A stretch of 64,000 bases of DNA, taken from Tetracentron sinense. Taxonomy: Eukaryota; Streptophyta; Magnoliopsida; Trochodendrales; Trochodendraceae. Made by a program: the position numbers and the translations under genes. Positions 1-64,000 of the stretch are shown here, in pieces (the stretch's first letter is position 1; every line of letters starts with the position of its first letter). Under the pieces are notes generated by a model. The model ran no database searches, was not told the origin of the DNA, and saw nothing but the letters and a program-made list of their open reading frames with translations. The stretch is taken from assembly GCA_015143295.1 (NCBI GenBank), contig CM026564.1, positions 16,480,416 through 16,544,415 of the forward strand. The letters run 5' to 3'.

Positions 1-2
1 CG

Positions 3-450
3 GCTGTGGTGTCAGTGGTCTATGGGGCCTCAGAGAGGACCAGTCGCAACTCGTTATTGGATGATATAACCAATTTTAACCATCTGCATTCTATGCCTTG
101 GCTCCTTATGGGGGATTTTAACACCGTGCTTGCGCCTTTTGAGAAGAAAGGAGGTAACAAAATTTCCCATGAGCATATTTAGTATGCCCATGATAAAATT
201 TCTGATGCTGGTTTGGTGGACGTTAAATGGAAAGGTCCAATGTATACCTGGACTAACGGTGTGATAGGTGGCGGTCGTATTGCTTGGAAACTCGACAAAT
301 GTATGAGCAACATTAAGTGGATCCAGAGATTTCCTGCAACCGAAGATTTTGTTGGATCAAGCTATACTTTAGACCATAGTCAAATTATTATCAATTTTAC
401 AGCCATAGTGGAGAGGAAACCGAGAGCTTTCAAAATTTTTAATTATTGGG
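3..450 (+). pseudogene. LINE-A endonuclease (exo/endo-phosphatase fold), C-terminal half
   Basis: The reading frame from base 3 holds PWLLMGDFN, the GDFN active-site motif of AP-endonuclease-like LINE nucleases, near base 110. It runs to SYTLDHSQI near 360-385, where the usual SDH catalytic motif has become LDH. An in-frame TAG lies at about 180 and the frame continues after it. In a live element this domain nicks target DNA to prime reverse transcription. The loss of the SDH serine and the stop make it inactive. Confidence 0.85.
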
Positions 451-2433
451 TGGAAGACCCTGAATTCTTGGAGATAATGCAAAATGCATGGGGTACGCCT
501 GTGGCTAGATACCCTATGTTCAAGCTGGTCCAAAAACTGAAAGCTACTAAGAATGCTCTGAAAAGGTGGAGCAAAGTTAGATTCGACAGTAGCTCGGTGC
601 GCATTGCCAAGGCTAGAGAAAATCTAGATCGATCCCTTCATGCCATTGAGCTAAATCCCTCTGATACCTCCCTGCAAGCTGCGGCCCGGATGGCTAAGAA
701 CGAGTTGAGTAAGGTGTTGGCTATAGAAGAGGCTGAGCTTAGACAGCGGTCTCATATTCAATGGTTACATCTGGGTGATTCGAACAATGCCTTCTTTCAC
801 AAATCTCTTTGTGCCCGACGCAATCGTAACCGCATTGATTCCATCAAAGACTCTTTTAGGTAACTTAACTCATAACCCTGCCAAAATCCAAGCTCTTGGA
901 GTTGAGTACTTCTCTTCGCTCTTGAATGATGAGCCAAACCAGAATTCAAACCCAATTGCTATCCCTAGTAACAGAGCCCTTAGTATCGAAGACTTAGAGG
1001 AGCTTGTTGTTGATTTCTCGAGTGAAGACATCCGGAAGGTGGTGTTTAATTTCGACGGGAACAAAGCCCCTGGCCCTGATGGGTTTACAGCCAAATTCTT
1101 CAAGGCATGTTGGGATATTACAAAGGAAGACCTCATTGATGCCATTCTAGACTTCTTTAGGAAATCTAGACTGTTGCCTGAGATGAAAACCACTCTTATC
1201 TCTCTCATTCCAAAGGTTGAAAGACCGGAGTCTTTTTCCCAATTCCGTCCTATTTCAGTGTTCAACGTTGTTTACAGATTTATATCTAAACTCTTGACAA
1301 ACCGTATCAAGCCCTTAATGCCGAAACTGGTGAGCTCTAATCAATCAGCTTTTATTAGCAGGAGGAAAATTTAGGACAACATCCTGCTGGCCCAAGAACT
1401 TATGCACAACTACCACTTTAGGAGGGGGCCTCCTAGAGTTGCAATAAAGATCAACATTAGAAAATCCTACAATTCCATTTCTTGGAACTTCCTTGCGTCC
1501 CACATTGCTCGCTGCCGAATTTCCTCAAAAGTTCATTAGATGGGCAATGGAATGTATTACTGGGATTCGGGGGCAATTTATTCATGCTTGCCATGTAGGT
1601 TCTTTCGAATATGTTTGAAAAAGAGGTTGCAAAAGGCAGGTTAACCCCTCACCCCCACTATAAGAATCCAATTATCACTCACTTGTGCTTCGCCGATGAC
1701 CTTCTTATATTATCCTCAAGCACAACTAGATCCATCTCTTCTATTGCTCACACTTTAGACAAATTCAAGAAATCAGGTCTGCACATTAACCTCGACAAAT
1801 CCTTGATCTTCTTCTGCAACATTCCAGCATCTAGAAGGCGAGCAATGCTCAATCTATTGGGTGTTTGAAGCAAGGCTTGTTTCCATTTAAATACCTAGGT
1901 TTGCCGCTCTCAACGACTCGTCTCTCTAAGACTAAGGGCCAACCCCTCATTGAGCTATGCTTCATCGTATTTTGTCTTGGAAAAACAAGTGGCTCTCATA
2001 TGGGAGTCGAGTTGCTCTTATCAAAAGTGTGCTCTGTTCTTTCCCCCTTTTTTGGTGTAGTGTTTTTCTGCTACCTCGGTCTATTGTTCTTGCTATTGAG
2101 CAAATTCTGGTGCGTTTTCTTTGGACTGGCCCCAGACTTGAAAGAACTTCTCACAAGGTGCCTTGGGCTATAGTTTGTGGACCCATGAATGAAGGGGGGT
2201 TGGGTCTTTGTCGCATTGCTGACTGGAAAGACTGTATTCTCATGAAGAGAGTTTGGGAAATTGCCTCGAAAGATAACTCGCTCTGGGTAACCTGGTTCTA
2301 TAAAAGATACCTCAAAACAAGCTCTATTTGGACCATAAAGATGCCTAGCTCTCCGTCTTGGGGCATCCGTAGTATTCTAAAAACTAGAGGGCTTACGGGC
2401 GAGAGGGGTAAGACACGTCATTGGCGATGGTAG
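450..2433 (+). pseudogene. LINE-A reverse transcriptase, frameshifted
   Basis: The linker after the endonuclease carries the usual QRSHIQWLHLGDSNNAFFHKS block (about 745-810). The frame shifts near 860. The RT fingers follow with KAPGPDGF (about 1065), LIPKV (about 1200) and RPIS (about 1250). A stop at about 1372 interrupts the NQSAFI/GRxI block. The palm shows a degraded KINIRKSYN block (about 1445) and the catalytic FADD box (about 1690-1700). The usual RQGDP block is missing around 1560-1610, which suggests a small internal deletion. The thumb and linker run to about 2433 in another frame. Confidence 0.85.
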
Positions 2434-2639
2434 AGGAACTAAGCTTTGGGCAGAACCTTGGCAGCCCCAGGGATTATTATGGAACAGTATATCCGTGGAT
2501 GGAAACTGTGTGGTGGGGTTGAACCGTGAAGCACTTGTGGAATCCATTTGGCAAGGTGCTGGGTGACACTACTTTGCCCCCAATTCCTATGAAGCCTGGG
2601 AAGAGATTAGTTCAGTTGAGATTCTCATTAACCAATATG

Positions 2640-3765
2640 ATACTATAGTATGGACATTCTCGTCGAATGGTTCCTTCTCGTTGAAATCATCTTGGTATGC
2701 GATTAGACCGAGGAGGACTAAACCTAGCTAGATTGATATAGTCCGGTTCCCTCAAGCAATTCAGAAACACTCGTTGATCTCTTGGGTGGCTGTGAAGCAT
2801 GCCCTGATGACTAAAGATAAGTTGGTGCGTTGTGGTCTGGTTACTCAGGTTCAATGTATTTGCTATAGAAACGCCCAAGAGGATCATGACCATCTCTTCC
2901 TTTTGTGCACTTACACAACCAGTGTTTGGGATAGTATCTTGTCGAAACTTCGGTCAGTGAATTGTCAATTCGGGGCTTGGAATCAGATGGTCAGGTGGTT
3001 CTTTCGTAAAGCCAAGGATCGTGGGGTCCAAGGAACTATAAGAAGGCTGGCTTTCAATGCCCTTATTTATCACATTTGGGCTGAAAGGAATCGAAGGGTA
3101 TTTCGCAACGAATTCCTCCCCTATCAATGTATAGTTTAGAAGATTGCTGAGGATGTCCATATCAAAGCTAATGCTCTCCAATTGTGCATTCCAGATAATG
3201 TGCCTAATTGTGAAATCGTGGATGGTTGGAGCTTGAATGTGAGCTGGGGTAGCAGAGCTATTCGGTGGGTTTCTTGGATTCCGCCTGATGTTGGGTTTGT
3301 AACGCTGAACACGGACGGTTCATTCAGCTAAAGTAGAGGTGGCTATGGCCTTATTTTCAGAGATGTGGGTGGCTATCCATTGGGTGCCTTGGCAGGTTGT
3401 TCCTAGGGTGATTCAATGCTTCAGATGGAGCTCATAGCCGTCCTTCATGGGCTGGAGGTGGCTCTGAGTATGCGGTTCCATAGGCTTCAAGTCTCCTCTG
3501 ACTCTAAATGGGTTGTGTCTTGTATTTCAAACACTTGTGATTGGCCTTAGAAGCATAGATTTATGTTGTCTCATATCATAAACTAGCTAGGCTTGATAGG
3601 TTTCATATATGTTTCAGTCATAGAGAACCTAACCAAGCAAATGATTTTCCAGACAAGCATTGTTCTGCCCCAGGTGAGCTTGACCTTGGCTCGCTTAATT
3701 ACCCTCCTCCGCTAGCTCTAATCCTTAGTAAAGATGCTAGTGGATGTAAGTTTAGTAGAATGTAA
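2640..3765 (+). pseudogene. LINE-A zf-RVT region and RNase H remnant
   Basis: The zf-RVT region is readable from about 2640 (WTFSSNGSFSLKSSW) to 3139, with the cysteine/histidine run around residues CICY and DHDHLFLLC (2850-2910). RNase H follows: first aspartate in NTDGSFS (about 3310), glutamate in QMELIAV (about 3420) and second aspartate in SSDSKW (about 3500). Stops lie after NTDGSFS and in the ALAGCS and CDWP segments. The RNase H would remove RNA from the RNA-DNA hybrid. It is dead here. Confidence 0.75.
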
Positions 3766-3836
3766 TAGTTTCTTTGGTAATCCAGGTTAGGGTAAGCCTT
3801 AAGCCCATTCTATCCTCTTTCAAAAAAAAAAAAAAA

Positions 3837-4143
3837 TAGTTTCGTTCAATTTTGACCTCGTTTGCCCGATTTAGCAACAAGGGTCATAAGTTGTGCAACT
3901 TTCAAAGCACTAAAAAAGTAACCTTCTACTGCGGACAAAACCCCAATTGGGACTCTTTTTTCGGTGTGATCTGCTCATTGGACCGTAGACGTCCCACTCC
4001 TACCAGTTTGACAAACATTTCGGAGAGAAGACACAGTCTTCTTCGACGCATTAGTTCAATCTATCCTAACTTTCAGAATTGGATTCGTTCAGATTAGTCA
4101 TCATTCGCCCGAATTTACCAACAAGGTTCATAAGTTGGCAAAG
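3837..4143. repeat. Satellite of about 178 bp, left fragment
   Basis: Two diverged monomers are seen. The anchor word cataagttg lies at about 3885 and 4129. This unit is long (244 bp) because it carries an extra block with gacgtcccactc, also found in the expanded unit near 12300. Flanked by the poly(A) of LINE-A and the poly(T) of LINE-B. I see no coding content. Confidence 0.75.
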
Positions 4144-4173
4144 TTTTTTTTTTTTTTTGGAAAAAGGAAAGCT

Positions 4174-4190
4174 GGGGTTAGGCAGACCCC
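4174..4190 (-). other. LINE-B 3'-end stem-loop
   Basis: GGGGT and ACCCC pair around a 7-nt loop just before the poly(A). The same element ends LINE-C, LINE-F and LINE-G. In stringent LINE families a 3' hairpin is recognised by the element's own RT; that role here is inference. Confidence 0.6.
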
Positions 4191-4217
4191 GACCAGAATA
4201 AATTAAAAACAAAGAGA

Positions 4218-5412
4218 TTACACTCTTATGAATCTACAACCCCGAGCATCATCCTGAATTAGCTTACATAATTGGAGGGTGAACGAGTCACTATCTAATA
4301 AAATCTCACCACTAGAGGGATAAAGCTTGGAGAGAGCATCTGCTACCTTGTTAGCCTCCCTATAAACATGAGAAATAGACACCAAGCAAAGCCTACCCCA
4401 TAATTGATCAATGTCATCCAATAAACAATATAGAGCCCATGGACGAGAGCAAGTCTTGGAGACACACTTGACTGCCCATAGCGAATCAGAATCTATCTGA
4501 ATCCTATGAAAGCCTAACCGAATAGCTTCCTCAAGCCCTCTTTTTATAGCAAAAAGCTCCATTTCGATTACCGTACCAATAGTTTTTTTTCCCGCACAAG
4601 CGTGCAACCACCAGCCCTTCCGAATTCCGGAAGACGCAACCATACCCGACCCGGGAACCTCCAACAGCTCCATCTGTGTTTATCTTAATAACACCATGAT
4701 CTGGGGGAATCCAGGAGACCCACTTTATCGGGGAAGCGGCCCAACGAACAGCCAAATTCCACTTGTTACAAAGAAGACGATGCCGCGCAGAATCCTGAAT
4801 AGCAACCGGTGAGCAATCAAACTTAATTTTGACATCCATTATGATGTCCTTTAGCACCACACTTGGAAGGCGTTTAGCATTTGTAGTCCACCGCCGATTC
4901 CTTTCCTTCCATAAATGATAGACGAAGGCACCCAAGACAACCCGACGAATATGGTTTGCAAAACTAGGAGACCGCCACTTCCTACCATACCACCGAACCA
5001 TAGCACTCCACGATGAAAATCTTCTAAGCTGAATATGAGTGAGCTAGGACAACTTTTTCCATAGGAACTCAGCGTAGTCACAGCGAGTAAATAGGTGGTC
5101 ATGTGTCTCGGCTTGATAGGTACAAAGTAAACACCTATCACACCCAATAGTTCCCCATCTAAAGAGTTTGTCCTTAGTCATTAAAACTTCTTTGGCAGCC
5201 ATCCACAGAATAAAAGCATGACGAGGAATGTTATCCCCAACCCACACAAGGTTATGCCAACTAATAGGAGAATGATGAATACGAATAGTTTCCCAAGATG
5301 AAGAAAGAGTGAAAGATCCATGAACAGAAGGTTTCCAAATAATTCTATCAGTCTCCTCACCGTTCATCGTTTGAACATTGCTAATTTCCCCTTCTCTCTG
5401 TGGAATAGTCAT
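4218..5412 (-). pseudogene. LINE-B zf-RVT region and RNase H, frameshifted
   Basis: From 5412 downward the frame gives DRIIWKPSVHGSFTLSSSW and then CDRCLLC...HDHLFTRC, a well preserved zf-RVT zinc site (about 5070-5150). After a stop at about 5043 the linker WKERNRR follows in another frame. RNase H starts at KINTDGAVGG (about 4690). The frame shifts near 4600 and continues with EMELFAI, IDSDSLW and the terminal REANKVADALSKL (about 4340), so all four acidic positions are visible across two frames. Confidence 0.85.
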
Positions 5413-5435
5413 TACCTTAGCATCATAAGAAGTAC

Positions 5436-5960
5436 TCTTGGTAAACCTCTATGCTTGGACAAACAAACTACAAACCAGTCTCGCTTAGGCTTTGCACAGT
5501 TATTTGTTGAGATGAATGCGGACCTTGACCTGCCCGGGGAGATCTCCGTCTGTCTAAATGAGGATGAGGAATTCAACCTCAAGGTGGAATATGAATGGCG
5601 CCCTACTAGATGCCCAAAGTGCAAGGTATTCGGTCACCGTTGCGACGAAGAGAAAGTGAAGGTCGACGTTCCAGCAAACTCCAATCGAAGAGGACAGAGT
5701 GCTAACAGGCACTCAAATAGAAGCCGCTCCAAACCCATATCCCTGTGTCTTGGTGGGAGGTCACCAAACCAATGACTCAGCAAAAGGATGGGAATCAAGT
5801 TAATAGTCCCAGAGAAATGGAGAAAATGGAGGCCAATTGCCCGGACCCTATACATCAGATACTAGCTGAACATCATCATGATTCTCCTGTAGCTTATATG
5901 GCTAAGAATTATGAGGCCACTCCACATTCAGCTATGGATTGGGGGTAGCCATATCAAACA
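5436..5960 (+). pseudogene. LINE-C ORF1 remnant with zinc knuckle
   Basis: The frame reads TLGKPLCLDKQT...RLGFAQLFVEMNADLDLPGEI, the part just before the zinc knuckle in plant LINE ORF1 (DUF4283/zf-CCHC_4 type), then RCPKCKVFGHRCDEE at about 5608-5655. The knuckle keeps C-x2-C-x4-H but its last cysteine is displaced. ORF1 proteins bind LINE RNA. A basic, serine-rich tail follows and the frame shifts near 5760. Confidence 0.75.
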
Positions 5961-6319
5961 GACAAGAAAAACAAACAGCCAGCTCTCCTAGCCAGTGCAG
6001 CCCGGACTTACATACAAGTTTTAGTCCCAACAGATTTGGAGCTTTGGAAACGTTAGATGATGAGAGTGGGGACCGCAGAACAAATTAGCAAGGTCCCCTC
6101 AGGTGTGGAGACATCGGCTTCTCCTTTCGCAATGGTATTGGTAATATTGGTGAGCAGAGGCCCCCTATTAGTACTAGAGCAAGGAAATACTTTGCATCCC
6201 GTATTGTAGGTTCCCTACAAAAGAAGACCCAAGGGGTTGGTGTTCAGAGGAGCATGGAAAAGAGTGGGGGAGCTGGCTCCAAGGCCAGTTCCTAGTTGGA
6301 TCCATTTCCTTGTTGTTTT

Positions 6320-7090
6320 TTGGTTGCTATGATGTTTTTTGGAGGATGGAATGTAAGAGGCCTCTATGGTGGGGTCCATCAACAAGATTTAAAGCACTTC
6401 ATAAGGAAAACGAAGTTGGACTTAATTGGGCTTGTTGAAACAAAGATCAGGGCAATTCTTACCGATCGGAATACTCGTCGATTTGGAGAATGCTGGAACC
6501 GTACAGATAACTATTCTACTTGTGTAAATGGTAGAATCTGGTTGCTATGGAATAAAGATAAGGTTAACGGCACCCTGTTTAGAATTTCTGATTAGGTTGT
6601 CCATTGTTGGGTATCCTCTCCTTATTGGGACAATAACATCCTCGTTTCGATTATATATGGTTCTAATGATATAATTCGTCGTGAGGATCTTTGGCACGAT
6701 ATGGCACAAATGAGTTGCCGAACAAGGCCCATGGGTGGTTTTCGTCAACTTTAAACTCAGTCTTGACATCTTCTGAAAAGTGGGCGGCCTTAGTATCCCT
6801 GACTCCATGCTCATTAGAGTCCAGAACCATATATCCACAGCAGGGTTGTTTGATTTGAAGTAGAAGGGGTAACCTCTTTACATGGACTAATGGGGATATA
6901 GGAGCGGGTCGCATTGATTGTAAGCTGGACCGATGTATGGTAAATTTCGATTGGCTCCAAGCATGGTAAATTTTGATGTATGGTAGCTCATCCAACCATC
7001 ACAAGCTAATTGTTAGCATTAATAGAGCTCCTCGGGGTAGAGCTAAACCCTTAAAAAAATTTAATTATTGGATAGAAGATGTTGTAAAGC
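6320..7090 (+). pseudogene. LINE-C endonuclease, strongly decayed
   Basis: The start is readable: FGGWNVRGL (asparagine of the active site, about 6340) and LIGLVETK (catalytic glutamate, about 6430). A stop follows at about 6593. The frame then gives VSIIYGSND and later NLFTWTNGDIGAGRIDCKLDR (about 6875-6930), the usual C-terminal block, with several stops between. The GDFN block is not recognisable, so the middle is lost or scrambled. Confidence 0.75.
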
Positions 7091-7224
7091 TACAAGGATC
7101 GCGCTAAAGGATTGGAGTAAGAAGTTCGGTAATACCTCTCAACGAGTTGTTGCTACTCAAGATGACTTAGATCAGGCTTTACACTAGCTATCCAGGGACC
7201 CTCACCGTGTCGGCCTTCAATCTG

Positions 7225-8640
7225 ATGTTCGTGACAAGAAACAACAGCTTTGGCATTGTTTAGGCATTGAGGACGCTGATCTTCGCCAAAGATCCCGTAT
7301 CCAATGGCTCCAGTTGAGGGATAGAAACAATAGTTTCTTCCACAAGACCATCTGCTCCCGGCATAATAGGAATAGAATTGATTCTATTCAGGATTCCACT
7401 GGAAATACCACTCGTGACCTTGGTCTGCAATGTTCTATATAGAATTCTATCCAAATTGCTAACCAACAGGCTTCAAAAGGTCCTCCACAAGCTGGTGTGT
7501 CTAAATCAATCAGCATTTATCAAGGGTAGGCATATCTATGATAATATCATCCTTTGTATCAAAGTAGACATTAGAAAGGCATATGACTCAGTGGACTGGA
7601 AATTCTTGACGATGGTCCTTCATGGGTACGATTTCCCTTGGAGATTCATAGAATGGATCCAAGCTTGCGTTACAGGGGCTTCATTCTCGGTTAATATTAA
7701 TGGGAATAGGGTTGGGTTCTTCCAAAGTGGTCGTGGCCTCCGGCAAGGTGACCCTATGTCCCCCTACCTATTTATGTTGGTGATGCAATGCCTGTCCTCC
7801 GCGCTCAATAGGGAAGCAGCATTAGGTAGGATAAGGCCCCACCATAGATGTTCTAACCCCTTGAGCACTCATTTATGTTTTGCTGATGATCTGTTCATCT
7901 TGTCCGTTGGTCGTATGAGCTCTATTAAAGGTATCTCTAGCCTTCTTGATCAATTCCAGGTCTCCGGGTTAGAAGCCAATCCGGGGAAATCTAGTATTTT
8001 CTTTGGAAATGTTCCCAAATGAAAACAAAAGAAAATTGAGGCACTGCTGAGATTTGGGCGAGGGATGTTTCCTATAAAGTACTTGGGAGTCCCTCTGTCT
8101 GCCACTCGAATTACTAGTCGGGATTGCCAACCTCTCGTTGAAAAGGTCCTAGCTTGGATATCTTCATGGAAGAACATTTGGCTATCTTATGCTGGCCGGC
8201 TAGAGCTTATCAAGTCAGTTCTTAGCATTTTTATGCTATTTTGGAGTGGGTCTTCCTACTACCGAAAGCTACTATTGCTACCATTGAAAAGATAATAGCC
8301 TGGTTCTTATGGAGGGGCCCGCACATGAGTTCTGGAGTTCATAAGGTGGCTTGGAATAGTGTTTGTAGCCCTAAGGCTGAGGGGGGGCTGGGCATTCAAC
8401 GAGTGACTGAATGGAACCTTTGTGCTCTTTCTCACTATATTTGGGAAATTGCTAGTAAGGATGACTCGATCTTTTGGGTGGGTCTCGTGGTTCAGCCATC
8501 ATTACCTCCAAAAGGACACCATTTGGGGTATGAGGATCCCCTCTTCGATATCTTGGAGTGTTAGGAGTTTACTCAAGACTAGACCTTCTGTCATAACAGG
8601 GATCTCGTACCTGATTGGAAATGGGCAACGTACTAAATTT
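7225..8640 (+). pseudogene. LINE-C reverse transcriptase with internal deletion
   Basis: The linker block RQRSRIQWLQLRDRNNSFFHK is at about 7285-7345. A deletion near 7420 removes about 130 residues including the APGPDGF block and joins straight to LVCNVLYRILSKLLTNRL. From there to 8022 the palm is open: NQSAFIKGRHI, DIRKAYDSVDW, GRGLRQGDPMSPYLF and the catalytic FADD (about 7878). The thumb continues after a stop at 8020 with KYLGVPLSATRI (about 8078), then further frames to about 8640. Confidence 0.88.
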
Positions 8641-8809
8641 TGGTTGGACCCTTGCACCCTCGAGGCCTTCTCCTTCCCCATGCTCCCTCGAATTCCATGT
8701 TGGAGCCCCCGAAGTTGGCTAGTGTTTCTGCAATTAGAGGCTCGGAAGGGTGGGGCTCTCGTCTCCTCTCCTTTCCTGAGCTATATGAAATATGGGAAGA
8801 AATAACCAC

Positions 8810-9972
8810 AGTTCAAACCATTGGAAATCTCATAAACGATCGGCTTGTTGTCTGGAAACCGTCTTCCAATGGTTGGTTCTCTTTAAAATCTGCTTGGGAG
8901 CTCTTTCGAGCTCATATCCCTCGGGTTCGCTGGTCAGGGTTGGTTTGGTTTAAAGATAACGTGCCTACACATTCTGTGATTGCTTGGCTTGCTTGTAGCA
9001 ATGCTTTGCTTACCATGGACAAGTTAGTGCGACGTGGTATCCTAAGTACTAAAAACTGCATGTTATGTAGAAGATCCCCTGAAGATCGAAGCCATTGTTT
9101 GTGACTTGCCCATATACCCTTTCTCTTTGGCAAGCCATTTGTGCCAAGTTGATGCTGCAATTTGAGGTTCATTCGGACTGGAACCACCTTAAATCTTGGA
9201 TGGGTCGGCTGTGTAAGAAGAAAGACCACGCTGAGTCTATACGGAAAATTGCCTTCTGTGCGATTATTTATCATATTTGGGCCGAGCGCAATCGAAGGAT
9301 TTTTCAGACGGAAATTCTTGGGCCATGATTTCCTTGCTCAGATTGTTATCTCCGATGTTAACCTCAAGCTGAAATCTTTTTTGCATAAGTTGGAGGATAA
9401 CTCCAACAACAGAATGTTGGCTAGCTTATGGAACATTCAGGCTCAATGGTACATTAAGCAGCCTTTATTGGTCAGTTGGAAACCTCCAAACATTGGCTGG
9501 TTTTGCATTAATACCGATGGTGCTCACAAAGGTACTAGAGGTGGGTATGGTTTTCTCATTAGGGACTACACGGGGACAGCTATCTATGCTCTAGCAGGTG
9601 GTTCTACCCACCTTTCGGTTATTCAAATGGAGATTATAGCAATTCAATGGGGCCTTCAAGTGGGAAACCAGCTTGGGCATTCGTACATACAGCTGGTTTC
9701 GGACTCCAAATGGGTTGTGGATGGCATCCAAGACGTTTCCATGCGGCCATGGGCTTGTGCCCATCTTTTGGCTACTATCGATGATCTTATATTCACTTTT
9801 GAGAGTGTCAAAATTTTCCATGCCCCCCATGAAGCCAAATAGATCAGCAGACTTATTATCAAAAATGTGTGTGAGTGATGGTGAGAGGACTTTTACCCTT
9901 TCACAATTTCCTACTTGTTTGAGGGACCTAGTTCATGCTGATGCCAGGGGATGTAGAACTATGAGATTGTAA
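8810..9972 (+). pseudogene. LINE-C zf-RVT region and RNase H
   Basis: The zf-RVT region runs from RLVVWKPSSNGWFSLKSAW (about 8838) to CMLCRRSPEDRSHC (about 9058-9100), where a stop replaces the next codons. After a frame change, WAERNRRIF (about 9280) leads into RNase H: NTDGAHKG (about 9510), QMEIIAI (about 9625) and VSDSKWVV (about 9700). The last acidic block, HEANRSADLLSKM, is split by a stop and frame change at about 9840. Ends at about 9971, 30 bases before the 3' stem-loop. Confidence 0.85.
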
Positions 9973-10002
9973 TTCTTTTTTGATCATTTATTTTATCTGG
10001 TC

Positions 10003-10019
10003 GGGGTCCGCCTAACCCC
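10003..10019 (+). other. LINE-C 3'-end stem-loop
   Basis: GGGGT/ACCCC with a 7-nt loop, 15 bases before the poly(A) at 10035-10042. Matches the hairpins of LINE-B, LINE-F and LINE-G in position and sequence. Confidence 0.6.
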
Positions 10020-10042
10020 AGCTTTCCTCTGTCCAAAAAAAA

Positions 10043-10472
10043 GCATTATGAGGAAATGAGTGCAAAGGTAAAGGTCAAAGGACTGTAAGAGTGATTGCAT
10101 TGAAAAGCAACCGCTGATGCTTCTGGACCAAACCCTACCATCTCTAAGTTGAGATCTTCAGAAGAAGGAACATAGCCTAGCCAGAAGCCTTTCCATCTCC
10201 TCAATTTCCCAATCAGTTAAATCCCTCCTAGGTCTAGGACACCATACTGAATCGTTTCCCAACCTCTCAACACTCTTAGCTATGGAGGCCCCTCTATTGG
10301 TGGCCAGGAGAAAGATGGAACTGAAGTCGTCTCTAAGTTCCGACGGACCACACCAGACATCATTCCAAACTAGATGTCGACACCATTTCCCAACTTAAAC
10401 CTAGTGAAAGGCTCTAAGGACAAAGCTACCCTCATGATTCCTTTCCTAAAGCCCACCCCATGGGGGCCTCTA
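10043..10472 (-). pseudogene. LINE-D fragment: RT-to-zf-RVT linker of another LINE family, minus strand
   Basis: Not in any long open frame, but reading down from 10472 gives GPHGVGFRKGI, FKLGNG, then after one shift VWNDVWCGPSEL, and CPRPRRDLTDWEIEEMERLL, ending in DGRVWSRSISGCFSMQS at about 10090. This is the linker before zf-RVT in plant LINEs with a WNDVWCG block, a family different from LINE-A, B, C, E, F and G. Both ends are truncated: by satellite on the right and by LINE-C on the left. Confidence 0.6.
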
Positions 10473-10600
10473 ACTTTTAGAATTAGTTTCCCTCAATTCA
10501 GTCCATATATCACCGATTTAGACAACGAGGTTCATAAGTTGCTTAAGTTTCAAACTACTAAAAAAGTAACCTAGCACTACACACAGAATCCTAGTGGCCT
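10473..10600. repeat. Satellite of about 178 bp, middle fragment
   Basis: Part of one monomer, with the anchor cataagttg at about 10533 and the conserved aagtaacctag and cacagaatcc words after it. Cut on the right by LINE-E. Shows that the flanking LINEs landed in one satellite array. Confidence 0.7.
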
Positions 10601-11856
10601 CTATTATATCTGATTTCACCTGGAGTCCCCTCTAGCAATTTCCGCAGATCAGCTAATAGTGTGGAATGAACTTCAGTTAGTGGATATTAATGTATCCTTA
10701 CCTTCTAATCATGTAATTTGGAAGCCCAATAGTAAAGGATCCTACTCTCTCAAATCAGCCTGGGATAGCATCAGATTGCACAAACCTCTTGTGTCTTGGT
10801 GGAGCCTTGCATGGTCGGGTCATCACATCCCAAGACAATCCTTTATCTCCTGGTTAGCCATTTCAAACAAACTATAAACTCAAGATCACCTTCTCTCCCT
10901 AAACATCATCTCTCACTCCCGCTGTATCTTCTATTGGGCTTCTTCTGAAAACCTCCAACATCCGTTTTTTGAATGTCACTTCACAAATCAAATATGGAGA
11001 TCAATTCTTAGCCTATGCCGATATTCATCCAGACAGATCCTTCCTTGGAATCGTGAAGTTGATTAATGGGCTGCCAAATAATTTCATCGTATACAACTAA
11101 TTCAAAACATCAAGAGAATTGCTTTCAGCGCTGCAATATATCACATTTGGAGTGAAAGAAATAACCGAATATTTTCCAACTCCTTCAAGCATGTGGGTTC
11201 TCTTATAAGCTTCATCATTGCTGATACTAGGCTTAAGATTGAGGTCCAAAATGCTCTAGTAAGACACAGCCTTCAACAAAGAATTCCTTTTATCTTGGCA
11301 GATCAACTCGAAGTTCTTCATGAAACCTAAAATCTAGGTGCTCTTGGTCTCCGCCCCCTCCAGATCACTGGGTTTTAAATAGTGATGGTTCAGTTAGAAA
11401 TGGTGCAGCGGGCTTTGGGGGTCTTCGTAGAGATTGTAATGGACATCTGCGGCAGAAACAGACATTTGAAAGTTGGGGATCTAGCAATTGCTCATGGCAT
11501 CTAGCATATTTCCATTGACTCAGACTCTTTGCAAGCTACTCGTTTTTTGAAGACTGTAGTGATCCACCTTGGTGTCTTGCGAATTTAGTTACCAAATGCA
11601 CTCAAAAGTTGTCCAGATTCTCTTCTCACTCCATACATCACATCTGGAGGGAAAGTAACTCAAGAGTAGGTTTTTTAGCTGAATTTTGTAATCTTAATTG
11701 TTCCACTATTCTCTTCTTACCAAGGGATTTTCCCCCCGATCTCTCCATCATTTTGAAGGACAGATCTGATTGCAAATACCTTAGATTGTAATTTTCCCTC
11801 TTTTTAATTGATCTGGACTGGTCCACCTAATCCCAGCTTACCCTCCAAAAAAAAAA
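10601..11856 (+). mobile_element. LINE-E, 5'-truncated LINE (zf-RVT and RNase H only)
   Basis: Begins at about 10601 inside the linker before zf-RVT and ends with poly(A) at 11847-11856. zf-RVT is open at 10659-10877 (VIWKPNSKGSYSLKSAWDS). The zinc site is degraded to CIFYWAS...FFECHF near 10925-10980. RNase H is visible as NSDGSVRNGAAGFGG (about 11375) and the final HHIWRESNSR (about 11635); its middle is decayed. The 3' stem is present but mutated (11818-11834). Satellite words on both sides share TCCTA, a possible short target duplication. Confidence 0.8.
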
Positions 11857-13767
11857 TTCCTAACCGGGACTCCTTTTTTGACATGGTCTATTACGACGCA
11901 TTAGATCAATCTATCCCAACTTTCAGAATTGGATTCGTTCAGTTTTAGTCCTCGTGCGCCCAATTTAAGCAACAAGGTTCATAAGTTGGCTAAGTTTCAA
12001 AGTATTAAAAATGTAACCTAGAGTTGCGCACAGAATCCCAACAGGGACTCCTTTTACAACATCATCTGCTCTAAAACATTTTTACAAACTATGTTAATAG
12101 AATTAGTTTCATTCAGTTTTGGCTTCGTTAGCCCAATTTCGGCAATGAGGGACATAAGTTGCCTAAGTTTCAAGGCACTAAAAAAATAACCTACAACTAC
12201 AGACAAGAGCCAATTTAGGGCTCCTTTTTCTACGCGATCTGCTCCGACACATGTTTTAACCAAGAGGATTTTACTGTTTGTAGGCTCATTGAGCCATGAC
12301 GTCCCACTCTTTCCAGTTTGACAAACATTTCGGGTTTTGTGGAGCCCACCCCAAAGTGCTTCTCTTTCAGCCAAGATAGTGGGGGCGTATATGGTTAGCA
12401 ATCCCCTTAGTTATAGTGGGGGCATATATGTCACTCTGACGCATTTGTTTCAATCTATCATAAAATCTAAAATTGGTTTTGTTCAACCTCGTCTGCTCTA
12501 TTTGGGCAACGAGATTTTGAAGTTCCCTAAGTTTCAAACTACTAAAAAAAGTAAACTAGAGCTATGAACAAAATCCCAATAGGGACTCCTTTGTCAACAC
12601 GGTCTGCTAAAAAGCATTTGTTTCAATTAATCCTAACTTTTAAATTTTGTTTCGTTCAATTTGGACCTCGTTTGCCCTATTTAGGCACCAAAGTTCATAA
12701 GTTGTGTAAGTTTTAACCTACTAAAAAGTAATCTAGAGTTGCACATAGAATCCCAACAGAGATTCCTTTTCAATGCGGTCTGGTCAGAAGCATTTGTTTC
12801 AATCAATCGAAATTTTTAGAATTGGTTTCGTTAAGTTTAAACCCAGTTTTTCGATTTAGGCAATGAGGTTAATAAGTTGCCAAAGTTTGAAAATACCAAA
12901 AAAAAAGTAACCTAGAGCTCCACACAGAATCCAAACAGGACTCCTTTTTCAAGGAGGTGTGCTCTAACGTATTTGTTTCAATATATCCTAACTTTTAGAA
13001 TAATTTTCGTGCAATTTAGTCCTCATTTTCCCGATTTCGGCTACGTGGTTCCTAAGTTGCCTAAGTTTCAATATATTAAAAAAAAATTAGCCTAGACCTA
13101 CGCACATAATCCCAACAGAGATTCTTTTTTCGTCACTGTTTACTCCAACACATTTGTTTCAATCTATCTTAATTTTTGAATTGGTTTCGTTTAGTTTATA
13201 CCTCGTTTGTTCGATTTAGGCAATAAGGTTCAATAGTTGCCTAAGTTTCAAACTATTAAAAAAAGTAACTAGAGCAGCAGACAGAATCTCAACTATGACT
13301 CTTTATTTGATGCGGTCTGCTCCGACTGATATGTTTCAATATATCCTAACTTTTAGAATTAGTTTCATTCGGTTTAGACCTAGTTTGTTGTTTGTCCGAT
13401 TTGGGCAACGAGGTTAATAAGTTTTCTAATTCAAACTATTAAGAAAAGTAAACTAGAGCTACGCACAGAAGCCCAACAGTACTCCTTTTGGACGACGAAT
13501 GTTCCAACCCATTTGTTTCAATTTATCATAACTTATAGATTGGTTTCGTTCAGTTTAGACCTCGTGTACCTGATTTGGGCAATGTTGTTCATAAGTTACC
13601 TAAGTTATAGGCTCCAAAAAAAGTAACCTGAAGCCGAAGACTGAATCACAATTGAGACTCCTTTTTCGACGTGATCTACTATGAAGCATTTGTTTCAACA
13701 TATCCTACCAACTAGAATTGGTTTTTTTCTATTTAGACCTCGTCTGCCCGATTTGGCAATGTGGTTA
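11857..13767. repeat. Satellite array, about 178-bp monomers, about 10 copies
   Basis: The anchor word (cataagttg or a close variant) recurs at about 11980, 12153, 12516, 12696, 12871, 13051, 13231, 13416 and 13590. Spacings are 173, 363, 180, 175, 180, 180, 185 and 174. The 363 step is one expanded unit. Other shared words are tgtttcaatctatcctaac, ttcgttcagttt and cccaacaggactcc. Monomers are clearly diverged. No coding content; short open frames here are chance. The array ends sharply at the TEK-1 LTR. Confidence 0.85.
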
Positions 13768-14173
13768 TGTCGCGACCCAAAACCCACCCTACGAGTTAGA
13801 GTGAATCTTGGACGATTTATCATGACTTACATGACATGCTTGAGAAGTCATCCTGCAAAACACACGGAGCATATACAATAGAGGACAAAATAGCAGAAGC
13901 ATAAACTAAAAAAAAAAAAACATGGCACAGCGGAAGTCTAACCAAAACCTCTTTATATATACATGATCCAAATTTTTATACAAAAGTGTAAACGAAAATA
14001 AAGGTGCGGACATGCCTGCCAAAATACATGAGTACATAATCTCTTGCTCTCACCCACACTCACTTAGAATCTACCACCTAATAGTAACCATCTACATGAG
14101 GCTCCTCAGCAGAGACCTCCTCAAAGTATTCATCTTCCTCCTATGGACCAGGAGTACAAATGTTGAAAGGAGC
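13768..14173 (-). repeat. TEK-1 3' LTR, outer part (family alpha)
   Basis: Starts with TGTCGCGACCC, the inverted end of a family-alpha LTR. After 406 bp it is interrupted by TEK-2 and resumes at 54285. The last five bases here, GGAGC (14169-14173), recur at 54285-54289. TEK-1 lies in the satellite; the flanking pentamer is GGTTA but its other end is outside the window. Confidence 0.85.
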
Positions 14174-16399
14174 TGTTGCGACCCAAAACCCACCCTAAGA
14201 GTTAGAGTGAATCTTGGACGACTTACCATGACCTACGTTACATGCTTGGCAAACCATTCTGCAAAATACATGGAGTATATACGATAAAGGACAATAATAG
14301 CGGAAACATACCCTACATAGCACAGCGGAAGTCTAACAAAACCTCTATGTATATATATGTAATCCAAGTTTGTACAAAATGAAGTCAACAAAAAAAGGTG
14401 CGGACATGCCCGCCAAAATACATGAATATACTTTTTCAACCTCACCCACAGATCACTCAGAATCTACCACCTAATATTACTTATTTACATGAGGCTCCTC
14501 CGTAGGTTCCTCAACATACTCCTCCTCCACCCAAGGGCCAGGAGCACAGATATCAAATGGAGCAGCTGCTCCCTCAGTACCTGCTGACATAAACGTACGG
14601 CTGAGCATAGAATACTCAGCATGTACTAATTGCTAACTAACAGTCACAGCATAACAATAACAATATATAAAGCAGGAAGCAATTCTTATCATAACAGGAA
14701 AGTAAAACAGTTTATATTCATGCTTGCATCACATAAAAGCCGATAAATCTCCTGAAATCATCGTGCGCTTGACTTGACTTGAAAGTACTCTTTTCGTGCT
14801 TGAAATATTTGTCATGTCTATCTTGCTTGATCTTGTCGAGCGTGTCATGTCATGCGTGTCATGTGTACTTGCTTGGAATTTAAACATGCTCATGTAACTT
14901 GTGAGATGCACTTGTGAGATATACTTGGGAGGGAGGGGAGACCCCTATTTCAATGATATGCACTTGAGAGGGAAGGGAGACCCTTCTTTCAATGATATAC
15001 TTGTGAGTGAGGGGAGACTTCTCATGAAAGGGAAGGAAGTGTAAACTCCCTCCTATGCAATGTTGGTTCTTGTCTTCTTGTCAAAAGCGAGGTAAAACAT
15101 ATTGTAAGATATGTCCCACCTCTAAACCTTATTCTTGAAAACGCCGGTAACCCATGTCATGCATGCCGTGCTCGTGGGATCGTGTACATACTTTCATTTG
15201 GAATTAAATATGACATTTGGGATTTCAACAATATATAGAATATCATAATTTTAAACAAGTAAGTATTCATGTCATTTAAAGAAAGCAATTAATCACACTA
15301 TCATAAACCCTAGCAATTTCATACGCTTTAAAATATGCATTTCTTGATTTACAACTCATTTTCTTTACCTTCGCATTTCATCAAACATGTGGTGTGTACG
15401 TTATTTGTTAAGGCCTACACCATACTTTTCTAGGTGAGTTTATGTTCACAACATACATGTGTGTTTATTATTGGTACAATACCCTTCCCATTCCATTCAT
15501 CACAACACATTCAAATGGCATCTATCGCCCAACACCCATCTCCTTCCATGCATCCCAACTCATAGCATAGTTATAGTTTAGGGAAAACAAAGAAATAAGG
15601 AAATAAAAGAGGAAGCCATAACTAGGAGGGTAGCAAAAGGTACCGACCTTGAAGAAGCGAGGAAAAGCCCTCCAAAACGTGAGTGGAGTCGCTGCCCTAA
15701 CTTGGAGAACGTGCTCCTCACGAGCTTGTACCTTGGATTGAAGAATCCAAGCCTTGAGTAGTCTTTAAACCCTTGATTTGCTTCAAGAGGGTGCTCTAGG
15801 TTATAATCCCCTTTTTTTTCCTCTCTCTTTCTTTCAAATAACCTAAGTATGGTGAATGAGACCCCCAAGACTTGGGCAAGCCTTAATAGGTAAGGGTGTA
15901 ACGCCCAAATGATGAAACAACCCTTAATGAAATTCTGCAAAACCCGATAGACCGATCGATCGGTGGTAAATACCGAGCGATCGGTCGCCTACCAAGCGGC
16001 CGGTGTTTTGACCGATCGACTGGTTAAAAACAAGCTCTCTGGATTTTTTTCCATACAAAAAAGTGCACCAGTCGATAGCTACCAATCAATTGGTTATAGA
16101 CCGATCGATCACTACATGGACCGAGCGATCGGTGCTCTGCAAATTTCTACATTGATTCCATTTTTCACCAATTCCTACTAATTGGACTTATCCTACTTCC
16201 CTTTTGACCTTTTCTAAACATGACTAGGAATTTTTCAAGGCTATAGTTCATTATTAAATATTTTATTTAATTATTTTATAACACCATTGCACCTTTTTCT
16301 CAAATGCTCCAAATTCTCATTTTATGAAAAAGGAGATTACAAGGACATCATGCCTTAACACACATTCCAAGACATATGCAAAAGTTTCGAGGCTCTACA
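14174..16399 (-). repeat. TEK-2 3' LTR (family alpha)
   Basis: Ends are TGTTGCGACCC and GGCTCTACA. Read on the minus strand it holds a palindrome array (15951-16133), a TATA-like TATTAAGG (15881-15888) and three GC hairpins 39 bp apart (14933-15023). A purine-rich tract just outside the LTR (aaaggggaagga, 16400-16412 inverted) fits the polypurine primer of second-strand synthesis. Confidence 0.88.
15951..16133 (-). promoter_or_regulatory. U3 palindrome array, ACCGATCGATCGGT type
   Basis: Sites start at about 15951, 15972, 15991 and 16011, then 16068, 16081, 16100 and 16120. Most steps are 19-21 bp. Two are close to the perfect 14-mer palindrome; others have one to three changes. The TATA-like box at 15881-15888 is 62 bp away, so the array sits where proximal promoter elements would be. 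A regulatory role is inference. Confidence 0.55.
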
Positions 16400-16490
16400 T
16401 CCTTCCCCTTTATAAAAATTTCGTCCTCGAAATTTGAACGATATTGGCATTACAAAACCAAAACAAAATTACATGGTACCTACAAAACTC

Positions 16491-17158
16491 ATTCAAACAA
16501 CTCCGGATACTTTCCTTTAACTTTAGCCTCATGCTCCCATGTAGCCTCTTCCCGAGCATGATGTTGCCATTGCACGAGAACCAATGGGATAGTCTTGTTG
16601 CGAAGGACTTGATCTCTCTGATCCAATATATGAACCGACTTTTCAACCAAAGTGAGGTCCTCTTGGATTTCCATCGGTTCCAACTCTAAGACATTCGAAA
16701 GGTCCGCAATGTACTTCCGAAGCATAGACACGTGGAAAACGTTGTGAACCGCGACCATATGAGATGGAAGAGCTACCCAGTAAGCAACTTCACCAACTCG
16801 CGTGATAATCTCAAAGGGCTCGACATATCGAGGACTAAGCTTGCCTCTTCTGCCAAATCTCATAATTCCTTTGCTAGGAAATACTTTCACAAAGACTCGA
16901 TCCCCAACCTGGAATTCTAAGTCCCTGCGACGAGTGTCAGCATAGCTCTTTTGACGATCTTGAGCGGCTTTCAACCGATCCCGGACGATCTTAACCTTGT
17001 TCGCAGTTTGCTCTATCCAACTCAGGACCCAACACCTTTCTCTCCCATACCTCATCCTAGTAGAGAGGAGACCTGCAGCTTCGCCCATACAAAGCCTCAT
17101 ATGGTGCAATTTGGATGCTCGCCTGGTAGCTATTGTTGTAGGCGAATTCAACCAAAGG
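16491..17158 (-). pseudogene. TEK-2 integrase, C-terminal part with chromodomain-like end
   Basis: Reads [12 protein letters not shown] (about 17155), [28 protein letters not shown] (the GPY/F region follows as LSPRYVEPFEI), VFHVSMLRKYI and finally VLVQWQHHAREEATWE...KYPELFE at 16491. The last block is the chromodomain-like tail typical of Tekay/Del-type chromoviruses, thought to steer integration to marked chromatin. A frame change lies near 17060. The upstream half of the integrase is 4 kb away because LINE-F inserted here. Confidence 0.85.
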
Positions 17159-17166
17159 ATACTCGG

Positions 17167-17620
17167 ACTCATTTCTAGCCTCATTTATATATGCCTCCAC
17201 CATTGCTTTGGAGCGCCAAGCCCTTTGGATTGATCTGTCCTCACTTGGACCTAGTATGGAACCTTGGATTCTTTTGGGCAATTTCAACTTGGTGTGCTCC
17301 CAAAGGGAGAAACTTGGAGGCACTCCCTTCCAGCCAAACAGAGCTACTGAATTCCTTGACTGTTTGCTCCATAATGAAGTGTTTGATCTCAAAAGTACTG
17401 GCCTGTTCTACACTTGGAATAACTCTTCTCACTCTGGAAGCAACATAATCCAATGTAAGCTTGACAGGGTCTTAACTAATATCCATTGGTGCAGCAAGTA
17501 TGACGCCTCTGAAGCATCCTTTCTTCCTCACAGAATCTCTAATCATTCTCCTTTGTTGGCCACTATTAGACAGTACACTCCTGAAGGGAAAAAACCATTC
17601 AAATTCTTCAATTATTAGAC
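17167..17620 (+). pseudogene. LINE-F endonuclease, C-terminal half
   Basis: The frame from 17167 gives [20 protein letters not shown] and WILLGNFN at about 17265, where the GDFN aspartate has become asparagine. [20 protein letters not shown] and the NHSPLLA block (SDH-type motif, written SNHSP) follow at about 17400-17560, ending at a stop in KFFNY (17618). The D-to-N change alone would cripple the nuclease. Confidence 0.85.
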
Positions 17621-17645
17621 TAGACACCCAGAATTTAAGGCAACA

Positions 17646-19500
17646 GTGGCTGAATCTTGGCTTTCTCTTATCAGAGGCAACCCAATGTTTCGGCTCACTC
17701 AAAAATTACGTGCTCTGAAAGTTAAACTTCGCCTATGGAGTAAGGTTCATTTTGCTAATCTTTCCTCTCGTTCTGCAAATCTTAAAATCACCCTCAATGA
17801 TATCCAGGTCCAACATCACAACAACCCTCTTGATGACTCTCTTATAGCAGCTGAAAAGCAGATCCTTGCTGATTATTCTTCCGCTGCAAGCTACGAAGAA
17901 GCTACAATCAAGCAACAATCTCGGATTCAATGGCTCTCTCTTGGGGATTGTAATTCCAACTTCTTCTACAAAAGCCTCCTATCTCGTCGCAGCTTCAACA
18001 GAATCACCTCTATCTCTGTGCTTGATAATCGAATTGTGGATGAGAACGTTATAAAGTCTGAAGCTGTGAACTTCTTCAAGACTCTCTTATCAAAGCCCGA
18101 AAATGAATCCATCTTAGATCTCTCCAACCTCCCATCTCTCAGCCGGCTATCAAGTGTGGAAGGCCAGCAGATCATTTCTAAAATCTCAGAAGAGGAGATT
18201 AAATGGGCCATCTTTGATATGAAGGATGATAAATCCCCAGGACCCGATGGATACACAGCTTTGTTCTTCAAAGTGTGTTGGGATATTGTCAGTTCAGATG
18301 TGATAAAAGCTATTAAGAGCTTCTTGAGCTCTTCCAGTTTGCTCTCTGAATTAAACTCTACCTTCATCACCCTGATTCCTAAGGTGGCTTGTCCCAACTC
18401 CTCTGCTAATTTTCGTCCTATATCCTTGTGTAATGTTGTTTACAAATGCATATCAAAGATCCTTGCCAATCGCATCAAAAAGACTCTGCCCTCTATTGTG
18501 AGTGAGAACCAGGCTGCTTTCATCCATGGGCGAAAGATATCTGATAGTAGTATTCTCCTCACGCATGAATTAATTCGAAACTATCACAGAGACAAAGGAA
18601 AGCCTTGGTGTGCTATAAAGATTGACCTTCTTTAAGGCTTTTGACATTGTCCGATGGGACTTTTTGCTTAAGATGCTAGACCTGATGGGATTCCCAGACA
18701 CTTTTATCAACTGGATCACCCCATGTATCTCTTCTCCTAAATTCTCAGTTGTGCTAAATGGCTCCCCCGAGGGCTACTTCAACAGCTCCCGTGGTCTCTG
18801 GCAAGGCGACCCTCTCTCTCCCTTTTTATTTATCATAGCGATGGAGGGTTTCTCGGCTCTCCTAGATCAACTTTTTCACTCGGGCCACATCATGCCTCAT
18901 TTCAGGTGCGAGAACCCCTTAGGCTCTCATATCAGTTTTGCAGATGATCTATTTGTGTTTCTTTCAACAGAGCCAAATTCTGCCATTGGGCTACAAAGAG
19001 TTCTTAGTCGTTTTTCCTCCATATCTGGGCTCTCGCCAAATCCTTCTAAGAGTCAGATGTTCTTCGCTGGTACCTCTTTGCTCACCCAACAAGCTTTCAA
19101 AAATGTGCTGCAATTCAACATCGGCAAGCTTCCTGTCAAGTATCTAGGCCTGCCCCTCACCTCTAGACGTCTCTCGGCCTCGGACTGCCAACCACTTTTG
19201 GACAGGATGCTATCCAAAATAAATAGCCGGAAAGCCAATTGTCTCTCCCATGCTGGTAGAGCTGAACTCATCAAATCTGTACTCAATAGCATTCATATCT
19301 ACTGGGCTCGTCTTTTCCTCATTCCAAAAAAGATCCTCAAGCTCGTGGAGCAGCTCTGTAGTCGGTTCCTCTGGGCTGGTCAAGGCCTTTGGAAAAAAAT
19401 ACACCCTATAACTTGGAATAAGGTCTGCTGCACCAAAGAAGAAGGAGGGTTGGCTTTTGCAAACTCTCGGATTGGAACAGAGCTGGCATTCTTGGATTGA
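17646..19500 (+). pseudogene. LINE-F reverse transcriptase, one frameshift
   Basis: Two open frames overlap at 18622-18635. The first (17646-18635) holds QQSRIQWLSLGDCN, DKSPGPDGYTALFF, LIPKVACP, FRPISLCNVVYKCISK and NQAAFIHGRKI. The second (18622-19500) holds KAFDIVRWDFL, SRGLWQGDPLSPFLF, the catalytic FADD (about 18940), KYLGLPLTSRRLSASDCQPL and SHAGRAELIKSVLNS. A single extra base in the KIDLRKAF block near 18633 separates them. In the RQGDP motif R is W. Otherwise the 600-residue domain is nearly whole, so this copy may be younger than its neighbours. Confidence 0.92.
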
Positions 19501-19589
19501 TTTAGGACATTGCTTCTAACTCTCAAGGCCTTTGGGCTAAATGGTGCCACTCCAAGCTCATCAAAAGAAAAAATTTCTGGACTATGAAG

Positions 19590-20930
19590 ATCCCAGAAGA
19601 TTGCTCCTGGGTCTGGAGGAATATTCTCAAATTAAGGAACGTAGCTAAAGATCTCATCACTTTCTCCATTGCTAACGGTAACAACACATCTCTCTGGCTT
19701 GATCCATGGCATCCGATGGGCATCCTCATTGAAGTCTTCGGGAACAGAATTCAATATGACTTTGGCTGGCCTTAGATGCTAAAGTCTCTGACATCATTTC
19801 CAATTTAGAATGGGACCCCCTCCATCGGTCTCAATTGATTTACTGTCAGTTTGGAACGAGCTTCATAAAGTTACAATTAACAATGAGCTGGAGAACGACT
19901 GTATAATCTGGAAACCGCACAGCTCTGGATTGTATACTTTGCAATCTGCGGGGTCTAGCATCAGAACTATGGAGAATTCTATATGCTGGCATTCCTTAGT
20001 CTGGGGCTCCAACTACATCCCCCACCATTCTTTCATCTCTTGGTTAGCAATTTCTAACAGGTTGCTAACTCAAGACAAGCTCCAGAGCCTTAACGTTCTT
20101 CAGCAGTCCACATGCTTTTTCTATCGGGCCCATCCTGAAAACACTAAACACCTTTTTTTCGATTGCATCTTCACCAAGCAGATCTAGGAAGGCGTCCTTA
20201 ATCTGAGTTGCTACTCTAATAGAACTATTTTTAGCCTTTGAAGATGAAATAGCCTGGGCCTCCACAGACTTCAAGGGTAAATCTTTAATAAGCACCATCA
20301 ATCGGATTGCCCTGTGTGCGATTATCTACTTCGTATGGCAGGAAAGGAACAATCATATCTTCACCAACATTTACAAGCCCGTAGACCACATCTTCCACAA
20401 TATTTTGAGAGACACAAGAATGAAATTCTCTGCCCAAGACAATCCTGTTGAAGATACTGCAGCCAACCATGAAGTTTTAAGCCGTTGGAAAATCAAAGGA
20501 AACTTCTTTTTCAATTCTTCGATCTATTGCTCCTGGGTCCCCCCCCTCTCCATGACAAATGGCTTTTGAACTGTGACGGATCTGTTCAGCATTCCCTTCC
20601 AGGCTTTGGTGGCATTTTTCGAGATCATCTAGGTACCCCTCTTCTCGCCTTTACTAAAGGTTTGAATGATATTGATGTCTTGAAGATGGAACTTATGGCT
20701 ATCAACCGTGGCCTAGATCTTGCAAAAATCAATGGTCTCTCCAACTTTTCTATTGCTTCGGACTCTTTAAATGCTTCTCTCTATCTCTCTAAGAAAGGTC
20801 CCCCCTCCTTGGCATCTCCGAAACTTGGTGACATCCACTCTTAGAAAAATGGAAGATCTATATGTTCCTTTGGTGCAGCATGTCTAGCGAGAAACAAACA
20901 AGGCAGTAGATTATTTAGCAAACTTTTGTA
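19590..20930 (+). pseudogene. LINE-F zf-RVT region and RNase H
   Basis: WRNILKLRNVAKDLITFSIANGNNTSLW (from about 19615) is the linker. A stop near 19774 and a frame change precede DCIIWKPHSSGLYTLQSAGSS (about 19897). The zinc site is changed to CFFYRAHPENTKHLFFDC (second cysteine is Y). RNase H: LLNCDGSVQHSLPGFGGI (about 20565), LKMELMAINRGL (about 20682) and ASDSLNASLYL (about 20755); the final block RETNKAVDYLANFC lies at about 20890 after a stop at 20842. Confidence 0.85.
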
Positions 20931-21056
20931 CTTCCATATGCTCTACTGTTCTTTCTCCTTCTGATTTTCCTTTGGATTTGGTATCCCTTGTAGATACAGA
21001 AAAATCGGGATTCAAATATCTCCATATATAATTGGTTCTTTTGTGGTAATATATCT

Positions 21057-21085
21057 GGTAGGGGTCCGCCTAACCCCAGCTTACC
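21057..21085 (+). other. LINE-F 3'-end stem-loop, extended
   Basis: GGGGT (21061-21065) pairs with ACCCC (21073-21077), and the flanking GGTA (21057-21060) pairs with TACC (21082-21085) beyond a 4-nt bulge. Best preserved copy of the shared LINE tail hairpin. Confidence 0.6.
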
Positions 21086-21098
21086 GTCCAAAAAAAAA

Positions 21099-22060
21099 GA
21101 AGTGCTCTTCCCAACTGCCCTTGAAATCCAACATACATGCCCGAAGTATGTCTTCAATGATCTGGTTCACCCTCTCAGTTTGTTCATCCGTATGTGGATG
21201 AAAGGTGGTGCTGAAATCAAGTCGGGAACCCATGGCATCCTGAAAACTCTTCCAAAACCTAGACGTGAATCTTGGATCCCGATTTGACACAATACTGACT
21301 GGCTCCCCGTGTAACCATACCTCTTCCTTGATATACAGTGTGGCCAACTGGCTAAAATTGAAAGTAGTCCGGTAGGGTAAGAAATGTGCAGACTTCGTCA
21401 AACGATCCACTACTACTCATATTGTATCCGAGTTCCTTGTCGTCTTTGGCAACCCAACAATGAAGTCCATGGAAATGTGCTCCCATTTCCACTCGGGAAT
21501 AGGGAGAGACTGTAATAGACCCGCCGGTCTCAAGTGCTCTGCCTTCACCTATTGCCACACTAAGCACCGTGTCACGTATTCTGCCACATCTCTCTTCATA
21601 TTTCGTCACCAAAAATACCCCTTGAGGTTCCGGTACATCTTCGTACCCCCAGGATGCACTGTATACTTCGAACGGTGGGCTTTATCCATAATTTCCCACC
21701 GAAGATACGCATTGGCCGGAACACACAATCTTCCCCTGAATGTAATAGCACCTCGTCTGGTCAGAGAAAAATCTTCACTACCCTTGGCAACTTCCTTCTC
21801 CCGGAAAGCCAACAAGTCAGCATCCGAGGCTTGATACTCTTGGATCAAATCTATAATGTACGGTCGAACCGTGATGTTTGCCAAGACAGGACTGCGGACT
21901 GAATCATTCATACTACTAATGTCTAGATTTGCCAAATCTTCTAATAGTTTCCATTCCTGCACCAACATGTGAACCCACAAACCCGGAGGTCTCCAATTCA
22001 AAGCGTCTGCCACTACATTTGCTTTGCCCGGGTGGTATTCGATGGTGCATTCATAGTCTT
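21099..22060 (-). pseudogene. TEK-2 integrase, N-terminal and catalytic part
   Basis: Read downward: KFLKDYECTIEYHPGKANVVADAL (end of RNase H, about 22070), RGAITFRGRLCVPAN, AHRSKYTVHPGGTKMY (zinc-binding histidines) and, after a frame change near 21600, a damaged CLVCQQ block. The catalytic core reads [12 protein letters not shown] (about 21405), VSIVSNRDPRF (second catalytic aspartate kept, the preceding D is N) and DEQTERVNQIIED (catalytic glutamate). It ends at GSWEEH next to LINE-F. Confidence 0.85.
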
Positions 22061-22073
22061 TCAAAAATTTCAT

Positions 22074-23180
22074 TCAACGTCGTTGCCGTAAATTTAGCTT
22101 CTTTTGGGAGAAGAGGTACTTAAGGCTCTTGTGGTCTGTGAACAAATAGAACTCTTCCCCATAAAGGTAATGGCGCCAAATCTTGAGTGCAAATACGACT
22201 GCAGCAAGCTCTAGGTCGTGGGTTGGGTAATTTTTTTCATGCTCCTTTAATTGCCTTGATGCATAGGCAATGACCTTCTTATGCTGCATTAGGACACACC
22301 CAAGTCCAACGTGTGAGGCATCACTATACACCTCATACCCACCACATCCGGATAGTACCGTAAGGATGGGAGTCGTGGTAAGCTGCTTCTTCAGCTCCGT
22401 AAAACTGATCTCGCACTTATAGCTCCATACAAACTTGGTGTTCTTCCTTGTCAGGTAAGTGAGTGGTGCTGCAAGGCTGGAGAAACCTTCTACGAATCTC
22501 CTATAATAGTCTGCCAACCCAAGCAAACTGCGTATCTCTGTGACACTCTTGGTCTTGGGCCTCGCCCAACTCAAGACTGCCTCTATTTTCTTTGAATCCA
22601 CCGAGATGCCTTTTACGGAAACAACGTGGCCTAAGAATGCCACTTCTTCTAACCAAAACTCACACTTGCTTAATTTGGCTTATAACTTGTGCTCTCTTAG
22701 CATTTCCAAAGCAAGGCGAAGGTCTCACACGTGATCTTCCCGTGTCTGGGAATATATCAAGATGTCATCTACAAACACTATCACGCATCGATCCAGGTAT
22801 GGTCGGAACACCCGATTCATCAAATCCATAAAGGCTGCTGGCAAGTTCGTGAGACCAAAAGGCATCACCAAGAACTCGTAGTGTCCGTACCGAGTCCGGA
22901 ATGCCGTTTTGGGAACATTTTCAGCCTTGATCTTCAACTGGTGGTAACCCGACCAAAGATCAATCGTAGAGAAAATTCTCGCCCCCTTTAACTGATCGAA
23001 TAGGTCATCAATCCTAGGCAATGGATACCTATTCTTTATAGTGACCTTATTCAACTGCCTGTAATCAATGCACATCCGCATCGAGCCATCCTTCTTCTTA
23101 ACAAATAGCACCGGGGCACCCCACGATGAGACACTTGGTAGAATGAAACCAAGGCCTTACAATTTCTCCAACTAAGTCTT
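22074..23180 (-). pseudogene. TEK-2 reverse transcriptase and RNase H
   Basis: [24 protein letters not shown] (about 23110), [33 protein letters not shown] and the catalytic FVDDIL (about 22765). A stop lies near 22724. The second frame (22643-22074) has [19 protein letters not shown], then RNase [36 protein letters not shown] and [12 protein letters not shown]. Catalytic acids are kept in both domains. Makes DNA from genomic RNA in particles in a live element. Confidence 0.9.
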
Positions 23181-23665
23181 CTACTCCTTGAGTTCAATCG
23201 GAGTCATTCTGTACGAAGCCCGGAAGATGGGAGTTGTGCCTGGTGTAAGCTCGATCACAAATTCAATATCCCTGTCTGGAGGCAACCCTGGCAACTCCTC
23301 TAAAAATACATCCAGGAATTCACTCACGACCGGGATATTCGAAGAGTCATTTGCCTCAAGGTTCGCTAGGCTCAACGCCGCAAAGCGGGCGATGTCTTTA
23401 CTTCTCAACCTGCGAAAGTGAAATGGCTTCCCTTCCACCGGCTTGAATAGTACCATCTTCTTAAAGCAAGCTACATGCCCATGATGAGTTGCTAACTAAT
23501 TCATCCCCAATATAACGTCGAAGTCCTGGAATCCAAGGACAATGAGATTGATTGCTAATTCGTGGCTTCCCACCTGAACTGAGTAGCCTCTGAAAATGCT
23601 ATCTGTTACTACCGTCTTGCTGAGAGGAATCGAAATGAATAACTCCGGTTCCAATTGACTAGGCT
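23181..23665 (-). pseudogene. TEK-2 protease C-terminal part and protease-RT linker
   Basis: Starts next to LINE-G. The first codons match [11 protein letters not shown] of TEK-4, so the catalytic DTG is lost in the gap between TEK-2 halves. After a stop near 23457 the linker is open (23456-23181): [34 protein letters not shown] and [16 protein letters not shown]. Ordinary chromovirus spacing between protease and RT. Confidence 0.8.
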
Positions 23666-23839
23666 CCAATCTTCTGATCCTGCATGTCCCTGGTCCGCTT
23701 TGTTTGCTTCGAATAGAGTTAAAGCCAATGGCTTAACCCTAGAGTTCATCAAACCTCGTTCTGTTAAGGGAAAGAAGCTCATTTTATGCCCTTCATCTGA
23801 AATAGACGTAGATGCTGAGCGCTGGTCTGGAGCACTGGT
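23666..23839 (+). pseudogene. LINE-G part 1: ORF1 N-terminal fragment
   Basis: Plus-strand frame: CPWSALFASNRVKANGLTL, FIKPRSVKGKKLI and SSEIDVDAERWSGALV. This is the start of ORF1 in plant LINEs, just before the DUF4283 domain. It is cut on the right at 23840 by the TEK-3 LTR. LINE-G part 2 (from 45449) picks up later in ORF1, after the missing half of DUF4283. Confidence 0.75.
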
Positions 23840-25254
23840 TGTGACGCCCGAACCCGCGCCTACCAGAGTAGTGTCCCAAGACGCGTGCCCGGTCATTCAT
23901 ACCAACTCAGCGGAAAACTTTACCGAACAAATACGAAAAAATTTAAACTTTACTCACATGAAGTAACATAAACTCTGGTCATCACAATAACCATCAACCA
24001 TAAAACAAATACCTGTATATTATTTACCATTGTGTCTGTTTTACAAAACACAGGCGCCACTAACGCGCCGGGACAAGTCTCTATCCAAAGACAAAAGTAC
24101 AAGGTGCAGGATCCACACCAACTACTCGTCCGCTCCAGTATTTGTTGACATGAAACGTCAGTGAGCTATGAAGCCCAATAAAAAAACCACAATCCATCTA
24201 TACTATCTTCCACATTATAGCAAAGCATCAATAAACACATAATATACATATGCCGGTTCATGATACAATTTAGTAATATATCCAAGTTATATTGTGACCC
24301 TCAGTCACATAGGCCATCGCACCCAACACGAGATTCCCAATCTCGAATATCTTTCCATATTATGCAGTTCGTTATGCAACATGTATTTCTTTTACCAAGT
24401 TATTTGTTTCAATCATCAACCATGTTTTACTCCGAGTCCTAAGACTCTGTTAACCGGCCTTTAACCCATACATGTTCATCATAGAGTGGTCTCATACCCT
24501 ATTCGAGCTTGGTCATTCCAACCTCAACACAATTCCGGCATTACCCAGTCACATCATAACTTTAGTCATCCAGACTCCTGAATACTGTTTCGGTATTTAC
24601 CCGAACATGACCAACCCTTGGGTGTCCCAACCCACACAGACCAGAATCCTGAAGGAACCCTGACCAACTTGTCTACCGTCATCTTCTGGCTATTCACTGG
24701 AGGCACTTCGGGCCTTACTGGACACCATCTCTCCATGACGTACCACCTAGAACGAACCCCGATAGGCATAGTGCCGCCTCTTCGGAACCAACCATAGAGG
24801 AACCCCGGTCAATACACTATATAATGCTCAGTCACTTTAGACATCTTTTAGGACTCCGACATCTCCCAGTTCAACCAATTGTGACAACGCTTGAGCATGT
24901 CGGCTCAACTAACTGCGAATCCGAAGATTCCAGACTACAATCACTACTCCGGACCTAATCAAAGAGGATCTATGGATAGTAATCCACTCACTCCAGACTA
25001 TCACTCACAGAGGTCTACACACTACGACCCCGACTATTCCAGTATAAAAATAATCATCCCATCATATACACATGTCATGTCAAGTCAACAAATCGCTTAG
25101 CCTCGGTCACCCAATCGATCGCCGAACCTAAATTCCGAGTTATTCAACTCGAAACCAAGGGCTACGCCCTACTGCTCAATTTCTATACCTCCCCATACAA
25201 GTACATACAACCCATTTTAACACACCAAGACAAGCATAATGTTGAATAAAGATC

Positions 25255-25980
25255 TGAGATCAGGAAGGGGCTCTGTAATTATCAAAACTATACTGTTGTT
25301 CCTAAAACGACAGACTAGGTTTTATTTAGAAATTCATATTGTCAAATCCAACCATCAGATCTCATTGCAATTTTGATATGATTGACAAAGTAGGAAGGTC
25401 GCAATATGGTAAAAATCTGAGCATGATCTGAGATAAGGAAGGTTCCCTGTAGTGATCAAAACTGTATCGTTAGTCTTAAAAATAGCAGACTAGGTTTTCC
25501 TTAAGAAATCATATCATCTTATCCAACCATCAGATCGCAGTGAAATTTTGATATGATTTACAGATTAGGAAGATAAATATGTGGTAAAATTTATAGTATG
25601 ATCTGAGATCAGGAGCATTCCCTATAATTAGGAAAACCGTACTGTTAGCCTTAAAAACAGCAGACTAGGTTTTCCTTTAGAAATTCATATCATCCTATCC
25701 AACCATCAGATCGCAGTGAAATTTTGATATGATTTACAGATTAGAAAGATATATTTAGAGTAAAAATTTGAGCATGATCAGAGCTCAGAAAGGTTCCCTA
25801 TAATTAGGAAAACCGCACTATTAGCCTTAAAAACAGCATACTAGGTTTTCCTTTAGAAATTCATATCATCCAATCCAACCATCAGATCGTAGTAAAATTT
25901 TGATATGATTTACAGATTAGGAAGATAAATTTAGAGTAAAAATTTGAGTTTGATTAGAGCTCAGAAAGGGTCTGTATAAA
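25255..25980. repeat. 175-bp tandem repeats inside family-beta LTR, 4 units
   Basis: Unit starts (gagatcagg-like words) at about 25255, 25430, 25605, 25780 and 25957, steps 175, 175, 175 and 177. Each unit holds actaggttttcctttagaa, tccaaccatcagatc and aaattttgatatgatttac. The partner LTR has five units. Confidence 0.85.
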
Positions 25981-26247
25981 TAGCACAATTCGCATAATTT
26001 ATCTAGTGCAATGAAAAATAGATAAGAAAGAGTTTTTATTACCTCTGGTACCCGTGTTTCGAAGCTCCAAGAGATTAAATAGACACCGCCAATACGCTCA
26101 GCACATCCAAAAAGTCAGGATACGCCTCTTTATCTCTCTCTCTAGAAAGTTCCCTTTCTCTCTCTAGAATGTTTCTCTCTCTAGAAAATTCGGTAGGGCT
26201 TCGCCTCTCTCTCACTAGGATGAGAAATGGCTGGGAGGGTGGTGTAC

Positions 26248-26255
26248 TATTTATA
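26248..26255 (-). promoter_or_regulatory. TATA box in TEK-3 terminal LTR
   Basis: TATAAATA on the minus strand, about 720 bp from the LTR start, followed by a GA-rich segment. The middle LTR has the same box at 34856-34863. Position fits the U3/R promoter of an LTR. Confidence 0.5.
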
Positions 26256-27006
26256 GACTAGCTCACCCACACATGCGCGCCAAGTGTCGCTTGGAAGGTG
26301 CCACGTGTTGGCCTGAGCCGAGACACGTGTCGCGGCTTGCGAATCGCGACCGGTTTCCGGTAATGTCACCGAAAGTCATTCCGAAAGCATACCATGTGAT
26401 TTTCAATTTTGAAAAAACTTCAGGTGATCGATCTTGGGGTAGTCTGACACCTGCTGTAAAAATTTTGGGGAAATCCGACGAGTTTTGACTACCAAAAAGT
26501 GCGACCGGAAGAATTCGCAAAACCCACAAATTTTCCAATTTCGGATACAAAACACACTGGAGTTTTGCCATATGAGATAATAAACTGCCGAAATGACAGA
26601 GGGTCGTCCCCATGGCCTTCCAGTAAGTAGTGGGACAATCCACACAGATTTCGATTAGAAAGTCCGCTAAATATAGAGCCCCAATCGAAATTCGATACAC
26701 TACGAATTCCCTGATTTTCTCAATGTTTCCACACATAGGACCTTCGCGGTTTCGCGAATTGATGTGCAACTGAATCGGAACGATAGGTGGACGTCCGGAT
26801 AGCCGACCGGCACACTATGTGCGCAGATCGAAGAAAAACACTAATTTCGTAGTAGTGCAACCCAATTCCGAGTTATACCTACTTTACACAAATTTATCAA
26901 ACACACAAGTAATTAACCTCAATTAAGGACCGATAATCCAAAATTTTATTATATTAAAATTCCGGGTCGCTACAATCTCCCCTCACAAAAATTTCGTCCT
27001 CGAAAT

Positions 27007-28387
27007 TTATATACAAAATATATTAAGCAGGAAACAATTGAAGATGATTGCGTCTGATGGCATCCTCCAGTTCCCAAGTAGCTTCTTCAATACTGTGATG
27101 TTGCCATAATACTTTAACCAGCTAGATTGACTTATTCCGTAACACCTGTTCCTTGTGGTCCAATATTTGCATTGGCTTTTCCTCAAAAGACAAGTCTTCT
27201 TGAACTTGAAGTGGTTCATACCGAATCACATGCGAAGGATCAGGTATATATTTCCTTAGCATGGATATGTGAAACACATGGTGAACCCTCTCTAACTCTG
27301 GTGGCAACGCCAGACGATATGCTACAGCCCTCACCTTAGCCAAAATTTCAAAAGGTCCAATGAATCGCGGACTTAACTTCCCCCGCTTTCCAAATCGAAT
27401 AATGCCTTTTGATGGAGAGATCTTCAAGAAGACATGGTCGTCGACTTGAAATTCCAAGTCTCGACGCTTTCCATCTGCGTAGCTCTTCTGACGACTCTGT
27501 GCAGCCAATAACCTGGATCGAATCAACTCGATTTTTTCCATTGTTTCCTGTACCAGTTCAGGTCCCAGTCGCTTATGCTCTCCTACTTCAGTCCAACATA
27601 CCGGAGACCGACAGCTCCGACCATACAAGGCCTCATACGGAGCCATTTGAATACTTGCCTGATAACTATTGTTATATGCAAACTCGATCAACGGCAAATG
27701 ATCATCCCAGCTACCATGAAAGTCCAGACTGCAAGTGCGCATCATATCTTCTAGAGTTTGTATCGTGCACTCGGACTGTCCGTCGATTTGCGGATGATAA
27801 GCTGTATTCATGTTTAGCTGCGTACCCAAAGCTTCCTGTAAGCTCCTCCAAAATCAGGAAGTAAATTACGGATCGCGATCTGACACAATAGATACTGGCA
27901 CACCATGCAGCTTCACAATCTCCTTGATGTACAACTTTGATAAATGTTCCAGGGTTATGGTATCCTTGATAGCGAGAAAGTGAGCTGACTTTGTCAATCG
28001 ATCAACTATCACCCAAACGGCATCGTGTCCACTCCTTGTTTTTGGTAACCCCACCACAAAATCCATTGTAATGTGTTCCCATTTCCACTCGGGGGTAGGC
28101 AATGAATTTAACAATCCAGGTGGTTTCTGATGTTCTGCCTTGACTTGTTGAAAAACAAGGCATCGATATACATACTCTGCAATTTATCTTTTCATGCCAT
28201 TCCACCAGTAGTTATTCTTCATATCCTGATACATCTTCGTACTTCCAGGGTGCACCGCAAAACGAGATCGATGTGCGCCTCATTGAGCAGTTCATTTTTC
28301 AACTCAGGGTTTCCAGGCACACAGATTCGTCCTTTGAATGAAAGTATTCCATCTTTAGATTCTTCAAAATCACCCATTTTTCCTTAA
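27007..28387 (-). pseudogene. TEK-3 unit 1 integrase with chromodomain-like end
   Basis: Read downward: KGRICVPGN, zinc-binding region with a damaged start (28387-28120), then [18 protein letters not shown] (first catalytic D, about 28080), [12 protein letters not shown] and VSIVSDRDP (second D, about 27870). The frame changes at 27865. Next come NMNTAYHPQIDGQSE (catalytic E), [37 protein letters not shown] and VFHISMLRKYIPDPS. A stop near 27122 precedes LVKVLWQHHSIEEATWE, the chromodomain-like tail. Only two or three lesions break the whole integrase. Confidence 0.9.
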
Positions 28388-28392
28388 AGAAT

Positions 28393-29760
28393 CTAATCTC
28401 TGATAACTTTGATCTCCTGATCTTCCAACTGTGCTTCTTGAATCTTTTGTAACAACACTGGCTTGGCCTGAATACTAGCCAACTTGGCACTATTACCGTG
28501 GAATCCTAGACTCAGATTCCAACTCTTGAATTCTTCGATCACCTTCCATCGCTCTGCCCTCATATATGCTACAGATCCAACTGTCTTTCTACTCAGGGTA
28601 TCAGCAACCACATTACCCTTACTAGGATGATACTGGATTACATAGTCATAATCTTTCAAGAATTCCATCCATCTACACACAACATATTGAGTTCCTTTTG
28701 GGAGAATAGATACTTTAAACGCTTGTGATCACTATAGATCATCAACTTCTCTCCATAAAGATAATGCCTCCAAATTTTTAGTGCGAACATTACTGCAGCT
28801 AACTCCAGGTCATGCGTGGGATAATTCCGTTCGTGAATCTTGAGTTGTCTCGAACCATAAGCAATGACCCTTTTGTTTTGAATTAGACACAACCGAGTCC
28901 CTTACCGGAAGCATCACAATACACCTCAAGTCCTCCAGATCCTGAGGGAGTTGCCAATACTGGAGCGGTTGTTAATCTCTTCTTTAATTCTTGAAAACTT
29001 CGCTCCCGAGATGCCGTCCATTCGAACTTCACATCTTTCTTAGTCAATTCCGTTAATGGAGTTGCTATCTTCGAGAAACCTTCTACAAATCTGCGGTAGT
29101 ATCCAGCCAATCCCAAAAAACTTCGAACTTCAGTAACAGTGGATGGCCTTGCCCAATCGGTTACCGCCTGAATCTTGGAGGGATCAACAGATATTCCATT
29201 CCTTAACACAATATGCCCAAGGAAGGCTACCTCTTCCATCCAAAACTCGCACTTGGAGAACTTAGCATATAGCTGATTATCTCTTAATGTCTATAGCGTA
29301 ATCCTCAAGTGCTCAGCATGCTTCTCACGACTAGGTGAATACACCAAGATATCATCAATAAATACCACAATAAATTGATCCAAGTATGGCCTGAAAAGGC
29401 GATTCATCAATTCCATAAAGGCCGCAGGTGCATTTGTCAGTCCAAAAGGCATCACCAGGAACTCGTAGTGACCATACCGAGTTCGGAATGCTATCTTTTG
29501 AATATCTTCTTCTTTGATCCTCAATTGGTGATAGCCGGACCGTAAATTAATCTTTGAAAACACTTGGGCGCCTTGCAACTGATCAAATAGATCATCAATC
29601 CTGGGGAGAGGATACTTATTCTTGATCGTCGCTTGATTCAGCAGACGAGATAGTCTATACATAGACGCAGACTCCCGTCTTTCTTTTGGAAAAATAACAC
29701 CTGTGCTCCCCACAGTGAAACACTAGGGCGGATCAAACCCTTATCTAATAGGTCTTGCAA
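28393..29760 (-). pseudogene. TEK-3 unit 1 reverse transcriptase and RNase H
   Basis: RT open from 29713: [52 protein letters not shown] and catalytic FIDDIL (about 29355). A stop near 29290 and a frame change follow. Then [29 protein letters not shown] and RNase [13 protein letters not shown] (about 28925), [21 protein letters not shown] and [12 protein letters not shown], then [27 protein letters not shown] to 28393. The family-beta protein differs clearly from family alpha, e.g. FIDD in place of FVDD. Confidence 0.9.
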
Positions 29761-31397
29761 CTAAATCTTTAGTTCTTGCAACTCAGCTGGAGCCATCCGA
29801 TACGGTGTTTTAGATATCGAGACTACACCCGGAGTAATATCGATTGTAAAATCGATTTCTCTAGTAGGAGGGAGTCCTGGTAATTCATTAGGAAACACAT
29901 CTGGGGTATTCCCTAAAGTGTCATCTTTATCTTTATCGACCACCACTGTTGCTAAATATCCAGTACACCCCTTATCTAGAAGGTGACATGCTTTAATTGC
30001 TGATATTAGTTTGGGTGCTTGACTTCGGATAATCCCCTACATTGCGAACTTTGGGATGTCCGGAATTCGAAATATCACTTTCTTGGCATTAAAATCTACC
30101 ATTGCATAGTAATTGGCCAACCAATCCATCAAAGGGATAACATCATAATCCTTTAGGTCTAACACGATCAGATCTACTAACATCTGTACACTATTGGTAA
30201 GTATGGGACAACTATCATAGACTGTTTTTGTGCACAAAACTTTCCCTGATGGTGTAGATATAGACATCATGCTTTTGAGTGTATCAGGCTTGTAACTTAT
30301 GTGTCTAGCAAAACGAGTTGAGATAAACGAATGTGTAGCACCAGTATCAATAAATGCATATGTAGGCTTTTGAAAAATTAGCAATTTACCTTCAATAACA
30401 CCTTCGGCCTGCTGAGCTTTCTCTTGCGTGATAGCGAAAACTCGACCTTTCCTGCCCTCCAGGGCTAGTGGCTTCGATTGAGGGCAGTCTCTCTTGAAGT
30501 GGCCAAGCCTTCCACACTGAAAACAACCTTGTCCTCTGCAATCCTTAGTCAAGTGAGCTTGCCCACACTTGGCACATTTTGGTCCAGATCCTCCTATAGA
30601 TACTTGGCCCTTCACATCATCAAATTTTCTTTTTCTAGCGAACCGATTGGTGTTGTTCTTTTTGTCCCAGGACTTCCCCAGCTGGTCCTTTATTCTTCCC
30701 TAGAGTTGAGGGAAGCATTTTCTCGTGCACTCGCTCCACTTGGAGCGCTCTGTCTAAAAGCTCAGAAAACACAGTAAATCGTTGGGCTGCCAACTTTCCC
30801 TTAATTGGTGGCTTTAAACCTTCCTCAAACTTTTCAACTCTCCACTACTCATCCTCCACAAACTTCGCGGCAAATCTCGAGAGTTTATTGTATCTTTAAA
30901 CCTTCCTCACTCACGGTCATGTTTCCCTGAGTTAATTGAAGAAACTCTATCTCCTTCTTCTTCTTCATCGAGGCAGAGAAATACCTCTCATAAAATAACT
31001 CTACAAACTTTGCCCAAGTCACGGGCCTCTGATTAGGTAAGATTGTTCGTTCCACTGTTGTCCACCAGTGCTCGGCCTCCCCTTCAAGCATGATTAAAGC
31101 AAATTCCGACTGCGCGTTCTCGGGTAATGCTATAGCCCGGAAGATCTTTTCCAATCCCTTAATCCAGTTCTCCGCCTTCAGCGGATTTGTGGACCCTGAG
31201 AAAGCTGACGGTCCAAGTCTTTTGAATTTCTCAAGTCTTGTCGCATGCCCATGTTCTAGTATGGTAGCGATAGGACGACTACCATTGCCATTTCCATTTT
31301 TATTTTGGGTTTGTTGTTGTTGAATTAAATTAGCTAGAGTCGAGATGGCTTCAAAGGCTCTGGCCAAAGTATTCTCAGGTGCTCTCCGAGGTGGCAT
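29761..31397 (-). pseudogene. TEK-3 unit 1 gag and protease
   Basis: Gag capsid part is open at 31397-30885 from MPPRRAPENT: RFKRLGPSAFSGSTNPLKAE, EGEAEHWWTTV and FYERYFSASMKKKKE. A damaged stretch (30884-30616) follows. The next frame (30615-30037) has two zinc knuckles, C-x2-C-x3-H-x4-C at residues 14-26 and C-x2-C-x4-H-x4-C at 31-44, and runs without a break into the protease with DTGATHSF (catalytic D at about 30348). Gag and protease are thus in one frame, with no intron between them, unlike family alpha. The linker to RT ends at 29761 with one stop near 29763. Confidence 0.88.
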
Positions 31398-32138
31398 GGT
31401 TTTCCTCTAATTATACTATAGTAAACGCTTTATAAATGTAATGAAATAAAAAGAAATGTACTCAAGAGTTCAATAGTCAAAAAGAAACATTTCATTCATT
31501 TCATTACTAAGATACACAAGGCAACACTGTACAGTATAGTAGTACACCAGCGTATACAAAACATCTTGTAGCTGTACACATACAAAAAGTGATCTCATGA
31601 TGGAAAGACCGATTAGGGCATCTATTATACTCCAAAAAGCCAAAACGATACAGATGCACCACGCTCTTTCCCTATGATCCTATACTCCGTAAGTCCCAAC
31701 CTCTATCGGTGAGACTGCTACACTATCCTCCCGCGGTGCTTGGTCCTCTGTCTCAGGTCTAGCCTCTCCCAATACCCAATCAATATCAGGGATTCGTGCA
31801 TTGCTCGTGCGATCAATCCCTTGAGGAGTGATTGTACCGCCTTTAGGTGTACAGTGCGGTAAGATGACCATCCAGCATGACGTTTTCTTTGCATGGTCAC
31901 CGCCCACTCAAACAGAGCTATCTCCCTCTTTGTGGGAATTCTGTGCGTCCTCGCCATTCCTGCACATGCACATGTTCTAAATCAATGTCTGATTTCGAAA
32001 CATGACATGTACAACAATCACTCAACTAGGAATATCGAATTAATCTCTAAGGGATGATCGCCTATCCAACGGTTCTTAGGTGTGTTATGCTCAAGTATGA
32101 TTTGTGTGATGGTTATTGCTATTGGCTCTGATACCAAT
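31398..32138 (-). other. TEK-3 leader and primer-binding site
   Basis: The 741-bp leader between LTR and gag. The primer-binding site lies at 32123-32136 on the minus strand, TGGTATCAGAGCCA, a perfect match to the 3' end of initiator-Met tRNA as known in plant retrotransposons, two bases from the LTR end. No convincing coding region; short open frames such as 31680-31907 look accidental. Confidence 0.85.
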
Positions 32139-33669
32139 TGTGACACCCTGAACCCGCGCCTACCGGAGTAGTGTCTCGAGACGCGTGCCCGGTCGTTCAT
32201 ACGAGCTCAGCGGAAGACTTTACCCCACAAATGCAGAAAAATTTAAACTTTACTCGCATGGAGCAACATAAACTCTAGTCATCACAATAGCCATCAACCA
32301 TAAAACAAATACCTGTATATTATTTACCATTGTGTCTGTTTTACAAAACAAAGGCGCCACTAGCGCCCTGGGACAAGTCTCTATCCAAAGACAAAAGTAC
32401 AAGGTGCAGGATCCAAACCTACTACTCGTCCGCTCCAGTATCTGTTGACATGAAACGTCATTGAGCTATGAAGCCCAATAAAAAAAACTACAATCCATCT
32501 ATACTATCTTCCACATTATAGCGAAGCATCAATAAACACATAATATACATATGCCAGTTCATGATACAATTTAGTAATATATCCAAGTTATATTGTGACC
32601 CTCAGTCACACAGGGCCATCGTACCCAACACGAGATTCCCAATCTCGAATATCTTTCCCAATTATGGAGTTCGTTAAGCAACATGTATTTCTTTTACCAA
32701 GTTATTTGTTTCGATCATCAACCATGTTTTACTCCTAGTCCTGAGACTCTGTTAACTGGCCTTTAGCCCATACATGTTCATCATAGAGTGGTCTCTATAC
32801 CCTATTCGAGCTTGATCATTCCAAGCTCAACACAATTCCGGCATTACCCGGTCACATCATAACTTGAGTCATCCAGACTCCTGAATACTGTTCCGGTATT
32901 TACCCGAACATGACCAACCCTTTGGTGTCCTAACCCACACAGACCAGAATCCTGAAGATTCTACACAACTAGGGTAATCATCCTCCAAGGACTTACCACA
33001 TATACTCTGACTGACAGCACCAAATGTTATACACACCGCCATCTCACTGGTTATCAGTCACGAAGGAACCCTGACCAACTTGTCTACCGTCATCTTCTGG
33101 CTATTCACTGGAGGCACCCCGGGCCTTACTGGACATCATCTCTCCATGACGTACCACCTAAAAGGAACACCGATAGGCATAGTACCGCCTCTTCGGACCC
33201 AACCATAGTGGAACCCCGGTCAATACACTATATAATGCTCAGTCACTTTATACATCTTTTAGTACTCCGACATCTCCCAGTTCAACCAATTGTGACAACG
33301 CTTGAACATGCCGGCCCAACTAACTGCGAATCCGAAGATTCTAGACTATACACAATCACAACTCCGGACCTAGTCAAAGAGGATCTATAGATAGTAATCC
33401 ACTCACTCCCGACTATCAGTCACGGAGGTCTACACACTACGACCCCGACTATTCCAGTACCAAAATAATCATCCCATCATATACATATGCCATGTCAAGT
33501 CAACAAATCGCTTAGCGATTGGTCACCCAATCGATCGCCGAACCTAAATTCCAAGTTATTCAACCCGAAACCGAGGGCTACGCCCCTCTGCTCAGTTCCT
33601 ATACCTCCCCATACAAGTACATACAACCCATTTTAACACACCATGACAAGCATAATGTTAAATAAAGAT

Positions 33670-34570
33670 ATGAGATCAGGAAGGTGCTCTGTAATTATCA
33701 AAACCATACTGTTGTTCCTAAAACGATAGACTAGGTTTTATTTAGAAATTCATATTGTCAAATCCAACCATCAGATCTCATTGCAATTTTGATATGATTG
33801 ACAAAGTAGGAAGGTCGGAATATGGTAAAAATCTGAGCATGATTTGAAATAAGGAAGGTTCCCTGTAATGACAAAACTGTACTGTTAGCCTTAAAAATAG
33901 CATACTAGGTTTTCTTTTATAAATTCATATCATCCTATCCAACCATCAGATCATAGTGAAATTTTGATATGATATACAGATTAGGAAGATAAATATGTGA
34001 TAAAATTTATAGCATGATCTGAGATCAGGAGGGTTCTCTATAATTAGGAAAACCGTACTGTTAGCCTTAAAAATAGCAGACTAGGTTTTCCTTTAGAAAT
34101 TCATATCATCCTATCCAACCATCAGATTGCAGTGAAATTTTGATATGATTTACAGATTAAGAAGATAAAGGTAGAGTAAAAATTTGAACATGATCAGAAC
34201 TCAAAAAGGTTCCCTATAATTAGGAACACCGTACTGTTAGCCTTTAAAACAGCATACTAGGTTTTCCTTTAGAAATTCATATCATCCTATCCAATCATTA
34301 GATCGTAGTGAAATTTTGATATGATTTACAGATTAGGAAGATAAATGTAGAGTAAAAATTTTAGCATGATCAGAACTCAAAAAGGTTCCCTATAATTAGG
34401 AACACCGTACTGTTAGCCTTAAAAACAGCATACTAGGTTTTCCTTTAGAAATTCATATCATACAATCCAACCATTATATTGCAGTGAAATTTTGATATGA
34501 TTTACACATTAGGAAGATAAATTTAGAGTAAAAATTTGGGCATGATCAGAGCTCAGAAAGGGTCTGATAT
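33670..34570. repeat. 175-bp tandem repeats, 5 units
   Basis: Unit starts at about 33670, 33846, 34020, 34195, 34371 and 34548, steps 174-177. Units three to five are most alike, which fits recent gain of a unit in this LTR. Confidence 0.85.
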
Positions 34571-34855
34571 AAACAGTACAATTCCCATAATTTATCTAGT
34601 GGAATGAAAAATAGATAAGAAAGGGTTTTTATTACCTTCGGTACACGTGTTTCAAAGCTTCAAGAGATGAAATAGACACCGTCAATGCGCTCAGCACGTC
34701 CAAAAACGTCAGGATACGCCTCTTTATCTCTCTCTATAGACTTTCTCTCTCTAGAAAGTTTCTTTTCTCTCTAGAATGTTTCTCTCTCTAGAAAATTCGG
34801 CAGGGCTTCGCCTCTCTCTCACTAGGATGAGAGAAATGGCTGGGGGGTGGTCTAC

Positions 34856-34863
34856 TATTTATA
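34856..34863 (-). promoter_or_regulatory. TATA box in TEK-3 middle LTR
   Basis: TATAAATA on the minus strand, same place as in the terminal LTR. This LTR would drive unit 1 (26975-32138). Confidence 0.5.
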
Positions 34864-35580
34864 GACTAGCCTAACCCACACTTGCACACCAAGTGTCGCT
34901 TGGAAGGTGCCACGTGTTGGCCTGAGCCGAGACACGTGCGGCTTGCGAATCGCGACCGGTTTCCGGTAAGGTCGCCGAAAGTCATTCCGAAACCATACCG
35001 TATGATTTTTGATTTTGACAAAACTACAGGTGATCGATCTTGGGGTAGTCTAACATCTGCTGTAAAAATTTTGGGGAAATCCGATGAGTTTTGATTGCCA
35101 AAAAGTACGACCGGAAGAATTCGCAAAACTCACAAATTTTCCAATTTCGGATACAAAACACACTGGGGTTTTGCCATATGAGATAATAAACTGCCGAAAT
35201 GACAGACGGTCGTCCCCATGGCCTTCCATCATGTAGTGAAACAATCCGCACGGATTTCGATTAGAAAGTCCGCTAAATATAGAGCCCCAATCGAAATTCG
35301 ATACACTTCGAATTCTCTGATTTTCTCGATGTTTCCACACACAGGACCTTTGCGGTTTCACGAATTGATATGCAACTGAATCAGAACGATAGGTGGACGT
35401 CCGGATAGCCGACCGGCACACTATGTGCGCAGATCAAAGAAAAATACTAATTTCGTAGTAGTGCAACCCAATTCCGAGTAATACCTACTTTACACAAATT
35501 TATCAAACACACAACTAATTAACCTCAATTAAGGATCGATAATCCAAAATCTTATTATATTAAAATTCCGGGTCGCTACA

Positions 35581-36614
35581 ATCTCCCCTCCTTACAAAAA
35601 TTTCATCTTCGAAATTTACATACAAAATATATTAAGCAGGAACCAATTGAGGATGATTGCGTCTGATGGCATCCTCCAGTTCCCAAGTAGCTTCTTCAAT
35701 ACTGTGATGTTGCCATAATACTTTAACCAGCTGGATTGATTTATTCTGTAACACCTGTTCCTTGCTGTCCAATATTTGCACTGGCTTTTCCTTAAAAGAC
35801 AAGTCTTCTCGAACTTGAAGTGGTTCATATCGAATCACATGCGAAGGATCAGGTATATATTTCCTCAGCATGGATATGTGAAACACATGGTGAACCCTCT
35901 CTAACTCTGGTGGCAACGCCAGACAATATGCTACGGCCCCAACCTTAGCCAAAATTTCAAAAGGTCCAATGAATCGCGGACTTAACTTCCCCCGCTTTCC
36001 AAATCGAATAATGCCTTTTTCATTGTTTCCTGTACCAGTTCAGGTCCCAGTCGCTTATGCTCTCCTACTTCAGTCCAACATACCGGAGACCGACAGCTCC
36101 GACCATACAAGGCCTCATACGAAGCCAATTGAATACTTGCCTGATAACTATTATTATATGCAAACTCGATCAGTGGCAAGTGATCATCCCAGCTACCATG
36201 AAAGTCCAGATTGCAAGTGCGCATCATATCTTCTAGAGTTTTATCATGCACTCGGACTGTCCGTCGGTTTGCGGATGATAAGCTGTACTCATGTTTAGTT
36301 GCATACCCAAAGCTTCCTGCAAGCTCCTCTAAAATCGGGAAGTAAATCGCGGATCGCGATCTGACACAATAGATATTGGCACACCATGCAGCTTCACAAT
36401 CTCCTTGATGTACAACTTTGATAAATGTTCCAGGGTTATGGTATCCTTGATAGCGAGAAAGTGAGGCGACTTTGTCAATCGATCAACTATCACCTAAACG
36501 GCATCGTGTCCACTCCTTGTTTTTGGTAACCCGACCACAAAATCCATTGTAATGCGTTCCCATTTCCACTCGGGGATAGGCAATGAATTTCACAATCCAA
36601 GTGGTTTCTGATGT
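35581..36614 (-). pseudogene. TEK-3 unit 2 integrase, C-terminal part
   Basis: Same protein as unit 1: LEDMMRTCNLDFHGSWDDHLPLIEF (about 36240-36170), [13 protein letters not shown], then a deletion near 36017 that removes about 120 bp between two short T-runs, then AYCLALPPELERVHHVFHISML and LVKVLWQHHSIEEATWE down to 35632. Here the last block has no stop before it. The right end (GATGT, 36610-36614) is the TEK-4 target site; coding resumes at 43450. Confidence 0.88.
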
Positions 36615-39023
36615 TGTAGAGCCCCGGAACTTTTTGCCATGTATTGGGACCCGTGCCAAGGCATGAAGCCTTTGTAATCTTCCATTTCTATGAAATGAGA
36701 AATTTTGAACAACTCTAAGTTTTATGAAGTAGTATTCCTAAGTCGAATATTTCGAAAACCCGAGTTACTGAAACCCATTTACGGATCAGTCGACTTCAGG
36801 GGTAATTTAGTCAATAAATAAAGGAGAAATTGGAAATTCTAAAATACTAGAAATGTCCCCCTTCGAAAGACGAATCCAATGCAAGTTGAATCGTCAAAAT
36901 CGGGCAACCGAGTCAAAAGTTATGGTCGAATTACCAAAGTATGGAAAAATAGGAGAAAAACAACAAAATCTGAAGGGTGCGATCGATCGCAAGTTAGGTG
37001 CGATCGATCGCATGCAGGCAAAATGGGTCCCAAACTCTCGGGGCCATATGCGATAGATGGATCCCCAGGTGCGATAGATCGTAGGGATCTGCGATCGATC
37101 GCAAGATTGTGCGATCGATCGCATGCAAAGGGAAATCAGACCAGAAATGTTCGGATTCAGGCGCGATAGATCGCATCCAAGTGCGATCGATCGCAAGGAC
37201 CTGCGATCGATCGCAGATAAGTGTGTGATCGATCGCATGCGGTAGCAGATTCCGGATTTGAGGGTCTTAAACCCTTTTCTTGTTAGGGATCCTCATTTTG
37301 GGGCATTTCTAACCTAGAGGAGAGAAAAGGGGAGAAAGAGGAAGAGTGGATTTGTAGGAAATCCTCCAAGGAGCTTGGATTGAGAGATCAAAGGGAGTTC
37401 AAGCTTGGGAAATTACAAGCAAGGGGCTTCCCCAAAGCATCACGAGTTCTCCATACCCAAGTGGGAGTTCTTCCTCAAGTTGGAATCCACATCAAGAGTG
37501 TTATTCAACCCCAAATCAAGGTCGGTACCTTATACTACCCTTCTAGTTCATCTCTACTCTTTATTTTCCTTCATTTTATGATTTTCCCTAATTTCTAAAC
37601 AAGATAAGGAAATGGGATGAATGGATGGTTGTGTGGACGTTTATGGGCGATTGGATGCCGTGTATGTGTTGTGATGATTAAAATGGGAAGGGCATTTCAC
37701 CTCAATAATGAACATACATGATGTGGATTGAATGAAGAATGATTCAAGTAGAATAAAATGAAAGATTTAGGTGTTAACCAAAAAAAAAAATACATATACC
37801 ATATGTTTGATGAAATGCCTCAATGGAGAAAATGATGATTTATAGTGGAAATTGCATGTTTAAATGTTTATGGAATTGCTAAGGCTTATGATAGTGTGCT
37901 TAAGTGTCTTCCCTAAAATTTGAATGAATGATTACTTGCTCAAATTTTGATGTTCTATGTATTGTGAAATCCCCAAAAGTCATATTTAATTTCAAATGAA
38001 AGAATGTACACGATTCCACGAGCACGACATGCATGACATGGTTTATCGGTATTTTCAAGAACAAGGTTTAGAGTTAGGACATATCCTATGATGTGTTTTA
38101 CCTCGCTTTTGACAAGAGGACAAGAACAAGCATTTCTTAGGGGGGAGTTTACACTTCCCTTCCTTCTATGAGGGGTCTCCCCTCACTCACAAGTGCATTG
38201 CATTAAAGAATGGTCTTTCATCCCTCTCAAGGCATATCACGAAAGAAGGGCCTCCCTTCCCTCTCAAGGCATCTCACAAGTACATGAGCATGTTGAACTT
38301 CCAAGCAAGCATGCATGACAAGCATGGTACACGCATGACACGCATGATACAAGCATGACACGACATGACAAAACAAGATACATGGCAAGACGAGTTTTAA
38401 AGCACGAAACGAGAATTTTAAGTCAAATCAAGGGCACGATGTTTTCAAGAGATTTATCAGTTTTTATGAAATGCAAGCATGAATATAAACTGTGTTATTT
38501 TTGTTATGATATGAATCACTTCCTGTCTTATATTGTATTTGCTATGCTATGGCTGTTTGTTAGTGTTTGGTACCCGCTGAGTATTCCATGCTCAGCCGTA
38601 CTTCTTATATCGGCAGGTGATAGTGGGTCAGCTGCTCCTTTTGATGTCTGTGCTCCCGGCCCATGGGTGGAGGAGGAGTACGCTTAGGAGCCTATGGAGG
38701 AACCTCAGGGCGAGGGCTACTATTAGGTTGTGGTAGATACTGAATGGTTAGCTGTGGGTGAGATGAGAGTATATCCATGTATTTTGGCGGGCATGTCCGC
38801 ACTTTTTTTTGCGTATCTTTTTGTTCAAACTTGGATCATGTATATACATAGAGGTTTGAATTGTCTTCCGCTGTGCTATGTTAGAATATCTTTCCGCTGT
38901 TTATATCCTGTTTGTATATGCTCTGTGGGTTTTTGCAGGATGGTTTGTCAAGTAAGTCGTGTAAGCCATGATTAGTCGTCCAAAGTTCACTCTAACTCCT
39001 AGGGTGGGTTTTGGGTCGCGACA
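36615..39023 (+). repeat. TEK-4 5' LTR (family alpha, 2409 bp)
   Basis: TGTAGAGCCCC to GGTCGCGACA. Contains a palindrome array at 36978-37237, GC hairpins at 38170-38184 and 38245-38259, and a conserved block ending in cactctaactcctagggtgg. The region 37260-38160 has no recognisable content besides AT-rich LTR sequence. Confidence 0.93.
36978..37237 (+). promoter_or_regulatory. U3 palindrome array, TGCGATCGATCGCA type, ten sites
   Basis: Sites begin at 36978, 36999, 37049, 37070, 37090, 37110, 37162, 37182, 37202 and 37224. Steps are 21, 50, 21, 20, 20, 52, 20, 20 and 22 bp, close to two or five turns of B-DNA. Six are perfect 14-bp palindromes; the others differ mainly by C to A or T (GCGATAGAT). 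Function unknown; binding of a dimeric protein on one face of the helix is a guess. Confidence 0.6.
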
Positions 39024-39027
39024 GAAG

Positions 39028-39040
39028 TGGTATCAGAGCT
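39028..39040 (+). other. TEK-4 primer-binding site
   Basis: TGGTATCAGAGCT, four bases after the LTR, complementary to initiator-Met tRNA. Starts minus-strand DNA synthesis in live elements. The leader from here to 39363 shows nothing else. Confidence 0.88.
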
Positions 39041-39363
39041 TAGGCTTTAGGGTCACTTAGAATCTTATACCACGGCTTGACAAGAGCATATGTCGGAAAC
39101 AAGTTAGGAAGGAAGTAAGTTGGAAGCGAGTCATGATTCCAAGTATAAAACTAAACTTTAGTCTTGGTCTAAATGGTTGTTTCAACCAAGTACGGGTCTT
39201 AGGGACACTAGAACACCAAAGTATAATATGATAAATACACTGATGACTTAATGTGATGTTTAATACAATTACTAAAAGGTGAATTATGCTGAATCGAATC
39301 AATGCGATAAATTGTGGGTTCAAGTTAGACTCATGTGGTGTTATTATTCTCAAGACATTAGTC

Positions 39364-40509
39364 ATGAGGGCACGGGGTCGCGGACCACACACTAGGGCTT
39401 CATCTTCTTCTCGAGATGAGGGTGAGCAGTCGGACTTCTCTCAGGTTCTCGGCTCTATTGCAGAGACTTTAGCCTTATTGGTGGCTAGGCAGGCTACTTC
39501 ATCGTCTGCATCACCTACTCCACCGCCTGTGGCTCCAATACATCGTACAACTGGGGTTGAGGCATTCAGGAGATTGAGGCCTCCATCATTCCATGGGAGT
39601 GTGGACCCTCTTGCCGCGGAGGAATGGATTCTCCAAGTGGAGAAAATATTTGCGGTTCTCTCGCCGACAGAGGAAGAAAAAGTGGCATGGGTAGTTTTCA
39701 TGACTGAGGGTGAGGCACACCATTGGTGGTTGTCCGTCTTGAGGACTCGAGACTTGACTATGCAAGGTCAACCTTGGACTTGGGATGAGTTCAAGGATAC
39801 TTTCTATAAGAAGTATTTTTCGGTCGGAGTGCTGAAAAAGAAAGAGAAAGAGTTCATCAACCTAGAGCAACGTTCGATGACTATGACCGCTTATAAGGCT
39901 AAGTTCTTGGAACTATCACGCTTCGCAACTCACATGGTTGCCACCGAGGCAATGAAGGCGAGAAGGTTTGAGCAAGGGCTCAAGGACGTGATCATGGAGA
40001 AGCTCTCGGTTTTCAGACATGCTACCTACCCTGAGGTAGTAAAAAAGGCCTTATTGGTCGAGGCCAATTCAGAGATCGTGTCCAAGAAGAGGGAATTGGT
40101 GAGAGGCCAATCTAGTAGTTCAGCAACTCCGGAGAGGCGGGCCCGGACTGGTCCTTATCAGTATACGTGGCCAGCACCACCGATGAGGCCATCTTATGCA
40201 CCTCCAGTTCCACGGCCGTTCATGCCTCAGGCGCCACGACCTCAGGCTCTTCCGGCTCCACGGCTTGTTGCACCTCAAGTAGCGAGGTATGCTCCACCTC
40301 CGGCCCCTCCGACTTACACGTATGAGGCTTGCACTTCGTGTGGCAAGAGGCACCCAGCAAGAGATTGCCGAAGGACATCGGGTGGATGTTTCCATTGCGG
40401 TCGACAGGGCCACGTGATCAGGGATTGCCCTAGCCGACATTTACCAAGCCAGTCTCAAGGTATTAGGCCGCCAGCTTGTCCAGCAGGATCTTACCAGGCA
40501 TCCTCCTAG
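39364..40509 (+). CDS. TEK-4 gag, open reading frame ended by a TAG
   Basis: Starts at the ATG at 39364 (MRARGRGPHTRASSSSRDE); an earlier in-frame ATG at 39286 lies in leader sequence and is less likely. Capsid motifs: RLRPPSFHGSVDPLAAEEW, EGEAHHWWLSVL and FYKKYFSVGVLKKKEKEF. A proline-rich stretch is followed by two zinc knuckles, CTSCGKRHPARDC and CFHCGRQGHVIRDC (about 40333-40428). The frame stops at TAG 40507 and again at TGA 40552, but continues after them with VFVLTEDDALASDDVVQ to 40605. TEK-2 has a readable codon at the second place (GRVFALTE), so these stops look like C-to-T decay. Forms the particle shell and binds RNA. Confidence 0.88.
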   Translation: MRARGRGPHTRASSSSRDEGEQSDFSQVLGSIAETLALLVARQATSSSASPTPPPVAPIHRTTGVEAFRRLRPPSFHGSVDPLAAEEWILQVEKIFAVLSPTEEEKVAWVVFMTEGEAHHWWLSVLRTRDLTMQGQPWTWDEFKDTFYKKYFSVGVLKKKEKEFINLEQRSMTMTAYKAKFLELSRFATHMVATEAMKARRFEQGLKDVIMEKLSVFRHATYPEVVKKALLVEANSEIVSKKRELVRGQSSSSATPERRARTGPYQYTWPAPPMRPSYAPPVPRPFMPQAPRPQALPAPRLVAPQVARYAPPPAPPTYTYEACTSCGKRHPARDCRRTSGGCFHCGRQGHVIRDCPSRHLPSQSQGIRPPACPAGSYQASS

Positions 40510-40606
40510 CCTACCCAGTCTACACCTACATCTCACCAGGTGAACCAGGGGTGAGTTTTTGTCTTGACAGAGGATGATGCACTTGCATCTGATGATGTGG
40601 TGCAAG

Positions 40607-40749
40607 GTACGCGTTTAGAGTTATTCTTTTATCCATGATTGTCATGTCGTGCCTAATTCTTTGTGTATGTATATGACATGTTATATATCTGTATATCTAT
40701 ATGTATATGCTGTTGATGCATGGATTGACTTAGCTAGTTAAAATTTCAG
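40607..40749 (+). other. Candidate spliceosomal intron between gag and protease
   Basis: 143 nt, AT-rich, starting G|GTACGC and ending TTTCAG|GA. Upstream codons end DDVVQ plus one base; downstream bases complete a glycine codon and continue [21 protein letters not shown]. The joined frame matches the Gag-protease junction of TEK-3 (VIEGKLLIF...FIDTGATHSF), which has no such insert. Unspliced RNA would stop at TGA 40636, ten codons in. TEK-2 has the same 5' splice site at 50526. No transcript data, so splicing is inferred. Confidence 0.65.
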
Positions 40750-41970
40750 GAACCATACTAGTCAATGAGTGTTTAGCTCGTGTGTTGATCGATACCGGGT
40801 ATACGCATTCATTTTTCTCACCGAGCTTTTCTCAAGGCTTCTCTACAGAGCTTAGTCAATTGGAACCGGAGTTGTTCATTTCGACTCCTCTCGGCAAAAC
40901 AGTGGTGACAGATAGCGTTTTCAAAGGCAGTGTGGTCCAAGTGGGAAGCCATGAATTGGCAGTCGACCTCATCGTCCTCGGATTCCAGGACTTTGACGTT
41001 ATCTTGTGGATGGATTGGCTAGCAGCTCATCATGGGCATGTAGCTTGCTTCGAGAAAATGGTCCTCTTCAGGCCGGTGGAAGGGAAGCCATTCCATTTTC
41101 GGGGGTTGAGAAGTAGAGTTATCGCTCACTTTGCGGCACTAAGCTTAGCGAACCCTGAGGCAAAGGACTCTTCGACTATTCCAGTCGTGAGTGAATTCCT
41201 GGAGGTATTTCTAGAGGAGTTGCCAGGGTTGCCTCCAGACAGGGAGATTGAGTTTGTGATCGAGCTTGCACCAGGCTCAGCTCCTATATTCAGGGCTCCG
41301 TATAGAATGGCCCCGATTGAACTCAAGGAGTTGAAAATTCAGTTGGAGGAATTGCAAAGCCTTGGTTTTATTAGACCGAGTGTCTCACCGTGGGGTGCCC
41401 CGGTGTTATTTGTTAAGAAGAAGGACGGCTCGATGCGGATGTGCGTCGATTACCGACCGTTGAACAAGGTCACTATAAAGAATAGGTATCCATTGCCTAG
41501 GATTGATGACTTATTCGACCAGTTAAAGGGGAGCGAGGTTTTTCTCTAATATCAATCTTCGGTCGGGTTATATCACCAGTTAAAGATTAAGGTGGAAGAT
41601 ATTTCCAAAACGGCTTTCAGGACTCGGTACGGACACTACGAGTTCTTGGTGATGCCTTTTGGTCTCACGAATGCACCGGCAGCCTTTATGGACTTGATGA
41701 ATCGGGTGTTTAGACCATACTTGGACAAGTGCGTGATTGTGTTCGTTGACGATATTTTGGTATATTCCCAGACACGGGAAGATCACGCGCGAGACCTTCA
41801 CCTTGCGTTGGAAATGCTGAGAGAGCACAAGCTGTACGCCAAACTTAGCAAGTGTGAGTTTTGGTTGGAAGAGGTGGCATTCCTAGGTCACGTCGTATCC
41901 GCGGAGGGCATTTCGGTAGATTCGAAAAAGATAGAGGCAGTCGTGAATTGGGCAAGGCCCAAGAGTGTCA
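40750..41970 (+). pseudogene. TEK-4 protease and reverse transcriptase
   Basis: Protease: [16 protein letters not shown] (catalytic D at about 40791) and [13 protein letters not shown] (about 41000). The linker [20 protein letters not shown] leads into RT with [25 protein letters not shown] and [14 protein letters not shown] shift or short deletion at 41549-41590 interrupts it in the SGYHQL block. The second frame has [20 protein letters not shown] and catalytic FVDDIL (about 41750), [13 protein letters not shown] and [10 protein letters not shown]. Confidence 0.9.
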
Positions 41971-42459
41971 CAGAGATACGCAGTTTCCTTGAGTTGGCAG
42001 GCTATTACCGGAGATTCGTAGAGGGTTTCTCTAGCCTTACTGCACAGCTCACTTACCTGACAAGGAAGAATGTGAAATTTGTATGGAGTGATAAGTGTGA
42101 GGTCAGTTTCACGGAACTGAAGAAGAGGCTTACCACAGCTCCTGTCCTTACAGTGCCATCCGGACATGGTGGTTATGAGGTGTACAGTGATGCCTCGCAT
42201 GTTGGACTTGGGTGTATGCTCATGTAACACAAGAAAGTCATTGCCTATGCATCGAGGCAATTGAAAGAGCATGAAAAGAATTACCCCACACACGACTTGG
42301 AACTTGCTGCAGTCGTGTTTGCACTCAAGATTTGGCGACACTACCTTTACGGGGTAGAATTCTATGTGTATATGGATCACAAGAGCCTCAAGTATCTCTT
42401 TTCCAAAAAAGAGCTAAATCTAAGGCAACGGCGTTAGATGAAATTTTTGAAGGACTATG
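41971..42459 (+). pseudogene. TEK-4 RNase H, then deletion junction
   Basis: [15 protein letters not shown] is followed by a stop at 42225 where TEK-2 has a glutamine. Then [40 protein letters not shown] and [11 protein letters not shown] (the usual FTDHK aspartate is kept). The frame ends in MKFLKDYV, beyond which the sequence jumps into the 3' LTR at about 42460. The whole integrase is missing. Confidence 0.85.
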
Positions 42460-43449
42460 TGTACACGATTCCACGAGCACGGCGTGTATGACATGGTTTA
42501 TCGGTATTTTCAAGAACAAGGTTTAGATGTGGAACATATCCTATGATATGTTTTACCTCGCTTTAGACAAAAGGACAAGAACAAGCATTTCTTAGGAGGG
42601 AGTTTACACTTCCCTCCCTTCCATGAGGGGTCTCCCTTCACTCACAAGTGCATTGCATTAAAGAAGGGTCTCCCATCCCTCTCAAGGCATATCACGAAAG
42701 AAGGGCCTCCCTTCCCTCTCAAGGCATCTCACAAGCGCATCTCACAAGTACATGAGCATGTTGAACTCCCAAGCAAGTGCGCATGACAAGCATGGTACAC
42801 GCATGATACAAGCATGACATGCATGACACGACATGACAAAACAAGATACATGGCAAGACGAGTTTTAAAGCACGAAACGAGAATTTTAAGTCAAGTCAAG
42901 GGCACGATGTTTTCAAAAGATTTATCGGTTTTTATGAAATGCAAGCATGAATATAAACTGTATTATTTTTGTTATGATATGAATCGCTTCCTGTCTTATA
43001 TTGTATTTGTTATGTTATGGTTGTTTGTTAGTGTTTGGTACCTGCTGAGTATTCCATGCTCAGTCGTACTTCTTATGTCAACAGGTAATAGTGGGGCAGC
43101 TGCTCCTTTTGATGTCTGTGCTCCCGGCCCATGGGTGGAGGAGGACTACGCTGAGGAGCCTATGGAGGAACCTAAGGGCGAGGGCTAGGTGAGATGAGAG
43201 TATATCCATGTATTTTGGCGGGCATGTCCGCACTTTCTTTTGCGTATCTTTTTGTTCAAACTTGGATCATGTATATACATAGAGGTTTGAATTGTCTTCT
43301 GCTGTGCTATGTTAGAATATGTTTCCGCTGTTTATATCCTCTTTGTATATGCTCTGTGGGTTTTTGCAGGATGGTTTGTCAAGCAAGTCGTGTAAGATTA
43401 GTCATCCAAAGTTCACTCTAACTCCTAGGGTGGGTTTTGGGTCGCGACA
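42460..43449 (+). repeat. TEK-4 3' LTR, last 990 bp
   Basis: Matches 38005-39023 of the 5' LTR from tgtacacgattcc onward. A few small indels separate the two, including loss of a segment after gagggctag near 43187. Ends GGTCGCGACA, followed by the GATGT target repeat. Confidence 0.9.
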
Positions 43450-45448
43450 GATGTTTTGCCTTGACTTGCTGACAAACAAGGCATCGATATACATACTCTG
43501 CAATTTCTCTCTTCATGCCATTCCACCAGTAGTTATTCTTCATATCCTGATACATCTTCGTACTTCTAGGGTGCACCGCAAAACGAAATCGATGCGCCTC
43601 ATTGAACAGTTCATTTTTCAACTCAGGGTTTCCAGGCACACAGATTCGTCCTTTGAATCGAAGTATTCCATATTCAGATTCTTCAAAATCACCCATTTTT
43701 CCTTGAAGAATCTTATCTCTGATAACTTTGATCTCCTGATCTTCCAACTATGCTTCTTGAATCTTTTGTAACAACACTGGCTTGGCCAAATACTAGCCAA
43801 CTTGGCACTATTACCCTGGAATCCTAGACTCCGATTCCAACTCTTGAATTCTTTGATCATCTTCCATCGCTCTACCCTCATATATGCTATAGTTCCAACT
43901 ATATTTCTACTCAGGGCATCAGCAACCACGTTACCCTTACTAGGATGATACTAGATTACATAGTCATAATCTTTCAAGAATTCCATTAATCTACACTGTC
44001 GCATATTGAGTTCCTTTTAAGAGAATAGATACTTTAAACTCTTGTGATCACTATAGATCATCAACTTCTCTCCATAAAGATAATGCCTACAAATTTTTAG
44101 TTCGAACACTACTGCAGCTAACTCCAGGTCATGCGTGGGATAATTTCGTTCGTGAATCTTGAGTTGTCTCGAACCATAAGCAATGACCCTTTTGTTTTGC
44201 ATTAAGACACAACCGAGTCCCTTACCGGAAGCATCACAATACACCTCAAATCCTCCAGATCCTGAGGGAGTTGCCAATACTGGAGCGGTTGTTAATCTCG
44301 TCTTTAATTCTTGAAAACTTGGCTCCTGAGATGCCGTCCATTCGAACTTCACAGCTTTCTTAGTCAATTCTGTTAATGGAACTGCTATCTTCGAGAAACC
44401 TTCTACAAATCTGCGATAGTATCCAGCCAACCCAGAAAACTTCGAAATTCAGTAATAGTGGATAGCCTTGCCCAATCGGTTACCGCTTGAATCTTGGAGG
44501 GATCAACAGATATTCCATTCCTTGACACAATATGCCCAAGGAAGGCTACCTCTTCCATCCAAAACTCGCACTTGGAGAACTTAACATATAGCTGATTATC
44601 TCTTAATGTCTGTAGCGTAATCCTCAAGTGCTCAGCATGCTTCTCACGACTAGATGAATACACGAAGATATCATCAATAAATACCACAATAAACTGATCC
44701 AAGTACGGCCTGAAAAGACGATTCATCAATTCCATAAAGGCCTCAGGCGCATTTGTCAGTCCAAAAGGCATCACCAAGAACTCGTAGTGACCATACCGAG
44801 TTCGGAATGCTATCTTTCGAATATCTTCTTCTTTGACCCTCAATTGGTGATAGCCGGACTGTAAATTAATCTTTGAAAACACTTGGGCGCCTTGCAATTG
44901 ATCAAATAGATCATCAATCCTGGGGAGAGGATACTTATTCTTGATCGTCGCTTGATTCAGCAAACGATAGTCTATACATAGACGCAGACTCCCGTCTTTC
45001 TTTCGGAAAAATAACACCGGTGCTCCCCACGGTGAAACACTAGGGCGGATCAAACCCTTATCTAATAGGTCTTGCAACTAAATCTTCAGTTCTTGCAACT
45101 CAACTGGAGCCATCCGATACGGTGTTTTAGATATCGAGTCTACACCCGGAGTAATATCGATTGTAAAATCGATTTCTCTAGTAGGAGGGAATCCTGGTAA
45201 TTCATCAGGAAACACATCTCGAAACTCTCTGACCACCGGGGTATTCCCTAAAGTGTCATCTTCATCTTTATCGACCACCACTGTTGCTAAATACCCAGTA
45301 CACCCCTTATCTAGAAGGCGACATGCTTTAATTGCTGATATTAGTTTGGGTACTTGACTTCGGATAATCCCCTGCATTTCGAACTCTGGGATGTCCGGAA
45401 TTCGAAATATCACTTTCTTGGCATTACAATTTACCACTGCATAGTAAT
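43450..45448 (-). pseudogene. TEK-3 unit 2 protease linker, RT, RNase H and integrase start
   Basis: Read downward: YYAVVNCNAKKVIF (protease end, 45440), ELPGFPPTREIDF, RT open at 45077-44403 with [42 protein letters not shown] and FIDDIF (catalytic), [10 protein letters not shown], then RNase H (44430-44017) with [36 protein letters not shown] and [12 protein letters not shown]. Integrase zinc region 43747-43450: AHRFRFAVHPRSTKMY and CLVCQQVKAKH. Only short lesions. Protease catalytic part and gag are lost at the LINE-G border. Confidence 0.9.
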
Positions 45449-45467
45449 CTTGTCTCTTCAATCCCCC

Positions 45468-46060
45468 TTTGGATCAAGCTTCCTGGTGATGGTAACCCTC
45501 TCTTCTCTGATAAAGTGACTGCAGATAGGGGTAGGCTTTCTTATGCGAGGATTTGCGTGGAGGTCTCTGCTCACGAGGATCTTCCAGATTCTATTGCCGT
45601 CCAAAGACCTGATGGAACCATCTTTCAGCAAAAAGTTCAATACGATTGGAAACCTCTTTGGTGCACTAGATGCTCGTCCTTTGGACACACAGATGCCAGA
45701 TGTGATACGAAACAGATTTTGGTGCCAAAAGATAAGACTTAGATTCCCCCAGGACCTATTTCTCCTTCTGTAACCACTGATCCCTCCCTTCCTGTCGAGG
45801 ACCGTGAACAAAGCCGAACTCGATGTGTGATGAGTGATCCCTCTTCTGATAGTGACGAGGATATGGATGATGTCTCTGTTGGTGAGGATGATTTTGATGA
45901 AGTGTCTGAGGGAAAGAAAGATGATGGTGAGGCTTCTTGTGGCCTTAAGGAGGATGATGACTCCATTGATGATGGTTTGGGAGCTCTTGGGCATTTTGCT
46001 TCAGCACCCTACTGGTCTCGATGATGACTTACCCTGTGTGCAGGCCACCAGCCCTGATAA
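45468..46060 (+). pseudogene. LINE-G ORF1, C-terminal part with zinc knuckle
   Basis: Frame: PLWIKLPGDGNPLFSDKVTAD, LSYARICVEVSAHEDLPDSI, VQYDWKPLWCTRCSSFGHTDARC, a perfect C-x2-C-x4-H-x4-C knuckle at about 45660-45702. After a stop at about 45740 and a frame change comes an acidic tail rich in aspartate and glutamate (45850-45990). RNA-binding protein of the LINE. Confidence 0.85.
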
Positions 46061-46369
46061 GCCACGTTTCCTCTAATCTCCAAATATTGTGTTCGGGAAG
46101 ACATCTTATCTAGGACCCAAGCTTGCGGCCCCAAACCCTGCTGGCTAGTTCTCCGAACACGACTTTGAGTTACATCTCAGAAGATCCCATCACTAGCCTG
46201 ACCAGTGATCACATTTTAGTCCACAAGGATTGCGAGCTATCTTTGGTTCCATCCCAGATGCAGCCTGTTAATTTTGATGATGATCCAGCTTTAAATCTTG
46301 TGCGGTGATGATTGTCCCAGATGGGGAACCCACCTCTCATTAACTCAAGTGCTCTCAATGAATAAGATT

Positions 46370-47000
46370 GTTGTTCGAACATCCGCGGCCTCAATGATCC
46401 GCTCAAGCAAGCAGAAATCCGTAAAATTATTGTTGTTCATTGTCTTTCTATGATAGCTGTTCTTGAAAGTCGTGTTCGGAGAGTCAATTCTTTGAATATT
46501 CTCAAAAAAATAGCCAGAGATTGGAGCAGTGTTGATAATTATGACCACTCTACGCTAGGCCGAATCTAGGTTCTATGGAATCCTAATGTTTGTCACGCCC
46601 AAATCCTGAAAACCTCTAACCAACTCATTCATTGTAGAGTCACAAACCTCGAATCAGCTTCAGAATTCCTAGCTTCCTTTGCCTATGCTTCCAATAATGC
46701 AGCAGATCGTCTCTCTCTTTGGCAAGAGTTGATATCCATTGCCAGCCCTATTCAGCCTTGGATTCTGCCGCCACATCCAATGTAAACTTGATCGTGTCCT
46801 CATCAATATTCACTGGTGTACCAACTTTGTTGCTTCGGAAGCAGAATTCCTATCGCCTGGCGTTTCTGACTATGCTCCATTGGTTGTCCTTTTGTCCCCC
46901 CCCCTCACCTACCGGAAGAAAGCCTTTCAAGTTCTTTAATTTCTGGTGTGACCACGCTGATTTCAAGACTATTGTCTCGGATTCCTAGTAGACACAGGTG
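46370..47000 (+). pseudogene. LINE-G endonuclease with internal deletion
   Basis: N-terminal block NIRGLNDPLKQAEIRK (about 46380) and IAVLESRVR with the catalytic glutamate (about 46455). A stop near 46566. Then FLASFAYASNNAADRLSLWQELIS (about 46670-46740) joins straight to IQCKLDRVLINIHW, so the GDFN and TWxN blocks are deleted near 46755. Ends with DYAPL (decayed SDH) and KAFQVL. Confidence 0.8.
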
Positions 47001-47009
47001 CACGGAAAT

Positions 47010-48800
47010 CCAATGTTTCAGCTAGCTCAAAAACTAAAGCTCTCAAAACCAAACTCCGTACTTGGAGTAAGGAAAATTTCAGCAATATAAATAACCGAGT
47101 TACCATGGCCAAACAAGCTCTTGATCTGGCTCAATCTCAACTTAGTCTTAATCCTCTTGATGAAGGCCTTATTGCCGAAGAGAAACAACTCCTTCATGAT
47201 TATTATTTCTTTGCTCGAGCGGAAGAGGCCTCTATCCGTCAAAAATCCAGACTGTCTTGGCTCTCTATGGGTGATAGCAACACTAAGTTTTTTTACAGCA
47301 GCCTTGCTTCCCGGCGAGGTTTCAATCGAATCTCTTCTATCCAAGTTGATGATGTCCTACTCAATACCAATGAAGCCATCAATGTTGCAGGAGTCAGGTA
47401 TTTTGAGCACCTCTTATCTCGGCCTCCTGATGACCCTGAGCTTGATTATGATGCTTTTCCCGGGCTTCGCACTATAGATCCCCTGGACATTCCTATGCTC
47501 ATCAATCCTATTACCCCGGAGGATATAAAATGGGCCTTCTTTGACTGTAACGATGATAAAGCCTCGGGTCCTGATGGCTTTTCTGCACGTTTTTCTGAGG
47601 TCTGCTGGGACATCATTCAAGCTGATGTGATCAAGGCAGTGCAAAACTTTTTCAGATCATCCAAGATGCTGTCCGAGATGAATTCCACCTTGATTTCTTT
47701 GATCCCTAAAGTGGCTAGGCCTCAATCATTCTCAGACTATCGGCCCATATCTCTTTGCAACATAGTTTATAAATGCATCTAAAAAATTCTTGCTCACAAA
47801 ATGAAGCATGTTCTTCCATCCATCATTAGTGCCAACCAATCAGCATTCATCAAAGGCCGCAACATATCTGATAGTGTCCTTCTTACTCACGAGCTTGTTA
47901 GAAACTACCATCGTGACAAAGGGACGCCACGAAGCGCTGTAAAGATTGACCTCAGGAAGGCTTTTGACACGGTCCGATGGGATTACTTAATCACCATGTT
48001 GCAAATGATGGGGGTTTCCTTCAACCTTTATCCACTGGCTAGTTCCTTGCTTCACATCCCCTACTTTTTCAGTGGTAATCAATGGTTCTCCACATGGCTA
48101 TTTCAGAAGCTCCAGAGGGTTACGGCAGGGAGACCCTCTCTCCCCTTTCCTGTTCGTTATTGCTATGGAAGGCTTCTCTGGCCTCTTAAATCAAGCTATG
48201 TGCTCTAGCCTCATTAAACCTCACCCTAGGTGTGACAAACCACAAATATCGCACTTAAGTTTTGCTGACGATCTATTTGTCTTTCTTAAAGTAGACAGTC
48301 TCGGCTACTGAGCTTGGCAATACACTCTCATTATTCTCCTCTCTCTCGGGGCTCCATCCAAATCCTCAAAAGAGTCAGATGTTTTTGCGGGGGCAGCCTC
48401 AATTACTAAATCTGCATTTAAAAGGATTCTGAAGTTTCGAATTAAAAGCCTGCCAGTCAAATATTTGGGTCTGCCTTTAATATCGGGTTGTCTCTCAGCC
48501 TCCGCTTGCCAACCTCTAATTGATCGTATCCTCAGCAAAGTTCAGAGTTGGAAATCTAATTTTATGTCTTACGTGGGGCATGTTGAGCTCATCAAATACT
48601 TGCTAAATAGCTTACACATTTATTGGACCAAGCTTCTCATCCTTCCTAAATCCATCCCAAGCAGATTGAACATATATGCTGCAATTTTTTGTGGTCTGGC
48701 CCTCATCTACGGAAGAAGATGCACCCAATTGCTTGGTCTGTTGTCTGTCGCCCCAAGATTGAAGGAGGCTTGGGTATCCGAAAACTAACAGATTGGAACC
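47010..48800 (+). pseudogene. LINE-G reverse transcriptase
   Basis: Open at 47105-47782: RQKSRLSWLSMGDSNTKFF, DKASGPDGFSARF, LISLIPKVARP and YRPISLCNIVYKCI followed by a stop. Next 47801 on: NQSAFIKGRNISDSVLLTHELV, VKIDLRKAFDTVRWDYL, then a frame change to SRGLRQGDPLSPFLF and the catalytic FADD (about 48265). After further shifts, KYLGLPLISGCLSASACQPL (about 48460) and LIKYLLNSLHIYW. Several lesions but all core RT motifs present. Confidence 0.9.
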
Positions 48801-50340
48801 AAGCTGGTATTCTGTGACAACTCTGGAGCATCAACTCTCGGTCTGAAAGTTTATGGGTCAAATGGTGCTACGCAAAATTGATTCGGAAAAACTTTTTTTA
48901 ATCTCTTAAAATTCCTGCAGATTGTTCTTGGATATGGCGCAAGATCCTTCGCTCTTGTTATCTGGCCAAAGATAATATCACGCACTCTATTGCCAATGGC
49001 CCCTCAACCTCATTATGGCATGACCCTTGGCATCCCTTGGGTATACTGCAAGATCGATTTGGTGATCGTCTGAAATATGATTCTGGATTACCTCGTGATG
49101 CTACAGTAGCTACCATTATCTCTAATTGCGAATGGGAAACCCCTACGGCAATTTCTACTGAACTGAACACTGTTTGGGCTGAATTACGTGATGTTCAGAT
49201 AAATACCTCCCTCGTTTCTGATCGAATTATTTGGCTACCAAATAGCACAGGTTCCTGCTCTCTCAAATCTACTTGGGAATGTGTAAGAGCTCACTTGCCC
49301 ACTGTTCCGTGGTGGAAGCTTCTATGGTCAGGAAAAGTTATCCCTATACACTTTCATATCTTGGCTGGCCTTCTCCAACAGTCTTCAGACTCAAGATAGA
49401 CTGCTCCATCTCAATATAATCTCTCGATCAAGATGCACTTTCTGCTGGTCCTACCCAGAGAACATTCACCATCTCTTTTTCGCTTGCAGCTTTAGTCATA
49501 AAATTTGGGAACATATGTTGACTCTTTGTTGCTACCCTTCTCGCGTGATTATCCCTTGGGATAGAGAGATTTAGTCGGCGGCCAAGGAGTTCCATGGTAA
49601 GACCTGAACTCAAAATATCAATCGCTCTGTCCTCTATGCCTCGATCTATCACATCTGGAATGAAAGAAACAGACGCATTTTTAGCAACTCTTTCTTACCT
49701 ATTGAATCCATCATACACAATATCACCGCAGATACCAAATCAAAATTTGATATCTCAGAAGCTCAGGTGGAGGACTCAGCGCCCAATAGAAATTTTCTAC
49801 AGAACTAGAACATTAATCCCCGTTTTACTCCTAGGCTTCAGAAATGGTGTAGTTCGTCTCCTCCTCTGACTAATCTTTGGGTTTTAAATAGCGATGGTCT
49901 GACCAGGCCTGGAAGGGGGGGTTTTGGAGGCATTATTAGAGACAGCAGTGGCTCTCCTTTGGTGGCTTTTGCTCATGGGGTGGCTGCTGCGACATAGACA
50001 ATCTGAAGCTGAACACTTTGGCTATAGCTAAAGGTCTTGAAATTGCTAGAGAATTCGGAGTGCACGACATCATCATTGATTCAAGCTCTCTACAGGTCAC
50101 AAGATACCTCTTATCCTTAACCAAAGCCCCATGGATGCTAAGCAATCTCATTTCATACTGTAAACGCCTTCTTACCGAGTTCCACTCCCATAATATTCAC
50201 CACATCAGGCGAGAAAGTAATTCGGCAGCTAGTTTTTTGGCAAAATTTTGTAATATTAACTCCTCTTCTGTCCTTTTGCCTGGGGAGCTTCCCTTGGACC
50301 TCTCCTCTATCTTAGAAGGATAGATCCGGTTTAAATACCC
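48800..50340 (+). pseudogene. LINE-G zf-RVT region and RNase H
   Basis: Linker DCSWIWRKIL and the WHDPWHPLG block (about 49020), then DRIIWLPNSTGSCSLKSTWE (about 49218). The zinc site is RCTFCWSYPENIHHLFFAC (about 49432-49490). RNase H begins VLNSDGLTRPGRGGFGGI (about 49878), has LAIAKGLEIAREFG, IIDSSSLQ (aspartate kept) and ends HHIRRESNSAASFLAKFC (about 50197-50250). Shifts near 49385, 49560 and 49985. Confidence 0.85.
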
Positions 50341-50378
50341 CAGATTGTAATTTTTCTTTCTCATTTATTTATCTGGTC

Positions 50379-50395
50379 GGGGTCCGCCTAACCCC
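50379..50395 (+). other. LINE-G 3'-end stem-loop
   Basis: GGGGT/ACCCC, 7-nt loop, 12 bases before the poly(A) at 50408-50420. Same element as in LINE-B, C and F. Confidence 0.6.
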
Positions 50396-50420
50396 AGCTT
50401 ACCTTCCAAAAAAAAAAAAA

Positions 50421-50526
50421 CATCATATGTATAGATATATAGATATAAGTAACACGCCATGTATGTACACAAAGAATAAGGCATAACATGATAATCGTGG
50501 ATAATTAAATAACTTTAAATGTGTAC
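50421..50526 (-). other. TEK-2 remnant of the gag-protease intron
   Basis: On the minus strand the exon ends GTGCAAG at 50527 and the next bases are GTACAC, the same 5' splice site as TEK-4. About 106 nt of intron remain before LINE-G; the 3' splice site is lost. The exon upstream is open here as NQGRVFALTEGDAL...DDVVQ, without the TGA stop of TEK-4. A stop occurs in the retained intron, so unspliced RNA would end Gag here as well. Confidence 0.6.
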
Positions 50527-50527
50527 C

Positions 50528-51715
50528 TTGCACTACATCATCAAATGTAAGTGCATCACCCTCTGTCAAGGCAAATACTCGCCCCTGGTTTGCTGGGCGT
50601 GCTGGGGTCCTAATGCCCTAAGACTGGCCTGGCAAATCCCGACTAGGGCAATCCCTGATCACATGGCCCTGGTGACCACAATGGAAACATCCACCCGATG
50701 CCCTTCGGTATTCTCTTGCAGTGTGCCTTCGGCCGCATGAAGTGCAGACCTCGTGTGTATAGGTCGAAGGGGCCAGAGGTGGAGCATACCTCGCCACCTG
50801 AGGTGCAACTGGCCGTGGAGCTAGAAGAGCCTGAGGTCGTGGTGCCTGAGGCATGTACGGTCATGGAACTGGAGGCGCATAAGATGGCCTCATCTGTGGT
50901 GCTGGCCAAGTGTACTGGTAAGGGCCGGTCTGAGCCCGCCTCTCTGGAGGTGTTGAACTGCTAGGTTGGCCTCTCGTCAAGTCTCTCTTCTTGGACACGG
51001 CCTCTGAATTGGCCTCGATCAATAAGGCCTTGTCTACTACCTCAGGATAGGTAGCATGCCTGAAAGCCGAGACTTTCTCCATAATGACATCCTTGAGCCC
51101 TTGCTCAAATTTTCTCGCCTTCATCGCCTCGGTGGCGATCATATGAGTCACAAAGCGTGATAGCTCCGAGAACGTGGTCTCATAAGCGGCCACAAACATC
51201 GAACCTTGCTCAAGGTTGATGAATTCCCTCTTTCTTTTCCCGTGCTCCAATCGGAAAGTATTTCTTATAAAAAGTATCCTTGAACTCTTCCTAACTCCAG
51301 GGTTGACCCTGCACGGTCAAATCTTGCGTCCTCAAGGCAGACAACCACCAATGGTGTGCCTTACCTTCTAGCATGAAAACAATCCATGCTACTCTATCCT
51401 CCTCTGTGGGTGAGAGGACCACAAATATCTTCTCCAACTGGAGAATCCATGCCTCTGTAGCAAGAGGGTCCACACTCCCATGGAATGATGGAAGCCTCAG
51501 TCTCCAAAATGCCTCAACTCCAGTGATACAATGTATAGGAGCTGCGGGCAGTGGAGTAGGTGCCACTGATGATGATATAGTCTGTCGAGCTGCCAGTATG
51601 GCGACTGTCTCAGCAATAGAGCCTAAGAAATGAGAGAGGTTCGGCTGCTCATCCTCATCTCGTGAAGAAGAGGAAGTTCTGGTGTGGTCCACGACCCCGT
51701 GTGCCTTGCCTTATG
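50528..51715 (-). pseudogene. TEK-2 gag
   Basis: Read downward: RTSSSSRDEDEQPNL (about 51680), VEAFWRLRLPSFHGSVDPLATE, EGKAHHWWLSALR, then a frameshift around 51250-51290, KREFINLEQGSMFVAAYE, and the zinc knuckles CTSCGRRHTAREY (last cysteine changed to Y) and CFHCGHQGHVIRDC at about 50660-50745. The start methionine of TEK-4 gag is ATA here, so it has lost its start. Close relative of TEK-4 gag, not of TEK-3. Confidence 0.88.
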
Positions 51716-52050
51716 ACTAAAGTTCTAAGAACAATAGCACCACATGAGTCAAATTGAAACCACAATTTATCACAGTTCCATTTCACAATAATTCAATTTG
51801 TATTAGTTGTATAATACTAATATACATCGAATCACAACCATCGGTGTATTTATAATATTATACTTTGGTGTTCTAGTATCCCTAAGACCCGTACTTGGTT
51901 GAAACAACCCTTTAGACTAAGACTAAAGTTTAGTCTTACACTTGGAACATAACTCGCTTCCGACTTACTTCCTTCCTAACTTGTTTCCGGCCATATGCTC
52001 TTGTCAAGCTGTGGTACTAAATTCTAAGTGACCCTAAAGACTTAAAGCCT

Positions 52051-52064
52051 AAGCTCTGACACCA
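52051..52064 (-). other. TEK-2 primer-binding site, one mismatch
   Basis: TGGTGTCAGAGCTT on the minus strand, four bases from the LTR. Differs from TEK-4 and the initiator-Met consensus by A to G at position 5. The leader 51716-52050 has no other visible feature. Confidence 0.8.
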
Positions 52065-52068
52065 CTTT

Positions 52069-54284
52069 TGTCGCGGCCCAAAACCCACCCTAGGAGTTAG
52101 AGTGAATCTTAGACGACTTGTCATGACCTAAGTGACATGCTTGACAAGCCATCCTGCAAAATACATGGAGTATATACAATAGAGGACAATAATAGCGGAA
52201 ACATACCCTACATAGCACAGCGGAAGTCTAACAAAACCTCTATGTATATACATGTAATCCAAGTTTGTACAAAATGAAGTCAACAAAAGAAGGTGCGAAC
52301 ATGCCCACCAAAATACATGACTATACTCTCTCAAGCTCACCCGCTGATCACTCAGAATCTACCACCTAGTAGTACTCGTCTAAATGAGGCTCCTCCGTAG
52401 GTTCCTCAACATACTCCTCCTCCACCCAAGGGCCAAGAGCACAGATATCAAATGGAGCAGTTGCTCCCTCAGTACCTGCCGACATAAACGTACAACTGAG
52501 CATGAAATACTCAGTGTGTACCAATTGCTAACCAACAGTCACAGCATAGCAATAACAATATATAAAGCAGGAAGCAATTCATATCATGACAGGAAAGTAA
52601 AACAGTTTATATTCATGCTTGCATCATATAAAAGCCGATAAATCTCCTGAAATCATCGGTGCGCTTGACTTGACTTGAAAGTACTCTTTTCGTGCTTGAA
52701 AAACTTGTCATGTCTATCTTGCTTGATCTTGTCGAGCGTGTCATGTCATGCGTGTCATGCGTGCTTGCTTGGAATTTAAACATACTCATGGAACTTATGA
52801 GATGCGCTTGTGAGATGCATTTGGGAGGGAGGGGAGACCCCTCTTTTAATGATATGCACTTGAGAGGGAAGGGAGACCCTTCTTTCAATGATATGTACTT
52901 GTGAGTGAGGGGAGACCCCTCATGAAAGGGAAGGAAGTGTAAACTCTCTCCTATGCAATGTTGGTTCTTGTCCTCTTATCAAAAGCGAGGTAAAACATAT
53001 CGTAAGATATGTCCCACCTCTAAACCTTATCCTTGAAAACGCCGGTAACCTATGTCATGCATGTCGTGCTCGTGGGATCGTGTACTTGCTTTCATTTGGA
53101 ATTAAATATGACATTTGGGATTTCAACAATACATAGAATATCATAATTTTAAACAAGTAAGTGTTCATGCCATTTTTAAAAAGCAATTAATCACACTATC
53201 ATAAACCCTAGCAATTTCATACGCTTTTAAACATGCATTTCTTGATTTACAACTCATTTTCTTCACCTTGTCATTTCATCAAACATGTGGTGTGTACATT
53301 ATTTGTTAAGGCCTACACCATGCTTTTCTAGGTGGGTTTATGTTCACAACATACATGTGTGTTTATTATTGGTACAATGCCGTTTCCATTCCATTCATCA
53401 CAACACATTCACATGGCATCCATCGCCCAATACCCATCTCCATCCATGCATCCCAACTCATACCATAGTTATAGTTTAGGGAAAACAAAGAAATAAGGAA
53501 AGAAAAGAGGAAACCATAACTAGGAGGGTAGCAAAAGGTACCAACCTTGAAGAAGCGACGAAAAACCCTCCAAAATGTTCGTGGAGTCGCTGTCCTCACG
53601 AGCTTGTACCTTGGATTGAAGAATCCAAGCCTTGAGGTGTGATCTAGGATCTTTAAACCCTTGATTTGCTTCAAGAGGGTGCCCTAGGTTAGAATCCCCT
53701 TTTTTTCCTCTCTCCCTTTCTCTCAATAACCTAAGTATGGTGAATGAGACCCCCAAGACTTGGGCAAGCCTTAATAGGTAAGGGTGTAACGCCCAAATGA
53801 CGACACAACCCTTAATGAAATTCTGCAAAACGAGATAGACAGATTGATCGGTAGTAAATACCGAGCGATCGATCACCTACCGAGCGACCGGTGTTTTGAC
53901 CGATCGATTGGTAAAAAACAAGCTCTTTGGAATTTTTTCTCATACAAAAAAGTGCACCAGTCGATAGCTACTGATCAATCGGTTATGGACCGATCGATTA
54001 CTACATGGACCGAGCGATCAGTGCTCTGCAAATTTCTACACTGATTCTATTTTTCACCAATTCCTACTACTTGGACTTATCCTTCTTCCCTTTTGACCTT
54101 TTCTAAACATGACTAGGACTCTTTCAAGGCTATAGTTAATGAAATATTTTATTTAATTATTTTATAACACCATTGCACCTTTTCTCAAATGCTCCAAAGT
54201 CTCATTTTATGAAAAAGAAGATTACAAGGACATCATGCCTTGACACACATTCCAAGACATATACAAAAGTTCCGGGGCTCTACA
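52069..54284 (-). repeat. TEK-2 5' LTR (family alpha, 2216 bp)
   Basis: Ends TGTCGCGGCCC and GGGGCTCTACA, followed by GGAGC (54285-54289). Palindrome array at 53840-54025, TATA-like TATTAAGG at 53769-53776, and three hairpins at 52829-52843, 52868-52882 and 52907-52921. Much closer to 14174-16399 than to any other LTR here. Confidence 0.9.
52829..52921 (-). other. Three GC-rich hairpins, 39 bp apart, in transcribed LTR part
   Basis: GAGGGG-AGA-CCCCTC at 52829-52843, GAAGGG-AGA-CCCTTC at 52868-52882 and GAGGGG-AGA-CCCCTC at 52907-52921. The middle hairpin changes both arms together and keeps pairing. They lie 850-950 nt downstream of the TATA-like box, so they would be in the RNA. Role unknown. 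Confidence 0.6.
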
Positions 54285-55755
54285 GGAGCAGTTGCTCTAC
54301 TAGTACTTGCAGACATCAAAAGTACGACTGAGCATGGAATACTCAGTGGTTACCAAATACTAACCAACAGTCATAAAAACATAATAATAAAATAAAACGG
54401 AAGCAGTTCATATCATAACAGGAAGGTAAATAGTTTATATTTCATGCTTGCATCACATCAAAGCCAGGAAATCTCTTGAAATCATCTTGTGCTTGACTTG
54501 ACTTAAAATACTCTTTTCGTGCTTAAAAACTTGTCTTGTCATGTTCTATCTTGCTTGTCTTGTCGTGTCATGCATTTCATTAAGCAACTTGAAGGGAGGG
54601 TGGTGTAAACCCCCTCTTTTTGAGATATGAAATATTCAACTTGAAGGGACCTAAGTGTAAACCCCCTCTTTTGCGAAAATGCAATCTTGCTTGATGTGTT
54701 CTTGTTCTTGTCTTGTCATGCGACTCTCATGAAATTAAAATGCTCTTGCTTGCTTGCTTGGAATTTAAACATGCTCATGCGCTTGGGATGTTAGTGCCCT
54801 TAAACAACTTGAGGGAGGGTGGTGTAAACCCCCTCTTTTGAGATATGAAATATTCAACTTGAAGGGAGGGAAGTGTAAACCCCTTCTTTTACAAAAATGT
54901 AATAAAATAAACATGCATGCTTGGAGGCGCACTAACATCTTGCTTGCTTGTGTTCTTTTTCTTGTTAAAAACAAGGCAAAACACATTTTAAGATATGCCC
55001 TACCTCTATTTACCAACCCTTACGTTTGGCCTTATCATGGTGTTCATGAATCGAGACTAAAACCCTTGTTTTGAAAAACCCGATAAACCATGCTTGACTC
55101 GTATGTATATACATGCCATGCTTGTGAGGTCGTGTACATGATATAGCTTGGAAATAAACATAGCATATTAAATTTCATAGTATACAATTCATCAAAATAA
55201 GCATTCACTTTACCACATGTTGTTCTAAAAAGCAACTAAACACACTAGCATGAAACCCTAGAATTTTTACATATTTTGAAGCATGCTTTTCTTGATTAAT
55301 AAATCATCCAATCTATCCATCATCCATGTGTGTTCATTATTGGTGAAATACTCTTCCCATTTAGTTCGTCACATCACATACACATAGCATTCATCGCCCA
55401 ACATCCATTTCCATTTATGCATCCCATCTCATGGTATGATCATAATTTAGGGAAAACAAGGAAGAAGGAAAGAAAAAGAGAAAACATGACTAGGAGGGCA
55501 GCATAGGGTACCGACCTTGAATAGGTGAGGGAAAAACCCTCCAAAGCGTGTGTGGAGTTGTTGTCGAGCTTGGAGGAGGTGCTCCTCGCGTGCTTGAACC
55601 TTGGATTGAGAAATCCAAGCTTTTGGGATGATCTTGGGTTCTCAAACCCTTGATTTCTCTCAAGTTGAACCCTAGGTTAAAAACCCCTTTCTTCCATCTC
55701 ACTCTCTCTCAAAATATTGGTAAGGGTGTTTATGAACACCCTTTGCTCGAGCAAG

Positions 55756-55763
55756 CCTTTATA
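55756..55763 (-). promoter_or_regulatory. TATA box of TEK-1 LTR
   Basis: TATAAAGG on the minus strand, 63 bp from the nearest palindrome. The same box at the same distance is seen in the solo LTR at 59925-59932; TATTAAGG stands there in TEK-2 and at 61084-61091. Confidence 0.5.
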
Positions 55764-55826
55764 GACAAGGGTGGAATGCCCAAAACATAAAAAAGTCCTT
55801 AATGAAATTTTTGTAAAACGTGAAAG

Positions 55827-56068
55827 ACCGAGCGATCGGTGGTTATGACCGAGCGATCAGTAGTGGACCGAGCGATTGGTGTTTTGACTGAGCGATTGAT
55901 AGTGGACCGAGCGATAGGTGTTTTGACTGAGCTCTCGGGCAAAAACCACCTCTCTGGAATTTTTCCCCATACAAATTTTTGGACTAGTCGATAGATACCG
56001 ATCGATCGGTTGTGGACCGATCGATCGCTACTTTGGACCGAGCGATCGGTTTTGATCCGTGCTCTTCA
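55827..56068 (-). promoter_or_regulatory. TEK-1 U3 palindrome array, ACCGAGCGATCGGT type
   Basis: Sites at about 55827, 55848, 55867, 55887, 55906 and 55926, then 55997, 56016 and 56037. Steps are 19-21 bp within groups. Many are diverged copies of the same 14-mer. Confidence 0.55.
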
Positions 56069-56325
56069 AATTTTGGCACTGAGTCCATTTTTCACTCATT
56101 CCACTACTTGGACTTATCCCATTTCCACTCTAATCCTCTAGGAACATGCCTAGGACCTTTCTAAGGTTATGGCATATTATTAATTATTATATTTAATTAT
56201 TTTATGACATTCTTGTAAAATTCTCAAAGATTTTCAAATTCTCATTTCATGGAAAATGGATATTACAAAGGTTTCATGCATTGACACGCATTCCAAGACA
56301 TATATAGAAGTTCTGGGGTTCTACA

Positions 56326-57695
56326 TACTCCCCCCTTATAAAAATTTCATCCTCGAAATTGGACGATACTTGCATTACAAAACCAAAACAAAATTACATG
56401 GCACATAAAAAAAAACCTATTCAAACAAGTCCGGGTACTTCGCTTTGACTTCGGTCTCACGCTCCCATGTGGTCTCTTCTCGAGCATGATGTTACCATTG
56501 TACGAGAACCAATGGGATAGTCTTGTTGCAAAGCACTTGATCTCTCCAACCCAATATTTGAACCGACTTTTCAACCAAAGTGAGATCCTCTCTGATTTTC
56601 AACGGTTCCAAGTCTATGACATGCGAAGGGTCTGAAATGTATTTCCAGAGCATCGACACATGGAACACATTGTGGACTGCAGCCATATAAGTTGGAAGAG
56701 CTACCCGGTAAGCAACTTCACCAACTCGCGTGATAATCTCAAAGGGGCTGACGTACCGAGGACTGAGCTTGCCTTGCCTACCAAACCTGGAATTCCAAGT
56801 CTCTGCGGCGAGTGTTCGCATAGCTCTTCTGACGATCTTGGGCAGCTTTCAACCTATCCTGGATGATCTTGACTTTATTCGCGGTTTGCTCAATCAACTC
56901 AGGACTCAACACTTTTCTCTCTCCCACTTCATCCCAGTAGAGAGGAGACCTGCAACTTCGCTCATACAAGACCTCAAATGGTGTCATTTGGATGCTCGTC
57001 TGGTAGCTATTATTGTAGGCGAACTCCACCAAGGGTAATTGCTCTTCCCAACCGCCCTTGAAATCTAACATACATGCCTGAAGCATGTCCTCAATGATTT
57101 GGTTTACCCTCTCGGTTTGTCCATCCATCTGTGGATGAAAGGCGGTGCTAAAGTCTAGTCGGGAACCCATAGCACTTTGAAAACTCTTCCAGAACCTAGA
57201 TGTGAATCTTGAATCCCGATCTGATACAATGCTGACTGGCACCCCGTGTTACCGAACCACTTCCTTGATATACAATGCCGCTAACTGGTTCGAGTTAAAC
57301 GTTGTCCGATAGGGAAAGAAATGCGTAGACTTCGTCAAACGGTCCACCACAACCCATATTGCATCTAATTTCCTTGCCGTACGTGGCAAGCCAACAATGA
57401 AGTCCATGGAGATGTGCTCCCACTTCCACTCGGGAATAGGGAGAGACTGTAATAGACCCGCCGATCTCATGTGCTCTGCCTTCACTTGCTGACATACCAA
57501 GCACCGGGATACATACTCTACAACATCCCTCTTCATGTTCCGCCACCAAAAGTGCCCCTTGAGGTTCTGGTATATCTTCGTACCCCCAGGATGCACTGTA
57601 TACTTGGAACGGTGGGCTTCATCCATATTCTCCCGCCTCAACTCTACATTGGCAGGGACACACAGTCTTCCCCTGAATGTGATAGCACCTCGGCT
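56326..57695 (-). pseudogene. TEK-1 integrase, interrupted by TEK-5
   Basis: Read downward: SRGAITFRGRLCVPAN (57690), AHRSKYTVHPGGTKIY and CLVCQQVKAEH (HHCC zinc site), [16 protein letters not shown] (first catalytic D, about 57420), [23 protein letters not shown] (second D), MDGQTERVNQIIED (catalytic E), [12 protein letters not shown], then a 58-bp deletion near 56790, LSPRYVSPFEI, VFHVSMLWKYI and VLVQWxHHAREETTWE (one stop). Catalytic DDE is complete; breaks are a stop near 57247 and the deletion. The rest of pol lies beyond the window. Confidence 0.9.
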
Positions 57696-58081
57696 TGTAG
57701 CACCCCGGATTTTTTTGGCCATGTATCAAAGCCTTAACGCCATTTTCTTGAGTTAAAAGTTGGAATTCCGAAGTCGGAATTATTGGAAATCTATGTTGCC
57801 GAACTTCATTTATGGATCAGTCAAATTTAGGGGCAATTTGGTCAATAAATAAAGAAGAAATTGAAAATTCTAACATGCCAGAAATGTCCCCATTTGAAAG
57901 ACGAATCCAACGCAAGTTGAATCGTCAAAATCAGACAAACGAGTCAAAAGTTATGGCCGAAATACCAAAGTGGGGAAAAATGAGAGAAAACAAATAAATC
58001 TGGGGAGTGCAATCGATCGCAAGTCAGGTGTGATCAATCGCAAGCAGGCGAAATGGGTCCCAAACTCTCTGGGCCATATGC
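57696..58081 (+). repeat. TEK-5 LTR part 1 (family alpha)
   Basis: Begins TGTAGCACCCCGG inside the TEK-1 integrase (left flank CGGCT). Same order as the TEK-4 LTR start, with the first TGCGATCGATCGCA-type sites near 58010-58035. Interrupted after TATGC (58077-58081) by a solo LTR. Continues at 60533. Confidence 0.85.
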
Positions 58082-58762
58082 TGTCTCGCCCCAAAACCTA
58101 CCCTAGGAGTTAGAGTGAATCTTGGACGACTTGCCATGACTTAAGTGACTTGCTTGACAAACCATCCTACAAAACACTATGAGCATATACAATAAAGGAC
58201 AAAATAGCGGAAGCATAACTATCATAGCACAGCGGAAGTCTAACAAAACCCTATATATATATTCTATATGTACATGATCTAAGTTTTGTACAAATGAAAA
58301 CAAAAGAAAGAAGATGCAGACATGCCCGCCAAAATACATGGTCATAACCTCTGGTGCTCACCCACAATCACTCAGAATCTACCACCTAGTAGTACTTGTC
58401 TACATGAGGCTCTTCCATAGGTTCCTCAACACACTCCTCTTCGACCCAGGGGCCAGGGTTACAAATGTCGAATGGAGCAGTAGCTCCCTCATGACCTGCC
58501 GACATAAACGTACAGCTGAGCATGGAATACTCAGCGTGTACCAAATACTAACCAACAGTCATAGCAACATAGCAATATAGAAATGGAATAAAGCAGGAAG
58601 CAGTTCATATGATTAACAGGGAAAACCAACAGTTCATAGTTTATGCTTGAATCATATCGAAGTCGGAAAAACTCTTGAAATCATCTTGTACTGTACTTGA
58701 CTTGAAATACTCAGTTCATGCGTGAAAACTCATCATGTCTATCTTGCTTGTCTGTTATGCTC

Positions 58763-58990
58763 GACTGGGTATGCCTAGCTGCCGTTCATAGACCGTCGCA
58801 ACTAGTATTCTCTATGCTATATTGGGTATGCCTAGATGTTGTTCATAGACCGTCGCAACTAGTATCCCCTATGCTGGAATAGGTATGCCAAGATGCCGTT
58901 CATAGACCGTCGCAACTAATATTCTCTATGCTAGGCTGGGTATGCCTAGATGTCGTTCATAGACCGTCGCAACTAGTATCCCCTATGCAT
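58763..58990. repeat. 57-bp minisatellite in solo LTR S1, four units
   Basis: The word ggtatgcc recurs with steps of 57, 57 and 57 bp (about 58767, 58824, 58881, 58938). Each unit has gttcatagaccgtcgcaac and ctatgct. Not seen in other family-alpha LTRs in the window. Not a CRISPR: whole unit repeats, no unique spacers. Confidence 0.85.
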
Positions 58991-59995
58991 GACTTGTGAT
59001 ATCGAAGCAAAGCATATCTTAGGATATGCCCTACCCCTAAGCAAAACATATCTTAGGATATGCCCTACCCCTATTACCAACCCTTACGTTTAGCCTTGTC
59101 ATAGTTGTCGTGAATCGAGACTAAAACCCGTGTTAAAAAAAAAAACTCGATAAACCATGTCATGCATATCGTGCTCGTGAAATCGTGTACAATTAACTCA
59201 TTAAATTAAATAAAACATGATAGGCTCAAAATTATTCAAAGCAACATTTAATATCAAGGCAATTAAATCTACAAGTATGCAATTCTAGAAAGCGAGTAAA
59301 TCTACAATCATACTATTCTAGAAAGCGGGTAATAAACCCTAGAAATTTTCATACATTTTAAATCATGCTTTTCTTGACTTATAATTCATTTTCTTCACCT
59401 TGGCATTTCATCAAACATATGGTGTGTACATTATGGTTAATACCAAAATCTTGCTTTTCTAGATGGGTTAAGCTCATAACACACATGTGTGTTTATTATT
59501 AATACGATGCCCTTCCCATTTCGTCCATCACAACCCATACACAAGGCATCCATCGCCTATACACATCCCCACGACCATCCATCTTCATCCATTCAATCCA
59601 CCTCATTATTATGCTTAGAATATAGGGAAAACCAAGAAGAGAAGAAGAATATGAACTAGGAGGGTAGTATAGGGTACCAACCTTGAAAAAGGGAAGAAAA
59701 CCCTTGCAATGATGAGGATGGAAGCTGCCCTAGCTTGGAGAATGTGTTCCTCACGAGCTTGAGCCTTGGGTTGAAGAATCCAAGCCTTTTGAAACGATCT
59801 AGGGTAGCCCAACTTTTGATTTCCTCCTCAAGTTGGAAACCTAGGTTAGAAACCCTCTTTCTCTCCTCTACTCTCTCTCAAAATGTTGCCCTAAGGGTTT
59901 ATGAAACCCTTAGGCTCAAGAAAGCCTTTATAGGCAAGGTGAAAATACCCCAAAGACGAAAAAGCCCTTAGTGAAATTTCTGCAAAACACGATAG

Positions 59996-60215
59996 ACCGA
60001 TTGATCGGTGGTCAAGACCCAGAGATCGGTCGCCTACAAAGCGATCGGTGTTCTTGACCGAGCGATCAGTCAAAAACATGCTCTATGAAATTTTTTCTCA
60101 TACAAAAAAGTGTACCAGTTGATAGCTACCGATCGATCGGTTGTGGACCGATCGATCGCTATTTTGAACCGAGCGATCGGTTATGGACCGATCGATTGCT
60201 CTAGCGATCGGTTCT
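59996..60215 (-). promoter_or_regulatory. S1 U3 palindrome array
   Basis: Perfect or near-perfect ACCGATCGATCGGT sites at about 59996 and 60128-60160, plus diverged sites around them. 63 bp from TATAAAGG at 59925-59932. Same layout as TEK-1 and TEK-2. Confidence 0.55.
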
Positions 60216-60532
60216 CTGCAAAAAACGCGTTTCGGTATTTTGGCCATAACTTTTGACTCGTTCATCGGATTTTGACGATTCAACTTGCATTGGATTCGTC
60301 TTTTGAAATGACACATTTCTGGCATTTCATAATTTTCAAATTCTTCTTTATTAATTGAATAATTACCCCTAAAGTTAATTAATCAGTAAATGGAGTTCAA
60401 TAAATCGGATTTTAACATATTGGACTTAGGAATCCCACTTCTCAACACTTAACGTTCTTTAAAATTCTCCTTTCATGGCCTAAAGCCTTGGCACAGGTTC
60501 CAATACATGGGCAAAAGTTCTGGGGTTCTACA

Positions 60533-60578
60533 TATGCAATAGATGGATCCCCAGGTGCGACAGATCGCAGGGATCTAT
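60533..60578 (+). repeat. TEK-5 LTR part 2, 46 bp
   Basis: TATGC plus atagatggatccccaggtgcg and a palindrome remnant. Matches TEK-4 LTR 37047-37088. A tiny piece of host LTR left between two inserted solo LTRs. Confidence 0.8.
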
Positions 60579-62782
60579 TGTAGAACCCCGAAACTTTTTA
60601 TATATGCCTTGGAATGTGTGTCAAGGCATGACACCTTTGAAATCTCCATTTTCATGAAATGAGAATTGGAAACCTTAAAAATTATTTCAAGAATGCTATA
60701 ATTAATTAAATAAATTATTTATTAATGTCTATAAGTCTTGAAAGGGTCCTAGTCATGTTTAGAAGAGGTAAAAAAGAAAGTAGAATAAGTCCAAGTAGTA
60801 GGAATGGGTGGAAAAATGGATTTGGTGTTAAAACCTGCAGAGAACTGATCGCTCGGTCATGAGAGCGATCGATTGGTCCACAACCGATCGATCGATAGCT
60901 ATCGACTTGTGCACTTATGGGGAAAATTCCAAAGAGCATGTTTTTGATCGATCGCTCGGTTAAGAACACCGGTTGCTCGGTAGGCGACCGATTGCTCGGT
61001 ATTGACCACCGATCGATCGGTCTATCGTGTTTTGCAGAATTTCATTAAGGGCTTTTTCGTCATTTGGGCATTTCACCCTTACCTATTAAGGCTTGCCCGA
61101 GCCATTGAGGGTTCATAAACCCTAAGGCATCAAATTAAGAGAAAGAGAGAGAGGAGAAAGGGAATCTCTAACCTAGGGTTTTAAACTTGAGAAGAAATCA
61201 AGGGTTTGGCTACCCAAGATCGTTCCAAAGGCTTAGATTCTTCAAATCCAAGGCAAAGCAAGTGAGGAACACGTCCTCTAAGCTCGACAGCAACCTCACG
61301 CACGCACTAAGGGGATTTCTTCAATTCTTCAAGGTCGGTACCCTATGCTACCCTCCTAGTTTATATCCTTCTTTCTTTTCTTCCTTTTTATGATGTTTCT
61401 CTACTATCTAAGTGTGTAAATGCTATGGGATGAATGAATGGAGGATGATTGGCGATGGATGTCGTGTGGATGTGTTGTGATGAATGAACTGGGAAGGGTA
61501 TTGTACCAATAATGAATACACATGTATGTTATGAACATAAACCCATCTAGAAAAGCATGGTATAGGTTTTAACCAATAATGTAGACACCACATGTTTGAT
61601 GAAATGCCAAGGTGAAGAAAATGAATTATAAACCATGAAAGTTATTATTTAAAGTGGATGAAATTGCTAGGGTTTATGATAGTGTGTTTAATTGCTTTTT
61701 TCCAACGGCATAAATGATTACTTGTTGAAATAAATGTTATGCTATGCTTTGTTGAATCCCAAATGTCATATTAAATTCCAAGTTAAAGCATGTACACGAT
61801 TTCACGAGCACGACATGCATGACATGGTTTACCGGTGTTTTTCAAGAAAAATGATGTTAGAGGTAGGACATATCTTACGATATGTTTTACCTCGCTTTTG
61901 ACAAGAACAAGCATTGCATGGGAGGGAGTTTACACTTCCCTCCATTCAAGATGGAAAGAAGGGTCTTCCCTCACTCACAAATGCATATCATTAAAAGAAG
62001 GGTCTCCCTTCCCTCTCAAGTGCATGTCATTGAAAGAGGGGTCTCCCCTCCCTGCCAAGTGCATCTCACAAGTTACATGAGCATGTTTAAATTTCAAGCA
62101 AGCACACATGACATGACACGCATGATAGACAAGCAAGACAGACATGACAAGTTTTCCAACCACAAAAAGAGTATTTTAAGTCAAGTCAAGTGCACGATGA
62201 TTTCAAGAGTTTTATTGGCTTTTATGTGATGCAAGCATGAATATAAACTGTTTTACCTTTCTGTTATTATATGGATTGTTTCCTGCTTTATATATCGTCA
62301 TTGTTAAGCTATGATTGTTGGTTAGCATTTGGTACCTGCTAAGTATTCCATGCTCAGCCGTACTTCTCATGTCGACAGGTGATAGTGGAGCGGCGGCTCC
62401 TTTTGATATCTGTGCACTTGGCCCATGGGTGGAGGAGTATGTTGAGGAACCTACGGAGGAGCCTCATGTAGACGAGTACTACTAAGTGGTAGATTATGAG
62501 TGACTGTGGGTGAGCTTGAGATAGTATATTCATGTATTTTGGCGGGCATGTCCGCACTTTCTTTTGTGATTTCATTTTGTACAAACTTGGATCATGTGTA
62601 TATATACTTAGAAGTTTGGTTAGTCTTCCATTGTGCTATGTAGTCTATGCTTCTGCATTATTGTCCTCTATTGTATATGCTCCAGGTATTTTTGTAGGTT
62701 GGTTTGTTAAGCAAGTCATGTAAGTCATGATAAGTCGTCCAAGATTCACTCTAACTCCTAGGGTGGGTTTTGGGGCACGACA
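60579..62782 (+). repeat. Solo LTR S2, family alpha, plus strand (2204 bp)
   Basis: TGTAGAACCCCG to GGGGCACGACA. Palindrome array 60848-61021, TATA-like TATTAAGG 61084-61091 and hairpins at 61997-62011 and 62036-62050. Flanks TCTAT and TTTGC do not match, so there is no convincing target duplication. Confidence 0.88.
60848..61021 (+). promoter_or_regulatory. S2 U3 palindrome array
   Basis: Several ACCGATCGATCGGT-type sites, the last a perfect copy ending at 61021, 62 bp before TATTAAGG. Contains CGATCGATCG cores at about 60890 and 61009. Confidence 0.55.
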
Positions 62783-64000
62783 TTTGCGATCGATCGCAAG
62801 AGTGTGCGATTGATCGCATACAGAGGGAAATCAGACAAAAGTGCTCATGTTCATGTGCTAGATCGCATCCATGTGCGATCAATCGCACTGTTCCGCGATC
62901 GATCGCAGTCAAGTGTGCGATTGATCGTACGCGGTAACTAATGCCGAATTCGAGAGTTTTAAACCCTTGGCTTATTAAAGGATCCTCATTTGGGGATTTC
63001 TAACCTAAAGGAGAGAAAGAGGGGAGAAAGAGGAAGAGAGGAAAATTGTGAAAATCCTCCAAAGGGGTCTTGATTGGAGATCAAGAGAAGCTCAATCTTG
63101 AAGATTTTCAAGCAAGAATCTTCCCCAAATCAACTAGAGTTCCTCAAACCCAAGAGAGGTTCTTCCTCAAGTTGGAACTCCACATCAAGGGTTTTTTCGC
63201 TCTATTGAAGGTTGATACCCTATACTACCCTCCTAGTTCATATTCTTATTACTTTTATTGGTTTTTCCCCAAATTCTAAACATGATAAAGTAATGGGATA
63301 CATGGATGAAGATGGATGGTTGTGTGGATGTGTATGGGCGATGGATGCCATGTGTATGTGTTGTGATGAACAAAATGGAAAGGGCATTGTATTAATAATG
63401 AACACACATGTATGTTGTGAGCATTAACCCACCTAGAAATCCAAGATTTAGGTATTAACTAGCACATACCAAGTGTTTGATGAAATGCCACAATGAAGAA
63501 AATGATAATTATTTTTAGAACATGCATATGTGAACTTCTTTAATTTCTAGAATGACATGTTGATAGATTAAATGCTTATTAATTGATTTGATTATTGATC
63601 AAATGAAAATGTTCTATATACACCATTGTCATTCTTAATTGTACACGAAATCATGAGCACGACATGTAGTCCATGAGTAGGGTTTTTCAAGCATGAAACA
63701 CCGTGTTTTGTTTTCAAGAAAATCAAATACAAAAGTCTCGATTCACGAACACCATGAAAAGGCCAAACGTAAGGGTTGGTATGAGAAGTAGGGCATATCT
63801 TAAGATATGTTTTGCTTTGCCTTCGACAAGAACAAGAAAACCGCAAAGCAAGACTCCAAGCATGCATGTTTACTTTAATTGCATTTTCGCTAAAGAGGGG
63901 TTTCCCCTCTCTCACAAGTTGTATCTCATTTAAAATGAGGGGGTTCTACACCACCCTCCCTCACAAGTGCATCTCATTAAAAGAGGGGTCTCCCCTCCCT
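62783..64000 (+). repeat. TEK-5 LTR part 3, runs off the window
   Basis: Resumes in the palindrome array (62785-62930, TGCGATCGATCGCA type), then TATTAAAG at 62973-62980, and follows the TEK-4 LTR to the window end. GC hairpins GAGGGG-TTT-CCCCTC at 63895-63909 and GAGGGG-TCT-CCCCTC at 63983-63997. Whether a full element follows cannot be seen. Confidence 0.85.

Follow-up and report, generated by a model that had tools for sequence, protein, structure and literature searches.

The window, that is the whole 64-kb stretch of DNA analysed here, carries on its forward strand a decayed and internally deleted chromovirus copy (copy 1). It is bounded by a 5' LTR (38006–39023, with TGTACA...GACA ends) and a 3' LTR (42461–43449, placed by sequence and by comparison of the LTR pair), which are 89.7% identical. 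Four nucleotides past the 5' LTR lies the primer binding site TGGTATCAGAGC (39028–39039), which is of the tRNA-Met type. Priming by tRNA-Met is described for most chromoviruses in an excerpt of PMC6317226, and copy 1 agrees with them in this respect.

Pfam matches between the LTRs follow the Gag, protease, RT/RNase H order of plant chromoviruses (Ty3/gypsy). The coding part of Gag, the proposed upstream exon, spans 39364–40606, with a zinc knuckle at about 40384–40434 and matches to PF03732 (E 2.2e-16) and PF00098 (E 8.5e-5) on 39364–40509. The proposed downstream exon (40750–41549) encodes the protease and the start of RT (RVP_2, PF08284, E 1.6e-28 on 40734–41549, the frame being open from 40734), and the remainder of RT/RNase H (41550–42460; RVT_1, E 7.2e-23, and RT_RNaseH_2, E 1.4e-9, on 41550–42227) abuts the 3' LTR directly, with integrase, chromodomain and polypurine tract missing.

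Further elements lie on the minus strand. Copy 2 comprises a Gag (50527–51707) about 79% identical in DNA, with stops and a frame break, followed by sequence matching the initial ~107 nt of the insert described below (50420–50526), which is then broken by a poly-T junction. Copy C (16489–23666) belongs to the copy 1 family, with which it shares 85% identity across 1618 nt of copy 1, and runs from protease to chromodomain; it contains a LINE-like stretch and lacks the Gag/protease junction. Its SH3_Tf2-1 match reaches 83.8 bits (E 9.1e-24), and its Chromo match (21.2 bits, E 2.7e-4) falls under the curated cut-off of 25.1. A related chromovirus family identified by sequence and Pfam (27122–31406) has no insert, its junction being continuous at 30390. 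A search against NCBIfam gave no match, and a scan for tRNA genes found none.

The insert at the Gag/protease junction

The original prediction, an AT-rich GT...AG insert of 143 nt at 40607–40749 between Gag and protease, is borne out. The insert begins with GTACGC and finishes with TTTCAG, and has 31% GC (44% T) compared with 49% and 44% GC in its two flanks. Sequence and alignments of copies place a 5' splice-site-like AAG|GTACGC at 40604–40612 and a 3' splice-site-like ...TTTCAG|G at 40735–40750. Ranked by plant splice-site frequencies over both strands of the window, the donor is among the best 0.44% of the 6566 GTs and the acceptor among the best 0.62% of the 8198 AGs, and both are the best-scoring sites locally. 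In a branch-point-like TTGAC (40725–40729), one of three YTRAY matches in the window insert, the A is placed 21 nt upstream of the 3' end. The insert thus combines the GT...AG ends, branch site, AU-rich body and plausible length of a spliceosomal GT-AG intron. It had been described as lying exactly between codons, which is incorrect: the cut falls inside a Gly codon (G|GA), as in a phase 1 intron. An inverted-repeat scan of 40560–40800 returned a single 12-nt palindrome and nothing else, and insertion of a small transposon was rejected on this ground.

When the insert is left in, the Gag frame terminates within it in all 30 aligned copies, at no fixed place. The stop expected at 40636 is indeed present in the window copy, but copy 1 already has in-frame stops upstream of the insert (40507 and 40552), and only 5 of the 30 copies, the window copy included, end at that codon.

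Copies with and without the insert

The insert is widespread in the genome (1.16 Gb), with 2182 matches to its donor side and 3520 to its acceptor side at up to 3 mismatches. All 30 aligned loci, among them the window copy, carry it at lengths of 141–150 nt, and of the 21 places sampled with an exact donor pattern, 20 hold it at full size, the remaining one (L084) lacking the protease side. Its occurrence in all 30 loci and in copy 2, together with thousands of end matches, shows that it is not a product of chance. Among 56 insert-bearing copies its length varies between 135 and 155 nt and falls in all three frame classes (33, 13 and 10 copies), and gaps occupy 26 of 164 insert columns, compared with 0 of 222 columns in one flank and 6 of 248 in the other. 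These lengths and the far commoner gap columns indicate that the insert is non-coding. Moreover, a YTRAY motif lies 12–40 nt before the insert end in 56 of 56 copies, and in 48 of them TTGAC is found.

The expectation that GT and AG would stay while the insert body drifts did not discriminate: among 35 decayed copies, none picked by pattern, GT ranked 54th and AG 35th of 142 insert dinucleotides by conservation, a test made weak by the decay of the copies. Between two insert-bearing clades (13 and 28 copies), fixed differences (at least 80%) fall on third codon positions in 20 of 28 cases on one side of the insert and 37 of 53 on the other, which suggests that Pol was under selection while the insert was present. 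Within the insert, 1 of 143 positions is fixed differently by letter at 80%; at 70%, with gaps counted, 9 of 175 tested positions differ, all 9 inside the insert. Clade-specific changes are thus rarer in the insert than at third codon positions, which is unexpected for a freely drifting intron.

The genome also holds copies in which the insert is missing. Two 35-nt patterns of the empty junction matched 43 and 48 places at up to 3 mismatches, an exact 25-nt pattern matched 36, and reversed control patterns gave 0 matches. We examined 32 empty copies from the 43 places of one search, and all 32, found by the exact-junction pattern, have 0 nt between Gag and protease, so that the two are fused exactly at the predicted GT|AG cut, as had been foreseen for removal of the insert. 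The proposed comparison with intron-less relatives gave the same picture, both the window family (31406–27122, minus strand) and L001 being continuous at the site. Three loci (L001, L002 and L003) came from contigs of bacterial or archaeal genomes: L002 begins inside protease, and in L003, a third and more distant relative, Gag and Pol lie in two overlapping frames. A protein database search with Gag gave one match, a Gag-like protein, among 7992 scored candidates, and a search of viral contigs found no relative.

For phylogenetic analysis, 95 loci were assembled: 30 nearest the window copy (itself included), 21 with the exact donor pattern, 12 near copy 2 (itself included) and 32 with the empty pattern. 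Because of this sampling, 40591–40625 could not vary in the donor-pattern rows, nor could the junction in the empty ones. L084 and L087 had no usable Gag-protease pair, and the tree omits five of the 93 loci kept (L038, at the same place as L017, and the short L058, L071, L088 and L090). On the resulting 88-copy tree the presence or absence of the insert changes 7 times, at least 5 of these changes being forced by starred branches (bootstrap unsettled).

Proposed mechanism and alternatives

The intron interpretation is well supported at the DNA level, by the many copies, the varying lengths, the intron-less relatives and, most of all, the exact empties at several points of the tree, while the control of the Gag:Gag-Pol ratio by splicing, also part of the original prediction, is plausible. 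We regard as highly probable the following explanation as a whole. One plant chromovirus family would have gained a GT-AG spliceosomal intron within the conserved junction of Gag and protease, and would splice it out of only part of its RNA. Unspliced RNA, which retains the intron, would be translatable only into Gag with a short variable tail, and would be the usual template of reverse transcription, since the many intron-bearing copies could not otherwise exist. Spliced RNA, in which Gag is fused in frame to protease-RT, would likely be the Gag-Pol message; occasionally packaged and reverse-transcribed, it would yield DNA copies without the intron, one of which would have founded an intron-less lineage. 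Indeed, exact intron-less copies beside insert-bearing ones are what is expected if spliced RNA is sometimes copied back into DNA.

An alternative that overlaps with this explanation, and to which we give somewhat less than an even chance, is that the intron, though genuine, serves no regulatory function. It would be a tolerated passenger, enough Gag-Pol coming from the spliced fraction or Pol being borrowed from intron-less relatives, and its loss would be neutral or beneficial. The state of the copies is in keeping with this: no stop occurs within 180 codons to each side in 12 of 32 empty copies, compared with 2 of 56 copies bearing the insert (0 of 28 once those chosen for resemblance to the window copy are set aside), and the end branches of empty copies are shorter (median 0.033 vs 0.042, p 0.044, and vs 0.046, p 0.004). 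The varying place of the stop that ends unspliced Gag points the same way. Intron-less copies, fewer but more often stop-free, show that the intron is not needed for propagation, and their better state speaks against an essential role. An intron-less frame as the normal one in intact members had been named in advance as contrary evidence, and this holds in part. Against the passenger view, the insert-bearing places (2182 or 3520) far outnumber the empty ones (43–48), which does not fit a passenger well, and neither do the few clade-specific changes kept by the insert. The third-position bias of protease-RT changes between insert-bearing clades further makes mere borrowing of Pol unlikely.

It is unlikely, in our judgement, that the insert is a non-coding DNA segment inserted once, with the empties representing an older, never-invaded state scattered by recombination. 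The outgroup families do lack the insert, and the base of the rooted tree holds both empty and insert-bearing copies; in this tree the branch of the outgroup L001 is long, and F2 is unusual in base composition. Furthermore, L061 is a mosaic and L045/L046 look like mosaics; as copies recombine, some empty junctions may have spread in this way. However, both trees, including the one rooted by outgroups, nest the largest empty group deep among copies with the insert. Placing the empty copies in a single clade is rejected when all columns are used (lnL -371), when only those within 250 nt of the junction are (lnL -149), and even within 150 nt (lnL -90, p 0.002). The strongest individual candidate for independent loss, L063, has insert-bearing copies as its nearest relatives in 8 of 8 windows around the junction, its test alone within 150 nt being not significant (p 0.157). 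A chance origin of AAG|GT...TTGAC...CAG|G borders is improbable, and if the insert stayed, Pol would have no evident route of translation, yet it bears signs of selection.

Deletion at the DNA level between the short AGG repeats found at both insert borders is a still poorer account of the empties. A repeat of 3 nt gives little guidance, yet all 32 junctions, found by an exact-junction pattern, are exact, and the donor-pattern places hold the full-size insert except for the one without a protease side. When the junction pattern was displaced by 6 nt on both sides, 17 places matched; every one of them proved to be the exact junction at 2–3 mismatches and none a truly shifted one, a weak control because the two patterns differ in 2 letters. 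We give least credit to translation of the segment, with Gag read through the insert and a +1 ribosomal frameshift close to the 3' end of the insert, at a GCT AGT T-like site similar to that of Ty3, leading into protease. In 12 of the 30 copies Gag does stay open to codon 44 of ~47, just before the insert end; yet so long an open frame arises in 18% of shuffles, the supposed slip site varies among copies while TTGAC and YAG are mostly kept, the RNA structure of copy 1 is not beyond chance (z 0.31), the lengths in all frame classes and the common gap columns argue against it, and the exact empties are left unexplained. A programmed Gag/Pol frameshift was rejected for want of a fixed frame relation, a conserved slip site or a structure.

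Returning to the partially removed intron, we can extend it, with a confidence just short of even, to a family whose life cycle is run by one small intron. Unspliced RNA would serve as genome and Gag message and spliced RNA as Gag-Pol message, but the separation of the two pools would leak, and spliced RNA would repeatedly be copied back to give intron-less lineages with fused Gag-Pol, which today would make up the better-preserved part of the family. If true, the intron-loss experiment would have been carried out repeatedly by nature, and the family would make visible a step from one mode of expression to another. The family also bears on how LTR retrotransposons with a single coding unit produce Gag in excess of Pol and on how they keep spliced RNA out of particles. 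With many copies that carry the insert and dozens that lack exactly the intron side by side in one genome, both could be studied from existing genomes and RNA reads.

Comparison with known spliced retrotransposons

The comparison below draws on excerpts of the cited papers. Introns are already known in Ogre, BARE, EVD and CRR, and our literature search found no report of a chromovirus intron at the Gag/protease site. The original prediction correctly placed the Ogre intron elsewhere and omitted BARE and EVD (Copia) as well as CRR, whose transcripts are also spliced. In Ogre (Tat lineage, Ty3/gypsy), a partly spliced intron between protease and RT separates two frames that lie 274 bp apart on average, and splicing permits the full polyprotein (PMC6317226). 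The element described here resembles Ogre as a plant Ty3/gypsy element with a coding-region intron dividing two reading frames, partial splicing being proposed; however, Ogre is not a chromovirus and its intron follows protease, whereas here an intron of about 142 nt would precede it in a chromovirus. Bianca (Ty1/copia) likewise has two separated frames, 172 bp apart on average, for which a special expression strategy was suggested; unlike our element it belongs to Copia, and in the excerpt splicing is reported for Ogre only (PMC6317226).

BARE1 of barley (Ty1/copia) has a facultative, U-rich GT...AG intron of 104 nt, also at the Gag/protease border, but its unspliced RNA is an open Gag-Pol frame and splicing yields Gag only (PMC3735527). 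The logic would be reversed here: the unspliced Gag frame closes inside the insert, and splicing would open Gag-Pol. In EVD/ATCOPIA93 the full-length transcript likewise provides Gag-Pol and splicing gives a short Gag-only RNA (PMC12786077), and short-Gag isoforms arise by splicing in sunflower Copia (PMC7730604), splicing being coupled in these elements with early termination or a premature stop (PMC12786077, PMC7730604). Both are Copia elements with a Gag-only spliced form, unlike the Gag-Pol form proposed here. CRR, the rice centromeric element, is a chromovirus. Splicing of CRR Gypsy transcripts removes RT and creates two frames (PMC3735527), whereas here a small intron at the Gag/protease border would be removed.

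If our explanation is right, the family provides a new intron position and, unlike the BARE report, DNA evidence that spliced retrotransposon RNA can enter particles, be reverse-transcribed and succeed. In the intron-tagged Ty experiment of 1985, loss of the intron on retrotransposition was the proof of an RNA intermediate (PMC12786077); the same loss via RNA is proposed here, with the difference that the intron was artificial in Ty and would be natural in this chromovirus.

The insert and its carriers in the window

The insert (40607-40749, + strand; 143 nt, 31% GC, 44% T) is bordered by AAG/GTACGC on the donor side and TTTCAG/G on the acceptor side, and contains a branch-point-like TTGAC with its A 21 nt upstream of the insert end. 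Scored with plant splice-site frequencies, the donor falls in the top 0.44% and the acceptor in the top 0.62% of window sites, both being locally best. The original prediction of a 143-nt GT...AG segment is retained, except that it was placed between codons; the cut splits a glycine codon. The junction is continuous in two families without the insert (the window element 31406-27122, and L001). In a third relative at greater distance, contig L003, the Gag and Pol frames are separate and overlap. The chromovirus-like contigs L001, L002 and L003 come from bacterial assemblies (Labilibacter sediminis, Streptomyces clavifer and a Streptosporangiaceae MAG) and probably represent contaminating eukaryotic DNA.

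In the window copy, a + strand Ty3/gypsy element, the two LTRs (38006-39023 and 42461-43449) are 89.7% identical. It contains a TGGTATCAGAGC primer site, a zinc-knuckle Gag, protease and RT/RNase H. Its in-frame Gag stops are at 40507 and 40552, and the element is old and damaged. The RNase H coding region ends exactly where the 3' LTR begins (42460-42461), integrase, chromodomain and polypurine tract are absent, and no target-site duplication was seen at the element's ends (AAGAA before, GATGT after); this copy is internally deleted and perhaps recombinant. A relative, copy C (16489-23666, minus strand), has a Tf2-type SH3 domain, and its chromodomain-like end scores under the curated cut-off; the insert-bearing family is here called a chromovirus. 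Copy 2 (Gag 50527-51707, minus strand) retains the initial ~107 nt of the insert (50420-50526), beyond which it is broken by a poly-T/LINE-like stretch. On the + strand, ORFs and the poly-T junction point to two LINE-like stretches, at about 17142-20844, within copy C, and about 46961-50419, terminating in the insert of copy 2. A 176-bp tandem repeat occupies 34001-34564, with three copies listed, two of them 88-89% alike to the first.

Insert-bearing and empty copies in the genome

From the 1.16 Gb source genome, 40 of 5061 candidates were scored, and 30 became loci and were aligned, window copy included. All 30 carry the insert, with GT in 29, AG in 30 and a length of 141-150. Genome-wide, patterns allowing up to three mismatches matched 2182 places on the donor side and 3520 on the acceptor side, reversed controls giving 0. 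Across 56 copies the insert length ranges over 135-155, every frame class occurring; gap columns are frequent in the insert and not in its flanks, and the unspliced Gag frame terminates within the insert in 30/30 copies at 12 different distances, most commonly at codon 44 (12 copies) and codon 10 (5 copies) of about 47. Together these features make the segment look non-coding. The translation stop predicted at 40636 is present in the window copy and common to few others, so that it is not a family trait.

Empty-junction patterns matched 43 places genome-wide (48 with degenerate positions, 36 exact 25-mers, reversed controls 0). In all 32 copies fetched out of these 43, 0 nt separate Gag and protease, exactly at the predicted GT/AG cut. 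Shifting the junction pattern by 6 nt gave 17 matches, each of which proved to be the exact junction at 2-3 mismatches; this control is weak, since just 2 letters distinguish the patterns.

A tree of 88 copies, built without the insert columns and with a bootstrap not fully settled, requires 7 changes in insert presence/absence (bootstrap trees give 7-9, and starred branches force at least 5). Grouping all empty copies in a single clade is rejected, whether all columns are used or only those within 250 nt or 150 nt of the junction. On this tree 19 empty copies form a group placed among insert-bearing copies; its 12-copy subset is placed likewise in a protease-RT tree rooted with three outgroup rows, where its sister is the insert-bearing L091 (100/96). 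L063, another empty copy, is closest to insert-bearing copies in each of the eight windows around the junction; a constraint tying it to the large empty group, tested within 150 nt, is not rejected (p 0.157). L061 is a mosaic with an empty-group tract from about -200 to +100, and L045 and L046 look mosaic between clades around the junction. Recombination among family members is real and makes the number of independent losses uncertain; at least two intron losses are likely.

Intactness and possible constraint

No stop occurs within 180 codons on each side in 12/32 intron-less vs 2/56 insert-bearing copies, frames being read on through indels, so that a frame-shifting indel can appear as stops; among insert-bearing copies not chosen by likeness to the window copy, the count is 0/28. 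End branches are also shorter in intron-less copies. By these measures the intron-less copies are the more intact, which counts against the intron being necessary. An intron-less frame as the norm in intact members, an outcome that the original prediction set against itself, is partly borne out: intron-less copies, though in the minority, are more often stop-free.

In 35 copies chosen without a pattern, GT and AG, expected to stay while the insert body drifts, behave no differently from that body. Clade-fixed differences are rarer in the insert than at third codon positions (1/143 by letter at 80%; 9 of 175 positions tested at 70%, gaps counted). Insert distances track flank distances (r 0.61 with the near protease side; 0/500 permutations as high). 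Few clade-fixed differences are also seen in the Gag end (40540-40590) and at 40626-40749 of the insert, compared with flanking third codon positions; RNA-level constraint or between-clade exchange could possibly account for their scarcity.

Proposed expression and known spliced retrotransposons

Differences fixed between two insert-bearing clades of 13 and 28 copies number 5, 3 and 20 at codon positions 1, 2 and 3 in Gag (107 sites each), and 9, 7 and 37 in protease-RT (146 sites each). This third-position excess suggests that Pol was produced and selected while the insert was present, and splicing would be the simplest route to it. The many insert-bearing copies point to unspliced RNA as the usual template for reverse transcription, and the exact empty copies suggest that spliced RNA sometimes served as well. 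If both were templates, as the DNA suggests, both RNA forms must have existed and splicing would have been partial. Unspliced RNA would yield Gag with a variable tail, and splicing may, as originally proposed, set the Gag to Gag-Pol ratio.

No report of a chromovirus intron at the Gag/protease site was found in the titles, abstract openings and passages covered from the open-access literature, and the passages covered of PMC3605345, PMC11963269 and PMC2533021 do not mention one. A 2025 review describes introns as generally absent from plant LTR retrotransposons, with Ogre and EVADE given as exceptions (PMC12786077), isoforms are described for sunflower Copia (PMC7730604), and CRR, Ogre and the env RNA of Bagy2-like elements are named as spliced (PMC3735527). 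Bianca has two frames 172 bp apart, and in most other plant groups there is a single frame (PMC6317226). The partly spliced intron of Ogre lies in the protease/RT interval (PMC6317226), whereas the chromovirus insert lies between Gag and protease. BARE1 has a facultative 104-nt intron at the Gag/protease border, and amplification of copies of its spliced RNA from barley DNA was unsuccessful (PMC3735527); its logic is the reverse of that proposed for the chromovirus insert.
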